Shown: piece after piece, positions 1-64,000 of the stretch
Layout of the letters: each line of letters opens with the position of its first letter
Numbering within the stretch: position 1 is the stretch's first letter
From: Ulva prolifera
Taxonomy: Eukaryota; Chlorophyta; Ulvophyceae; Ulvales; Ulvaceae
NCBI GenBank assembly: GCA_023078555.1
Contig: CM041197.1
Location: 10,947,257 to 11,011,256 of the forward strand
DNA: 64,000 nucleotides
Direction: 5' to 3'
The notes under the pieces: generated by a model
What the model was told of the DNA's origin: nothing
The model's database searches: none
Seen by the model: the letters and a program-made list of their open reading frames with translations, nothing else
Program-made: the position numbers and the translations under genes

Positions 1-283
1 TCACTACATTCACTAGTGGCAGGATCGGAGCTGACTACGGCGACTATAGTGACCCGGGGGAGCTCGTGTGGGGGGCAGATGCGGTGTGCACCGGCACCGA
101 TCGGCCTCGCGAGGCGCGCCTTGATGAGTGCTTCTTCCCCGAGGACTTTGGAGACGCCGTGCCCGGCGCGTATGGGGACACGGGTCTGGACTTCGCCGCC
201 GAAGGGTTCACGCCGCGGGGGACATGCCAGCGCCGGGGCGGCCGGGTGCCTCGGCGTTGCCTGGCGCCAGTTTGAGATTGAAG
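1..283 (+). pseudogene. 3' end of SRCR gene copy 0 (last SRCR domain), frameshifted
   Basis: This is the C-terminal half of an SRCR domain matching the eighth SRCR domain of the downstream copies. It shows the loop GADYGDYSDPGE, then AVCTG, then RLDECFFPEDFGDA, then a Cys in GTCQRRGG. The window starts inside the exon. Compared with copy 1 there is one extra C at about 249-251, which throws the last twelve codons out of frame and gives an early TGA. If that base is ignored, the end matches copy 1 residue for residue except that the final domain Cys is Trp (VAWRQFEIE against VACRQFEIE). The exon ends at the same place as in the other copies (donor GTGTGT at 284). The frameshift plus the lost Cys suggest decay of this copy, although a sequencing error could explain the single base. 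Confidence 0.8.
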
Positions 284-403
284 GTGTGTGATTCCCGAAA
301 TCTGCTTAGGCTATGAGTGATCTAGCATAGGAGGTGCATTAGTCCAACACACATGCATGCATGCATGCACATGTTCTGCACGTGTTGTGCGCGGGGTGTG
401 CAG

Positions 404-570
404 ATGATGCTGGGAAATGCTGTGCTGCTGGTCGGCACAAGCATAGCACGCGCAATGACATGGCACATTCAACTGCATGTGGTGTTGAGACCGCTCCATG
501 GCCCAGCGTTACTGCTGTTATGGATCTGATTGTGGCCATGGGACCCTGTGCAGTGCCCAACGTCATCTGA
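404..570 (+). CDS. Possible terminal exon of copy 0
   Basis: A GTGCAG acceptor at 398-403 opens a phase-1 compatible frame that starts DDAGKCCAAG, contains five Cys and ends at a TGA at 568-570. It lies in the same relative position as the terminal exon of copies 1 and 2 and is also Cys-containing. The residues do not resemble that exon, so this is only a candidate. It depends on the upstream frameshift being absent or bypassed. Confidence 0.25.
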
Positions 571-3500
571 CGGCTCTAGATCTGCCGATGTCGGCTTGAA
601 GGCACAAGTGGATTCCTTGGGGCAGCCTTAGCACACTGCCATTGTAGCGATGCTAATAAACTGCTCTCCGTGTAGTGATCATGCCTACTCTTCAGGAGTG
701 GACGAAGAAGACGGTTCCATAACAGCCTAAGGCCTTTGCCAACACATATATGAAGCAGGTGTGCTTTGCTTCAAAATTTCATTGTCAAAAATTTATATAA
801 TGTCTCTGTTGCACTCTACATCTGGACGTTTTGCTGTGGCCCATGGCGGCCAGATACCTTCGGACGAAGCCGGGAGATTTTGGATTGAATCCCCCCGTAT
901 GGCTGTACCTCCTAGTCGTGTAATCTATCATTGTACTGCCCCAACTCACTGACTTTTGCAATTCACAAGACCTACTGTGGTGGCCTTGCACCTCTTTGAG
1001 TTGTGTGATGTTTCATGGTACTCTTGCAGTCTACTGTGCACAGGCTATCTCAAATCAGGGTTCCTCACGCATGCACATGTCGGTGGATGTCTGTGGCCAC
1101 ATGTGCTATCTACGGACGTCCTGGGCATCTGGATTCGTCCATGGCGTTGTCAAAGTGGCTTGGTAGTCCAGATATTTCTACCAGAGATGATGCTGTACTT
1201 GGCACTACACCGCCTCCTCCAGTGTTCAAATGCGGACAGCACGGCAAGCGAACAAAAACCACACGTCTGTAGGGGTCCCCGCCCTTATTTCACCCTTAAC
1301 CTAAAGGCGATGCGCCCTTACCGCGCCTTAACACACCACTCATGTCCACTGGACCTCCAAAAGCTGTTACGCTAAGGGCGTATCCCTCTCGACTTGAAGG
1401 CAAGGGCGGATCCGGAGTGTATGACAAGAGCGGCTCAGTATCCTCAAGAGTACTGAACTGTTGCGTTGCCCAGTGTTCGACTGTGGTCACGGCATGCAAG
1501 CCAGTTGTTGAGATTTGACTGCTCCAATGATATTCGTGCATGGATTTCATGCATGCAATGGTGGCCAGCAGTGCACTCATGGACAACATCTGCCCACCAT
1601 GCCTGCCCACACGACCGCTTGTGGAAGTGCTGCTGGCGCATGGCAAGCACATGGCAGACAGTGTTGGCCTTGGGTGCCACTGCTCACTGCACCAGTGCAT
1701 CAACCCGATTGATGTCTTCACACTACTGCTAACACTGCATGTCAGCGTGAGGCTTGGCAGGCACTCAGAATTGGCAGCAAGGCGTTCTCAGTATGGTCTA
1801 CCATCCCAATTGTGCAAGAGCGAAATTTCAAGCACAAAAGCGGTAACAGCAAAGCGAAGGCAGCAATCGCATTCACACAAGAGGTGAGACATGTGCCAGG
1901 AATGCCTACCCTGCGTGCTCAGATAAGAGACAGTGTTGAACTTGCACACCTGCCACTGCAGTCGTCATCATGTAATCATGCCAGTGCACCATGCTGAAAT
2001 TGGACAGTGAAAAGCACATTCAACTACAAATCCCAGGAACGCTGACGCCAGGACAGGCTGATGCTTTCCTCTGGCTGGCATGCTGGCTATGACTGTGTCT
2101 TCAAGCAAGAGCAGAGTCCAAGAACATGACCAAGATCTAGGTCTAGACCGCGTGGGACGATGATCCTTTTGCTTTACCTGCGCCATGACGATGAGCCAGC
2201 TTGGCCCTACATGTATATTTCTTATCCTGCAACACATGCGTTTCATTTCAGTGCTCGGAAGCTTAGAGGCATGTAGGTGCATACGCATGCATGTTTACGT
2301 GGTCAGCTTTGGCGCGACCGTCGCCCCAAAACAGTCGACACTGCAGGAGCATATGTATGCATACGCGCGCAAGCTACTTTGGCGCGACCGCCGCTTCAAA
2401 ACTGATGTCCATGACGGGCACCGGTAGCGACAGAGTCCAAACAACACCTATCTTAGCACCAGTAGCACAGCAGAAAGAACATAACTGATATGGCCAGGAC
2501 AGGATACATGCCTATTCTGGCTACATGACGTCGCTGTTGAGGACAGAGGCTACCTGCCAACAACTGCCTTGTGAACGACGAGCCACACCGCGCCAGAGCC
2601 CCTGAACAGCATCGATCGGGGATGCGCAGAAAGCAGTCAGTTTCAAATGCACATGCTAACGAATTTCGAGCGTTGTCTGCTGAAGTGGGCATGCTACCGA
2701 CGGGAAGTGTGGTCGCAAATCGCATGCAACGACAGCAAGTTGCTGAAGGATGTTCGCTCCGGAACGACACCATATCGTGGGCGCATGGAATTTCGTTCAT
2801 GATCAATCACAGCATTGTCTGTCCAGTTTTGGGTCCGCGACGGGCTGCGAGGAGCTGTGCAACTATGCAATTGTCTTGCGATGCAACCAACATCGTCATT
2901 CTTCATATCCCACAGCCACGAGCTGCAAAGATTATTCATGAAAGAAACGCTAATAATCATGGCGACATCGATCAGACGGCACAATGTATGGGACTGTATG
3001 GGTTGCACATCGCCACATCGATGTGGCGCCTGTGCGCGACAACACCGTCTACGAACCTGGGTGAGTCTATAAGGCCAAAGAGCATACCTTTATTGCATAT
3101 TCTGCAGCGGATCCGTAAGCTGCCTGGGCAGTGGTCAAGATGGCGACCGGCTGCCGCTAACAAGTCCGCTCGTCCGTTGATGCAGCGTTTTCACCAAGCT
3201 GCTCTAGGTCACAGTGTTCTGTAAGATTACAACCTAGCAGAATACCGGGCGCTCAAGCAGCTTCCAGTCGTAATGCTGCAGTGCAGTGTATTCGACGGCT
3301 TCTTTGGCCTGACGATTCAACCACCCCCAACCGGCATGCAAACACCACGTCGGCGAACAATGCGGGCAAACGATCAAAGCATAACCTTTTTGCTACAAAG
3401 TCGGTGCTTGCCTGTGCATCGAGCCGCTGAAGCCGGGAGATAGCGCATGCACACGAACCTCGCTTCTCGAGTGGCGACCAGGACAGAAAAAGCGCATTCG

Positions 3501-3684
3501 ATTGTATGAAGCACCCAGTAGCGTCAGCCGTACACGACGCCGTAAAGAGGAAGACGCTGTCCGGGGAAACTGCAATGGGTTGTGTATCGCTTTCAAGCGG
3601 CAAAGTGTGCCGGTGCAAATCTACTGCTCCGAAGCCGATCCGTGCCTGAAATTTTCGCAGCCACCGTATGTCACAATGACATGT
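571..3684. other. No supportable gene
   Basis: About 3.1 kb without a recognisable domain, RNA gene or transposon terminus. The longest open frames (for example 2571-3224, 217 codons, beginning with GTG) lack coding character and splice context. A diverged 24-bp direct repeat with core TTTGGCGCGACCG occurs at about 2307 and 2379. It does not match the 3' flank of copies 1-3, so the flank of copy 0 is unique here. Confidence 0.5.
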
Positions 3685-4165
3685 CTTCTGCTTCCGGACA
3701 CATTTCCTACCAATGTAGTCACAGCATGCCAATATATTTTCATTACAGAACATGTGTGAGGTCCAGATCCTCAGCACTGAAATCTCCACCCTTTCCTGCA
3801 TCTGTGGAGCGGCAACGAATGGATTGGCTGCTGCTTCCAGATAGCTTTGAAACAATCCTCATCAAAGCATGCCAATAGCTTTGCCTACGATGTTTGAGGT
3901 CCAGGTCCTCAGCACTGACATCTCCAGCCTTGCCTGCATCTGTGGAGCGGCAACGAATGGATTGCCTACTGCTTCCAGATAGCTATGAAACAATCTGCAA
4001 CACAGCATGCCAATGGCTTTGTCTACGATGTCTGAGGTCCAGATCCTCAGCACTGACATCTCCAGCCTTGCCTGCATCTGTGGAGCGGCAACCAATGGAT
4101 TGCCTGCTGCTTCCAGATAGCTTTGAAACAATCTGCAACACAGCATGCCAATGGCTTTGTCTACT
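3685..4165. repeat. 138-bp tandem repeat, about 3.5 units
   Basis: The landmark CATGCCAAT recurs at 3725, 3868, 4006 and 4144, giving spacings of 143, 138 and 138. The last two full units are nearly identical; the first is diverged. Because 138 is 46 x 3, the minus strand stays open through the array and would encode 46-residue repeats with motifs such as SYLEAAGNP and AAPQMQARLEMSVLR. No start or gene context supports translation, so I call it a repeat. Confidence 0.85.
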
Positions 4166-4737
4166 GGTCATGGCCTCGAGGGCTGACGGCCAAGGCTGTC
4201 CATAGTGCGCAGCAGAGCTATACTTCCGAATCTCTAGTAGTACCGAGTCTTTACATTGATGCAAAGCTCGAGATCTCAGTTTCAATTTCAACATACTGTT
4301 TAGTGTTGACATCCGCTGCAGGGCATCTGCACACAAGTTGTGTACCAAGTGCAAGTATGAATGCTGGCTCCAAAGCTCACGGATGTATACAGTCTGAGGT
4401 AGAAGAGTGCACTGGCTGCGGCCATCATTCTGCATGCATTGGCAGTACGTGTAATGCTGCTGAGCTGGCCTGAGATGTGTCTTATGCATGGCTGAGCTGC
4501 CGGGTTCAGTGTGCGATCTTCGAAAATTTGAAGTTTCCCTGATTAGCCAGCTACGCGGAGGGACACGCTGCAAGATCTGACGTCCTGTCCATGCTGGAAG
4601 ACGTGCTGTCCCCCTCGCGAAGCATGCTGCAGATATCCGGGTTAAGTGTCGCTCGGCCACGGCAGATTCGATGCGTCAAGGGATTCTCGAGTGTCTACAG
4701 CGCGCATGATGTCGGTGGGCCTTGCGGTCTGCTGGCC
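4166..4737. other. No supportable gene
   Basis: Unique sequence between the 138-bp array and the start of the spacer homology at about 4738. Nothing recognisable is seen in it. Confidence 0.5.
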
Positions 4738-5560
4738 AACGCTTGGTGCGGACGACCGCCGAGAGCGCTTTGCATGGTGACATTTCGGGTGGGTGCACAG
4801 TACCCATGCATACTACACCACCACGGTGGCCATGCACCTGACCCAGGCCGAAACGTGTCTAGCCGGTCCGTGATGTTCATGTAATACAGCATCAGCCGGG
4901 CTGTGGTACGTGCTTGTATCTGGCCTAGTGCCATGACTGCGTGAGTGGATTTGCGTGTGTATAGTCCTATAGTCCTGGCGACGGCTCGCTGTCCGGCCTC
5001 TGTCCTTTGTAACTGCATACATCATAACCAGTGAACTTCCTACCTCAGTACATGCACCTGACCCATGTCTCATTGCAGCTGCAGCGTGGAATCCACGTGT
5101 CGCTTGCCAGGCAAGTCATCTCGGGAGCTGCCCACCATTTGAATGACAAAGGGTTTATGCTGAAGCTGCATGCGACTCAGCAATTGCTTGCGCCCGCAAT
5201 TGGCGCAAACTCACAGAACAGGACGCAGTACGTACGTACCAGCTTCATGCCACATTGCATGAAGTGCTAGCATCGCATAAAAGAGCAGCCAATAGCACAA
5301 GCGGCGTCCGCAAGTCGATAGCTATAGCTGCTTCTTCTGATAAAGCCCCGGAAGAAAAATGTCACAGTTCTACGTTCCTGCTCGCCAAAAAGGCGACGCA
5401 TTCCTGACTTGAAGAACAGAGCACGTTGGCTGTGGGCTAGGAGCAGCGATTGGACGCAATACAGAGGTGCGTTTGAAGGTGGTTTCGCAGTGATGGACTT
5501 GATGCTCTCATGAGTGCATTGACTTGATTCCACAGGATACGAGCGGTTCTGAACATTAAA
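4738..5560 (-). pseudogene. Relic of spacer gene Y (copy 0 spacer)
   Basis: This stretch aligns, with many differences, to 19797-20520 and 43471-44120, where gene Y has its last exon. On the minus strand the peptide pattern VAFLASRNVEL matches IAVFTSRNVDL of the intact copy. The next codon is TGA at 5362-5364, where the intact copy has TGG (Trp). Frameshifts follow before a second conserved block (MKLVRT...LFCEF, intact MELVRTNRALFCEL). It lacks the 116-bp retroelement tail found in the later copies and so shows the state before that insertion. Confidence 0.65.
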
Positions 5561-6984
5561 CATTTTAATGTATGGCTTTAGGCTTCCGGGTAATGCTTCG
5601 CACTGCATGGCCTTTGAATGCCTGGCTATAGGCCAACGGCACTGTGCTCTGCAGTAGCTATAGAGTCCTGCTGCGACCATTGTCGCGCTGCGAGATTGAA
5701 TTGGGAATTTTTGAAGTTGAGAGGTGAGTTTCGCTAGCCTGTTGACGGTGTAGCGCGCTTGAGTTGTTAAGCTTCGTCAGACATGGTACGGTCATGGTCA
5801 TATCGTTGACCAAGGCTGACCGACGCCTATGGAAGAGCACACACAAGCGCGGCTATGTTTATATAATTACACGTTCGTGTCCAGCTGAAAGCTGAGCTTC
5901 CTGGTCGTGAAGCGGACGTGTTGGCGATGGACATGTGCCACAGCAGCGACGATCATCAGCCACAGTTCCAGTCGTCAACGCGCATTGACACGTTGAAATA
6001 TGTTCACGTTTGTGTGCCAATTAGAGCTTCACCAACTGGCACAGCCCGGCACCGCAGCGTTGGAAAATCAAGGGGAAAATCGGCAGTGCAGTTTGTGCCA
6101 CTGCCCCAGATGCAGTGTAAACGTTCGGAACGATGTGCATGTGCGACGGATGACATCCTCGCAGTTGTAATTTTGAGCAAACTTTTGCGTGGCATTGCAT
6201 TCCCTGTGACGACATGGTGGTCCTTATCGTTTCCATGCATTGCAGTGCCCTGCACAGTATGGCCAGTGAGCATGCATTACAAGTGTGATGCACTTGTTTT
6301 ATCTGGTATGTGTAGTTTGCTGCGCATGTTGTTGGGGTTTCTGGGCGTGTTGTTCTGCTTGCTTACTTGCTTCCTTCTTTTCGCGGTGCTTCCCGCCTTG
6401 CTGCCTTTGTCCTTGTAACACTTGTTTTATCTTGATGCTGCCCAGCAGCAGAGTTCTGCATCGCAGCTTGATCGCATGGACATTACATATGCCATGGCAT
6501 ATGTGGTGCTCATGCGACCAGCAATATGCACAATTCTACAATCTGGACATTGTATACTGGATGACTTCAAACCTCAGTCCATAGCCACCCACAGCAGCCT
6601 ACATAAGCAGGAACACCTGAGGTAGTTTCCTGCAGTCAGCATTGTGGCCATGGCAGCCACAACCATGTGATGAAATATCTCCAGATGGGTGATTCTGTGT
6701 CATGCTGTAGTAAACCCCAACTACCAGACTACCAGACATAGTGTTGCAACCACAAATTTGAAATTTGTGGAAGGGCTACAGCCACTGCAGAGCCCCATGT
6801 CGCATCATTGACACCAGCACTGCCCAGTATCACAGACTCAAGTAGCATTACCCTAGCCACACTGCTGCCACCAAGTCACATTACCCTACCCATCAGACGA
6901 CCATGCAAAACCAAAAGCAACCCACTTGCTGCTGCTAGCTTCAGACAAAGGCATCCAAAGCTCTGTCCCTGCAGCCCTGCAGAG
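5561..6984. other. Spacer, diverged copy of the region upstream of the SRCR gene
   Basis: Parts of 5918-6300 are alignable to 20930-21330; the shared landmark is GCAGTGTAAACG followed by a conserved ATGATGTGCATGTGCGA-like stretch. It therefore belongs to the tandem unit. A small hydrophobic frame at about 6309-6418 exists in T-rich sequence but has no conserved counterpart in the other spacers. No gene is supported. Confidence 0.45.
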
Positions 6985-7062
6985 ATGATACCACCATATC
7001 ATGGTACCATGGTGTCGTGGTACCATGAAGTGGCATCATGGTATCATGCACCATGCACCATG
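6985..7062. repeat. ATGGTACCAT-rich imperfect inverted repeat
   Basis: The 10-bp palindrome ATGGTACCAT at 7001-7010 is followed by GTGGTACCATG and CATGGTATCATG, and preceded by ATGATACCACCAT. The whole stretch can fold as an imperfect hairpin. It lies about 200 bp upstream of the copy 1 start codon and is not present at the same place in copies 2 and 3. Confidence 0.6.
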
Positions 7063-7129
7063 AGGCCCCCAACCCTCACCCTCTCCCCCACCCCAACCAC
7101 TAACCTGCAGCTGCACCAGCCCCATGCCT

Positions 7130-7250
7130 GCACCTCTGCCCACCGCTTCCCGCCCAGTGCTAAGCCTATTTCGAGTATGGCGCACCAAACCCGAGCGCTG
7201 CAGCCGCCTACTTGCCCTCACCCGACCAACGCAGCTGAATAATCCATGCC
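7130..7250 (+). promoter_or_regulatory. Conserved upstream block / 5' UTR of SRCR gene copy 1
   Basis: This stretch is alignable to the same distance upstream of copies 2 and 3 (about 21570-21687 and 45906-46023). Shared words include CACTGCAGCCGCC-like and GCAGCTGA segments just before the start codon. Introns and spacers around it are more diverged, so it probably holds the core promoter and 5' leader. No TATA box is evident and the start of transcription cannot be placed. Confidence 0.35.
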
Positions 7251-7575
7251 ATGCTGCAGATGGCTGCACAGCCCCGATGCTCTGCTGCGCATGCGGCAGC
7301 GGTGGCTCTCGCCGTGCTCCTCACCGCCGCCCCGGCCTTCGCCGAGGTGCCGACCATCGACCTGATCTCCGTTGGCGCCCGGGCGCCGGGCCGGCCGGCG
7401 CGCCCGGCGCGGCCGTCGCGGCCGTCGCGACCGGCGCGCCCCGCACGCCCCGGCCGCTCCACTCCGGCCCCGGCGCCCAGCGGGGGAGATGCCATCGTGC
7501 CTGACCCTGCAACGCCTGTCATCGAGCCGCCCGCAGGCGCAATCCCCGAGGCGCCCCCGACGGACGTTCCAGGGG
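7251..7575 (+). CDS. Exon 1: signal peptide and Arg-Pro-X linker
   Basis: The N-terminus has a basic start, a hydrophobic core (AAAVALAVLLTAAPAFA) and an Ala-X-Ala-like cleavage site before EVPT. It is followed by a linker with seven successive Arg-Pro-X triplets and a PAPAP stretch, then PPAGAIPEAPPTDVPGG. Such Pro-rich linkers resemble the extensin-like spacers of algal wall glycoproteins. Copies 2 and 3 have a shorter triplet run. The donor GTAAGA at 7576 leaves phase 1. Confidence 0.8.
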
Positions 7576-10500
7576 GTAAGATACTGCAGATCCCCTGGGT
7601 GAACACATGCGTCGCAAACTGTGTGGCACAACGTGCCTGCTACAGCCGGCAGGGGAGCCCGCTCGCGTCTGGCGACTCAGGTCACCACCAGGACTGCCTT
7701 GACCTCCACAGTGTAGCTGATGTGCTGGCGATCCTGGTCACCTGCATGGCCTGCAGGGCTGCCTAGGTCACCATCCACAGCGTAGCTTAGTGATGGTGTC
7801 TAGTTGAGTGAATGTTAAGCTGGAGCAGAGCAGTTGTATGCCTTGACGCATGACGGGCTACGGCTGTAGGGAGGGTCACCATACTTCTCAGTATGCCACA
7901 TGCACGCTCGTGCATGCGTTCCAGTCCAGATCGGTCGGGCGTATATGCATTCAAAGCTGGCTACCCTGCCGTCATGCATGTCAGTCTAGGGTCCACTGCC
8001 TTGCCTAGACTGCATTGCCGGAGCTCACTGCTGCTGTCCATGTGCAGAGGAGGGGGATCTGAGGCTGGTGGGGAGGGTCGACGTGAATGGCTTTGCTACC
8101 GGCGCCGTCCAGGTCTTCCACAACGGTGCCTACGGCGCAGTCTGCAATGAGGGCTTTGACGCAGCGGCCGCAGACGTCGCGTGCCGGCAGCTGGGCTTTG
8201 TCGGCGGTACCAATATCCCGCTGGCAATCAGAGGTAGCTTGGACAGAAGGCAGCAACGCTCTCTAATCGAGGTCCGTGCCTCCTTCATGTGTAAAATGCA
8301 TGTACTGCTTTCACATCACAGGCAGCGCCACGCCGCCTTCCCCTGTGCAGCGTTGAGGTGCCTGATGGCACGTGTCATTGTGTATATCTGAGTTCCATAA
8401 ACAGCGCCATCGGTCTGGCTACTTGAATCCATGCAAATGTGCATTTCATGTATGTGTGCTTGAGGAAATGCCGAGCTTGAGAATGGCTAGGTTCAGATGG
8501 AGCTGCCTTCCTGCTTCCGCGCATGCTTGCTAGAGCACTTTGTCCACAGGTGCGCTTGTTTTGATGTTTTGGAAATTTTAATCCGAGGATTTGTGGAAGT
8601 GTTGTGACGTGGGTTTTCAGTAGATGACATAGCTGTAGGCGGCACATCTGTGGGCGTTACTGCTTTTGTTGCTATGTGAGTCTTTGCGGTGACACAGCTA
8701 TGGAGTCCTGAGCTGCCCTCTGATTCAACTTTCCCACCATGCCATGATGCAATTTTGCAGATGCCATACAATCCAGAAATCAAACTCTGCGACAACAGTT
8801 GTGTCGGTGCTTGTCGACTGGAAGTACCAGGAACCGCTGTTGAGAGATGTAGCACATCAACAAGTCTGCGGTGTACTCAAGAACTGACTGGTGCTAGCTT
8901 TGAGCCAGTGCAGCTGCATGCAGTCCATCCTGGCCCCCATGGTGCTGGAGAACCTGGCGTGCACGGGCACTGAGGAGCGCCTCGTGGATTGCCTCGGCTC
9001 CCGAGACCCTCCGGACTACGGCTTTGACCCCGACTATGTCTACACATACTACGGCTTCAGAACCGATGGCTGCGACCCCCTCGGTCAAACGTATGCCTTT
9101 GTGGCCTGTGGCACTGAGACTGGCCCAGGTGCGGCACCCTGCTGCTCGAGGTCACGATGTTTGCGGTGGCACATGCATTACGCAGCGGCGGCTCCATGTG
9201 GGAGGTGGCCCCACTGGAGCTGCTCTCTGTCCTAGTGGGCGGGTGCATGGACTCTCTGTCGCGGCTTGAACTCACCATGATATCATATCGCAGAGCTTCG
9301 GCTCTGTTACAGGTGGCTTCAGGTGACCTGATGATGCGCAGCACTGACAGCCAATCTGCCACTGTCTTAAGCTCAATTGCCACTGTGTATGTATGCAAGT
9401 TGAATATGTACTGGCTGCCACGTTCGATTGCCTGGCGCAGAATAGCTCCGCACACAAGCACATCTTCTGCCGAGTCGTGTCTGAACGTGAAGGGCTATCC
9501 CCCCTGCAGCCACAACCATGCATGCGTACGGGCCATGTCTGGCGCGATGTCATATTGCACCTTCAGACCTGCATGCTTACGTGCCAGTTCAGATCTCTCA
9601 CGTTGCACATCGGTGTGCACATAAACAAAAATGCAACACCATGTGCGCCCAGACGAACATACTATAGTATACTAGTATTCAGACGCAGACACTGTGCGTA
9701 GCGACCTACAGTCAGCAACCTACAGTCAGCAACCTACAGTCAGCAACCTACAGTCACCTGTAGCAATGCATCCGCTGCATTTCATATGCCATCCAATCTG
9801 GACATCTTCGTGACCACGTTGCAAGCTCAGTGAAGGACAATGACGGGGGGGAGCCATCTCTCATATGTGATGCATGCCTGCAATGCCATCTCGTCGCACG
9901 CATGGAGCCTGCCTGCAAGGTTCCAGAAGGAAAGTGCAGGGATCGCCGTTGCGGTATCGTCCAGGTACATTCAAAGCATGCTCTCAACGCTGTGCAGATG
10001 CGGGAGACCTGCGGCTGACCGGAGGCCTGACCTCCGAGGACGGCAACTCGCAGTTTGGGCGGCTCGAGGTCTTCAACGACGGCGGCTGGGGCACCGTCTG
10101 CGACCGCACCGGCCGAGGGTTTGGCGGGAATCGGGGTCTCGCAGCGTTCTCTGACGAGTCGGTTGATGTCGCCTGCCAGCAGCTCGGCTTCGCTCAGGGC
10201 TCCAAGACCCAGCTTTCCGTGCGCCCCTGAGCCATTTTCCTGCTGACCATACCTGATTGACAACCAGCCTGTTCAGTGTCTGCTAGCTGAGCCGCGGTGC
10301 ATGCCCAGGCGCCCTGTCTGCTCACTCGCGTGCTGCATGCCGTTGGCAGTGTGTGTTGATGGCGGTGGCGCGCATGGCATGCATACACACATACATGGAT
10401 TCCTAGGAACGGCCCCCAATACCCGGCCTCTATCCTTTGTAGCTACATATACACAACATTCAGTTACACATGCTTTGTTCGAGTAGACACTCTGCTGGCG

Positions 10501-13500
10501 CCTGCCAACCAAATCGGACAGTGCACCATGCATTGTGAGTGCTAGTAAAAGCACACAATATGCGCATGACTCAGTTCGTAGTCTCAAGAGAAGTGCATAT
10601 GCAGCTGGCGGAATTCCTGTCGCATGGCACATCTTGCACCTTTGCTGCCTCGTGAATAACACTGTTGTTGCTGAATTCATTTGCTACTTCTGTCACTAGC
10701 CGGCCTGACTAGAGGATGTACTGATTGAGTGTAGTGAGCACCCGTTGTTATTGACATGCGAAGCTAACTGACTTCACTGCAGCAGCAAGCCATAAGTCGC
10801 AACAACTTGATGCTGCGATACGCGATACCTGGATGAACGTGCAAGTTGTACTCCTGCCGGGATATGATCGTGGAAAAGTTGGTCAACTGCACTCAACGTT
10901 GTATTTTTTTCAAGAGTACTCTCGAAAACACGTGTGCCTGGGTGAGTTTCTTGCTGGGAAGCCTTTCTGTCTCATGCTTTGGGTGGGCATGCAGCAGACG
11001 ACCATATCGCTGGACGACAGGCGAGTGCCGACATGGCTCGCCGGCGCGGCCTGTTCCGGCACCGAGGCGTCCCTCACCGACTGCCCAGGCGTTGCCTTCG
11101 GTAACAACACCCAGGCCTGTGGACCTGGTAACTTGCTGGCAATTTCGTGCTTCAACAACGCTAACTCTGGTGGTATGTCGATGTCTCTTCCACTGCTTCA
11201 CCATCGACTGGGCTGTTTTTTTTTTCTTTCTTGCTGTCTCAAACAAGTGCCGTATGACAGTGTGGCCCATCCAGATGGGGGCTAAATAAGCCCAGGAATT
11301 CTCAAACCAAACGGCTTCTGGTCCACAGACTAGTGTGCTGAGGTGTCAGCTCACGTGTTGGCCATGCTGCGATACCTGAGTACTCCTGCGATGGCAACTC
11401 CTTTCCTGTGGCCACAGGGGCATAAACTAAGCGACCTGGATTGTGTTCGACACAGAAGTTCCTGGGGCTGTGCAGGCAGAGACGGCGAGCTGCGCCTTGT
11501 GCAAGGTGGCGCGGGCGCAGGCTATGAGTACGGCCGCCTCGAGATATTCCTGCGGGGCTTCTGGAGCACCATCTGCGACACGGACGGCTTCACCCCGGAC
11601 TCGGCACAAGTGGCCTGCAGCATTCTCGGCTTTGACGGCGGCTCGTCCATCCAGTTCAGGCAGCCATATTCCAGCTTCCAGGCTGAGAACCAGGTAGGGA
11701 GTTCAGTATCATTGTCTTCCTGATTGTATTTGCATTGTTGCTGTAGACAAGGGCAATTCCGAAGGGTTTGCCTTGCCGTGGTGCCCAAGCATATTGCAGT
11801 GCACTGCACCGTACTGCTGGCATCTGCGTGTGTTGCTTGGCTGATACAGGTGTAGCGCACTCGATCATGAGAATGTGTCTGCAGGTGCTGGTCGCCAGCC
11901 TGCCGGTGGGGCTGGCCTCGGTGGACTGCAACGGCGCCGAGACGTCCCTCCTGGACTGCACCTCCAGCCAAAATGACCTACAGCAATGCGGCATTCCTGA
12001 CACCAACCTCACAGATGCCACAGTCCTGACCTGCGCAAACACTGCAGACAGTGCGCTCTCCTGCATGTCAGCCCAGAAACCCGGGTAGCCAAGGCTTTCC
12101 GACCCCTGCTGCCTTGTGTTGCGCTACAATCTGTGTCGTGGCATATGCATTTTTTTCTATGCTGCCCAACACATTTGAACAAACAATGTCTTGGCTTTAC
12201 TTCAGAGCGCCCCTGCCAAGAAGACAAAGACCACTCAATGAAGCAGTGGTGTGCGGCATATGCCAAATAGTTGGTCTTAATGCTCCGATCTCCCACTGCT
12301 GCAATATGCATGCTAGGCCGTGGAGTATGCATTCAGGCATTTTCAGGCATTGCCAGATCGGCGCTGGGCTTTGGCCTTCCAATTTCTCCATTTGTTGTCT
12401 TCTCGTGATGTGAACGAGCTATCCAGGTTGCGACAAGACACCCCCAATGGAGGAGGGCTCGGTCCGCCTGCGCGGCGGCTTCGGCACGCCCTGCGACCCC
12501 GTGCACACCGGCTTCGTCGAGGTCTTCCACTTTGATGAATGGGGCGCCATCTGCGGAGGCGATGACAGGACAGACCGGCTCGCCGCGGATGTCATCTGCC
12601 GCCAGCTCGGTTTCCCCCACGGCACGCTTGTTGACCCCCTGTCCAATCCGGCTGACCGCGAAACCACGCCGAATGAGTACGGCGGTTACGATTACTCGCC
12701 GTACATTCCCGATGAGGAGGAAGCTTCGGAGGATCAGGAGCGCTTCTGGCTGAACTGGGTGCAGTGCCGGGGACCCGAGGAGAGGCTGCTTGACTGCGAC
12801 CTCGGCCAGGGATTCCGCACAAACAATGGTGGCTGCACAGGGAACAGGGTAGTGCGGCTGACGGTGGCATGCCGCACGTTCCCCGTGACCGAGGCCCTCG
12901 AGGACGTCACCACCCCGGGAGCAGGTGCGGTGGCGCTATCTCTGCAACGACCTGTGGTTGTCTCAGGCTGCTGCTGAGGTGCCGACCTGCTGCCTCTGTA
13001 TGTAGTGGGTTGACGGTGTAGCAGGGATCCAGACGCGCATACTATATAAGCGTGTGCCCCGCTTGGGATGCCGCCGGTTCCAATTGCCGTAGATGTTCTG
13101 GGATTCGGCCGAGGCTGTGGCATCAGCCTGATATTGTTGACAAGTGATCCACCTAATACAATGGACAGCCACCCTGCCAGCGTAAACAGCCAAAAATAAC
13201 ATGCCCGGCGAAATAATTTATGCCCGTCCGCCGTGTCTACATAGACGTCTACAACCAATGTGTGGTGACCACAGTGACTTTGCAGAGGACGGTGACGTAA
13301 GGCTAGTCGATGAGGTGTCCGTTTCCAACTGGAAGGTTGGCCGCCTCGAGGTCTTCTTCGAGGGCTCCTGGAGCCAGGTGTGTGCCCGGGAGTTTGACGG
13401 GCCCGATGCAGACGTCGCCTGCCGCCAGCTCGGCTTCGGCGCCGGCTCGGTCGGACCGAACCGCGCCAACGGCGCTCCGGCAATATCCGACCGCCTGGTC

Positions 13501-16500
13501 TTCCCGGTGGTGGCACTGACAACGCCTGGCTGTAACGGCACCGAGGACTCGCTTCTGGACTGTGGCCCCTTCACCGGCTTCATCTCGCGCTTTACTGATC
13601 GTGACTGTTTCGGTGACAATAACCCCGGGCTCACGCTGGCCTGCGTCGCCACGCCTGAAGAAGGTGTGCAACTTCATCATATGCCTGTGGTCTGTAGCTG
13701 AACACCTGGAAATGATATGCCTTGCTATTAATCTACATTCCATGCATCATACGGGCAGAGATGCCTCCACTGTATGAACCATCTGCTCACATCATGAGGG
13801 CTGTGACATCGTCTGTTGGCAACCTGTCTGTTGGCAACCTGTACGGAAGGGTCATCCTCGTATTCTGGGGTATATCAGCGTCTGTTTGTCTGAGTTGCAG
13901 CTTACCCCTTCAATGCTAAGCTTTGAAGGGTGAAGCTTCTGAATGATCGAAAATCAAATGATTTTTGGAGTGTACGAGGCAAAAGCCCTGCCTGCAGGGG
14001 AGGAGCGAGCTCTGCGGCTGACGGACGGCGGGGACGGCGGCGCCACCTCCGAAGGCCGCGGTATCCTCGAGATCTTCCATGCTGGCGCCTGGGGCACCTT
14101 CTGCGAGGGCGAGGGCTTTGGGCCGTATGACTACGGCCCAGCTCTGACCGAGGTGCGTGTGCGCGTGCAGAATCTCTAGCTCTAGCTCAACTATTTGTAT
14201 CCATGCAGTCCTACTAGTTGTACCCCTGTAGCCCTACTAGTAGTGCCACTGTATCCCTACTAGTTGTACCCCTGTAGCCCTACAAGTAGTACCCCTGTAG
14301 CCCTGCTGGTAGTACCCCTGTAGCCCTACTATTAATATCAAAATATTTGTACCCCTGTACCCCTGCTAGTAGTACCCCTGTAGCCCCTCTTGCTGCACAG
14401 TGCAGCCCATGCAGCTTGCTGACCACCAGGCCCGAATCAGCAGTGCTTCCATGCCGTCCAAGGAGCAGTACTAGTGTTGGGCCGCCATGCGGCATTGTTG
14501 GGGCTCCCATCCCATAATTCCACTTAAGCAATCTGAATTGTTCTATGTTATCGGGCCCCATGCCCCAGCACGACGACCACCGTCAGCACTGTATTGGCTG
14601 CTATTTTGACCCAATGCGATATCAGGATTTTTTAGGTGTGGAAGGAGGTCACGCGATGACGGTAGAATGTGCTACCGCCATGACGATAGAATGTGCCCCT
14701 CATCCTGTATGCATGGAACCTGGTTAATCACCCACTCCTGGGGCCCACTCCTGGCCAGACAACTAATTGAACTAATTGAACTTTGGTTGCGTGTATGCAG
14801 AGTGCCGCGGCGCTCGCATGTCGGGAGCTGGGCTTCGAGGACGGCGTCTTTGCCAACGTCGCGTCGGTCCCGGCCAACATCACGCTGTTGCCTGCCTGGC
14901 TTGGTGCCGTGCCCTGCGTTGGGGATGAGGCGACCCTGACAGACTGTGGACCCCTGCAGTTCGGCAACACGGAGATGTGTGGCCTGACGCAGCGCCTCGT
15001 CTGCACATCCGGCGCGGAACCAGGCTCAGGTCTGCCCCTGCCAACTTCATTTGCCGTTTGCCATTAATTTGTGCCGGTTCCCATGACTCCAGCATTATCG
15101 ACCGCACTACTGTAACTTGAAAGCACATGCACAAGTGTCGCCAGGTTGAGCGTGGTGAAGTAACCCAGTGCAAATTGTTGGTACACAATTCAGTGTGTGG
15201 CAACAGGCCCTGCGCGCTCCTACATGCACTATGCAATCTCGCAGCAACAGCCTTGCAGCGCTCACAGTTGATTGAGACTACTGCATAAGAAAAGAGGTTG
15301 TCTGAATCATCACCTGCTCGAATCAGGCCCCGCCAGTCCTGATGCCTCAGCTCGTACGGCTCGCATGCATGCCCAGCAGGAATCAGATGCTGAGTTTAAT
15401 ATTCCTTGCAGGCCCAAGCCGGGGTGAGGCCCGTCTCACCGGCGGCAGCGCCGACCCCGGCGGCGCCTGGGCCTACGGCCGCCTCGAGGTCTCCGATGGG
15501 GAATTCTTCAGCTCCATCCGCGAGCCGAGATTCACCGAGCGGCTCGGCCGGCGCGGCGTGCAAGTCGCCTGCCGCTCCCTCGGCTTCTCTGCCGGCGCAC
15601 AGATCCTGTCCACCAGGCTGTCGGCGCTGCCGGGGCCGTCTGGAGAGGTCGACACGCTCAGCCGCATCGTGTGCCAGGGAGATGAGGCAACGCTGGCAGA
15701 CTGCGAGTTCTTGGGTGACTACTATTTCGATTACGGCCCGACCCTTGACGACGGCGCAGTGGCAATACTCTGCAGCAACCCCTCAGGTGTGCATGTGACA
15801 TGTGTAGTGAACATATCTTATGTGGCGTGACGCCTTCAGTCAAAACGCGCACTCTCGTGGGGGACATGTATTTTGCCCCGTGTCCAGACTGTTGTGTCAG
15901 AGGCATATGATATACGATGCATCGACCAGCTGCACCTAGTGATACTCAAAACTCGTTGTTTGTGCACCCCTCTGGCGGCGTACAAGTCATGCTTCCATGG
16001 ATGTTTTAGGTCCACACAGACACAACCCACGCATCTGCCTTTGGAGCAACAATTCACCGATTCGTGTGCTGTGTGTATTACTCCATTCGATCTTGTAGAA
16101 CTGTAATGCTCATTAGTCTTTCGGATGAGCTAACGACGTATCAAAACTTGCAGGGTGCTCCAGCAACGACAGCTCCCCGGCCCAGGGAGATGTCCGCCTT
16201 GTCGACCTCAACGGAGTCACTGCTCAGACCGCCCCCTGCGACGCTGTCCACTTTGGCGGCGTTGAGTTTTTCAACGACGGCCTGTGGGGCCGCATCTGCA
16301 GTGGCCGCTTTGGAAGCTCGGAACAGGACTTCACTATCGATGCGAACGTCGTCTGCAGGCAGCTCGGCTTCCCTTTCGGCAGCCTCATTGACGTCGAGGA
16401 GACCCGAAACAGCACCGGCAACACTGTTGGCGCAGACTATGGTGACTACAATGCGCCGGGGGACATCGCATGGGCGACAGATGTGGTGTGCACGGGCAAG

Positions 16501-17184
16501 GAGGAGCGCCTCGACGAGTGCTTTTTCCCTGAGGACTTTGGGGATGCGCCCAGTAACAACGACTTTGGGCCGCCGGTGGCGAATGGCGTGCGCAGGGCGT
16601 CATGCCGGCGCCAAGACGGCGACGTGCTTGCAGTCGCGTGTCGCCAGTTTGAGATTGAAGGTGTGCATCTCTGCTACGCTCTCGTGCCCGGTGTGCATTG
16701 CTTTGGGGCAAAGCAGGTCCCTCGAGGTTGAGGCGCAGTACTGCGTGCCTGCAACTGTATTCGAGCATGCATCGTCCCTCTTACGGCTCTGTTGTGTGCT
16801 TCCCCTAGCGTGGCCTGTGAAATGATGAGATACTTGGAGTTCACATCCCTCGTCTGCAGCATGTTTTGCATACGGGATATCAGCATGACCGATTGCTCCA
16901 GTGCTGGGTCAAGGGGCATCTGGCTGTGCAGAGTCTGATGTCATCAGGCGCCTCTAGTGCCGGCGCATGCAGTAGGCAGTCTGCTGGAAAAGTTTCACCA
17001 CCTGGAACAGGTCTTTGCTCGAGCCCAAGGGTCGTACAAGGCCTCCTTGTCTCAAGCACGGAGCTCTGCATGCAACCCGAGATGCCATGACGCACCACGA
17101 GCGCTCCATGCTGCATGTGGGCGACTTCCTGACTGCCATTTTGTGTTGAAGCGTGCACCGGCGACGTTTCGCCACTGCCAGTAG
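7251..17184 (+). CDS. Secreted protein with eight SRCR domains, copy 1 (14 exons)
   Basis: Exons (joined by hand): 7251-7575, 8048-8271, 8924-9128, 9998-10218, 10995-11172, 11476-11693, 11885-12050, 12427-12924, 13286-13663, 13998-14152, 14801-15029, 15412-15786, 16154-16660, 16973-17184. They total 3,891 nt, an exact multiple of three, giving about 1,296 residues. Layout: signal peptide (about 1-25), Arg-Pro-X linker (to 108), SRCR1 109-251, SRCR2 252-384, SRCR3 385-512, SRCR4 513-678, SRCR5 679-804, SRCR6 805-932, SRCR7 933-1057, SRCR8 1058-1226, Cys-containing tail 1227-1296. There is no membrane segment, so the product is probably secreted to the cell surface or wall. SRCR domains bind proteins and polyanions in animals; the ligand here is unknown. 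The end of exon 2 (donor GTCCGT) is the least certain junction; GTAGCT at 8234 is the alternative. A downstream ATG at 7260 could also be the start. Confidence 0.85.
8048..9128 (+). CDS. SRCR domain 1 (exons 2 and 3)
   Basis: The first half reads EEGDLRLV, then GAVQVFHNGAYGAVC, then VACRQLGF. The second half carries LACTGTEERLVDC, a Cys in DGC, and the closing VAC. These are the six core SRCR cysteines. The exon 2 end is placed at 8271 because the frame continues to ATCGAG|GT in both copy 1 and copy 2, with an in-frame 6-nt length difference, and because this gives the phase-0 junction that the TGCATGCAG acceptor of exon 3 requires. Confidence 0.8.
9705..9757. repeat. 14-bp tandem repeat (CCTACAGTCAGCAA), about 3.8 units
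   Basis: Units start at 9705, 9719, 9733 and 9747 in the intron before SRCR2. The corresponding place in copies 2 and 3 has only two units, so the array length differs between copies. Confidence 0.85.
9998..11172 (+). CDS. SRCR domain 2 (exons 4 and 5)
   Basis: Exon 4 (9998-10218) reads AGDLRLTGG, GRLEVFNDGGWGTVC, VACQQLGF and ends at QLS before donor GTGCGC; reading on would hit TGA three codons later. Exon 5 (10995-11172) reads QTTISLDDRRVPTWLAG, AACSGTEASLTDC, QACGPG, ISC. The junction is phase 0. All six core cysteines are present. The exon 5 donor GTATGT restores phase 1. Confidence 0.85.
11476..12050 (+). CDS. SRCR domain 3 (exons 6 and 7)
   Basis: Exon 6 (11476-11693) reads RDGELRLVQGG, GRLEIFLRGFWSTIC, VACSILGF, ending AENQ before GTAGGG. 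Exon 7 (11885-12050) reads VLVASLPVGLAS, VDCNGAETSLLDC, QQCG, LTC. Six core cysteines; phase 0 inside the domain, phase 1 at the end (donor GTGCGC). Confidence 0.85.
12427..12924 (+). CDS. SRCR domain 4, single exon, eight cysteines
   Basis: One exon encodes the whole domain. It has the usual motifs (VEVFHFDEWGAIC, VICRQLGF, VQCRGPEERLLDC, GGCTG, VACRT) plus an extra N-terminal Cys pair (CDKTPP and TPCDP). A long Tyr- and acid-rich insertion (YGGYDYSPYIPDEEE) follows the LGF segment. SRCR8 shares the same extra Cys pair and a similar loop, so these two domains are close relatives. In copies 2 and 3 a Trp before VQC is Arg and a few acidic residues differ. Confidence 0.9.
13286..13663 (+). CDS. 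SRCR domain 5, single exon
   Basis: The domain reads EDGDVRLVDE, GRLEVFFEGSWSQVC, VACRQLGFGAGS, GCNGTEDSLLDC, DRDCFG, LACVA, with six core cysteines. The acceptor is TTTGCAG and the donor GTGTGC, both phase 1. Confidence 0.9.
13998..15029 (+). CDS. SRCR domain 6 (exons 10 and 11)
   Basis: Exon 10 (13998-14152) reads EERALRLTDGG, ILEIFHAGAWGTFC and ends ALTE at donor GTGCGT. Exon 11 (14801-15029) reads SAAALACRELGF, VPCVGDEATLTDC, EMCG, LVCTS. Here the internal intron falls before the LACRELG motif, not after it as in SRCR1-3, but it is again phase 0. This intron holds the 24-bp minisatellite and, in copies 2 and 3, the large TA-flanked transposon. Confidence 0.85.
14190..14395. repeat. Intronic minisatellite, about 24-bp unit
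   Basis: About eight variant units built on TACCCCTGTAGCCCTACTAG lie in the intron that splits SRCR6. In copies 2 and 3 the same array is interrupted by the TA-flanked transposon at the point matching 14232 here, so copy 1 gives the empty site. Confidence 0.85.
15412..15786 (+). CDS. SRCR domain 7, single exon, missing one disulfide pair
   Basis: The domain has the fold motifs GRLEVSDGEF, VACRSLGF, IVCQGDEATLADC and a closing ILC. The first core Cys (of the GTVC type) is replaced in FFSSIREPRF, and its usual partner between the DC and the last Cys is also absent in the DYYFDYG segment. In known SRCR folds these two residues bond to each other, so a whole bridge has been lost. The same is seen in copies 2 and 3. 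Confidence 0.9.
16154..16660 (+). CDS. SRCR domain 8, single exon, eight cysteines
   Basis: The domain starts GCSSND with an extra Cys pair (to APCDAVHF). It then shows VEFFNDGLWGRIC, VVCRQLGFPFGS, loop GADYGDYNAPGD, VVCTGKEERLDEC, ASCRR, VACRQFEIE. It is the domain whose relic is seen at 1-283. The donor is GTGTGC, phase 1. Confidence 0.9.
16973..17184 (+). CDS. Terminal exon: cysteine-containing C-terminal tail
   Basis: A CATGCAG acceptor opens the only long phase-1 frame downstream of SRCR8, about 70 residues: VGSLLEKFHHLEQVFARAQG, then a Cys-rich part (SACNPRC, AACGRLPDC) ending FRHCQ and TAG at 17182-17184. There is no hydrophobic anchor. The exon brings the whole gene to an exact multiple of three, and a TGTAA signal follows at 17423. 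Shorter alternative endings exist (for example the acceptor at 16931 gives eight residues and a stop). Confidence 0.6.
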
Positions 17185-17422
17185 AACTGCCATAACTTGT
17201 GTGACAGAAGCTCGCTATGCCATGCAATGGGTGTTGCACGAGCTCTGGTCCCAAACAACACAGCCATTCGCATGTGACACGTCTGATACGGCTGCAGTAC
17301 CGCTGCAGCCGTGGAGTTCGCTGTGGCTTCTCTGCTGCGGATGAACAGGCGCAGTGTAGAAACGGGCTCTCCAGTGCACCTACTCGGGCACAACTTTTTC
17401 TGATATGTCTTACTTGTATCCT

Positions 17423-17427
17423 TGTAA
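17423..17427 (+). terminator. TGTAA polyadenylation signal, copy 1
   Basis: TGTAA, the usual green-algal poly(A) signal, lies 239 bp after the proposed stop codon. The same signal is at 41085 after copy 2. Confidence 0.5.
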
Positions 17428-17439
17428 TTTAGAATAAAC

Positions 17440-18300
17440 ACGGTCGCCGGGCTTGCCATTCATTCAAGCTTGCAACGGGGACACATGGCATGGTGTCATT
17501 ATAGTGTTTCAGGCGTCACGAACCTGAGAAGAACAGCTACCATCCTATGCACTTGCCGGGATGAAAGGGTGCACATGTCCGTTGTGTCCATGTCTGGAGT
17601 GCCTTGGGTGCTTGAGATCAAGCGGGCTTGCGGAGCTAGCTACCACTGTAGCGGTGGTGACGCAGTTGGCGATCCGCATGCTTGCTGCGCAGGCTTGCTT
17701 AAGCTTCATCTAAAGGTGATATTTTAGCTGTGTGCCAATTCAGCTTACTGCACCCGTGGCCACAGGGCACTCCATACAACCGATCTGCCTCATGTGTACG
17801 TGTTGGCTAACTGTACAATTGAAAAGCAATGTACATGTGTCATCATTCATGGATAGATCGACCTGTTCAAATAAGGTGCACAGTCAAGCAGCATCGGAAG
17901 AAGCCAGAGCCTCTGCCCTCTTTGGACCGGGTTGCACTAGCGGCCCACCAGCATGCTCAATGTGCACGTATGCATGGGAGAGCGACGCCCAGAATGATAG
18001 GCGTCAGTATTGCACGAGGGGAGGCGTGGATGGCATAGTTGAATAGATGGCGTTTTCGTGATCACATGATGCATGCACGGGTCATATGCTGCAGTGTGTG
18101 GGCCGGCGTGAATTCTTAAGCGTACACTGCCCTGAGAACAACCGTTATCGCGCAGCCTGTGGCAGGTTTGCGGGCAAGATCTCGGATCCATGATAGCAAT
18201 ATGGTGCTGGAATGGTTTTCGCTTTTGGGCTGTGCGTGCTCTGTTGTCTGTAAAATGGTCAGAAACAAATCAGGCGACCTGTGTAGTTGGGGCTGATTGC
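17440..18300. other. Spacer, no gene seen
   Basis: Sequence after the SRCR gene, repeated at 41102-41974. Copy 2 has a 12-bp insertion relative to copy 1 at about 41230. No domain or element terminus was recognised. Confidence 0.45.
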
Positions 18301-18304
18301 GCAT

Positions 18305-18737
18305 TTAGTAGGCTTAAGCCTACTAAGATGGGAGCCAATTGAACCCCGAATGGGAGCCAATTGGCTCCCACCCGGGGGTGCAACACTGCAACATTAACAC
18401 TACAAGAATTGTAGGCATGCGGCAATGTACATGCGGGACACATCTTTACCCCGCTACTATATTCGGGGACATTACACGCACATTGCAGGCACATTCCATG
18501 CCTGGCTGGAATGTGTTAGTGAAATGTATGCGGGATGTGTCACCGAAGTGTTCTCGCGGTGTACACCTGTAGCGCACCTCAATGCACGGAATGTACATGC
18601 CGCGACCGCGGTTGGACGCTCCGACAAACAGCACACCATCTGCCGGCAGCATGTCCTCGTCGTGCACACCGTGCCTCCTAGGAGGCGCGGTGTGCACGAC
18701 GATGTGTGTAGCGTCACTACACAATATAGTGTAGTGA
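18305..18737. repeat. Cluster of near-perfect palindromes
   Basis: A 22-bp perfect palindrome at 18305-18326 is centred on CTTAAG. A 20-bp palindrome at 18351-18370 (core CCAATTGG) is preceded by a direct half-copy at 18329. A 46-bp palindrome at 18657-18702 is centred on CCTCCTAGGAGG with one mismatched pair. A hairpin at 18714-18737 has arms CACTACAC and GTGTAGTG. They may be ends of decayed foldback elements. The cluster recurs at 41979-42411. Confidence 0.75.
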
Positions 18738-18946
18738 TTCTAATTTGACCACTCTGAACCACCTGCGGCACGGGCCAAAGCTGCGCAAAACTCCTTTCCT
18801 TTGGACGCAAGCGGCACAGCCTGCTTTAGAGTCGAAAGCGGCACAGCCTGCTTTATAGATCTATGGGGATGGACTGCCATGCATTCCGCCAGGCCATCTT
18901 TGGGATGGCCTGATGATTCACAGCCTTGCGGAGCACAGTAAAAGTA

Positions 18947-19611
18947 TTACAAAAGAGTGAACGGGAGAAAACAAACACTGAAACCGAATCTCATCCGAAT
19001 CAACTGCAACATACACTCACACACACACACGAACACTACAACCGCACTCACAACTCAGTCCGGCAGGATCGCGTCCTCCAGACCCGTATCATACCGCAAC
19101 CCTTGCTCCCGAGAGATGACAAGCCCAGACTTCCGATACATATCCGCATTGCCGCGCTGCAATGACACCGACAACACCCGCAGCGCCCACTGGACAAACG
19201 CGCCTTTGGAGATGCGCCCACTGGCAGCGGCCACATCCCCCAAGTGACCGACGAACCTCACGGCAGCCTTGCCCATGAAGCCACACGATTCGACCGCAAA
19301 CGGAACAAACCGGAACGCGGCATGGTCAGGCACGTCCCGCCGGAAGCGGTCCCGCTTCCTGTCCTCCGCCCGCTCCGCCGTCGCACCCGTCTCCCGCGCC
19401 GCAGCGGCCACGTATGAGGCCGCCGGCGCATGCGTGACCACGACGTCCACGGCCGCCATCTCCAGGCGCGGCATGACCACGACGACGTCCCCGCGGCGAT
19501 TCAGCTCAACACCCGCGCCCCTCGCGAGGGCACGGTAGAGCGGCTCCAGGGCAGACTGCAGTCCGGCGTAAGAGGCGACCAGGCGCAAGGCACGAGCCAG
19601 GTTATCATGGC
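18947..19611 (-). mobile_element. 5'-truncated LINE-like retroelement (R)
   Basis: The insertion is flanked by the 14-bp direct repeat GCACAGTAAAAGTA at 18933-18946 and 19612-19625. On the minus strand it begins inside an open reading frame (5' truncation), ends the frame with AILPD and a stop at 19055, and continues through a 3' UTR that ends CACTCTTTTGTAA. Truncation at the 5' end, a variable-length target duplication and a simple T-rich 3' end are the pattern of target-primed LINE insertion. An identical copy is at 42621-43285. Confidence 0.65.
19055..19611 (-). pseudogene. C-terminal part of a retroelement ORF (post-reverse-transcriptase region)
   Basis: About 185 residues are open. Motifs are DVVVTH, then AAARETGATAERAEDRKRD, then FRFVPFAVESCGFMGKAA, then ALRVLSVSLQRGNADMY. 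This order (VTH, AAA...A..RK, FVPFAVE.G..G, SV.LQRGNA) is familiar from the nuclease-like region after the reverse transcriptase in plant and algal LINE-type ORFs. No polymerase motifs are present. The open frame runs on upstream to 19792, but that part comes from the flanking repeat, not from the element. I rely on recall of the family pattern, so this is moderate. Confidence 0.5.
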
Positions 19612-19690
19612 GCACAGTAAAAGTAAATCTTACTTTAGCGAGCCGTATCCTATTGAACATTGACAACTCCGAATTAACGGGACCACAACG
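19612..19690 (+). repeat. Short interspersed repeat with TTTACTGAGCCG-type core (diverged copy)
   Basis: It contains GAGCCGTATCCTATTG, then ACATTGACAACTCCGA, then ACGGGACCAC, as in the copies at 22045-22115 and 46381-46451. An inverted partial copy is at 33681-33726. Retroelement R appears to have inserted at its left end. Confidence 0.7.
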
Positions 19691-19986
19691 ACCCAAGGGG
19701 TACACCACCGGGAAATCCCCCTCAGACGGCGGTACGCAACTCCGAGTCGCGGAGTAGAATGGCCCCATTAGTTTTCCCTGAACGCAGGTCAACGCCTTGT
19801 GCGGATGACCGCCGAGAACAGTTTGTCAAACCCATCCGCACTACACCACCACAACGGCCGTGCACCTGAACCATGTCCGATTGCAGTTGGAGTCCACGTG
19901 TCACATATTGGCCAAGTCATCTCGCGATCGGGAGCTGCCCGATCGGGAGCTGCCCACCGTTTGAATGACAGACCGTTTATGCTGAG

Positions 19987-20102
19987 AAAAGAGTGAACGG
20001 AAGAAGACAAACACCAGAAACGAATATTATCCGAATCAACAGCAACACATACACACACGATCACACCACAATCGCGCCCACACCTCAGTCCGGTAGGATC
20101 GC
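19987..20102 (-). mobile_element. Solo 3' tail of retroelement R inserted in gene Y
   Basis: The 116 bp match the 3' end of R (last codons plus 3' UTR, ending CACTCTTTT). They interrupt the sequence that is continuous in the copy 0 spacer at about 5161. The flanks are CTGAG on the left and CTGAAG on the right, an imperfect short duplication. The insertion supplies the last codons (AILPD) and stop of gene Y. Confidence 0.65.
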
Positions 20103-20380
20103 CTGAAGCTGCATGCATGCGTCTTCAGGACTGCCTGCGCCCGCACTTGACGCAAGTTCACAGAACAGTGCACGGTTTGTGCGGACCAGCTCCATGGTAT
20201 ACGGCATGAAGTACATCGCACAAAGGTCAGCAACCACCCTCTTTTGTAAAGCAGCCACAACACGCGGTGCCCGCAAGGCGTTTGCTGCGTCCACCTGCAG
20301 AGGATCGATCGATCCGAATACACATCCGGAAGCTAGTTGCCACAGGTCTACATTCCTGCTCGTGAAAACGGCGATATCCG
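20085..20380 (-). CDS. Last exon of unrecognised gene Y
   Basis: On the minus strand a TGTAG acceptor is followed by an open frame of about 98 codons. It reads DIAVFTSRNVDLWQLASG, then DAANALRAPRVVAALQKR, then CAMYFMPYTMELVRTNRALF, ending QAILPD. It has coding character and is conserved in outline with a decayed copy at 4738-5560. I do not recognise the family. Upstream exons should lie to the right (20400-21100), but I could not fix them. The final codons derive from a retroelement tail, so the true C-terminus has been replaced. Confidence 0.45.
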
Positions 20381-21560
20381 CTACAATTCAAGCTTTCAGA
20401 ATATTAACTGAGGGCTAGCAGCAGCATTTGGACGCTGAACACTGAGGTGTGCTGGAATGTGGTTTCGCAGTGATGCATTTGATGCTCTCATGTGCGCGCT
20501 CAATCGAATCCACAGGGCATGAGCGTACTAGGTATCGATAAGTGTACAGTTGTGAATGCTTTCAGGTCTTCGTGTAATGATTTTTATCGCACTGCGTAGC
20601 CTGCCAATGCACCGGACGTCGGCACTGTGCTCTGCAGTTGAGGCTTGCTGCGGACATCGTCACTAGTATTTTGATGATTTAAACCATGACTGTCGAAGTC
20701 GAGACGTGCACCTGGGGTTTGCTGGCCTGTTGACGGACTAGCGCGCTTCAGTTGTTGAGCTTCAGCGGACGTGTTTTACAAAGCTTCAGCGGACATGAGT
20801 GCCGACGCTCCTATAATTGACCAAGCCTGACCGACACCTATGAAAGATCACACGGGGGAGAAGCTTTGTCTACAGAAAGTGTAGCAGGCGTCTCCAGCTG
20901 AAAGGAGCGCTTGACGGTCGCGATCGCGATGGCCATGTGCCACAGCAGCAACGATCACCAGTTGCAATTTGCAACTTTCAGACGCATCACAGTTGTATGA
21001 TAACATATTTCAGGGATCATTATACTCGAGAACACAGGCACGGCCCGCTGGAGCAGTGCAGGCACACTGCCAGTACAGTACCGTATCATGACGTCCACTT
21101 CCTGCACTGCAAGTGCCACTGACCCAGCCGCAGTGTAAACGTCCGAAATGATGTGCATGTGCGAGGGCTGACAAGTTTCCTTTCGTCATCATGAACAAAC
21201 TTTCACCTGGTATCTCACAAACTCACACATCGTGGGGTCCTCATGATGGTTGCTGATTACAATGCAGGGCATTACAAGGAACAGAATGACCTGTGAATAT
21301 GCATTTAGAACATGATGCACTTCGTCCAACTCTGACACTGGCGACAAAATGCTGCTGTACAGCTTGAGGTGCTTGGCACACATGTGTGAGCATTGACATC
21401 AGCATCGCGAGATGAATCAGCATCACCCTAGCCGCACTGGTGTAGCCTCACAATCAGACCACCAAGCAAACCATACTCAACACTCCTTCAGGCTGGGCTG
21501 CATGAGGCCACTCCAGGCTCTCCCCCACCCAATCCACGCACGTGCGGCGCAGGCCCCGCG
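20381..21560. other. Spacer upstream of gene Y and SRCR gene copy 2
   Basis: Divergent intergenic region expected to hold the 5' part of gene Y (minus) and the SRCR promoter (plus). It aligns to 5450-6300 in the copy 0 spacer. No further exon could be fixed with confidence. In the next spacer, 20451-21092 is absent and a hAT element sits there. Confidence 0.4.
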
Positions 21561-21569
21561 TCCGCGCTT

Positions 21570-21687
21570 CCGCACCCTGCACCCAGCCCGCATAGCGATG
21601 AGGGCATTTCAAGTACGGTGGATGAACCCGCGCACTGCAGCCGCCGACTTCCCATCACCTGATCAAAGCAGCTGACTAATGCACGCC
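21570..21687 (+). promoter_or_regulatory. Conserved upstream block / 5' UTR of SRCR gene copy 2
   Basis: Counterpart of 7130-7250 and 45906-46023; see copy 1. The transcription start is not determinable. Confidence 0.35.
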
Positions 21688-24600
21688 ATGCCGCAGATGG
21701 CTGCAAAGCCAAGGTGCTCTGCTGCACACGTGGCTGCGGTGGCTTTCGCGGTGCTCCTCACAGCCGCCCCGGCCTGCGCTGATGTCCCATCCATCAGCTT
21801 GATCTCCGGCGGCGGCCGGGCGCCGGGGCGGCCGGCGCGCCCCTCGCGGCCGGCGCGGCCTTCACGCCCTGGGCGCCCCAATCCGGCCCCGGCGCCTGGT
21901 GGGAGCGATGCCATTGTGCCAGACCCTGCTACACCCGACATTGAGCCGCCCGCAGGCGCAACGCCTGAGGCGCCGCCGACAGACGTGCCAGGAGGTGTGA
22001 GGCTGCAACCTAGGCTCTCCAGGGTTAGCACATGCATGGTGAGCCATGTAAAGTAAAGTAAATCTAAATTTACTGAGCCGTATCCTATTGGACATTGACA
22101 ACTCCGAGATTACGGGACCACATATGCCGATGTAGCAACGTGCCTGCTACAGCCAGCAGCGGAGATCAGGTCGTGTCTCGCGAGAGACTGTCGGGAGTGC
22201 CCTAATCACCACCATGTACCTGATGTACTGGCGACCGGGGACACCTCAAGGACTGCCTTAATCACCACCGAATGCGTAGCCGAGAGCCAGTGTTAAATCA
22301 GGTGCAGGCCGAGCCGGTGCAGAGCCGTTTGAGTGTTCCTGGGTGCACGGCGGGCTAGGACGCAGTAGCCTGGGCAGTGAAGCTTCAGTCCCGAAACGCC
22401 TAAAGAATGCCACAGATTGCTCATGCATGTGCCCCTGTGCAGTGTGGTGGGGCGTGTCTGCCATTCACAGCAGGCTGATCTGCCATCAATGCATGTGAGT
22501 CCAGGATCCTCTGCCTCTTCCAGGATGTTTTGACGGAGCTCACCGCCGGCATGCATGTACAGAAGAGGGGGACCTGAGGCTGGTGGGGAGGGTCAACATC
22601 AACGGCTTTGCCACGGGAGCGGTCCAGGTCTTCCAAAATGGTGCCTACGGCGCAGTCTGCATTGAAGGTTTTGACGCAGCGGCCGCACATGTCGCGTGCC
22701 GGCAGCTGGGCTTCGTCGGCGGCACCAACATCCCGCTGGCCATCAGGGGTAACTTTATCGGTGGCAGTGGGCAGCGGCGCTCTCGTATCGAGGTCGGCGC
22801 CTCCTCTATGTAAGAATGATGAACTGTCTCACGTCACAGGCAGCGCTATGCCACAGGCTGCTTTGCAGCGTCGCAGTGGTGGCTGGTGGCACGTGTTATG
22901 TTGTATATCTGAGTGCCGTAGACAGTGCCGTTGGCCTGGCTATGTTAATTCATGCAAGTGTGGAAATCATGCATGTGTGCTTGAGCTGGTATTGTGTGAT
23001 TTTTAGTGTGTATGTCAAACAGTATGTCAAACTGCAGCCTGGGCGAATTGGTCGAAGCCCGCCGCTGTAGCTGGCTTAAAAGTTCCGCGTCAGGACAGCC
23101 ACTTGGAATTTGTTTTGTTCGGAAGCTATATATGTGGCATGTTTCCGAAATTTCCAGAATATTTGGCTGCTGCGCCTTTCACCAGCAAGGCTGCGGTGCA
23201 CGACAGCAATGACTGCAAATCATGGTGCCTCCATTGAGACAGTATAGCTGCATGCAGTCCTTCCTGGCTCCCATGGTGCTGGAGAACCTGGCGTGCACGG
23301 GCACTGAGGAGCGCCTCGTGGACTGTCCCGGGTCCCGAGACCCTCTCGACTATGGCTTTGACCCCGACTATGTCTATACATACTACGGCCCCACCAATGG
23401 CTGCGACCCCCTCGCTCCAACGTACGCCTTTGTGGCCTGTGGCACTGAGACTGGTCCAGGTGCGGCACCCTGCTGCTCGAGGTCAAGATGTGCGCACATG
23501 CATTACGCAGCGGCTCCATGCGGGATGTGGCCCAACTGAAGCTGCTCTCTGTCCTAGTGGGTGGGTGCATGGACTCTCTGTCGAGGGTTGAACTCACAAT
23601 GATATCATATCGCAGGGCTTCGGCTCTGTTACATGTGGCTTCAGGTGACCTGAAGATGCGCAGCACACACTGCCAATCTGCCACTGTCTTAAGCTCAATT
23701 GCCACTGTGTATGTATGCAAGCTGTGTATGTACTGGCCGCCACGTTCGATTGCCTGGCGCAGAATAGCTCCGCACACAAGCACATCTTCTGCCGAGTCGT
23801 GTCTGAACGTGAAGGGCTATCACCCCTGCAGCCACAACCATGCATGCGTAAGGGCCATGCGTGGCGCGATGTCATATTGCACCTTGAGATCCGCATGCCA
23901 GAGCAGATCTCTCACGTTGAACTTCGGTGTACACACAAACAAAAATGCAACACCATGTGCGCCTAGCCGAACATACTGTAGTATACTAGTATAGTATACT
24001 AGTATTCAGACAGGGGGTCATGCACTCCCGCAAAAGGGTGGGACCAGTAAGGGCACGCAAAGTCGATCGCGAATTTGACGGAATGGGCAAGCTTTTGACT
24101 ATAGCGTATGTCTATTGAACAAGTTATGAGGTCTACCTCGTTCGATTGCGGAAATCGGCCCGTGTCCGCTGAAAAGGCTTCTTGGTTTGGGGAGAATCGT
24201 CTGTTGGCTGGCGCGGCTCCCCAATCCTCCCCAATCGTTTGGCCGCTTGCCCAATCCTTCCCAACCCACCTCTGTGTAGGCTATGAATACATTTAGGATC
24301 CCTTGGGGGGTCCCGCATATTTCTGTGGCGCCTTCAGGTGCTCCTAGTGTGCCATTTTGACCTGAAGTCCGACCATCATGCCACTATGTCCCGGAACTCA
24401 ATGTGCGTTCACCTGTGTGATACCATATCAAGGCATGAAATACGCAGTTTACTTCAGCATACATTTTGCCCCGTTGAAGCACATCTCAGCTGTGCCGCAC
24501 AGCTGTGCGGCATGCATGGTTTGTTGTCTTTCACCACCGCAGCACTCTGCTCATTCAGGTCGGAGCTCGTTAATTCAGCTACTTGCATTCATAGCTATGA

Positions 24601-27600
24601 GTTGCAATTCTGCGGACTGTATGATCGCAACATAGCATCACTATCACTGCCAATGAGGAGCCTGGATGGCAACCATATATCACATGCGGCTGTGTCAAGC
24701 TTACAATGCTGCCAATCGACACTATCTGATATAACGGGAACAATCAACCGCGCCATATGCACGTGTTGGGCGCTTGTATTCTCGAAGGTGTCACATCCAT
24801 TGAGCTGATGCCTCTGTGATCAGGCAGCTGCAGTACATTGTTGCCCAGAGTGGATGTGCACTGGATTCATGGCTGACCGAAGCAGGTTAGCAGACTACCA
24901 AACTAGCTGTCTCTTCGGTATCCTGTGGATATCAATTGGAAAGAAACGATGGTGGTTCTGAGCACATGCACAGTTGCAATGTGAAGGCCTCCGTGCAGAT
25001 GCAGAGCTGAAAACAATTCGCAGATCGTGCAGCTGATGAGTCAATGCTTACGCCGTTGAATTTCTTGACTGTCTCATCGTTGTATCGTGGGAGGTGGTGA
25101 GCAGACTTGGTGAGTCTCTGGCAACATGTGCATTTTCAGTGTACATGCACTATGTGTGTCCAGTCTTTTGCAAGGGCGCAACATGAAAGTGAAGCATGTT
25201 TCAGCTGATAACTCTCCGGCGAAATGGTGGAATGGTTTTATGTGTCGCAGTTATGTCGCTTTGCAAAATGATCATCGCATTCCGCTCTCACCAATGCGCA
25301 GTACATCAACCCAACCTGCCAACATGCGCTACTAGTAAAACTGCCATATGTTAACGCATGAACCTGTCGCATATTAATCTGGCATTACAATTGCTGGTGC
25401 ATTCGTGCGCAGGCGCTTGGCATCTCACGGGATCACGTTGTTAAGTGGTGTATGCCATACGTTCCGCATACATTCAACACACTATCGTTCAACAGCTTAC
25501 GGCCAGATGACCACTATCCGGCGATGGTGAGACAAGTTCACGGCAGCCCAACGTCAATACACATGGTGAGGGCACCCACACATAACGAGAATTTTCCAAG
25601 CACCAACAGAAGAAACAAAACAGTATCTTGTATGTTTTTTTTTATGCTCTCCGTGCACTGGACATGATGCCGCACGATTGGGGAACAAATAAGCGCGATT
25701 GGGGAGATTCGTGTTTCTCGCTGAAATGGGTCCTCGTGTTGGGGACGCTCCCGAACGCTGGGGTCGTCCTCCTCGAGTGGCCAAACGACAAAGACAACAC
25801 TCGAAAGCTTCCCCAATTTGCCAAATATGCTGTCGATTTGGCGCGCCCTTACTGGTCCCACCCTTCAGCGGGAGTGCATGACCCCCTATTCAGACGCAGA
25901 CACTGTTCGTAGCGACCTACAGTCAGCAACCTACAGTCACCTGTAGCAACGCATCTGCTGCATTTCATATCCCATCCAATCTGGTGATCTTCGTGACCAC
26001 GTTGCAAGCTCAGTGAAGGACAATGAAGGGGGGGAGACAACTCGCATATGTGATGCATGCCTGCGATGCCATCTCGTCGCACGCATGGAGCGTGCCTGCA
26101 AGGTTCCACCAGAAGAAAGTGCAGGGATTGCCGTTGCGGTATCGTCCAGGTACATTCATAGCATGCTTCTAACATCTTGCAGATGCGGGCGACCTGCGGC
26201 TGACCCGAGGCCTGACCTCCGAGGACGGCAACTCGCAGTTTGGGCGGCTTGAGGTCTTCAACGAAGGCGGCTGGGGCACCGTCTGCGACCGCCGCACCGG
26301 CAGAAACTTTGACAGGAATCAGGGTCTCGCAGCGTTCTCTGACGAGTCGGTTGATGTCGCCTGCCAGCAGCTCGGCTTCGCTCAGGGCTCCAAGACCCAG
26401 CTTTCCGTGCGCCCCTGAGCCATTTTCCTGCTGACCATACCTGATTGACAACCAGCCTGTTCAGTGTCTGCTAGCTGAGCCGCGGTGCATGCCCAGGCGC
26501 CCTGTCTGCTCACTCGCGTGCTGCATGCCGTTGGCAGTGTGTGTTGATGGCGGTGGCGCGCATGGCATGCATACACACATACATGGATTCCTAGGAACGG
26601 CCCCCAATACCCGGCCTCTATCCTTTGTAGCTACATATACACAACATTCAGTTACACATGCTTTGTTCGAGTAGACACTCTGCTGGCGCCTGCCAACCAA
26701 ATCGGACAGCGCACCATGCATTGTGAGTGCTAGTAAAAGCACACAATATGCGCATGACTCAGTTCGTAGTCTCAAGAGAAGTGCATATGCAGCTGGCGGA
26801 ATTCCTGTCGCATGCCGCATCTTGCACCTTTTCTGCCTCGTGAATGACACTGTTGTTGCTGAATTCATTTGCTACTTCTGTCACTAGCCGGCCTGACAAG
26901 AGGATGTAGTGATTGAGTGTAGTGAGCATCCGTTGTTATTGACATGCGAAGCTAACTGACTTCACTGCAGCAGCAAGCCACAAGTCGCAACAACTTGATG
27001 CTGCGATACGCGATACCTGGATGAACGTGCAAGTTGTACTCCTGCCGGGATATGATCGTGGAAAAGTTGGTCAACTGCACTCAACGTTGCATTTTTTTCA
27101 AGAGTACTCTCGAAAACACGTGTGCCTGGGTGAGTTTCTTGCTGGGAAGCCTTTCTGTCTCATGCTTTGGGTGGGCATGCAGCAGACGACCATATCGCTG
27201 GACGACAGGCGAGTGCCGACATGGCTCGCCGGCGCGGCCTGTTCCGGCACCGAGGCGTCCCTCACCGACTGCCCAGGCGTTGCCTTCGGTAACAACACCC
27301 AGGCCTGTGGACCTGGTAACTTGCTGGCAATTTCGTGCTTCAACAACGCTAACTCTGGTGGTATGTCGATGTCTCTTCCACTGCTTCACCATCGACTGGG
27401 CTGTTTTTTTTTTCTTTCTTGCTGTCTCAAACAAGTGCCGTATGACAGTGTGGCCCATCCAGATGGGGGCTAAATAAGCCCAGGAATTCTCAAACCAAAC
27501 GGCTTCTGGTCCACAGACTAGTGTGCTGAGGTGTCAGCTCACGTGTTGGCCATGCTGCGATACCTGAGTACTCCTGCGATGGCAACTCCTTTCCTGTGGC

Positions 27601-30600
27601 CACAGGGGCATAAACTAAGCGACCTGGATTGTGTTCGACACAGAAGTTCCTGGGGCTGTGCAGGCAGAGACGGCGAGCTGCGCCTTGTGCAAGGTGGCGC
27701 GGGCGCAGGCTATGAGTACGGCCGCCTCGAGATATTCCTGCGGGGCTTCTGGAGCACCATCTGCGACACGGACGGCTTCACCCCGGACTCGGCACAAGTG
27801 GCCTGCAGCATTCTCGGCTTTGACGGCGGCTCGTCCATCCAGTTCAGGCAGCCATATTCCAGCTTCCAGGCTGAGAACCAGGTAGGGAGTTCAGTATCAT
27901 TGTCTTCCTGATTGTATTTGCATTGTTGCTGTAGACAAGGGCAATTCCGAAGGGTTTGCCTTGCCGTGGTGCCCAAGCATATTGCAGTGCACTGCACCGT
28001 ACTGCTGGCATCTGCGTGTGTTGCTTGGCTGATACAGGTGTAGCGCACTCGATCATGAGAATGTGTCTGCAGGTGCTGGTCGCCAGCCTGCCGGTGGGGC
28101 TGGCCTCGGTGGACTGCAACGGCGCCGAGACGTCCCTCCTGGACTGCACCTCCAGCCAGAACGACCTACAGCAATGCGGCATTCCTGACACCAACCTCAC
28201 AGATGCCACAGTCCTGACCTGCGCAAACACTGCAGACAGTGCGCTCTCCTGCATGTCAGCCCAGAAACCCGGGTAGCCAAGGCTTTCCGACCCCTGCTGC
28301 CTTGTGTTGCGCTACAATCTGTGTCGTGGCATATGCATTTTTTTCCTTGCTGCCCAACACATTTGAACAAACAATGTCTTGGCTTGACTTCAGAGCGCCC
28401 CTGCCAAGAAGACAAAGACCACTCAATGAAGCAGTGGTGTGCGGCATATGCCAAATAGTTGGTCTTAATGCTCCGATCTCCCACGGCTGCAATATGCATG
28501 CTAGGCCGTGGAGTATGCATTCAGGCATGTCTCTGCATAATCAGATCGGCGCTGGGCTCTGGCCTTCCAATTACTCCATTTGTTGTCTTCTCGTGATGTG
28601 AACGAGCTATCCAGGTTGCGACAAGACACCCCCAATGGAGGAGGGCTCGGTCCGCCTGCGCGGCGGCTTCGGCACGCCCTGCGACCCCGTGCACACCGGC
28701 TTCGTCGAGGTCTTCCACTTTGATGAATGGGGCGCCATCTGCGAAGGCGATGACAGAACGGACCGGCTCGCTGCGGATGTCATCTGCCGCCAGCTCGGTT
28801 TCCCCCACGGCACGCTTGTTGACCCCCTGTCCAATCCGGCTGACCGCGAAACCACGCCGAATGAGTACGGCGGTTACGATTACTCGCCATACATTCCCGA
28901 TGAGGAGGAAGCTTCGGAGGATCAGGAGCGCTTCTGGCTTAACCGGGTGCAGTGCCGGGGACCCGAGGAGAGGCTGCTTGAGTGCAACCTCGGCCAGGGC
29001 TTCCGCACAAACAATGGGGGCTGCACAGGGAACAGGGTGGTGCGGCTGACGGTGGCATGCCGCACGTTCCCCGTGACCGAGGCCCTCGAGGACGTCACCA
29101 CCCCGGGAGCAGGTGCGGTGTCGCTATCTCTGCAATGACCTGCGGTTGTCTCAGGCTGCTGCCGAGGTGCCGACCTGCTGCCTCTGTATGTAGTGGGTTG
29201 ACGGTGTAGCAGGGATCCAGACGCGTATACTATATCAGCGTGTGCCCCGCTTGGGATGCCGCCGGTTCCAATTGCCGTAGATGTTCTGGGATTCGGCCGA
29301 GGCTTTGGCATCAGCCTGATATTGTTGATAAGTGATCCACCTAATAGAATGGACAGCCACCCTGCCAGCGTAAACAGCCGAAAATAACATGCCCAACGAA
29401 AAGATTTATGCCCGTCCGCCGTGTCTACGTATACGTATACAAACGTCTACGTATACGTCTACGTATACGTATACAAACGTCTACGTCTACGTATACGTCT
29501 ACAACCAATGTGTGGTGACCACAGTGACTTTGCAGAGGACGGTGACGTAAGGCTAGTCGATGAGGTGTCCGTTTCCAACTGGAAGGTTGGCCGCCTCGAG
29601 GTCTTCTTCGAGGGCTCCTGGAGCCAGGTGTGTGCCCGGGAGTTTGACGGGCCCAATGCAGACGTCGCCTGCCGCCAGCTCGGCTTCGGCGCCGGCTCGG
29701 TCGGACCGAACCGCGCCAACGGCGCTCCGGCAATATCCGACCGCCTGGTCTTCCCGGTGGTGGCACTGACAACGCCTGGCTGTAATGGCACCGAGGACTC
29801 GCTTCTGGACTGTGGCCCCTTCACCGGCTTCATCTCGCGCTTTACTGATCGTGACTGTTTCGGTGACAATAACCCCGGGCTCACGCTGGCCTGCGTCGCC
29901 ACGCCTGAAGAAGGTGTGCAACTTCATCATATGCCTGTGGTCTGTAGCTGGACACCTGGAAATGATACGCCTTGTTATTAATCTACATTCCATGCATCGT
30001 ACGGGCAGAGATGCCTCCACTGTATGAACCATCTGCTCACATCATGAGGGCTGTGACATCGTCTGTTGGCAACCTGTCTGTTGGCAACCTGTACGGACGG
30101 GTCATCCTCGTATTCTGGGGTATATCAGCGTCTGTTTGTCTGAGTTGCAGCTTACCCCTTCAATGCTAGGCTTTGAAGGGTGAAGCTTCTGAATGATCGA
30201 AAATCAAATGATTTTTGGAGTGTACGAGGCAAAAGCCCTGCCTGCAGGGGAGGAGCGAGCTCTGCGGCTGACGGACGGCGGGGACGGCGGCGCCACCTCC
30301 GAAGGCCGCGGTATCCTCGAGATCTTCCATGCTGGCGCCTGGGGCACCTTCTGCGAGGGCGAGGGCTTTGGGCCGTATGACTACGGCCCAGCTCTGACCG
30401 AGGTGCGTGTGCGCGTGCAGAATCTCTAGCTCTAGCTCAACTATTTGTATCCATGCAGTCCTACTAGTTGTACCCCTGTAGCCCTACTAGTAGTGCCACT
30501 GTACGTCTAAGTGGGTGGTCGCGCATATTAGAGCCATAATTATGACATGACCGCCACATAAGCCCGCGCATAAATCCGCACTTATCCCCTTACCCATTCG

Positions 30601-33600
30601 AGGCATCTTTATGCGCGGGCACCGCGTGTTTATGAGCCCGGGTCGGGGGATCGGCGATACTCTGCTTTGGTAGGTGGGCTGTGTGTACCGTCAAAGACGC
30701 TATTCCCCGCAGTGCATCTCGCACGCTGTTTCATTGTGTCAACGAGACAGAAGAGTTTGATCTGCGCCGCCGCCGTGACGCAATCTCGTGGCCAGCAGAG
30801 CTACACAGAAGTCGTGCGTTTGCCATGCCCACCAGAATGGCCACTCGTGGCGAATCTGAAGGCGCATGGCAAACGAACGACCTCTGCGTAGCGCTGCTCA
30901 CGGCACGTGAGTACGCCTCCGCACAGTGACAGCAGTTTCTTATTCAAACGATGTTAATCGCAGAACATTGACTGGGCTGCCTGCAGTCGCCGGCCATGCA
31001 AGCGGCTGGTACGACCCAGACACAAGCTATGTCGGCATGCAACTTCACAAAGTCAACTTCAAGTGAGTGGCGTCTGTGCAGTTATCAGTGAGTTATGTAT
31101 AAAGCGACTGTGGCTCTTGTTCAGTACAACGTGGGATATCTTAGAGATAAATGCAGCTCGTGCAGTTGTGTGTCTCTTACCTTGCTTCATGAGAAGAGCA
31201 CCCGATCTGCAATATTCCAAGACTACGTACTGCACTACAAATCAATAGAAGGCACGCCATGACACAGTAGGGGCCAAGCATAGGTACAGCGTAGCTAGGC
31301 GGGTCTGTTTGCGTGACCTTGTTCAACCGATGGACATCCATCATATTGTCTCGCAGAAACATACAGCGTGCCTGTTGATCCTGCAACATGATGTGTCTTG
31401 TTAGGAGGCATGGCGTGATCACGGCGTACGTTGGTCTGCACGTCCAATCGTTCGGGGATCCCTGTAGCCATGTGACGACAGTACCGCGGGGCCCGCGAAA
31501 CCCGTGGCGCACCTGTGGCGACAGGGCACCGCCGCTGCAAGGTGCCGCTAGTACCGCGGGGCCCGCGGAACTCGTGGCACTCTTGTGGCGACAGGGCACC
31601 GCCGCTGCAAGGTGCCGCTAGTACCGCGGGGCCCGCGGAACTCGTGGCACTCTTGTGGCAACAGGGCACCGCCGCTGCAAGGTGTCACTAGTGCCGCGGC
31701 GCCCGCGGAACTCGTAACAGCCCTGTCGCAACATCGAAGGCAGCGCGTGCCTTTCGCCACGAGGCCCCAACACAGTGTTGGAAATCGCAGCTGCATCCAA
31801 GGTGACGCAATTCTGGAGCTGCGAAAAAGAAATCGAACATCAAGCATCTAATGTATGGCAAGCGGCAAAGACCATTCAACACACGCACACGGTGACGACA
31901 TGGACATGGCTGAGTATCGCACCATCCCGATCCATCAGAGACTTGAAACACAATTACTGTGGTGTGTGCGCTTTGCCAACGTAGTTTACCGTTGATCATG
32001 TCGTCGACCTGCGAACCATCGCGTTGTCAACAACGCAAATCGCGGCGCCAGTGCACCGCAACTGCTTTCACTGGATACACTGTACAGCGGATACCTACCA
32101 CATGTCCTTCATATGCGGACGTGGGGTTTTCACGAGCGTCAACAACGATGACATGCCAACAACAGTGCATCGACCTTGCTACTCCGTACACCTGTGTGGC
32201 CATGGAGCTGTTCCAGACAAGCACCATATCATTTGATCTGCTACACTGCATGCTTGTCTAAGTGGTTGCGTTGGAAGGAGAGAGGCTTGGGAAATTGCAC
32301 TGAATGGCAACTATGTCGTACGGCAACGTGCTTCTGGCGACCAAGCGCCACTGCTGCGACGGAGCAATCAGCAGCTGATGTAAGGATAACAAATTTCAGC
32401 ATTTAACGTGCAATGCCGCAGAGGCGTCATGTCACACGGACCAGTGTTGAGCGTCGTCAAAACGACAGCCCCTGTATCAGACACCTGTAAACGGCCAAAA
32501 GGCCCACCACACTGCACTTCAGCTAGAAGAAACCATACCATGAACATAATTTGGAGATCTTAGACTGCCCGCTGGCTGGGCAGCGGTCGGACTTTCTTGT
32601 GATTGTGAGAAGCTAACAAAAGCACGTCGGCCTAAACGGGATGGAATCACAGACTAAATGCCGTAAGCGGTAACCATTACAATCAATGCCATCAGGACAA
32701 GTATTCGTGTCTGCGAAGCGCCCACTTCTGTCGAACATTTGCAGCGAACGTTTCAGTACGCCGCGGGAACATGTGGTGCCTACCGCATTCGCCAGCACCT
32801 CATCGCTCAAGATGGTGGGTCAAGCAATGAAGTATCAACGCGTGTTTCACAACCTTTACTGGCAACAAAGCTAGCGGGCGGTGATCGCGCCTCGCCCAGG
32901 CTACTGTTGCATGGGGACATTCGACGCCACGGCAACATGCATGAGGCCCGCCCGAGCTGGTGGTTTGGACAACCGACAGAACGCAGAACCGGTGCTGCAT
33001 CCAGACCATCGTAGATACTTCAACAGTTCAGTGGAAATATCTTCTGATATTTGCGCAAGGTTGGAACAGGCAATCATGCAGCGTTGCAGGCAACAGTGCA
33101 CGAGTTCGAAGCATTGGACTATGCGCCGCTTTCAGACATTGCTAAGTGCATGCGTGATGTGATCGTGTCAACTGTATCGTATGTTCTATGCGCTCGCGTA
33201 CGGTGTCTGTGTGGCGTACAGTATGAGTTTCTATTGTTTGAAGACGGGCCTCCCGTCCGTGCATCTTACGCATAATTACGGTGACTGCACGTCGCTGGCT
33301 GCATCCAAGCTTTCTACAGGTACTTTACAGTAGCTCCTATGTAAGGTTATGTCAAAACCGCTTTGCTCGGGGAAAGGCACAAACGGTTTGGTGTGCGTGG
33401 CGTGATCGTAGTGAATGTCATTCCACATGAGCTATAGCCTCACTGTCTCGATGCCAAATTTACAATATGCCTCCTACAGCATGAAAATGGGATCGTGATG
33501 ATATGTTGCAGCGGTGCTAGATGACCTCCTACTGTACCTGCCCAAGCGGTGTGTGCAGCTCATTGCAGTGGCATAATTTCTCGTGGATGCTTGCACATTC

Positions 33601-36600
33601 ATTCACAGTGCACGGCGTCGCCATCTTTGTGTAAGGATTACTGCGTTGGCCGTGGAAACACACGATAACACACCTCAAAGTCCAATAGGATTCGGCTCAG
33701 TAAATTTAGATTTACTTACTTTACACCTCGGCCAACACACAGCTCCGTATAACGAGCAACCAAGCACGATAGACATAATACATGTACAGGGCGAGCTGCC
33801 ACCTTAACTTAAACATGCACGCAGGATCTAGGCTCTCGCAGGATGCAGGAGTCACAGGAGCCTTGATTGCCTGTGAAGCAGGGCATTTATTGGGTGCATG
33901 ATCAGACGTGAAACAAACAGTACAAAGGAATACCATGCCAAGTCCTACTTCGATTAAGCTGCCATTCGGTGCAGCATTGCTCCATTGTATGTAGTCACAG
34001 ATTGTATCCTGGTTTGCATCTGAATTTATATAATCACTTCATGGCAGATGCTGGTATCCGTGATGGCACGCAGCAATACTCATTGTGGGCACATTGCCTA
34101 GACATCCATACCCAGCCTGCTCTGATCAAGCTGAGAATTGGTGCAGTGCAACTCCAGTATATGCACTCACAGATTGTATCCTGGTTTGCATCTGAATTTA
34201 TATAATCACTTCATGGCAGATGCTGGTATCCGTGATGGCACGCAGCAATACTCATTGTGGGCACATTGCCTAAACATCCACTCCCAGCCTGCTCTGATCA
34301 AGCTGAGAATCGGTGCAGTGCAACTCCAGTATATGCACTCACAGATTGTATCCTGGTGTGCATCTGAATTTAGATAATCACTTCATGGCAGATGCTGGTA
34401 TCCGTGCTAGCACGCAGCAATACACATTGTGGCCACATTGCCTAGACATCCACTCCCAGCCTGCTCTGATCAAGCTGAGAATTGGTGCAGTGCAACTCCA
34501 GTATATGCACTCACAGATTGTATCCTGGTTTGCATCTGAATTTAGATAATCACTTCATGGCAGATGCTGGTATCCGTGATGGCACGCAACAATACACATT
34601 GTGGGCACATTGCCTAGACATCCACTCCCAGCCTGCTCTGATCAAGCTGAGAATTGGTGCAGTGCAACTTCAGTATATGCACTCGCAGATTGTATCCTGG
34701 TTTGCATCTGAATTTATATAATCACTTCATTGCAGATGCTGGTATCCGTGATGGCACGCAGCAATACTCATTGTGGGCACATTGCCTAGACATCCATACC
34801 CAGCCTGCTCTGATCAAGCTGAGAATTGGTGCAGTGCAACTCCAGTATATGCACTCACATATTGTATCCTGGTTTGCATCTGAATTTATATAATCACTTC
34901 ATTGCAGATGCTGGTATCCGTGATGGCACGCAGCAATACTCATTGTGGGCACATTGCCTAGACATCCATACCCAGCCTGCTCTGATCAAGCTGAGAATTG
35001 GTGCAGTGCAACTCCAGTATATGCACTCACATATTGTATCCTGGTTTGCATCTGAATTTATATAATCACGTCATTGCAGATGCTGGTATCCGTGCTGGCA
35101 CGCAACAATACACATTGTGGGCACATTGCCTAAACATCCACTCCCAGCCTGCTCTGATCAAGCTGAGAATTGGTGCAGTGCTGCTCCAGTATATGAACTC
35201 ACAGATTGTATCCTGGTTTGCATCTGAATTTATATAATCACTTCATGGCAGATGCTGGTATCCGTGATGGCACGCAACAATACACATTGTGGGCACATTG
35301 CCTAGACATCCACTCCCAGCCTGCTCTGATCAAGCTGAGAATTGGTGCAGTGCAACTTCAGTATATGCACTCGCAGATTGTATCCTGGTTTGCATCTGAA
35401 TTTATATAATCACTTCATTGCAGATGCTGGTATCCGTGCTGGCACGCAACAATACACATTGTGGGCACATTGCCTAGACATCCACTCCCAGCCTGCTCTG
35501 ATCAAGCTGAGAATTGGTGCAGTGCAACTCCAGTATATGCACTCACATATTGTATCCTGGTTTGCACCTGAATTTATATAATCACGTCATTGCAGATGCT
35601 GGTATCCGTGCTGGCACGCAACAATACACATTGTGGGCACATTGCCTAAACATCCACTCCCAGCCTGCTCTGATCAAGCTGAGAATTGGTGCAGTGCTGC
35701 TCCAGTATATGAACTCACAGATTGTATCCTGGTTTGCATCTGAATTTATATAATCACTTCATGGCAGATGCTGGTATCCGTGATGGCACGCAACAATACA
35801 CATTGTGGGCACATTGCCTAGACATCCACTCCCAGCCTGCTCTGATCAAGCTGAGAATTGGTGCAGTGCAACTCCAGTATATGCACTCACATATTGTATC
35901 CTGGTTTGCATCTGAATTTATATAATCACGTCATTGCAGATGCTGGTATCCGTGCTGGCACGCAACAATACACATTGTGGGCACATTGCCTAAACATCCA
36001 CTCCCAGCCTGCTCTGATCAAGCTGAGAATTGGTGCAGTGCTACTCCATTCAAGCTAAAGTTCTGCACATTACTGATCCGCAGTGTGCAAATGTGAATGC
36101 ACAGCAGCACTTCATGGCAGATGGCGTCACGGTGTGATGGCGCCGAGCATGTCCATACCTTGGCACGCCCCAGATTGGAGCAACAGGCTCGGCACGATAC
36201 GCGCGACTGCCTCGAGATACTACTGCTTGATGCCAGTCACTTAATGCCAATTCATTTGCCGCAGGATGCGGATTGTATCATCGGGTAGGCATGTCAAAAT
36301 GTTGGTTGCGAAGCTCGATGGCATGTTTTGAGGATGAACAATCCCAATATTGCATCTCTCCACCATGTAAAGCAACCTTACACGCCTACAAGTATTTATC
36401 ATTCGTCCCACCAGTTCGGATGGTTTTGCATACGACTCCGGTATAACTGGAACTTGAGGCACAATGTAGATTTACTCTTGTGTTAGCTTTCCTCAGTCTC
36501 ATCCACCTGCACAAGAAAACTGTGTTCGCGCGTGTCTCTCACCAATTGTGATGGATGCAGGTTCTGACCTGATAACCCGATGTATGGTGATCATGGATCA

Positions 36601-39600
36601 GTACCAATCCAAACGGTTGAGAAATTGCCATGAATCAAACATGGCTGGGATGTGACAGTCATGTGATATGATTGACACTTAACTGTGCGTCATGTCAGTC
36701 GCAGTTCATACATGTATTGATTGCAAGTGCGATTCGAGGTAGCTTTGGCATATGGAACTGAAACAACAACGCATGGATGACATACAGAATTTCACCGCAT
36801 GGGCACTTACTTCTCCTCAACAAATATATTAACCGGAAACAGACCTTTGATGGGTTCATCCGAGGCGTACCTGTATCGGGTGCGTTCGTGGTGACGATGG
36901 GTTGACACAAAAGCATACAATCAATGCATCAAGGCATTCCTACGGAACCATCTCTCCAAACTGCGGTATCAGAAATGCAGGAGATGTTCATTCTGAGGCG
37001 GATCGGCAGAAGTTGTTGGCGAGAAGGCGGATACGATTTGCATGTGTCCGGTAAATGCAGAACACGATCTGACGATGATACGCTTGAACGTTATGACCAT
37101 CTCGATTTGCATCAGTCTGAAACACTTTGTGACATCTTGGCATGACGGGCACGCAAAGGCCGGACGCCAGGACTGTGAAACCAGCTGACCATCGGGACTG
37201 CGCCACTTGTTGTCAAGCACGGATCACAGGCGACACTGCACATCGAAAGACGCGAAAAGGTCAGGACAGGTCGATGCATGCCGCCTGTAGAAGCTGATGT
37301 CGTAAACTGATACCGTATCAAGTTGTAGTCGAGGCGAATCATTGAAGTCAAATCATGATTGCGCCGCGGGTCTGACGGGTGCCCTTCCGGACACTTGACC
37401 TGCCGTCAACGAGCGGGAACAAGATCGACGAAGTCCAGATTGTTTGGAAAACACGAACTGATCAACTTGAAGCCCTTTTTTGTCGTTCTTTGGAGCAGTT
37501 TCAGCCCTCTGGAGAACATGTAAGGCCTGAGCACTGAACAGCTCCCGCAGAAGGCCCATGTGAACAGCCTCTCGTCGCAGCCATAACTGCAATTACAGAT
37601 CTGTGCCTTTGTAAGTACTCGTTATCGCTGAATCAAGGAAGCCTGATGTAGGAGCTGTACATTCGTTCGCGTAGGCACTAACGTAGCTGCGCTTGCCCGA
37701 TCGCTCCCGGAGTCAACGACCAAGCGTCGCGGAAGTCAAAACTGTGCCGAAATCCAGTATTTACCTCGGCCCAGGATGCGCACGATTGGTTTACGGCGCT
37801 GTGCAGTCATATGGCGACGGTGCTTGCCAGCCTTTTCGAGAAATACATGGTGTGTCGCACGCTCATAATTCCGCGCATAAGGCCGGTCCCATACTTATGC
37901 GCGACCACCCAGTGCGACGTATCCCTACTAGTTGTACCCCTGTAGCCCTACAAGTAGTACCCCTGTAGCCCTGCTGGTAGTACCCCTGTAGCCCTACTAT
38001 TAATATTACAATATTTGTACCGCTGTACCCCTGCTAGTAGTACCCCTGTAGCCCCTCTTGCTGCACAGTGCAGCCCATGCAGCTTGCTGACCACCAGGCC
38101 CGAATCAGCAGTGCTTCCATGCCGTCCAAGGAGCAGTACTAGTGTTGGGCCGCCATGCGGCATTGTTGGGGCTCCCATCCCATAATTCCACTGAAGCAAT
38201 CTGAATTGTTCTATGTTATCGGGCCCCATGCCCCAGCACGACGACCACCGTCAGCACTGTATTGGCTGCTATTTTGACCCGATGCGATATCAGGATTTTG
38301 TAGGTGTGGAAGGAGGTCACGCGATGACGGTAGAATGTGCTACCGCCATGACGATAGAATGTGCCCCTCATCCTGTATGCATGGAACCTGGTTAATCACC
38401 CACTCCTGGGGCCCACTCCTGGCCAGACAACAAATTGAACAACTTTGGTTGCGTGTATGCAGAGTGCCGCGGCGCTCGCATGTCGGGAGCTGGGCTTCGA
38501 GGACGGCGTCTTTGCCAACGTCGCGTCGGTCCCGGCCAACATCACGCTGTTGCCTGCCTGGCTTGGTGCCGTGCCCTGCGTTGGGGATGAGGCGACCCTG
38601 ACAGACTGTGGACCCCTGCAGTTCGGCAACACGGAGATGTGTGGCCTGACGCAGCGCCTCGTCTGCACATCCGGCGCGGAACCAGGCTCAGGTCTGCCCC
38701 TGCCAACTTCATTTACCGTTTGCCATTAATTTGTGCCGGTTCCCATGACTCCAGCATTATCGACCGCACTACTGTAACTTGAAAGCACATGCACAAGTGT
38801 CGCCAGGTTGAGCGTGGTGAAGTAACCCAGTGCAAATTGTTGGTACACAATTCAGTGTGTGGCAACAGGCCCTGCGCGCTCCTACATGCACTATGCAATC
38901 TCGCAGCAACAGCCTTGCAGCGCTCACAGTTGATTGAGACTACTGCATAAGAAAAGAGGTTGTCTGAATCATCACCTGCTCGAATCAGGCCCCGCCAGTC
39001 CTGATGCCTCAGCTCGTACGGCTCGCATTCATGCCCAGCAGGAATCAGATGCTGAGTTTAATATTCCTTGCAGGCCCAAGCCGGGGTGAGGCCCGTCTCA
39101 CCGGCGGCAGCGCCGACCCCGGCGGCGCCTGGGCCTACGGCCGCCTCGAGGTCTCCGATGGGGAATTCTTCAGCTCCATCCGCGAGCCGAGATTCACCGA
39201 GCGGCTCGGCCGGCGCGGCGTGCAAGTCGCCTGCCGCTCCCTCGGCTTCTCTGCCGGCGCACAGATCCTGTCCACCAGGCTGTCGGCGCTGCCGGGGCCG
39301 TCTGGAGAGGTCGACACGCTCAGCCGCATCGTGTGCCAGGGAGATGAGGCAACGCTGGCAGACTGCGAGTTCTTGGGTGACTACTATTTCGATTACGGCC
39401 CGACCCTTGACGACGGCGCAGTGGCAATACTCTGCAGCAACCCCTCAGGTGTGCATGTGACATGTGTAGTGAACATATCTTATGTGGCGTGACGCCTTCA
39501 GTCAAAACGCGCACTCTCGTGGGGGACATGTATTTTGCCCCGTGTCCAGACTGTTGTGTCAGAGGCATATGATATACGATGCATCGACCAGCTGCACCTA

Positions 39601-40846
39601 GTGATACTCAAAACTCGTTGTTTGTGCACCCCTCTGGCGGCGTACAAGTCATGCTTCCATGGATGTTTTAGGTCCACACAGACACAACCCACGCATCTGC
39701 CTTTGGAGCAACAATTCACCGATTCGTGTGCTGTGTGTATTACTCCATTCGATCTTGTAGAACTGTAATGCTCATTAGTCTTTCGGATGAGCTAACGACG
39801 TATCAAAACTTGCAGGGTGCTCCAGCAACGACAGCTCCCCGGCCCAGGGAGATGTCCGCCTTGTCGACCTCAACGGAGTCACTGCTCAGACCGCCCCCTG
39901 CGACGCTGTCCACTTTGGCGGCGTTGAGTTTTTCAACGACGGCCTGTGGGGCCGCATCTGCAGTGGCCGCTTTGGAAGCTCGGAACAGGACTTCACTATC
40001 GATGCGAACGTCGTCTGCAGGCAGCTCGGCTTCCCTTTCGGCAGCCTCATTGACGTCGAGGAGACCCGAAACAGCACCGGCAACACTGTTGGCGCAGACT
40101 ATGGTGACTACAATGCGCCGGGGGACATCGCATGGGCGACAGATGTGGTGTGCACGGGCAAGGAGGAGCGCCTCGACGAGTGCTTTTTCCCTGAGGACTT
40201 TGGGGATGCGCCCAGTAACAACGACTTTGGGCCGCCGGTGGCGAATGGCGTGCGCAGGGCGTCATGCCGGCGCCAAGACGGCGACGTGCTTGCAGTCGCG
40301 TGTCGCCAGTTTGAGATTGAAGGTGTGCATCTCTGCTACGCTCTCGTGCCCGGTGTGCATTGCTTTGGGGCAAAGCAGGTCCCTCGAGGTTGAGGCGCAG
40401 TACTGCGTGCCTGCAACTGTATTCGAGCATGCATCGTCCCTCTTACGGCTCTGTTGTGTGCTTCCCCTAGCGTGGCCTGTGAAATGATGAGATACTTGGA
40501 GTTCACATCCCTCGTCTGCAGCATGTTTTGCATACGGGATATCAGCATGACCGATTGCTCCAGTGCTGGGTCAAGGGGCATCTGGCTGTGCAGAGTCTGA
40601 TGTCATCAGGCGCCTCTAGTGCCGGCGCATGCAGTAGGCAGTCTGCTGGAAAAGTTTCACCACCTGGAACAGGTCTTTGCTCGAGCCCAAGGGTCGTACA
40701 AGGCCTCCTTGTCTCAAGCACGGAGCTCTGCATGCAACCCGAGATGCCATGACGCACCACGAGCGCTCCATGCTGCATGTGGGCGACTTCCTGACTGCCA
40801 TTTTGTGTTGAAGCGTGCACCGGCGACGTTTCGCCACTGCCAGTAG
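21688..40846 (+). CDS. Secreted protein with eight SRCR domains, copy 2 (14 exons)
   Basis: Exons: 21688-21994, 22563-22792, 23258-23459, 26183-26406, 27183-27360, 27664-27881, 28073-28238, 28615-29112, 29536-29913, 30248-30402, 38463-38691, 39074-39448, 39816-40322, 40635-40846. The sum is 3,879 nt, 1,292 residues plus stop. No exon has a stop or frameshift. An earlier in-frame ATG exists at 21679; 21688 is the one that aligns with copy 1. The linker has fewer Arg-Pro-X triplets than copy 1; exon 2 is two codons longer and exon 4 one codon longer. Exons 5-14 are almost identical to copy 1. Two transposons lie in introns: 24012-25887 before SRCR2, and 30504-37919 inside the intron that splits SRCR6, making that intron about 8 kb. 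Expression therefore needs the transposon to be spliced out. Confidence 0.85.
22045..22115 (+). repeat. Short interspersed palindromic repeat in first intron, copy 2
   Basis: The stretch carries the palindrome GTAAATCTAAATTTAC and GAGCCGTATCCTATTGG. The aligned intron of copy 1 lacks it, so it is an insertion of roughly 80 bp shared by copies 2 and 3. Confidence 0.7.
24012..25887. mobile_element. 1,876-bp DNA transposon with 8-bp target duplication, copy 2
   Basis: The target duplication ATTCAGAC is at 24004-24011 and 25888-25895; copy 1 has a single ATTCAGAC at the empty site. The inverted ends start AGGGGGTCATGCACTCCCGC and agree over about 43 bp with two mismatches, then more weakly to about 85 bp. 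Subterminal motifs of CCCAATC / GATTGGGGA type occur near both ends in opposite orientation. No transposase was recognised, so it is probably non-autonomous. An 8-bp duplication fits hAT, P or related superfamilies; I cannot assign it further. Confidence 0.85.
29425..29503. repeat. Expanded TACGTA/GTCTAC microsatellite, copy 2
   Basis: Repeats of CTACGTATACGT type lie just upstream of exon 9. Copy 1 has only a short version (about 13236-13255) and copy 3 an intermediate one (53765-53812). Confidence 0.85.
30825..31248 (+). CDS. Small three-exon gene inside the TA-flanked transposon, copy 2
   Basis: Exons 30825-30906, 30987-31062 and 31125-31248 join to 282 nt (93 residues plus stop). Both donors are GTGAGT; acceptors are CCTGCAG and TTGTTCAG; phases are 1 then 2. 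The protein runs MPTRMATRGESEGAW, then SGWYDPDTSYVGMQLHKVNF, then TTWDILEINAARAVV, ending CTTNQ. The frame is open further upstream to 30636 without an ATG, so an earlier exon is possible. Coding-like patches farther on (about 32740-32820 and 33080-33170) may be more exons. I do not recognise the family. Confidence 0.4.
31481..31730. repeat. 70-bp GC-rich tandem repeat, about 3.5 units, copy 2
   Basis: Units start GTACCGCGGGGCCCGCGGAA at 31481, 31551 and 31621, with a diverged partial unit at 31691. The CCGCGGGGCCCGCGG core is itself nearly palindromic. Confidence 0.9.
33681..33726 (-). repeat. Partial inverted copy of the short palindromic repeat
   Basis: It reads, on the minus strand, GTAAATCTAAATTTACTGAG then CCGAATCCTATTGGA, matching the repeat at 22045-22115. 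Confidence 0.7.
33993..36053. repeat. 172-bp satellite array, 12 units, copy 2
   Basis: The landmark GCAGATGCTGGTATCCGTG recurs every 172 bp from about 34043 to about 35936. Units differ at a few shared variant sites (GATGG or GCTGG, CACTTCATGG or CACGTCATTG), which shows block duplication. As 172 is not a multiple of three and each unit has a stop, the overlapping 79-codon frames are a by-product and not genes. Confidence 0.95.
36060..37860. other. Right part of the TA-flanked transposon, no gene fixed
   Basis: Several short frames on both strands (36924-37145 plus; 37353-37592 minus) have some coding character, but no family, start or splice pattern could be supported. Confidence 0.4.
37922..38060. 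repeat. Right half of the interrupted 24-bp minisatellite, copy 2
   Basis: Continues the array broken by the transposon; the left half is at about 30440-30501. Confidence 0.8.
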
Positions 40847-41084
40847 AACTGCCATAACTTGTGTGACAGAAGCTCGCTATGCCATGCAATGGGTGTTGCA
40901 CGAGCTCTGGTCCCAAACAACACAGCCATTCGCATGTGACACGTCTGATACGGCTGCAGTACCGCTGCAGCCGTGGAGTTCGCTGTGGCTTCTCTGCTGC
41001 GGATGAACAGGCGCAGTGTAGAAACGGGCTCTCCAGTGCACCTACTCGGGCACAACTTTTTCTGATATGTCTTACTTGTATCCT

Positions 41085-41089
41085 TGTAA
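41085..41089 (+). terminator. TGTAA polyadenylation signal, copy 2
   Basis: Same position relative to the stop codon as in copy 1 (239 bp after it). Confidence 0.5.
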
Positions 41090-41101
41090 TTTAGAATAAA
41101 C

Positions 41102-41974
41102 ACGGTCGCCGGGCTTGCCATTCATTCAAGCTTGCAACGGGGACACATGGCATGGTGTCATTATAGTGTTTCAGGCGTCACGAACCTGAGAAGAACAGCT
41201 ACCATCCTATGCACTTGCCGGGATGAAAGCTTTCACCCTAGGGTGCACATGTCCGTTGTGTCCATGTCTGGAGTGCCTTGGGTGCTTGAGATCAAGCGGG
41301 CTTGCGGAGCTAGCTACCACTGTAGCGGTGGTGACGCAGTTGGCGATCCGCATGCTTGCTGCGCAGGCTTGCTTAAGCTTCATCTAAAGGTGATATTTTA
41401 GCTGTGTGCCAATTCAGCTTACTGCACCCGTGGCCACAGGGCACTCCATACAACCGATCTGCCTCATGTGTACGTGTTGGCTAACTGTACAATTGAAAAG
41501 CAATGTACATGTGTCATCATTCATGGATAGATCGACCTGTTCAAATAAGGTGCACAGTCAAGCAGCATCGGAAGAAGCCAGAGCCTCTGCCCTCTTTGGA
41601 CCGGGTTGCACTAGCGGCCCACCAGCATGCTCAATGTGCACGTATGCATGGGAGAGCGACGCCCAGAATGATAGGCGTCAGTATTGCACGAGGGGAGGCG
41701 TGGATGGCATAGTTGAATAGATGGCGTTTTCGTGATCACATGATGCATGCACGGGTCATATGCTGCAGTGTGTGGGCCGGCGTGAATTCTTAAGCGTACA
41801 CTGCCCTGAGAACAACCGTTATCGCGCAGCCTGTGGCAGGTTTGCGGGCAAGATCTCGGATCCATGATAGCAATATGGTGCTGGAATGGTTTTCGCTTTT
41901 GGGCTGTGCGTGCTCTGTTGTCTGTAAAATGGTCAGAAACAAATCAGGCGACCTGTGTAGTTGGGGCTGATTGC
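41102..41974. other. Spacer after copy 2, no gene seen
   Basis: Repeat of 17440-18300 with a 12-bp insertion at about 41230 that creates a CTTTCACCCTAG segment. Nothing else recognised. Confidence 0.45.
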
Positions 41975-41978
41975 GCAT

Positions 41979-42411
41979 TTAGTAGGCTTAAGCCTACTAA
42001 GATGGGAGCCAATTGAACCCCGGATGGGAGCCAATTGGCTCCCACCCGGGGGTGCAACACTGCAACATTAACACTACAAGAATTGTAGGCATGCGGCAAT
42101 GTACATGCGGGACACATCTTTACCCCGCTACTATATTCGGGGACATTACACGCACATTGCAGGCACATTCCATGCCTGGCTGGAATGTGTTAGTGAAATG
42201 TATGCGGGATGTGTCACCGAAGTGTTCTCGCGGTGTACACCTGTAGCGCACCTCAATGCACGGAATGTACATGCCGCGACCGCGGTTGGACGCTCCGACA
42301 AACAGCACACCATCTGCCGGCAGCATGTCCTCGTCGTGCACACCGTGCCTCCTAGGAGGCGCGGTGTGCACGACGATGTGTGTAGCGTCACTACACAATA
42401 TAGTGTAGTGA
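41979..42411. repeat. Palindrome cluster, second copy
   Basis: Same four palindromes as 18305-18737; the 46-bp one is at 42331-42376. Confidence 0.75.
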
Positions 42412-42620
42412 TTCTAATTTGACCACTCTGAACCACCTGCGGCACGGGCCAAAGCTGCGCAAAACTCCTTTCCTTTGGACGCAAGCGGCACAGCCTGCTT
42501 TAGAGTCGAAAGCGGCACAGCCTGCTTTATAGATCTATGGGGATGGACTGCCATGCATTCCGCCAGGCCATCTTTGGGATGGCCTGATGATTCACAGCCT
42601 TGCGGAGCACAGTAAAAGTA

Positions 42621-43285
42621 TTACAAAAGAGTGAACGGGAGAAAACAAACACTGAAACCGAATCTCATCCGAATCAACTGCAACATACACTCACACACAC
42701 ACACGAACACTACAACCGCACTCACAACTCAGTCCGGCAGGATCGCGTCCTCCAGACCCGTATCATACCGCAACCCTTGCTCCCGAGAGATGACAAGCCC
42801 AGACTTCCGATACATATCCGCATTGCCGCGCTGCAATGACACCGACAACACCCGCAGCGCCCACTGGACAAACGCGCCTTTGGAGATGCGCCCACTGGCA
42901 GCGGCCACATCCCCCAAGTGACCGACGAACCTCACGGCAGCCTTGCCCATGAAGCCACACGATTCGACCGCAAACGGAACAAACCGGAACGCGGCATGGT
43001 CAGGCACGTCCCGCCGGAAGCGGTCCCGCTTCCTGTCCTCCGCCCGCTCCGCCGTCGCACCCGTCTCCCGCGCCGCAGCGGCCACGTATGAGGCCGCCGG
43101 CGCATGCGTGACCACGACGTCCACGGCCGCCATCTCCAGGCGCGGCATGACCACGACGACGTCCCCGCGGCGATTCAGCTCAACACCCGCGCCCCTCGCG
43201 AGGGCACGGTAGAGCGGCTCCAGGGCAGACTGCAGTCCGGCGTAAGAGGCGACCAGGCGCAAGGCACGAGCCAGGTTATCATGGC
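42621..43285 (-). mobile_element. Retroelement R, second copy
   Basis: Identical arrangement to 18947-19611, with the 14-bp duplication at 42607-42620 and 43286-43299. The ORF fragment is 42729-43285. It arose by duplication of the whole unit, not by a new insertion. Confidence 0.65.
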
Positions 43286-43660
43286 GCACAGTAAAAGTAA
43301 ATCTTACTTTAGCGAGCCGTATCCTATTGAACATTGACAACTCCGAATTAACGGGACCACAACGGCCCAAGGGGTACACCACCGGGAAATCCCCCTCAGA
43401 CGGCGGTACGCAACTCCGAGTCGCGGAGTAGAATGGCCCCATTAGTTTTCCCTGAACGCAGGTCAACGCCTTGTGCGGATGACCGCCGAGAACAGTTTGT
43501 CAAACCCATCCGCACTACACCACCACAACGGCCGTGCACCTGAACCATGTCCGATTGCAGTTGGAGTCCACGTGTCACATATTGGCCAAGTCATCTCGCG
43601 ATCGGGAGCTGCCCGATCGGGAGCTGCCCACCGTTTGAATGACAGACCGTTTATGCTGAG

Positions 43661-43776
43661 AAAAGAGTGAACGGAAGAAGACAAACACCAGAAACGAATA
43701 TTATCCGAATCAACAGCAACACATACACACACGATCACACCACAATCGCGCCCACACCTCAGTCCGGTAGGATCGC
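43661..43776 (-). mobile_element. Solo tail of retroelement R in gene Y, second copy
   Basis: Counterpart of 19987-20102, at the same position in gene Y. Confidence 0.6.
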
Positions 43777-44054
43777 CTGAAGCTGCATGCATGCGTCTTC
43801 AGGACTGCCTGCGCCCGCACTTGACGCAAGTTCACAGAACAGTGCACGGTTTGTGCGGACCAGCTCCATGGTATACGGCATGAAGTACATCGCACAAAGG
43901 TCAGCAACCACCCTCTTTTGTAAAGCAGCCACAACACGCGGTGCCCGCAAGGCGTTTGCTGCGTCCACCTGCAGAGGATCGATCGATCCGAATACACATC
44001 CGGAAGCTAGTTGCCACAGGTCTACATTCCTGCTCGTGAAAACGGCGATATCCG
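43759..44054 (-). CDS. Last exon of gene Y, second copy, upstream region replaced
   Basis: Same exon as 20085-20380. The sequence further upstream matches the first spacer only to about 44123. There the hAT element begins, and the part matching 20451-21092 is missing, so this copy of gene Y has lost its 5' part and is probably dead. Confidence 0.4.
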
Positions 44055-44357
44055 CTACAATTCAAGCTTTCAGAATATTAACTGAGGGCTAGCAGCAGCA
44101 TTTGGACGCTGAACACTGAGGTGTAGAGCTGTAAATTTAACTTTTGGAAGCACGATTTAACGTTAATTAACAAAGCTAAAGTAAAATTAAAGTAAAATAC
44201 GGTCAAAAAGCTTTACTTTAAACGTGTTTTAAAATGGTGCTTTGCCACTTTACCATTAAAGTTGTTAAATACGTCGAAGAGGCATTTGCTGCCAATTGCA
44301 CGGCATAAACACGGCACAGACATGTCCACAACCACCTACATGCATCTATTGCACGAC

Positions 44358-45082
44358 CTACCAACTATCTGCATCGCCTGAACAACTTGACGACGATGGA
44401 GATGCTCCTAGGCTGTCAGAATCTTGGTCACATGCAACGGAACCCATGTTCTGCATCACCAACTCCTCCTCATCCACTTCATCGACAAATTCGAGCAGAC
44501 TGTCGAAGCGTGGAGCTTCAACAACAGCACCATCATGTTCGTTCAGAAGTCCTCCTGAACGAACATGATGGTGCTGTTGTTGAAGCTCCACGCTTCGACA
44601 GTCTGCTCGAATTTGTCGATGGAGGTGCACGTTCATCTTGGCGTACACTATCATTGCAAGCGTCTTGTTCTTCATTGACCTTCGCTTGGCAGTCAAGTTG
44701 TCTCCAAATGAGTTCCACAGCCTCTCGACAGCTGTTGAGGAGGGCTTCGCAGACATCACTTTGATTGCAGCCTCTCTCAACACTTTTCTGGGACTTGATG
44801 CATCCAAAAGGCGACTGGCGGCTCACCATCTACCCCAACTTGCTGCAATTTGCGGCTATCTATGTGCAAGTGCTTCAGAGCCTCAGTCTCATGCACACCA
44901 AGAAATGCTCTGAGAGCTCCCGACAGGAGAGTAGCCTTGATATCAGTGAGGGAAAGTGACATGTTGCTTTCACGGCGTTGTTGAACAACAGTGTGCTTGT
45001 CTTTTGTCATGTCTAGAACTTGCAGCTGCCAATTCAAACTGAGGTCTAGAGTTCCTAGTTCTTCAAGCATGAGCAAGTGCAC
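44358..45082 (-). pseudogene. hAT transposase C-terminal fragment, frameshifted
   Basis: On the minus strand the first frame (45082 to about 44805) ends with a PPVAFW segment. The coding sense then continues in another frame as RKVLREAAIKVMSAKPSSTA, then VERLWNSFGD, then LTAKRRSMKNKTLAMIVYAK. This is the classic hAT C-terminal dimerisation pattern (fW, then PSS..VER, then KRR, then L..lVy.k). The frameshift lies near 44805. The N-terminal BED finger and the catalytic residues are absent, so the element cannot be autonomous. Confidence 0.8.
44480..44621. repeat. 67-bp perfect inverted repeat (hairpin) in the hAT element
   Basis: Arms 44480-44546 and 44555-44621 are exact reverse complements with an 8-nt loop. 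The duplicated segment encodes the DGAVVEAPRFDSLLEFVD part of the fragment on the minus strand. Confidence 0.95.
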
Positions 45083-45905
45083 AGCGGCACAGATAAGTAC
45101 TAGGAGCCAACGGTAGGTGACTAGCTGTGACTGAGCTTTATATAACGTGCTTTGCTAGAGTTGTTTGTCCTATGAGGATGGTCAAAGTCATCTACATACA
45201 GCCCTTTTGGGTTGCCATTTTAGCTTTAAAGCCCGGTTAAAATTAAAAAAGTGTTAAAGTAAAATAAAAGTAAAAATACCCCCTTTAACGCCACTCACGC
45301 GTTTTAACGTTAATATAGTTAACTAAAATAGCTTGTTAAAATTGATTAAAATGGGATTAAAATTAAATTTACAGCTCTAGTGGAGCCTGTGTCGGCCTTG
45401 GAATTGCAGGGAGTCGAGTCGTGGGAACGTCCACTTCCTGCACTGCAAGTGCCACTGACCCAGCCGCAGTGTAAACGTCCGAAATGATGTGCATGTGCGA
45501 GGGCTGACAAGTTTCCTTTCGTCATCATGAACAAACTTTCACCTGGTATCTCACAAACTCACACATCGTGGGGTCCTCATGATGGTTGCTGATTACAATG
45601 CAGGGCATTACAAGGAACAGAATGACCTGTGAATATGCATTTAGAACATGATGCACTTCGTCCAACTCTGACACTGGCGACAAAATGCTGCTGTACAGCT
45701 TGAGGTGCTTGGCACACATGTGTGATCATGGACATCAGCATCGCGAGATGAATCAGCATCACCCTAGCCGCACTGGTGTAGCCTCACAATCAGACCACCA
45801 AGCAAACCATACTCAACACTCCTTCAGGCTGGGCTGCATGAGGCCACTCCAGGCTCTCCCCCACCCAATCCACGCACGTGCGGCGCAGGCCCCGCGTCCG
45901 CGCTT

Positions 45906-46023
45906 CCGCACCCTGCACCCAGCCCGCATAGCGATGAGGGCATTTCAAGTACGGTGGATGAACCCGCGCACTGCAGCCGCCGACTTCCCATCACCTGATC
46001 AAAGCAGCTGACTAATGCACGCC
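45906..46023 (+). promoter_or_regulatory. Conserved upstream block / 5' UTR of SRCR gene copy 3
   Basis: Counterpart of 7130-7250 and 21570-21687. Confidence 0.35.
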
Positions 46024-49000
46024 ATGCCGCAGATGGCTGCAAAGCCAAGGTGCTCTGCTGCACACGTGGCTGCGGTGGCTTTCGCGGTGCTCCTCACAGC
46101 CGCCCCGGCCTGCGCCGATGTCCCATCCATCAGCTTGATCTCCGGCGGCGGCCGGGCGCCGGGGCGGCCGGCGCGCCCCTCGCGGCCGGCGCGGCCTTCA
46201 CGCCCTGGGCGCCCCAATCCGGCCCCGGCGCCTGGTGGGAGCGATGCCATTGTGCCAGACCCTGCTACACCCGACATTGAGCCGCCCGCAGGCGCAACGC
46301 CTGAGGCGCCGCCGACAGACGTGCCAGGAGGTGTGAGGCTGCAACCTAGGCTCTCCAGGGTTAGCACATGCATGGTGAGCCATGTAAAGTAAAGTAAATC
46401 TAAATTTACTGAGCCGTATCCTATTGGACATTGACAACTCCGAGATTACGGGACCACATATGCCGATGTAGCAACGTGCCTGCTACAGCCAGCAGCGGAG
46501 ATCAGGTCGTGTCTCGCGAGAGACTGTCGGGAGTGCCCTAATCACCACCATGTACCTGATGTACTGGCGACCGGGGACACCTCAAGGACTGCCTTAATCA
46601 CCACCGAATGCGTAGCGCGGCGCCGAGAGCCAGTGTTAAATCAGGTGCAGGCCGAGCCGGTGCAGAGCCGTTTGAGTGTTCCTGGGTGCACGGCGGGCTA
46701 GGACGCAGTAGCCTGGGCAGTGAAGCTTCAGTCCCGAAACGCCTAAAGAATGCCACAGATTGCTCATGCATGTGCCCCTGTGCAGTGTGGTGGGGCGTGT
46801 CTGCCATTCACAGCAGGCTGATCTGCCATCAATGCATGTGAGTCCAGGATCCTCTGCCTCTTCCAGGATGTTTTGACGGAGCTCACCGCCGGCATGCATG
46901 TACAGAAGAGGGGGACCTGAGGCTGGTGGGGAGGGTCAACATCAACGGCTTTGCCACGGGAGCGGTCCAGGTCTTCCAAAATGGTGCCTACGGCGCAGTC
47001 TGCATTGAAGGTTTTGACGCAGCGGCCGCACATGTCGCGTGCCGGCAGCTGGGCTTCGTCGGCGGCACCAACATCCCGCTGGCCATCAGGGGTAACTTTA
47101 TCGGTGGCAGTGGGCAGCGGCGCTCTCGTATCGAGGTCGGCGCCTCCTCTATGTAAGAATGATGAACTGTCTCACGTCACAGGCAGCGCTATGCCACAGG
47201 CTGCTTTGCAGCGTCGCAGTGGTGGCTGGTGGCACGTGTTATGTTGTATATCTGAGTGCCGTAGACAGTGCCGTTGGCCTGGCTATGTTAATTCATGCAA
47301 GTGTGGAAATCATGCATGTGTGCTTGAGCTGGTATTGTGTGATTTTTAGTGTGTATGTCAAACAGTATGTCAAACTGCAGCCTGGGCGAATTGGTCGAAG
47401 CCCGCCGCTGTAGCTGGCTTAAAAGTTCCGCGTCAGGACAGCCACTTGGAATTTGTTTTGTTCGGAAGCTATATATGTGGCATGTTTCCGAAATTTCCAG
47501 AATATTTGGCTGCTGCGCCTTTCACCAGCAAGGCTGCGGTGCACGACAGCAATGACTGCAAATCATGGTGCCTCCATTGAGACAGTATAGCTGCATGCAG
47601 TCCTTCCTGGCTCCCATGGTGCTGGAGAACCTGGCGTGCACGGGCACTGAGGAGCGCCTCGTGGACTGTCCCGGGTCCCGAGACCCTCTCGACTATGGCT
47701 TTGACCCCGACTATGTCTATACATACTACGGCCCCACCAATGGCTGCGACCCCCTCGCTCCAACGTACGCCTTTGTGGCCTGTGGCACTGAGACTGGTCC
47801 AGGTGCGGCACCCTGCTGCTCGAGGTCAAGATGTGCGCACATGCATTACGCAGCGGCTCCATGCGGGATGTGGCCCAACTGAAGCTGCTCTCTGTCCTAG
47901 TGGGTGGGTGCATGGACTCTCTGTCGAGGGTTGAACTCACAATGATATCATATCGCAGGGCTTCGGCTCTGTTACATGTGGCTTCAGGTGACCTGAAGAT
48001 GCGCAGCACACACTGCCAATCAGCCACTGTCTTAAGCTCAATTGCCACTGTGTATGTATGCAAGCTGTGTATGTACTGGCCGCCACGTTCGATTGCCTGG
48101 CGCAGAATAGCTCCGCACACAAGCACATCTTCTGCCGAGTCGTGTCTGAACGTGAAGGGCTATCACCCCTGCAGCCACAACCATGCATGCGTAAGGGCCA
48201 TGCGTGGCGCGATGTCATATTGCACCTTGAGATCCGCATGCCAGAGCAGATCTCTCACGTTGAACTTCGGTGTACACACAAACAAAAATGCAACACCATG
48301 TGCGCCTAGCCGAACATACTGTAGTATACTAGTATAGTATACTAGTATTCAGACAGGGGGTCATGCACTCCCGCAAAAGGGTGGGACCAGTAAGGGCACG
48401 CAAAGTCGATCGCGAATTTGACGGAATGGGCAAGCTTTTGACTATAGCGTATGTCTATTGAACAAGTTATGAGGTCTACCTCGTTCGATTGCGGAAATCG
48501 GCCCGTGTCCGCTGAAAAGGCTTCTTGGTTTGGGGAGAATCGTCTGTTGGCTGGCGCGGCTCCCCAATCCTCCCCAATCGTTTGGCCGCTTGCCCAATCC
48601 TTCCCAACCCACCTCTGTGTAGGCTATGAATACATTTAGGATCCCTTGGGGGGTCCCGCATATTTCTGTGGCGCCTTCAGGTGCTCCTAGTGTGCCATTT
48701 TGACCTGAAGTCCGACCATCATGCCACTATGTCCCGGAACTCAATGTGCGTTCACCTGTGTGATACCATATCAAGGCATGAAATACGCAGTTTACTTCAG
48801 CATACATTTTGCCCCGTTGAAGCACATCTCAGCTGTGCCGCACAGCTGTGCGGCATGCATGGTTTGTTGTCTTTCACCACCGCAGCACTCTGCTCATTCA
48901 GGTCGGAGCTCGTTAATTCAGCTACTTGCATTCATAGCTATGAGTTGCAATTCTGCGGACTGTATGATCGCAACATAGCATCACTATCACTGCCAATGAG

Positions 49001-52000
49001 GAGCCTGGATGGCAACCATATATCACATGCGGCTGTGTCAAGCTTACAATGCTGCCAATCGACACTATCTGATATAACGGGAACAATCAACCGCGCCATA
49101 TGCACGTGTTGGGCGCTTGTATTCTCGAAGGTGTCACATCCATTGAGCTGATGCCTCTGTGATCAGGCAGCTGCAGTACATTGTTGCCCAGAGTGGATGT
49201 GCACTGGATTCATGGCTGACCGAAGCAGGTTAGCAGACTACCAAACTAGCTGTCTCTTCGGTATCCTGTGGATATCAATTGGAAAGAAACGATGGTGGTT
49301 CTGAGCACATGCACAGTTGCAATGTGAAGGCCTCCGTGCAGATGCAGAGCTGAAAACAATTCGCAGATCGTGCAGCTGATGAGTCAATGCTTACGCCGTT
49401 GAATTTCTTGACTGTCTCATCGTTGTATCGTGGGAGGTGGTGAGCAGACTTGGTGAGTCTCTGGCAACATGTGCATTTTCAGTGTACATGCACTATGTGT
49501 GTCCAGTCTTTTGCAAGGGCGCAACATGAAAGTGAAGCATGTTTCAGCTGATAACTCTCCGGCGAAATGGTGGAATGGTTTTATGTGTCGCAGTTATGTC
49601 GCTTTGCAAAATGATCATCGCATTCCGCTCTCACCAATGCGCAGTACATCAACCCAACCTGCCAACATGCGCTACTAGTAAAACTGCCATATGTTAACGC
49701 ATGAACCTGTCGCATATTAATCTGGCATTACAATTGCTGGTGCATTCGTGCGCAGGCGCTTGGCATCTCACGGGATCACGTTGTTAAGTGGTGTATGCCA
49801 TACGTTCCGCATACATTCAACACACTATCGTTCAACAGCTTACGGCCAGATGACCACTATCCGGCGATGGTGAGACAAGTTCACGGCAGCCCAACGTCAA
49901 TACACATGGTGAGGGCACCCACACATAACGAGAATTTTCCAAGCACCAACAGAAGAAACAAAACAGTATCTTGTATGTTTTTTTTTATGCTCTCCGTGCA
50001 CTGGACATGATGCCGCACGATTGGGGAACAAATAAGCGCGATTGGGGAGATTCGTGTTTCTCGCTGAAATGGGTCCTCGTGTTGGGGACGCTCCCGAACG
50101 CTGGGGTCGTCCTCCTCGAGTGGCCAAACGACAAAGACAACACTCGAAAGCTTCCCCAATTTGCCAAATATGCTGTCGATTTGGCGCGCCCTTACTGGTC
50201 CCACCCTTCAGCGGGAGTGCATGACCCCCTATTCAGACGCAGACACTGTTCGTAGCGACCTACAGTCAGCAACCTACAGTCACCTGTAGCAACGCATCTG
50301 CTGCATTTCATATCCCATCCAATCTGGTGATCTTCGTGACCACGTTGCAAGCTCAGTGAAGGACAATGAAGGGGGGGAGACAACTCTCATATGTGATGCA
50401 TGCCTGCGATGCCATCTCGTCGCACGCATGGAGCGTGCCTGCAAGGTTCCACCAGAAGAAAGTGCAGGGATTGCCGTTGCGGTATCGTCCAGGTACATTC
50501 ATAGCATGCTTCTAACATCTTGCAGATGCGGGCGACCTGCGGCTGACCCGAGGCCTGACCTCCGAGGACGGCAACTCGCAGTTTGGGCGGCTTGAGGTCT
50601 TCAACGAAGGCGGCTGGGGCACCGTCTGCGACCGCCGCACCGGCAGAAACTTTGACAGGAATCAGGGTCTCGCAGCGTTCTCTGACGAGTCGGTTGATGT
50701 CGCCTGCCAGCAGCTCGGCTTCGCTCAGGGCTCCAAGACCCAGCTTTCCGTGCGCCCCTGAGCCATTTTCCTGCTGACCATACCTGATTGACAACCAGCC
50801 TGTTCAGTGTCTGCTAGCTGAGCCGCGGTGCATGCCCAGGCGCCCTGTCTGCTCACTCGCGTGCTGCATGCCGTTGGCAGTGTGTGTTGATGGCGGTGGC
50901 GCGCATGGCATGCATACACACATACATGGATTCCTAGGAACGGCCCCCAATACCCGGCCTCTATCCTTTGTAGCTACATATACACAACATTCAGTTACAC
51001 ATGCTTTGTTCGAGTAGACACTCTGCTGGCGCCTGCCAACCAAATCGGACAGTGCACCATGCATTGTGAGTGCTAGTAAAAGCACACAATATGCGCATGA
51101 CTCAGTTCGTAGTCTCAAGAGAAGTGCATATGCAGCTGGCGGAATTCCTGTCGCATGCCGCATCTTGCACCTTTTCTGCCTCGTGAATGACACTGTTGTT
51201 GCTGAATTCATTTGCTACTTCTGTCACTAGCCGGCCTGACAAGAGGATGTAGTGATTGAGTGTAGTGAGCATCCGTTGTTATTGACATGCGAAGCTAACT
51301 GACTTCACTGCAGCAGCAAGCCACAAGTCGCAACAACTTGATGCTGCGATACGCGATACCTGGATGAACGTGCAAGTTGTACTCCTGCCGGGATATGATC
51401 GTGGAAAAGTTGGTCAACTGCACTCAACGTTGCATTTTTTTCAAGAGTACTCTCGAAAACACGTGTGCCTGGGTGAGTTTCTTGCTGGGAAGCCTTTCTG
51501 TCTCATGCTTTGGGTGGGCATGCAGCAGACGACCATATCGCTGGACGACAGGCGAGTGCCGACATGGCTCGCCGGCGCGGCCTGTTCCGGCACCGAGGCG
51601 TCCCTCACCGACTGCCCAGGCGTTGCCTTCGGTAACAACACCCAGGCCTGTGGACCTGGTAACTTGCTGGCAATTTCGTGCTTCAACAACGCTAACTCTG
51701 GTGGTATGTCGATGTCTCTTCCACTGCTTCACCATCGACTGGGCTGTTTTTTTTTTCTTTCTTGCTGTCTCAAACAAGTGCCGTATGACAGTGTGGCCCA
51801 TCCAGATGGGGGCTAAATAAGCCCAGGAATTCTCAAACCAAACGGCTTCTGGTCCACAGACTAGTGTGCTGAGGTGTCAGCTCACGTGTTGGCCATGCTG
51901 CGATACCTGAGTACTCCTGCGATGGCAACTCCTTTCCTGTGGCCACAGGGGCATAAACTAAGCGACCTGGATTGTGTTCGACACAGAAGTTCCTGGGGCT

Positions 52001-55000
52001 GTGCAGGCAGAGACGGCGAGCTGCGCCTTGTGCAAGGTGGCGCGGGCGCAGGCTATGAGTACGGCCGCCTCGAGATATTCCTGCGGGGCTTCTGGAGCAC
52101 CATCTGCGACACGGACGGCTTCACCCCGGACTCGGCACAAGTGGCCTGCAGCATTCTCGGCTTTGACGGCGGCTCGTCCATCCAGTTCAGGCAGCCATAT
52201 TCCAGCTTCCAGGCTGAGAACCAGGTAGGGAGTTCAGTATCATTGTCTTCCTGATTGTATTTGCATTGTTGCTGTAGACAAGGGCAATTCCGAAGGGTTT
52301 GCCTTGCCGTGGTGCCCAAGCATATTGCAGTGCACTGCACCGTACTGCTGGCATCTGCGTGTGTTGCTTGGCTGATACAGGTGTAGCGCACTCGATCATG
52401 AGAATGTGTCTGCAGGTGCTGGTCGCCAGCCTGCCGGTGGGGCTGGCCTCGGTGGACTGCAACGGCGCCGAGACGTCCCTCCTGGACTGCACCTCCAGCC
52501 AGAACGACCTACAGCAATGCGGCATTCCTGACACCAACCTCACAGATGCCACAGTCCTGACCTGCGCAAACACTGCAGACAGTGCGCTCTCCTGCATGTC
52601 AGCCCAGAAACCCGGGTAGCCAAGGCTTTCCGACCCCTGCTGCCTTGTGTTGCGCTACAATCTGTGTCGTGGCATATGCATTTTTTTCCTTGCTGCCCAA
52701 CACATTTGAACAAACAATGTCTTGGCTTGACTTCAGAGCGCCCCTGCCAAGAAGACAAAGACCACTCAATGAAGCAGTGGTGTGCGGCATATGCCAAATA
52801 GTTGGTCTTAATGCTCCGATCTCCCACGGCTGCAATATGCATGCTAGGCCGTGGAGTATGCATTCAGGCATGTCTCTGCATAATCAGATCGGCGCTGGGC
52901 TCTGGCCTTCCAATTACTCCATTTGTTGTCTTCTCGTGATGTGAACGAGCTATCCAGGTTGCGACAAGACACCCCCAATGGAGGAGGGCTCGGTCCGCCT
53001 GCGCGGCGGCTTCGGCACGCCCTGCGACCCCGTGCACACCGGCTTCGTCGAGGTCTTCCACTTTGATGAATGGGGCGCCATCTGCGAAGGCGATGACAGA
53101 ACGGACCGGCTCGCTGCGGATGTCATCTGCCGCCAGCTCGGTTTCCCCCACGGCACGCTTGTTGACCCCCTGTCCAATCCGGCTGACCGCGAAACCACGC
53201 CGAATGAGTACGGCGGTTACGATTACTCGCCATACATTCCCGATGAGGAGGAAGCTTCGGAGGATCAGGAGCGCTTCTGGCTTAACCGGGTGCAGTGCCG
53301 GGGACCCGAGGAGAGGCTGCTTGAGTGCAACCTCGGCCAGGGCTTCCGCACAAACAATGGGGGCTGCACAGGGAACAGGGTGGTGCGGCTGACGGTGGCA
53401 TGCCGCACGTTCCCCGTGACCGAGGCCCTCGAGGACGTCACCACCCCGGGAGCAGGTGCGGTGTCGCTATCTCTGCAATGACCTGCGGTTGTCTCAGGCT
53501 GCTGCCGAGGTGCCGACCTGCTGCCTCTGTATGTAGTGGGTTGACGGTGTAGCAGGGATCCAGACGCGTATACTATATCAGCGTGTGCCCCGCTTGGGAT
53601 GCCGCCGGTTCCAATTGCCGTAGATGTTCTGGGATTCGGCCGAGGCTTTGGCATCAGCCTGATATTGTTGATAAGTGATCCACCTAATAGACTGGACAGC
53701 CACCCTGCCAGCGTAAACAGCCGAAAATAACATGCCCAACGAAAAGATTTATGCCCGTCCGCCGTGTCTACGTATACGTATACAAACGTCTACGTCTACG
53801 TATACGTCTACAACCAATGTGTGGTGACCACAGTGACTTTGCAGAGGACGGTGACGTAAGGCTAGTCGATGAGGTGTCCGTTTCCAACTGGAAGGTTGGC
53901 CGCCTCGAGGTCTTCTTCGAGGGCTCCTGGAGCCAGGTGTGTGCCCGGGAGTTTGACGGGCCCAATGCAGACGTCGCCTGCCGCCAGCTCGGCTTCGGCG
54001 CCGGCTCGGTCGGACCGAACCGCGCCAACGGCGCTCCGGCAATATCCGACCGCCTGGTCTTCCCGGTGGTGGCACTGACAACGCCTGGCTGTAATGGCAC
54101 CGAGGACTCGCTTCTGGACTGTGGCCCCTTCACCGGCTTCATCTCGCGCTTTACTGATCGTGACTGTTTCGGTGACAATAACCCCGGGCTCACGCTGGCC
54201 TGCGTCGCCACGCCTGAAGAAGGTGTGCAACTTCATCATATGCCTGTGGTCTGTAGCTGGACACCTGGAAATGATACGCCTTGTTATTAATCTACATTCC
54301 ATGCATCGTACGGGCAGAGATGCCTCCACTGTATGAACCATCTGCTCACATCATGAGGGCTGTGACATCGTCTGTTGGCAACCTGTCTGTTGGCAACCTG
54401 TACGGACGGGTCATCCTCGTATTCTGGGGTATATCAGCGTCTGTTTGTCTGAGTTGCAGCTTACCCCTTCAATGCTAGGCTTTGAAGGGTGAAGCTTCTG
54501 AATGATCGAAAATCAAATGATTTTTGGAGTGTACGAGGCAAAAGCCCTGCCTGCAGGGGAGGAGCGAGCTCTGCGGCTGACGGACGGCGGGGACGGCGGC
54601 GCCACCTCCGAAGGCCGCGGTATCCTCGAGATCTTCCATGCTGGCGCCTGGGGCACCTTCTGCGAGGGCGAGGGCTTTGGGCCGTATGACTACGGCCCAG
54701 CTCTGACCGAGGTGCGTGTGCGCGTGCAGAATCTCTAGCTCTAGCTCAACTATTTGTATCCATGCAGTCCTACTAGTTGTACCCCTGTAGCCCTACTAGT
54801 AGTGCCACTGTACGTCTAAGTGGGTGGTCGCGCATATTAGAGCCATAATTATGACATGACCGCCACATAAGCCCGCGCATAAATCCGCACTTATCCCCTT
54901 ACCCATTCGAGGCATCTTTATGCGCGGGCACCGCGTGTTTATGAGCCCGGGTCGGGGGATCGGCGATACTCTGCTTTGGTAGGTGGGCTGTGTGTACCGT

Positions 55001-58000
55001 CAAAGACGCTATTCCCCGCAGTGCATCTCGCACGCTGTTTCATTGTGTCAACGAGACAGAAGAGTTTGATCTGCGCCGCCGCCGTGACGCAATCTCGTGG
55101 CCAGCAGAGCTACACAGAAGTCGTGCGTTTGCCATGCCCACCAGAATGGCCACTCGTGGCGAATCTGAAGGCGCATGGCAAACGAACGACCTCTGCGTAG
55201 CGCTGCTCACGGCACGTGAGTACGCCTCCGCACAGTGACAGCAGTTTCTTATTCAAACGATGTTAATCGCAGAACATTGACTGGGCTGCCTGCAGTCGCC
55301 GGCCATGCAAGCGGCTGGTACGACCCAGACACAAGCTATGTCGGCATGCAACTTCACAAAGTCAACTTCAAGTGAGTGGCGTCTGTGCAGTTATCAGTGA
55401 GTTATGTATAAAGCGACTGTGGCTCTTGTTCAGTACAACGTGGGATATCTTAGAGATAAATGCAGCTCGTGCAGTTGTGTGTCTCTTACCTTGCTTCATG
55501 AGAAGAGCACCCGATCTGCAATATTCCAAGACTACGTACTGCACTACAAATCAATAGAAGGCACGCCATGACACAGTAGGGGCCAAGCATAGGTACAGCG
55601 TAGCTAGGCGGGTCTGTTTGCGTGACCTTGTTCAACCGATGGACATCCATCATATTGTCTCGCAGAAACATACAGCGTGCCTGTTGATCCTGCAACATGA
55701 TGTGTCTTGTTAGGAGGCATGGCGTGATCACGGCGTACGTTGGTCTGCACGTCCAATCGTTCGGGGATCCCTGTAGCCATGTGACGACAGTACCGCGGGG
55801 CCCGCGAAACCCGTGGCGCACCTGTGGCGACAGGGCACCGCCGCTGCAAGGTGCCGCTAGTACCGCGGGGCCCGCGGAACTCGTGGCACTCTTGTGGCGA
55901 CAGGGCACCGCCGCTGCAAGGTGCCGCTAGTACCGCGGGGCCCGCGGAACTCGTGGCACTCTTGTGGCAACAGGGCACCGCCGCTGCAAGGTGTCACTAG
56001 TGCCGCGGCGCCCGCGGAACTCGTAACAGCCCTGTCGCAACATCGAAGGCAGCGCGTGCCTTTCGCCACGAGGCCCCAACACAGTGTTGGAAATCGCAGC
56101 TGCATCCACGGTGACGCAATTCTGGAGCTGCGAAAAAGAAATCGAACATCAAGCATCTAATGTATGGCAAGCGGCAAAGACCATTCAACACACGCACACG
56201 GCGACGACATGGACATGGCTGAGTATCGCACCATCCCGATCCATCAGAGACTTGAAACACAATTACTGTGGTGTGTGCGCTTTGCCAACATAGTTTACCG
56301 TTGATCATGTCGTCGACCTGCGAACCATCGCGTTGTCAACAACGCAAATCGCGGCGCCAGTGCACCGCAACTGCTTTCACTGGATACACTGTACAGCGGA
56401 TACCTACCACATGTCCTTCATATGCGGACGTGGGGTTTTCACGAGCGTCAACAACGATGACATGCCAACAACAGTGCATCGACCTTGCTACTCCGTACAC
56501 CTGTGTGGCCATGGAGCTGTTCCAGACAAGCACCATATCATTTAATCTGCTACACTGCATGCTTGTCTAAGTGGTTGCGTTGGAAGGAGAGAGGCTTGGG
56601 AAATTGCACTGAATGGCAACTATGTCGTACGGCAACGTGCTTCTGGCGACCAAGCGCCACTGCTGCGACGGAGCAATCAGCAGCTGATGTAAGGATAACA
56701 AATTTCAGCATTTAACTTGCAATGCCGCAGAGGCGTCATGTCACACGGACCAGTGTTGAGCGTCGTCAAAACGACAGCCCCTGTATCAGACACCTGTAAA
56801 CGGCCAAAAGGCCCACCACACTGCACTTCAGCTAGAAGAAACCATACCATGAACATAATTTGGAGATCTTAGACTGCCCGCTGGCTGGGCAGCGGTCGGA
56901 CTTTCTTGTGATTGTGAGAAGCTAACAAAAGCACGTCGGCCTAAACGGGATGGAATCACAGACTAAATGCCGTAAGCGGTAACCATTACAATCAATGCCA
57001 TCAGGACAAGTATTCGTGTCTGCGAAGCGCCCACTTCTGTCGAACATTTGCAGCGAACGTTTCAGTACGCCGCGGGAACATGTGGTGCCTACCGCATTCG
57101 CCAGCACCTCATCGCTCAAGATGGTGGGTCAAGCAATGAAGTATCAACGCGTGTTTCACAACCTTTACTGGCAACAAAGCTAGCGGGCGGTGATCGCGCC
57201 TCGCCCAGGCTACTGTTGCATGGGGACATTCGACGCCACGGCAACATGCATGAGGCCCGCCCGAGCTGGTGGTTTGGACAACCGACAGAACGCAGAACCG
57301 GTGCTGCATCCAGACCATCGTAGATACTTCAACAGTTCAGTGGAAATATCTTCTGATATTTGCGCAAGGTTGGAACAGGCAATCATGCAGCGTTGCAGGC
57401 AACAGTGCACGAGTTCGAAGCATTGGACTATGCGCCGCTTTCAGACATTGCTAAGTGCATGCGTGATGTGATCGTGTCAACTGTATCGTATGTTCTATGC
57501 GCTCGCGTACGGTGTCTGTGTGGCGTACAGTATGAGTTTCTATTGTTTGAAGACGGGCCTCCCGTCCGTGCATCTTACGCATAATTACGGTGACTGCACG
57601 TCGCTGGCTGCATCCAAGCTTTCTACAGGTACTTTACAGTAGCTCCTATGTAAGGTTATGTCAAAACCGCTTTGCTCGGGGAAAGGCACAAACGGTTTGG
57701 TGTGCGTGGCGTGATCGTAGTGAATGTCATTCCACATGAGCTATAGCCTCACTGTCTCGATGCCAAATTTACAATATGCCTCCTACAGCATGAAAATGGG
57801 ATCGTGATGATATGTTGCAGCGGTGCTAGATGACCTCCTACTGTACCTGCCCAAGCGGTGTGTGCAGCTCATTGCAGTGGCATAATTTCTCGTGGATGCT
57901 TGCACATTCATTCACAGTGCACGGCGTCGCCATCTTTGTGTAAGGATTACTGCGTTGGCCGTGGAAACACACGATAACACACCTCAAAGTCCAATAGGAT

Positions 58001-61000
58001 TCGGCTCAGTAAATTTAGATTTACTTACTTTACACCTCGGCCAACACACAGCTCCGTATAACGAGCAACCAAGCACGATAGACATAATACATGTACAGGG
58101 CGAGCTGCCACCTTAACTTAAACATGCACGCAGGATCTAGGCTCTCGCAGGATGCAGGAGTCACAGGAGCCTTGATTGCCTGTGAAGCAGGGCATTTATT
58201 GGGTGCATGATCAGACGTGAAACAAACAGTACAAAGGAATACCATGCCAAGTCCTACTTCGATTAAGCTGCCATTGGGTGCAGCATTGCTCCATTGTATG
58301 TAGTCACAGATTGTATCCTGGTTTGCATCTGAATTTATATAATCACTTCATGGCAGATGCTGGTATCCGTGATGGCACGCAGCAATACTCATTGTGGGCA
58401 CATTGCCTAGACATCCATACCCAGCCTGCTCTGATCAAGCTGAGAATTGGTGCAGTGCAACTCCAGTATATGCACTCACAGATTGTATCCTGGTTTGCAT
58501 CTGAATTTATATAATCACTTCATGGCAGATGCTGGTATCCGTGATGGCACGCAGCAATACTCATTGTGGGCACATTGCCTAAACATCCACTCCCAGCCTG
58601 CTCTGATCAAGCTGAGAATCGGTGCAGTGCAACTCCAGTATATGCACTCACAGATTGTATCCTGGTGTGCATCTGAATTTAGATAATCACTTCATGGCAG
58701 ATGCTGGTATCCGTGCTAGCACGCAGCAATACTCATTGTGGCCACATTGCCTAGACATCCACTCCCAGCCTGCTCTGATCAAGCTGAGAATTGGTGCAGT
58801 GCAACTCCAGTATATGCACTCACAGATTGTATCCTGGTTTGCATCTGAATTTAGATAATCACTTCATGGCAGATGCTGGTATCCGTGATGGCACGCAACA
58901 ATACACATTGTGGGCACATTGCCTAGACATCCACTCCCAGCCTGCTCTGATCAAGCTGAGAATTGGTGCAGTGCAACTTCAGTATATGCACTCGCAGATT
59001 GTATCCTGGTTTGCATCTGAATTTATATAATCACTTCATTGCAGATGCTGGTATCCGTGATGGCACGCAGCAATACTCATTGTGGGCACATTGCCTAGAC
59101 ATCCATACCCAGCCTGCTCTGATCAAGCTGAGAATTGGTGCAGTGCAACTCCAGTATATGCACTCACATATTGTATCCTGGTTTGCATCTGAATTTATAT
59201 AATCACTTCATTGCAGATGCTGGTATCCGTGATGGCACGCAGCAATACTCATTGTGGGCACATTGCCTAGACATCCATACCCAGCCTGCTCTGATCAAGC
59301 TGAGAATTGGTGCAGTGCAACTCCAGTATATGCACTCACATATTGTATCCTGGTTTGCATCTGAATTTATATAATCACGTCATTGCAGATGCTGGTATCC
59401 GTGCTGGCACGCAACAATACACATTGTGGGCACATTGCCTAGACATCCACTCCCAGCCTGCTCTGATCAAGCTGAGAATTGGTGCAGTGCAACTTCAGTA
59501 TATGCACTCGCAGATTGTATCCTGGTTTGCATCTGAATTTATATAATCACTTCATTGCAGATGCTGGTATCCGTGCTGGCACGCAACAATACACATTGTG
59601 GGCACATTGCCTAGACATCCACTCCCAGCCTGCTCTGATCAAGCTGAGAATTGGTGCAGTGCAACTCCAGTATATGCACTCACATATTGTATCCTGGTTT
59701 GCACCTGAATTTATATAATCACGTCATTGCAGATGCTGGTATCCGTGCTGGCACGCAACAATACACATTGTGGGCACATTGCCTAAACATCCACTCCCAG
59801 CCTGCTCTGATCAAGCTGAGAATTGGTGCAGTGCTGCTCCAGTATATGAACTCACAGATTGTATCCTGGTTTGCATCTGAATTTATATAATCACTTCATG
59901 GCAGATGCTGGTATCCGTGATGGCACGCAACAATACACATTGTGGGCACATTGCCTAGACATCCACTCCCAGCCTGCTCTGATCAAGCTGAGAATTGGTG
60001 CAGTGCAACTCCAGTATATGCACTCACATATTGTATCCTGGTTTGCATCTGAATTTATATAATCACGTCATTGCAGATGCTGGTATCCGTGCTGGCACGC
60101 AACAATACACATTGTGGGCACATTGCCTAAACATCCACTCCCAGCCTGCTCTGATCAAGCTGAGAATTGGTGCAGTGCTACTCCATTCAAGCTAAAGTTC
60201 TGCACATTACTGATCCGCAGTGTGCAAATGTGAATGCACAGCAGCACTTCATGGCAGATGGCGTCACGGTGTGATGGCGCCGAGCATGTCCATACCTTGG
60301 CACGCCCCAGATTGGAGCAACAGGCTCGGCACGATACGCGCGACTGCCTCGAGATACTACTGCTTGATGCCAGTCACTTAATGCCAATTCATTTGCCGCA
60401 GGATGCGGATTGTATCATCGGGTAGGCATGTCAAAATGTTGGTTGCGAAGCTCGATGGCATGTTTTGAGGATGAACACTCCCAATATTGCATCTCTCCAC
60501 CATGTAAAGCAACCTTACACGCCTACAAGTATTTATCATTCGTCCCACCAGTTCGGATGGTTTTGCATACGACTCCGGTATAACTGGAACTTGAGGCACA
60601 ATGTAGATTTACTCTTGTGTTAGCTTTCCTCAGTCTCAGTCCACCTGCACAAGAAAACTGTGTTCGCGCGTGTCTCTCACCAATTGTGATGGATGCAGGT
60701 TCTGACCTGATAACCCGATGTATGGTGATCATGGATCAGTACCAATCCAAACGGTTGAGAAATTGCCATGAATCAAACATGGCTGGGATGTGACAGTCAT
60801 GTGATATGATTGACACTTAACTGTGCGTCATGTCAGTCGCAGTTCATACATGTATTGATTGCAAGTGCGATTCGAGGTAGCTTTGGCATATGGAACTGAA
60901 ACAACAACGCATGGATGACATACAGAATTTCACCGCATGGGCACTTACTTCTCCTCAACAAATATATTAACCGGAAACAGACCTTTGATGGGTTCATCCG

Positions 61001-64000
61001 AGGCGTACCTGTATCGGGTGCGTTCGTGGTGACGATGGGTTGACACAAAAGCATACAATCAATGCATCAAGGCATTCCTACGGAACCATCTCTCCAAACT
61101 GCGGTATCAGAAATGCAGGAGATGTTCATTCTGAGGCGGATCGGCAGAAGTTGTTGGCGAGAAGGCGGATACGATTTGCATGTGTCCGGTAAATGCAGAA
61201 CACGATCTGACGATGATACGCTTGAACGTTATGACCATCTCGATTTGCATCAGTCTGAAACACTTTGTGACATCTTGGCATGACGGGCACGCAAAGGCCG
61301 GACGCCAGGACTGTGAAACCAGCTGACCATCGGGACTGCGCCACTTGTTGTCAAGCACGGATCACAGGCGACACTGCACATCGAAAGACGCGAAAAGGTC
61401 AGGACAGGTCGATGCATGCCGCCTGTAGAAGCTGATGTCGTAAACTGATACCGTATCAAGTTGTAGTCGAGGCGAATCATTGAAGTCAAATCATGATTGC
61501 GCCGCGGGTCTGACGGGTGCCCTTCCGGACACTTGACCTGCCGTCAACGAGCGGGAACAAGATCGACGAAGTCCAGATTGTTTGGAAAACACGAACTGAT
61601 CAACTTGAAGCCCTTTTTTGTCGTTCTTTGGAGCAGTTTCAGCCCTCTGGAGAACATGTAAGGCCTGAGCACTGAACAGCTCCCGCAGAAGGCACATGTG
61701 AACAGCCTCTCGTCGCAGCCATAACTGCAATTACAGATCTGTGCCTTTGTAAGTACTCGTTATCGCTGAATCAAGGAAGCCTGATGTAGGAGCTGTACAT
61801 TCGTTCGCGTAGGCACTAACGTAGCTGCGCTTGCCCGATCGCTCCCGGAGTCAACGACCAAGCGTCGCGGAAGTCAAAACTGTGCCGAAATCCAGTATTT
61901 ACCTCGGCCCAGGATGCGCACGATTGGTTTACGGCGCTGTGCAGTCATATGGCGACGGTGCTTGCCAGCCTTTTCGAGAAATACATGGTGTGTCGCACGC
62001 TCATAATTCCGCGCATAAGGCCGGTCCCATACTTATGCGCGACCACCCAGTGCGACGTATCCCTACTAGTTGTACCCCTGTAGCCCTACAAGTAGTACCC
62101 CTGTAGCCCTGCTGGTAGTACCCCTGTAGCCCTACTATTAATATTACAATATTTGTACCGCTGTACCCCTGCTAGTAGTACCCCTGTAGCCCCTCTTGCT
62201 GCACAGTGCAGCCCATGCAGCTTGCTGACCACCAGGCCCGAATCAGCAGTGCTTCCATGCCGTCCAAGGAGCAGTACTAGTGTTGGGCCGCCATGCGGCA
62301 TTGTTGGGGCTCCCATCCCATAATTCCACTGAAGCAATCTGAATTGTTCTATGTTATCGGGCCCCATGCCCCAGCACGACGACCACCGTCAGCACTGTAT
62401 TGGCTGCTATTTTGACCCGATGCGATATCAGGATTTTGTAGGTGTGGAAGGAGGTCACGCGATGACGGTAGAATGTGCTACCGCCATGACGATAGAATGT
62501 GCCCCTCATCCTGTATGCATGGAACCTGGTTAATCACCCACTCCTGGGGCCCACTCCTGGCCAGACAACAAATTGAACAACTTTGGTTGCGTGTATGCAG
62601 AGTGCCGCGGCGCTCGCATGTCGGGAGCTGGGCTTCGAGGACGGCGTCTTTGCCAACGTCGCGTCGGTCCCGGCCAACATCACGCTGTTGCCTGCCTGGC
62701 TTGGTGCCGTGCCCTGCGTTGGGGATGAGGCGACCCTGACAGACTGTGGACCCCTGCAGTTCGGCAACACGGAGATGTGTGGCCTGACGCAGCGCCTCGT
62801 CTGCACATCCGGCGCGGAACCAGGCTCAGGTCTGCCCCTGCCAACTTCATTTGCCGTTTGCCATTAATTTGTGCCGGTTCCCATGACTCCAGCATTATCG
62901 ACCGCACTACTGTAACTTGAAAGCACATGCACAAGTGTCGCCAGGTTGAGCGTGGTGAAGTAACCCAGTGCAAATTGTTGGTACACAATTCAGTGTGTGG
63001 CAACAGGCCCTGCGCGCTCCTACATGCACTATGCAATCTCACAGCAACAGCCTTGCAGCGCTCACAGTTGATTGAGACTACTGCATAAGAAAAGAGGTTG
63101 TCTGAATCATCACCTGCTCGAATCAGGCCCCGCCAGTCCTGATGCCTCAGCTCGTACGGCTCGCATGCATTCCCAGCAGGAATCAGATGCTGAGTTTAAT
63201 ATTCCTTGCAGGCCCATCCCGGGGTGAGGCCCGTCTCACCGGCGGCAGCGCCGACCCCGGCGGCGCCTGGGCCTACGGCCGCCTCGAGGTCTCCGATGGG
63301 GAATTCTTCAGCTCCATCCGCGAGCCGAGATTCACCGAGCGGCTCGGCCGGCGCGGCGTGCAAGTCGCCTGCCGCTCCCTCGGCTTCTCTGCCGGCGCAC
63401 AGATCCTGTCCACCAGGCTGTCGGCGCTGCCGGGGCCGTCTGGAGAGGTCGACACGCTCAGCCGCATCGTGTGCCAGGGAGATGAGGCAACGCTGGCAGA
63501 CTGCGAGTTCTTGGGTGACTACTATTTCGACTACGGCCCGACCCTTGACGACGGCGCAGTGGCAATACTCTGCAGCAACCCCTCAGGTGTGCATGTGACA
63601 TGTGTAGTGAACATATCTTATGTGGCGTGACGCCTTCAGTCAAAACGCGCACTCTCGTGGGGGACATGTATTTTGCCCCGTGTCCAGACTGTTGTGTCAG
63701 AGGCATATGATATACGATGCATCGACCAGCTGCACCTAGTGATACTCAAAACTCGTTGTTTGTGCACCCCTCTGGCGGCGTACAAGTCATGCTTCCATGG
63801 ATGTTTTAGGTCCGCACAGACACAACACACGCATCTGCCTTTGGAGCAACATTTCACCGATTCATGTGCTGTGTGTATTACTCCATTCGATCTTGTAGAA
63901 CTGTAATGCTCATTAGTCTTTCGGATGAGCTAACGACGTATCAAAACTTGCAGGGTGCTCCAGCAACGACAGCTCCCCGGCCCAGGGAGATGTCCGCCTT
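46024..64000 (+). CDS. Secreted protein with eight SRCR domains, copy 3 (cut by window edge)
   Basis: Exons: 46024-46330, 46906-47135, 47601-47802, 50526-50749, 51526-51703, 52007-52224, 52416-52581, 52958-53455, 53845-54222, 54557-54711, 62601-62829, 63212-63586, and 63954 to beyond 64000. It encodes the same protein as copy 2 up to the beginning of SRCR8 and has no stop or frameshift. It shares both transposon insertions with copy 2. Differences are a 7-bp insertion in intron 1, a shorter microsatellite before exon 9, one 172-bp satellite unit less, and scattered single-base changes. Confidence 0.85.
46381..46451 (+). repeat. Short palindromic repeat in first intron, copy 3
   Basis: Counterpart of 22045-22115. 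Confidence 0.7.
48355..50230. mobile_element. 1,876-bp DNA transposon with 8-bp target duplication, copy 3
   Basis: Same element, same site and same ATTCAGAC duplication as 24012-25887. It was inherited through the unit duplication. Confidence 0.85.
53765..53812. repeat. TACGTA/GTCTAC microsatellite, copy 3
   Basis: Shorter than in copy 2 by 34 bp, longer than in copy 1. Confidence 0.85.
55134..55557 (+). CDS. Small three-exon gene inside the TA-flanked transposon, copy 3
   Basis: Exons 55134-55215, 55296-55371 and 55434-55557. Same model as copy 2, with no differences seen in the exons. Confidence 0.4.
55790..56039. repeat. 70-bp GC-rich tandem repeat, copy 3
   Basis: Counterpart of 31481-31730 with the same number of units. 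Confidence 0.9.
57990..58035 (-). repeat. Partial inverted copy of the short palindromic repeat, copy 3
   Basis: Counterpart of 33681-33726. Confidence 0.7.
58302..60191. repeat. 172-bp satellite array, 11 units, copy 3
   Basis: Same family as 33993-36053 with one unit fewer. The missing unit carries the GTGCTGCTCCAG variant, which occurs twice in copy 2 but once here. Confidence 0.95.
60195..62000. other. Right part of the TA-flanked transposon, copy 3
   Basis: Counterpart of 36060-37860; no gene fixed. Confidence 0.4.

Follow-up and report, generated by a model that had tools for sequence, protein, structure and literature searches.

A 7.4-kb, probably non-autonomous TIR transposon with a variable 2-bp target duplication in the genome of Ulva prolifera

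What kind of transposon leaves a 7.4-kb insertion flanked by TA on both sides, and does such an element, with tandem arrays inside it, carry satellite DNA and a gene through the genome? The question is raised by a locus of the green alga Ulva prolifera, for which we analyzed a stretch of 64,000 nucleotides, hereafter the window (C2:10947257-11011256 in an 88.9-Mb assembly of 44 contigs). The element, 7416 bp on the forward strand, was delimited by its terminal inverted repeats (TIRs), the flanking TA, an empty site and, elsewhere in the genome, four further loci that carry copies; it is real, as claimed in an initial annotation made from the window's letters, and the borders given there, 30504-37919, are exact. 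Inverted ends of about 24 bp had also been proposed: the left TIR (30504-30527, forward strand, CGTCTAAGTGGGTGGTCGCGCATA) and the right TIR (37896-37919, reverse strand, reading inward CGTCGCACTGGGTGGTCGCGCATA) are 24 nt long and, compared with each other, 88% complementary, so that the termini of the element read CGTC...GACG. The 2-bp duplication is TA on the left (30502-30503) and on the right (37920-37921), and the perfect empty site that had been noticed, a single TA, is intact at 14252-14253 in the first unit of a tandem duplication. Subterminal motifs were likewise confirmed: four GCGCATAA motifs are present in the element, each at most 110 bp from an end. The motif GCGCATA occurs seven times in the element versus 1.0 expected, five of the seven lying at most 110 bp from an end, namely at 30521 (+), 30566 (+) and 30610 (-) on the left (30521-30616) and at 37873 (+) and 37896 (-) on the right (37873-37902); outside the elements it was counted four times in 49,339 bp of the window. 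Near the left end, at 30794-30898, there is an inverted repeat of 35 bp (89%) around a loop of 35 bp; this interval corresponds to element positions 291-395.

The duplication units contained in the window are each about 24 kb long; the first is empty and the next two are filled. Of the two filled units, the later one carries its copy at 54813-62057 (forward strand, 7245 bp, 11.0 copies of the 172-bp unit described below), and beyond the window there are further filled units at C2:11027354 and C2:11050994, as well as a 225-bp fragment of the element's left end at C2:11025561. Among the element copies of these filled units, four in all, identity is 99.88-99.97%, which argues that a single insertion was amplified with the host segment and would have given rise to the tandemly arrayed copies of the window; the copy at 54813-62057 is thus duplicated along with the host segment and is no separate insertion. 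It is possible that the empty site of the first unit arose by precise excision and was not simply never filled. The target site lies inside a 23-bp minisatellite (window positions 14183-14331, 30440-30503 and 37919-37999), and the frame just before this minisatellite reads like the end of what we take to be a scavenger-receptor-type gene.

Independent insertions were sought by searching the genome with the element; 40 of 796 candidates were scored, and the list of copies is therefore a lower bound. The search gave 52 matches, 13 of which are element copies or pieces of them, eight are the self-inverted positions 291-395 and 31 belong to a dispersed repeat near element position 3172. Full-length copies are also present at C1:2817201-2824622, C9:1196006-1203425, C2:10609328-10616677 and, in two pieces, on C3, while a fragment (element positions 552-2209) adjoins a run of N at C2:4457937-4459592. 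The element has thus been inserted at no fewer than five loci, the window locus included. Their 1-kb flanks have one 28-bp match in common and nothing more, so these loci are not segmental duplicates. The duplicated target is TA at the window locus and GA, AA, TT and AA at the four others; its length is constant, with 2 bp at all five loci (the C3 ends sit on two assembly pieces), and nine of its ten letters are A or T. What holds from locus to locus is therefore the duplication of 2 bp, not TA. The TA flanks reported for this element accordingly hold for the window locus and fail as a target rule, and the whole-genome check for TA-flanked ends that had been suggested yielded further copies at four loci, none of them flanked by TA. 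A single TA-flanked insertion can mislead classification.

Some of the copies are altered at their ends: the C9 copy has one changed base among its first four, and the C3 copy has right-end sequence at both ends. With the arrays left out, the bodies of the C1, C9 and C2:10.6-Mb copies differ by only 6-9 substitutions in about 5,115 bp (0.12-0.18%), which indicates that the element moved recently. Between the window copy and these three there are 43-46 substitutions, and comparison of the C3 copy with each of the remaining four gives 60-62. The C3 copy is cut off by the contig start after element position 6299 and continues with position 6300 at C3:64070, beside a run of N, which means that the 64-kb piece (C3:1-64070) closes on itself; it could be a tandem unit, a contig that has been circularised or a genuine circle of DNA. 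At C9:4026452, seemingly inside an intron of a host gene, lies a diverged remnant of the right end (85% identity over about 60 bp); the 10 kb inward of it were searched for a partner end, and the candidates obtained were weak, with 4 or 7 mismatches.

Two tandem arrays are nested in the element, both in forward orientation. The 70-bp array, which had been described, is present in 3.4 copies at 31480-31715, and the 172-bp array in 12.0 copies at 33980-36048. When one 172-bp monomer was used as a genome query, all 90 of 90 matches fell inside element copies, and this repeat is therefore a private internal array and not a satellite that is being spread. The claim of a 172-bp satellite as cargo is right as regards the array and unsupported as regards a genome satellite: a genome satellite carried by the transposon was rejected since free 172-bp arrays were not found, and the proposed spreading of satellite arrays finds no support either, no match of the repeat having been seen outside element copies. 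A satellite seen in a transposon need not be a genome satellite. Tetris, a foldback transposon tied to a satellite in Drosophila virilis, similarly brings a mobile element and a tandem array together, as far as the available part of the source describes it (PMC4079207), but the array of the present element is found only inside it. Arrays vary between copies: the 70-bp array of the C2:10.6-Mb copy is shorter by one unit, and the C3 copy lacks 688 bp, that is four 172-bp units. In a column-wise comparison the array divergence is 2.2-5.8%, part of which reflects the turnover of units; both arrays may have arisen, and may still be turning over, within the element. The element also holds a piece of about 50 bp (33675-33724, forward strand) of the dispersed repeat that accounts for 31 of the 52 matches. 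This motif, GTCCAATAGGATACGGCTCAGTAAATTTAGATTTACTTTAC, is also found in the window at 22047-22098, 46383-46434, 19621-19663 and 43295-43337, and it probably derives from a non-LTR retrotransposon, of which it would be the 3' tail. A similar tail, together with CATA repeats, is seen in a 541-bp insert in the C3 copy.

Could the element be a deletion derivative of an EnSpm/CACTA- or Plavaka-like transposon? CACTA elements are often large and often have subterminal repeats, as this element does. The length of the duplication keeps this side, as well as PIF/Harbinger-ISL2EU-Spy (PHIS), among the candidates: in the available part of a recent source, 2 bp is within the span of lengths given for the CMCT clade and Plavaka, and PHIS elements may make duplications of 0, 2 or 3 bp (PMC12730594). 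The same part of that source gives 7- or 8-bp duplications for Kyakuja-Dileera-Zisupton (KDZ) elements, which differs from the 2 bp made by this element. The likeness to EnSpm/CACTA and Plavaka, as far as the CMCT clade is covered there, extends to TIRs, short duplications (2 bp in some lineages) and large sizes (PMC12730594), whereas the ends differ. The CGTC...GACG termini do not have the CAC...GTG form of EnSpm/CACTA, nor either of the forms given for Plavaka in that part of the source, TGT..ACA or CATCA..TGATG; they start with CGTC and not with CA, CAC, TGT or CATCA (PMC12730594), and no transposase is seen in the element. PF02992 (Transposase_21) had no match in the genome, but the 14 control genomes were silent as well; PF18758, the model used for KDZ, also had no genome match, and the control genomes were again silent. 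We regard this derivation as a tentative possibility, and the element is filed only as a non-autonomous TIR transposon with no superfamily named.

The coding capacity of the element bears on whether it could move by itself. The number of stop-to-stop frames of at least 60 aa that overlap it is 65, the longest of 146 aa, and a Pfam scan of 20 stretches gave none over the cut-off and four matches below it. Once the array-free body was joined, 6 frames of at least 100 aa were counted, while 200 Markov simulations averaged 10.1, and the longest frame, 204 aa, spans a join and was reached in 21.5% of the simulations. Element frames do not have the codon-position G+C pattern seen in two longer comparison frames. 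Among the variable sites of the copies, silent changes are not consistently in excess; each frame has few such sites, and single frames range from none silent to all silent. By frames, Pfam, silent changes and simulations, no transposase was recognised in the element, and the annotated absence of a known one was borne out (0 of 20 stretches over the Pfam cut-off). The small spliced gene that had been listed, with no coordinates given, found no support in the same results: a longest frame of 146 aa, no Pfam family over the cut-off in 20 stretches and no consistent silent excess. An autonomous element, with a transposase of its own in many short exons that is not recognised, would have room for its gene in the 5.1-kb array-free body, and the bodies of the copies remain alike. 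We nevertheless hold it to be unlikely in view of the Pfam result, the frames of at least 100 aa being fewer than the simulated mean, the missing codon-position G+C pattern and, with less weight, the lack of a consistent silent excess.

From these results we conclude that the element is probably a non-autonomous class II TIR transposon of 7.4 kb which makes a variable, mostly A/T, 2-bp duplication and is moved in trans. This is in accordance with the earlier proposal of a large non-autonomous element: there is no recognisable transposase, several insertions are recent and the end pattern is common to other elements. The transposase would make cuts staggered by 2 bp at the target, its putative binding sites being the GCGCATA motifs together with the 24-bp ends, and the enzyme would be supplied in trans by another element with like ends.

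A pattern made from the element ends, with at most one mismatch, gave 43 matches versus 15 control matches, and it revealed a second set of ends, CGTCTAC...GGTGGTCGC.CATA, arranged in inverted pairs. The census with the pattern of this second set, with at most two mismatches, gave 81 matches versus 0 in the control; seven are the element's own and 74 are further ends. The latter form 17 adjacent inward-facing pairs within 12 kb, with 1, 2 and 0 pairs in the other orientations, while 2,000 randomisations, in which lengths were assumed for most contigs, produced 0.26 pairs on average and never more than 4. Of the pairs within 12 kb, five, among them C4:2900634-2909103 and C2:1111335-1119804, are exactly 8,470 bp long, four measure 8,394-8,516 bp and the others range from 1.1 to 9.8 kb; another seven pairs are longer, spanning 13 to 25 kb. 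The 17 pairs, known here from their ends, look like a candidate sister group that could supply the transposase, and we consider the chance about even that the recurrent 8,470-bp elements, the best candidates, are the source of the enzyme. For one sister end, taken with 1.5 kb of its interior, no Pfam family was over the cut-off in 10 stretches, nine of which lie within the sister element. In the viral collection the sister pattern was present in 0 stretches and a 16-mer of the element ends in seven, which are taken as chance. The element is a clean case of a large, recently mobile transposon without a recognisable enzyme: it has an empty site, its copies are nearly identical, and the same genome carries a candidate partner group defined by ends, so that the question of which enzyme moves it can be answered directly.

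An undescribed family, as had been suggested, is possible; our literature search turned up nothing that we recognised as this element, which does not establish that it is unpublished. A stronger claim, that the CGTC...GACG elements (the 7.4-kb family together with the 8,470-bp sisters and the pairs of lesser or greater length) constitute a separate superfamily, one that duplicates 2 bp of unconstrained sequence and has a transposase belonging to none of the groups described so far, is in our opinion doubtful. A relative of PHIS is improbable: a 2-bp duplication is shared with some lineages of the group according to the part of the source available (PMC12730594), and DDE_Tnp_4 transposases are present in the genome, but among the listed TIR-sharing pairs, inspected by eye, we found none of the 11 matches of PF13359 (DDE_Tnp_4) and not the single match of PF09588 (YqaJ), in an exon-wise search in which a miss is possible. 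PIF/Harbinger and ISL2EU were set aside on these grounds, the genome matches existing and none lying in a listed TIR pair. A non-autonomous Tc1/mariner-type element targeting TA resembles the present one in its 2-bp duplication and in the TA that flanks the window insertion left and right, but this TA-specific reading is ruled out by the four non-TA insertions, and the six genome matches of PF13358 include none over the cut-off and, by eye, none in a listed sister pair, which leaves it extremely improbable. In the 14 control genomes PF13358, PF13359 and PF09588 were matched in 3, 2 and 2, respectively.

The search for telomere-type repeats in the assembly gave 16 matches versus 2 in the control. 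TTAGGG-type arrays were seen in the interior of long contigs on C2, C4, C7 and C12 (for example at C2:6.00 Mb and C2:7.20 Mb), where they are perhaps chromosome ends joined in assembly.
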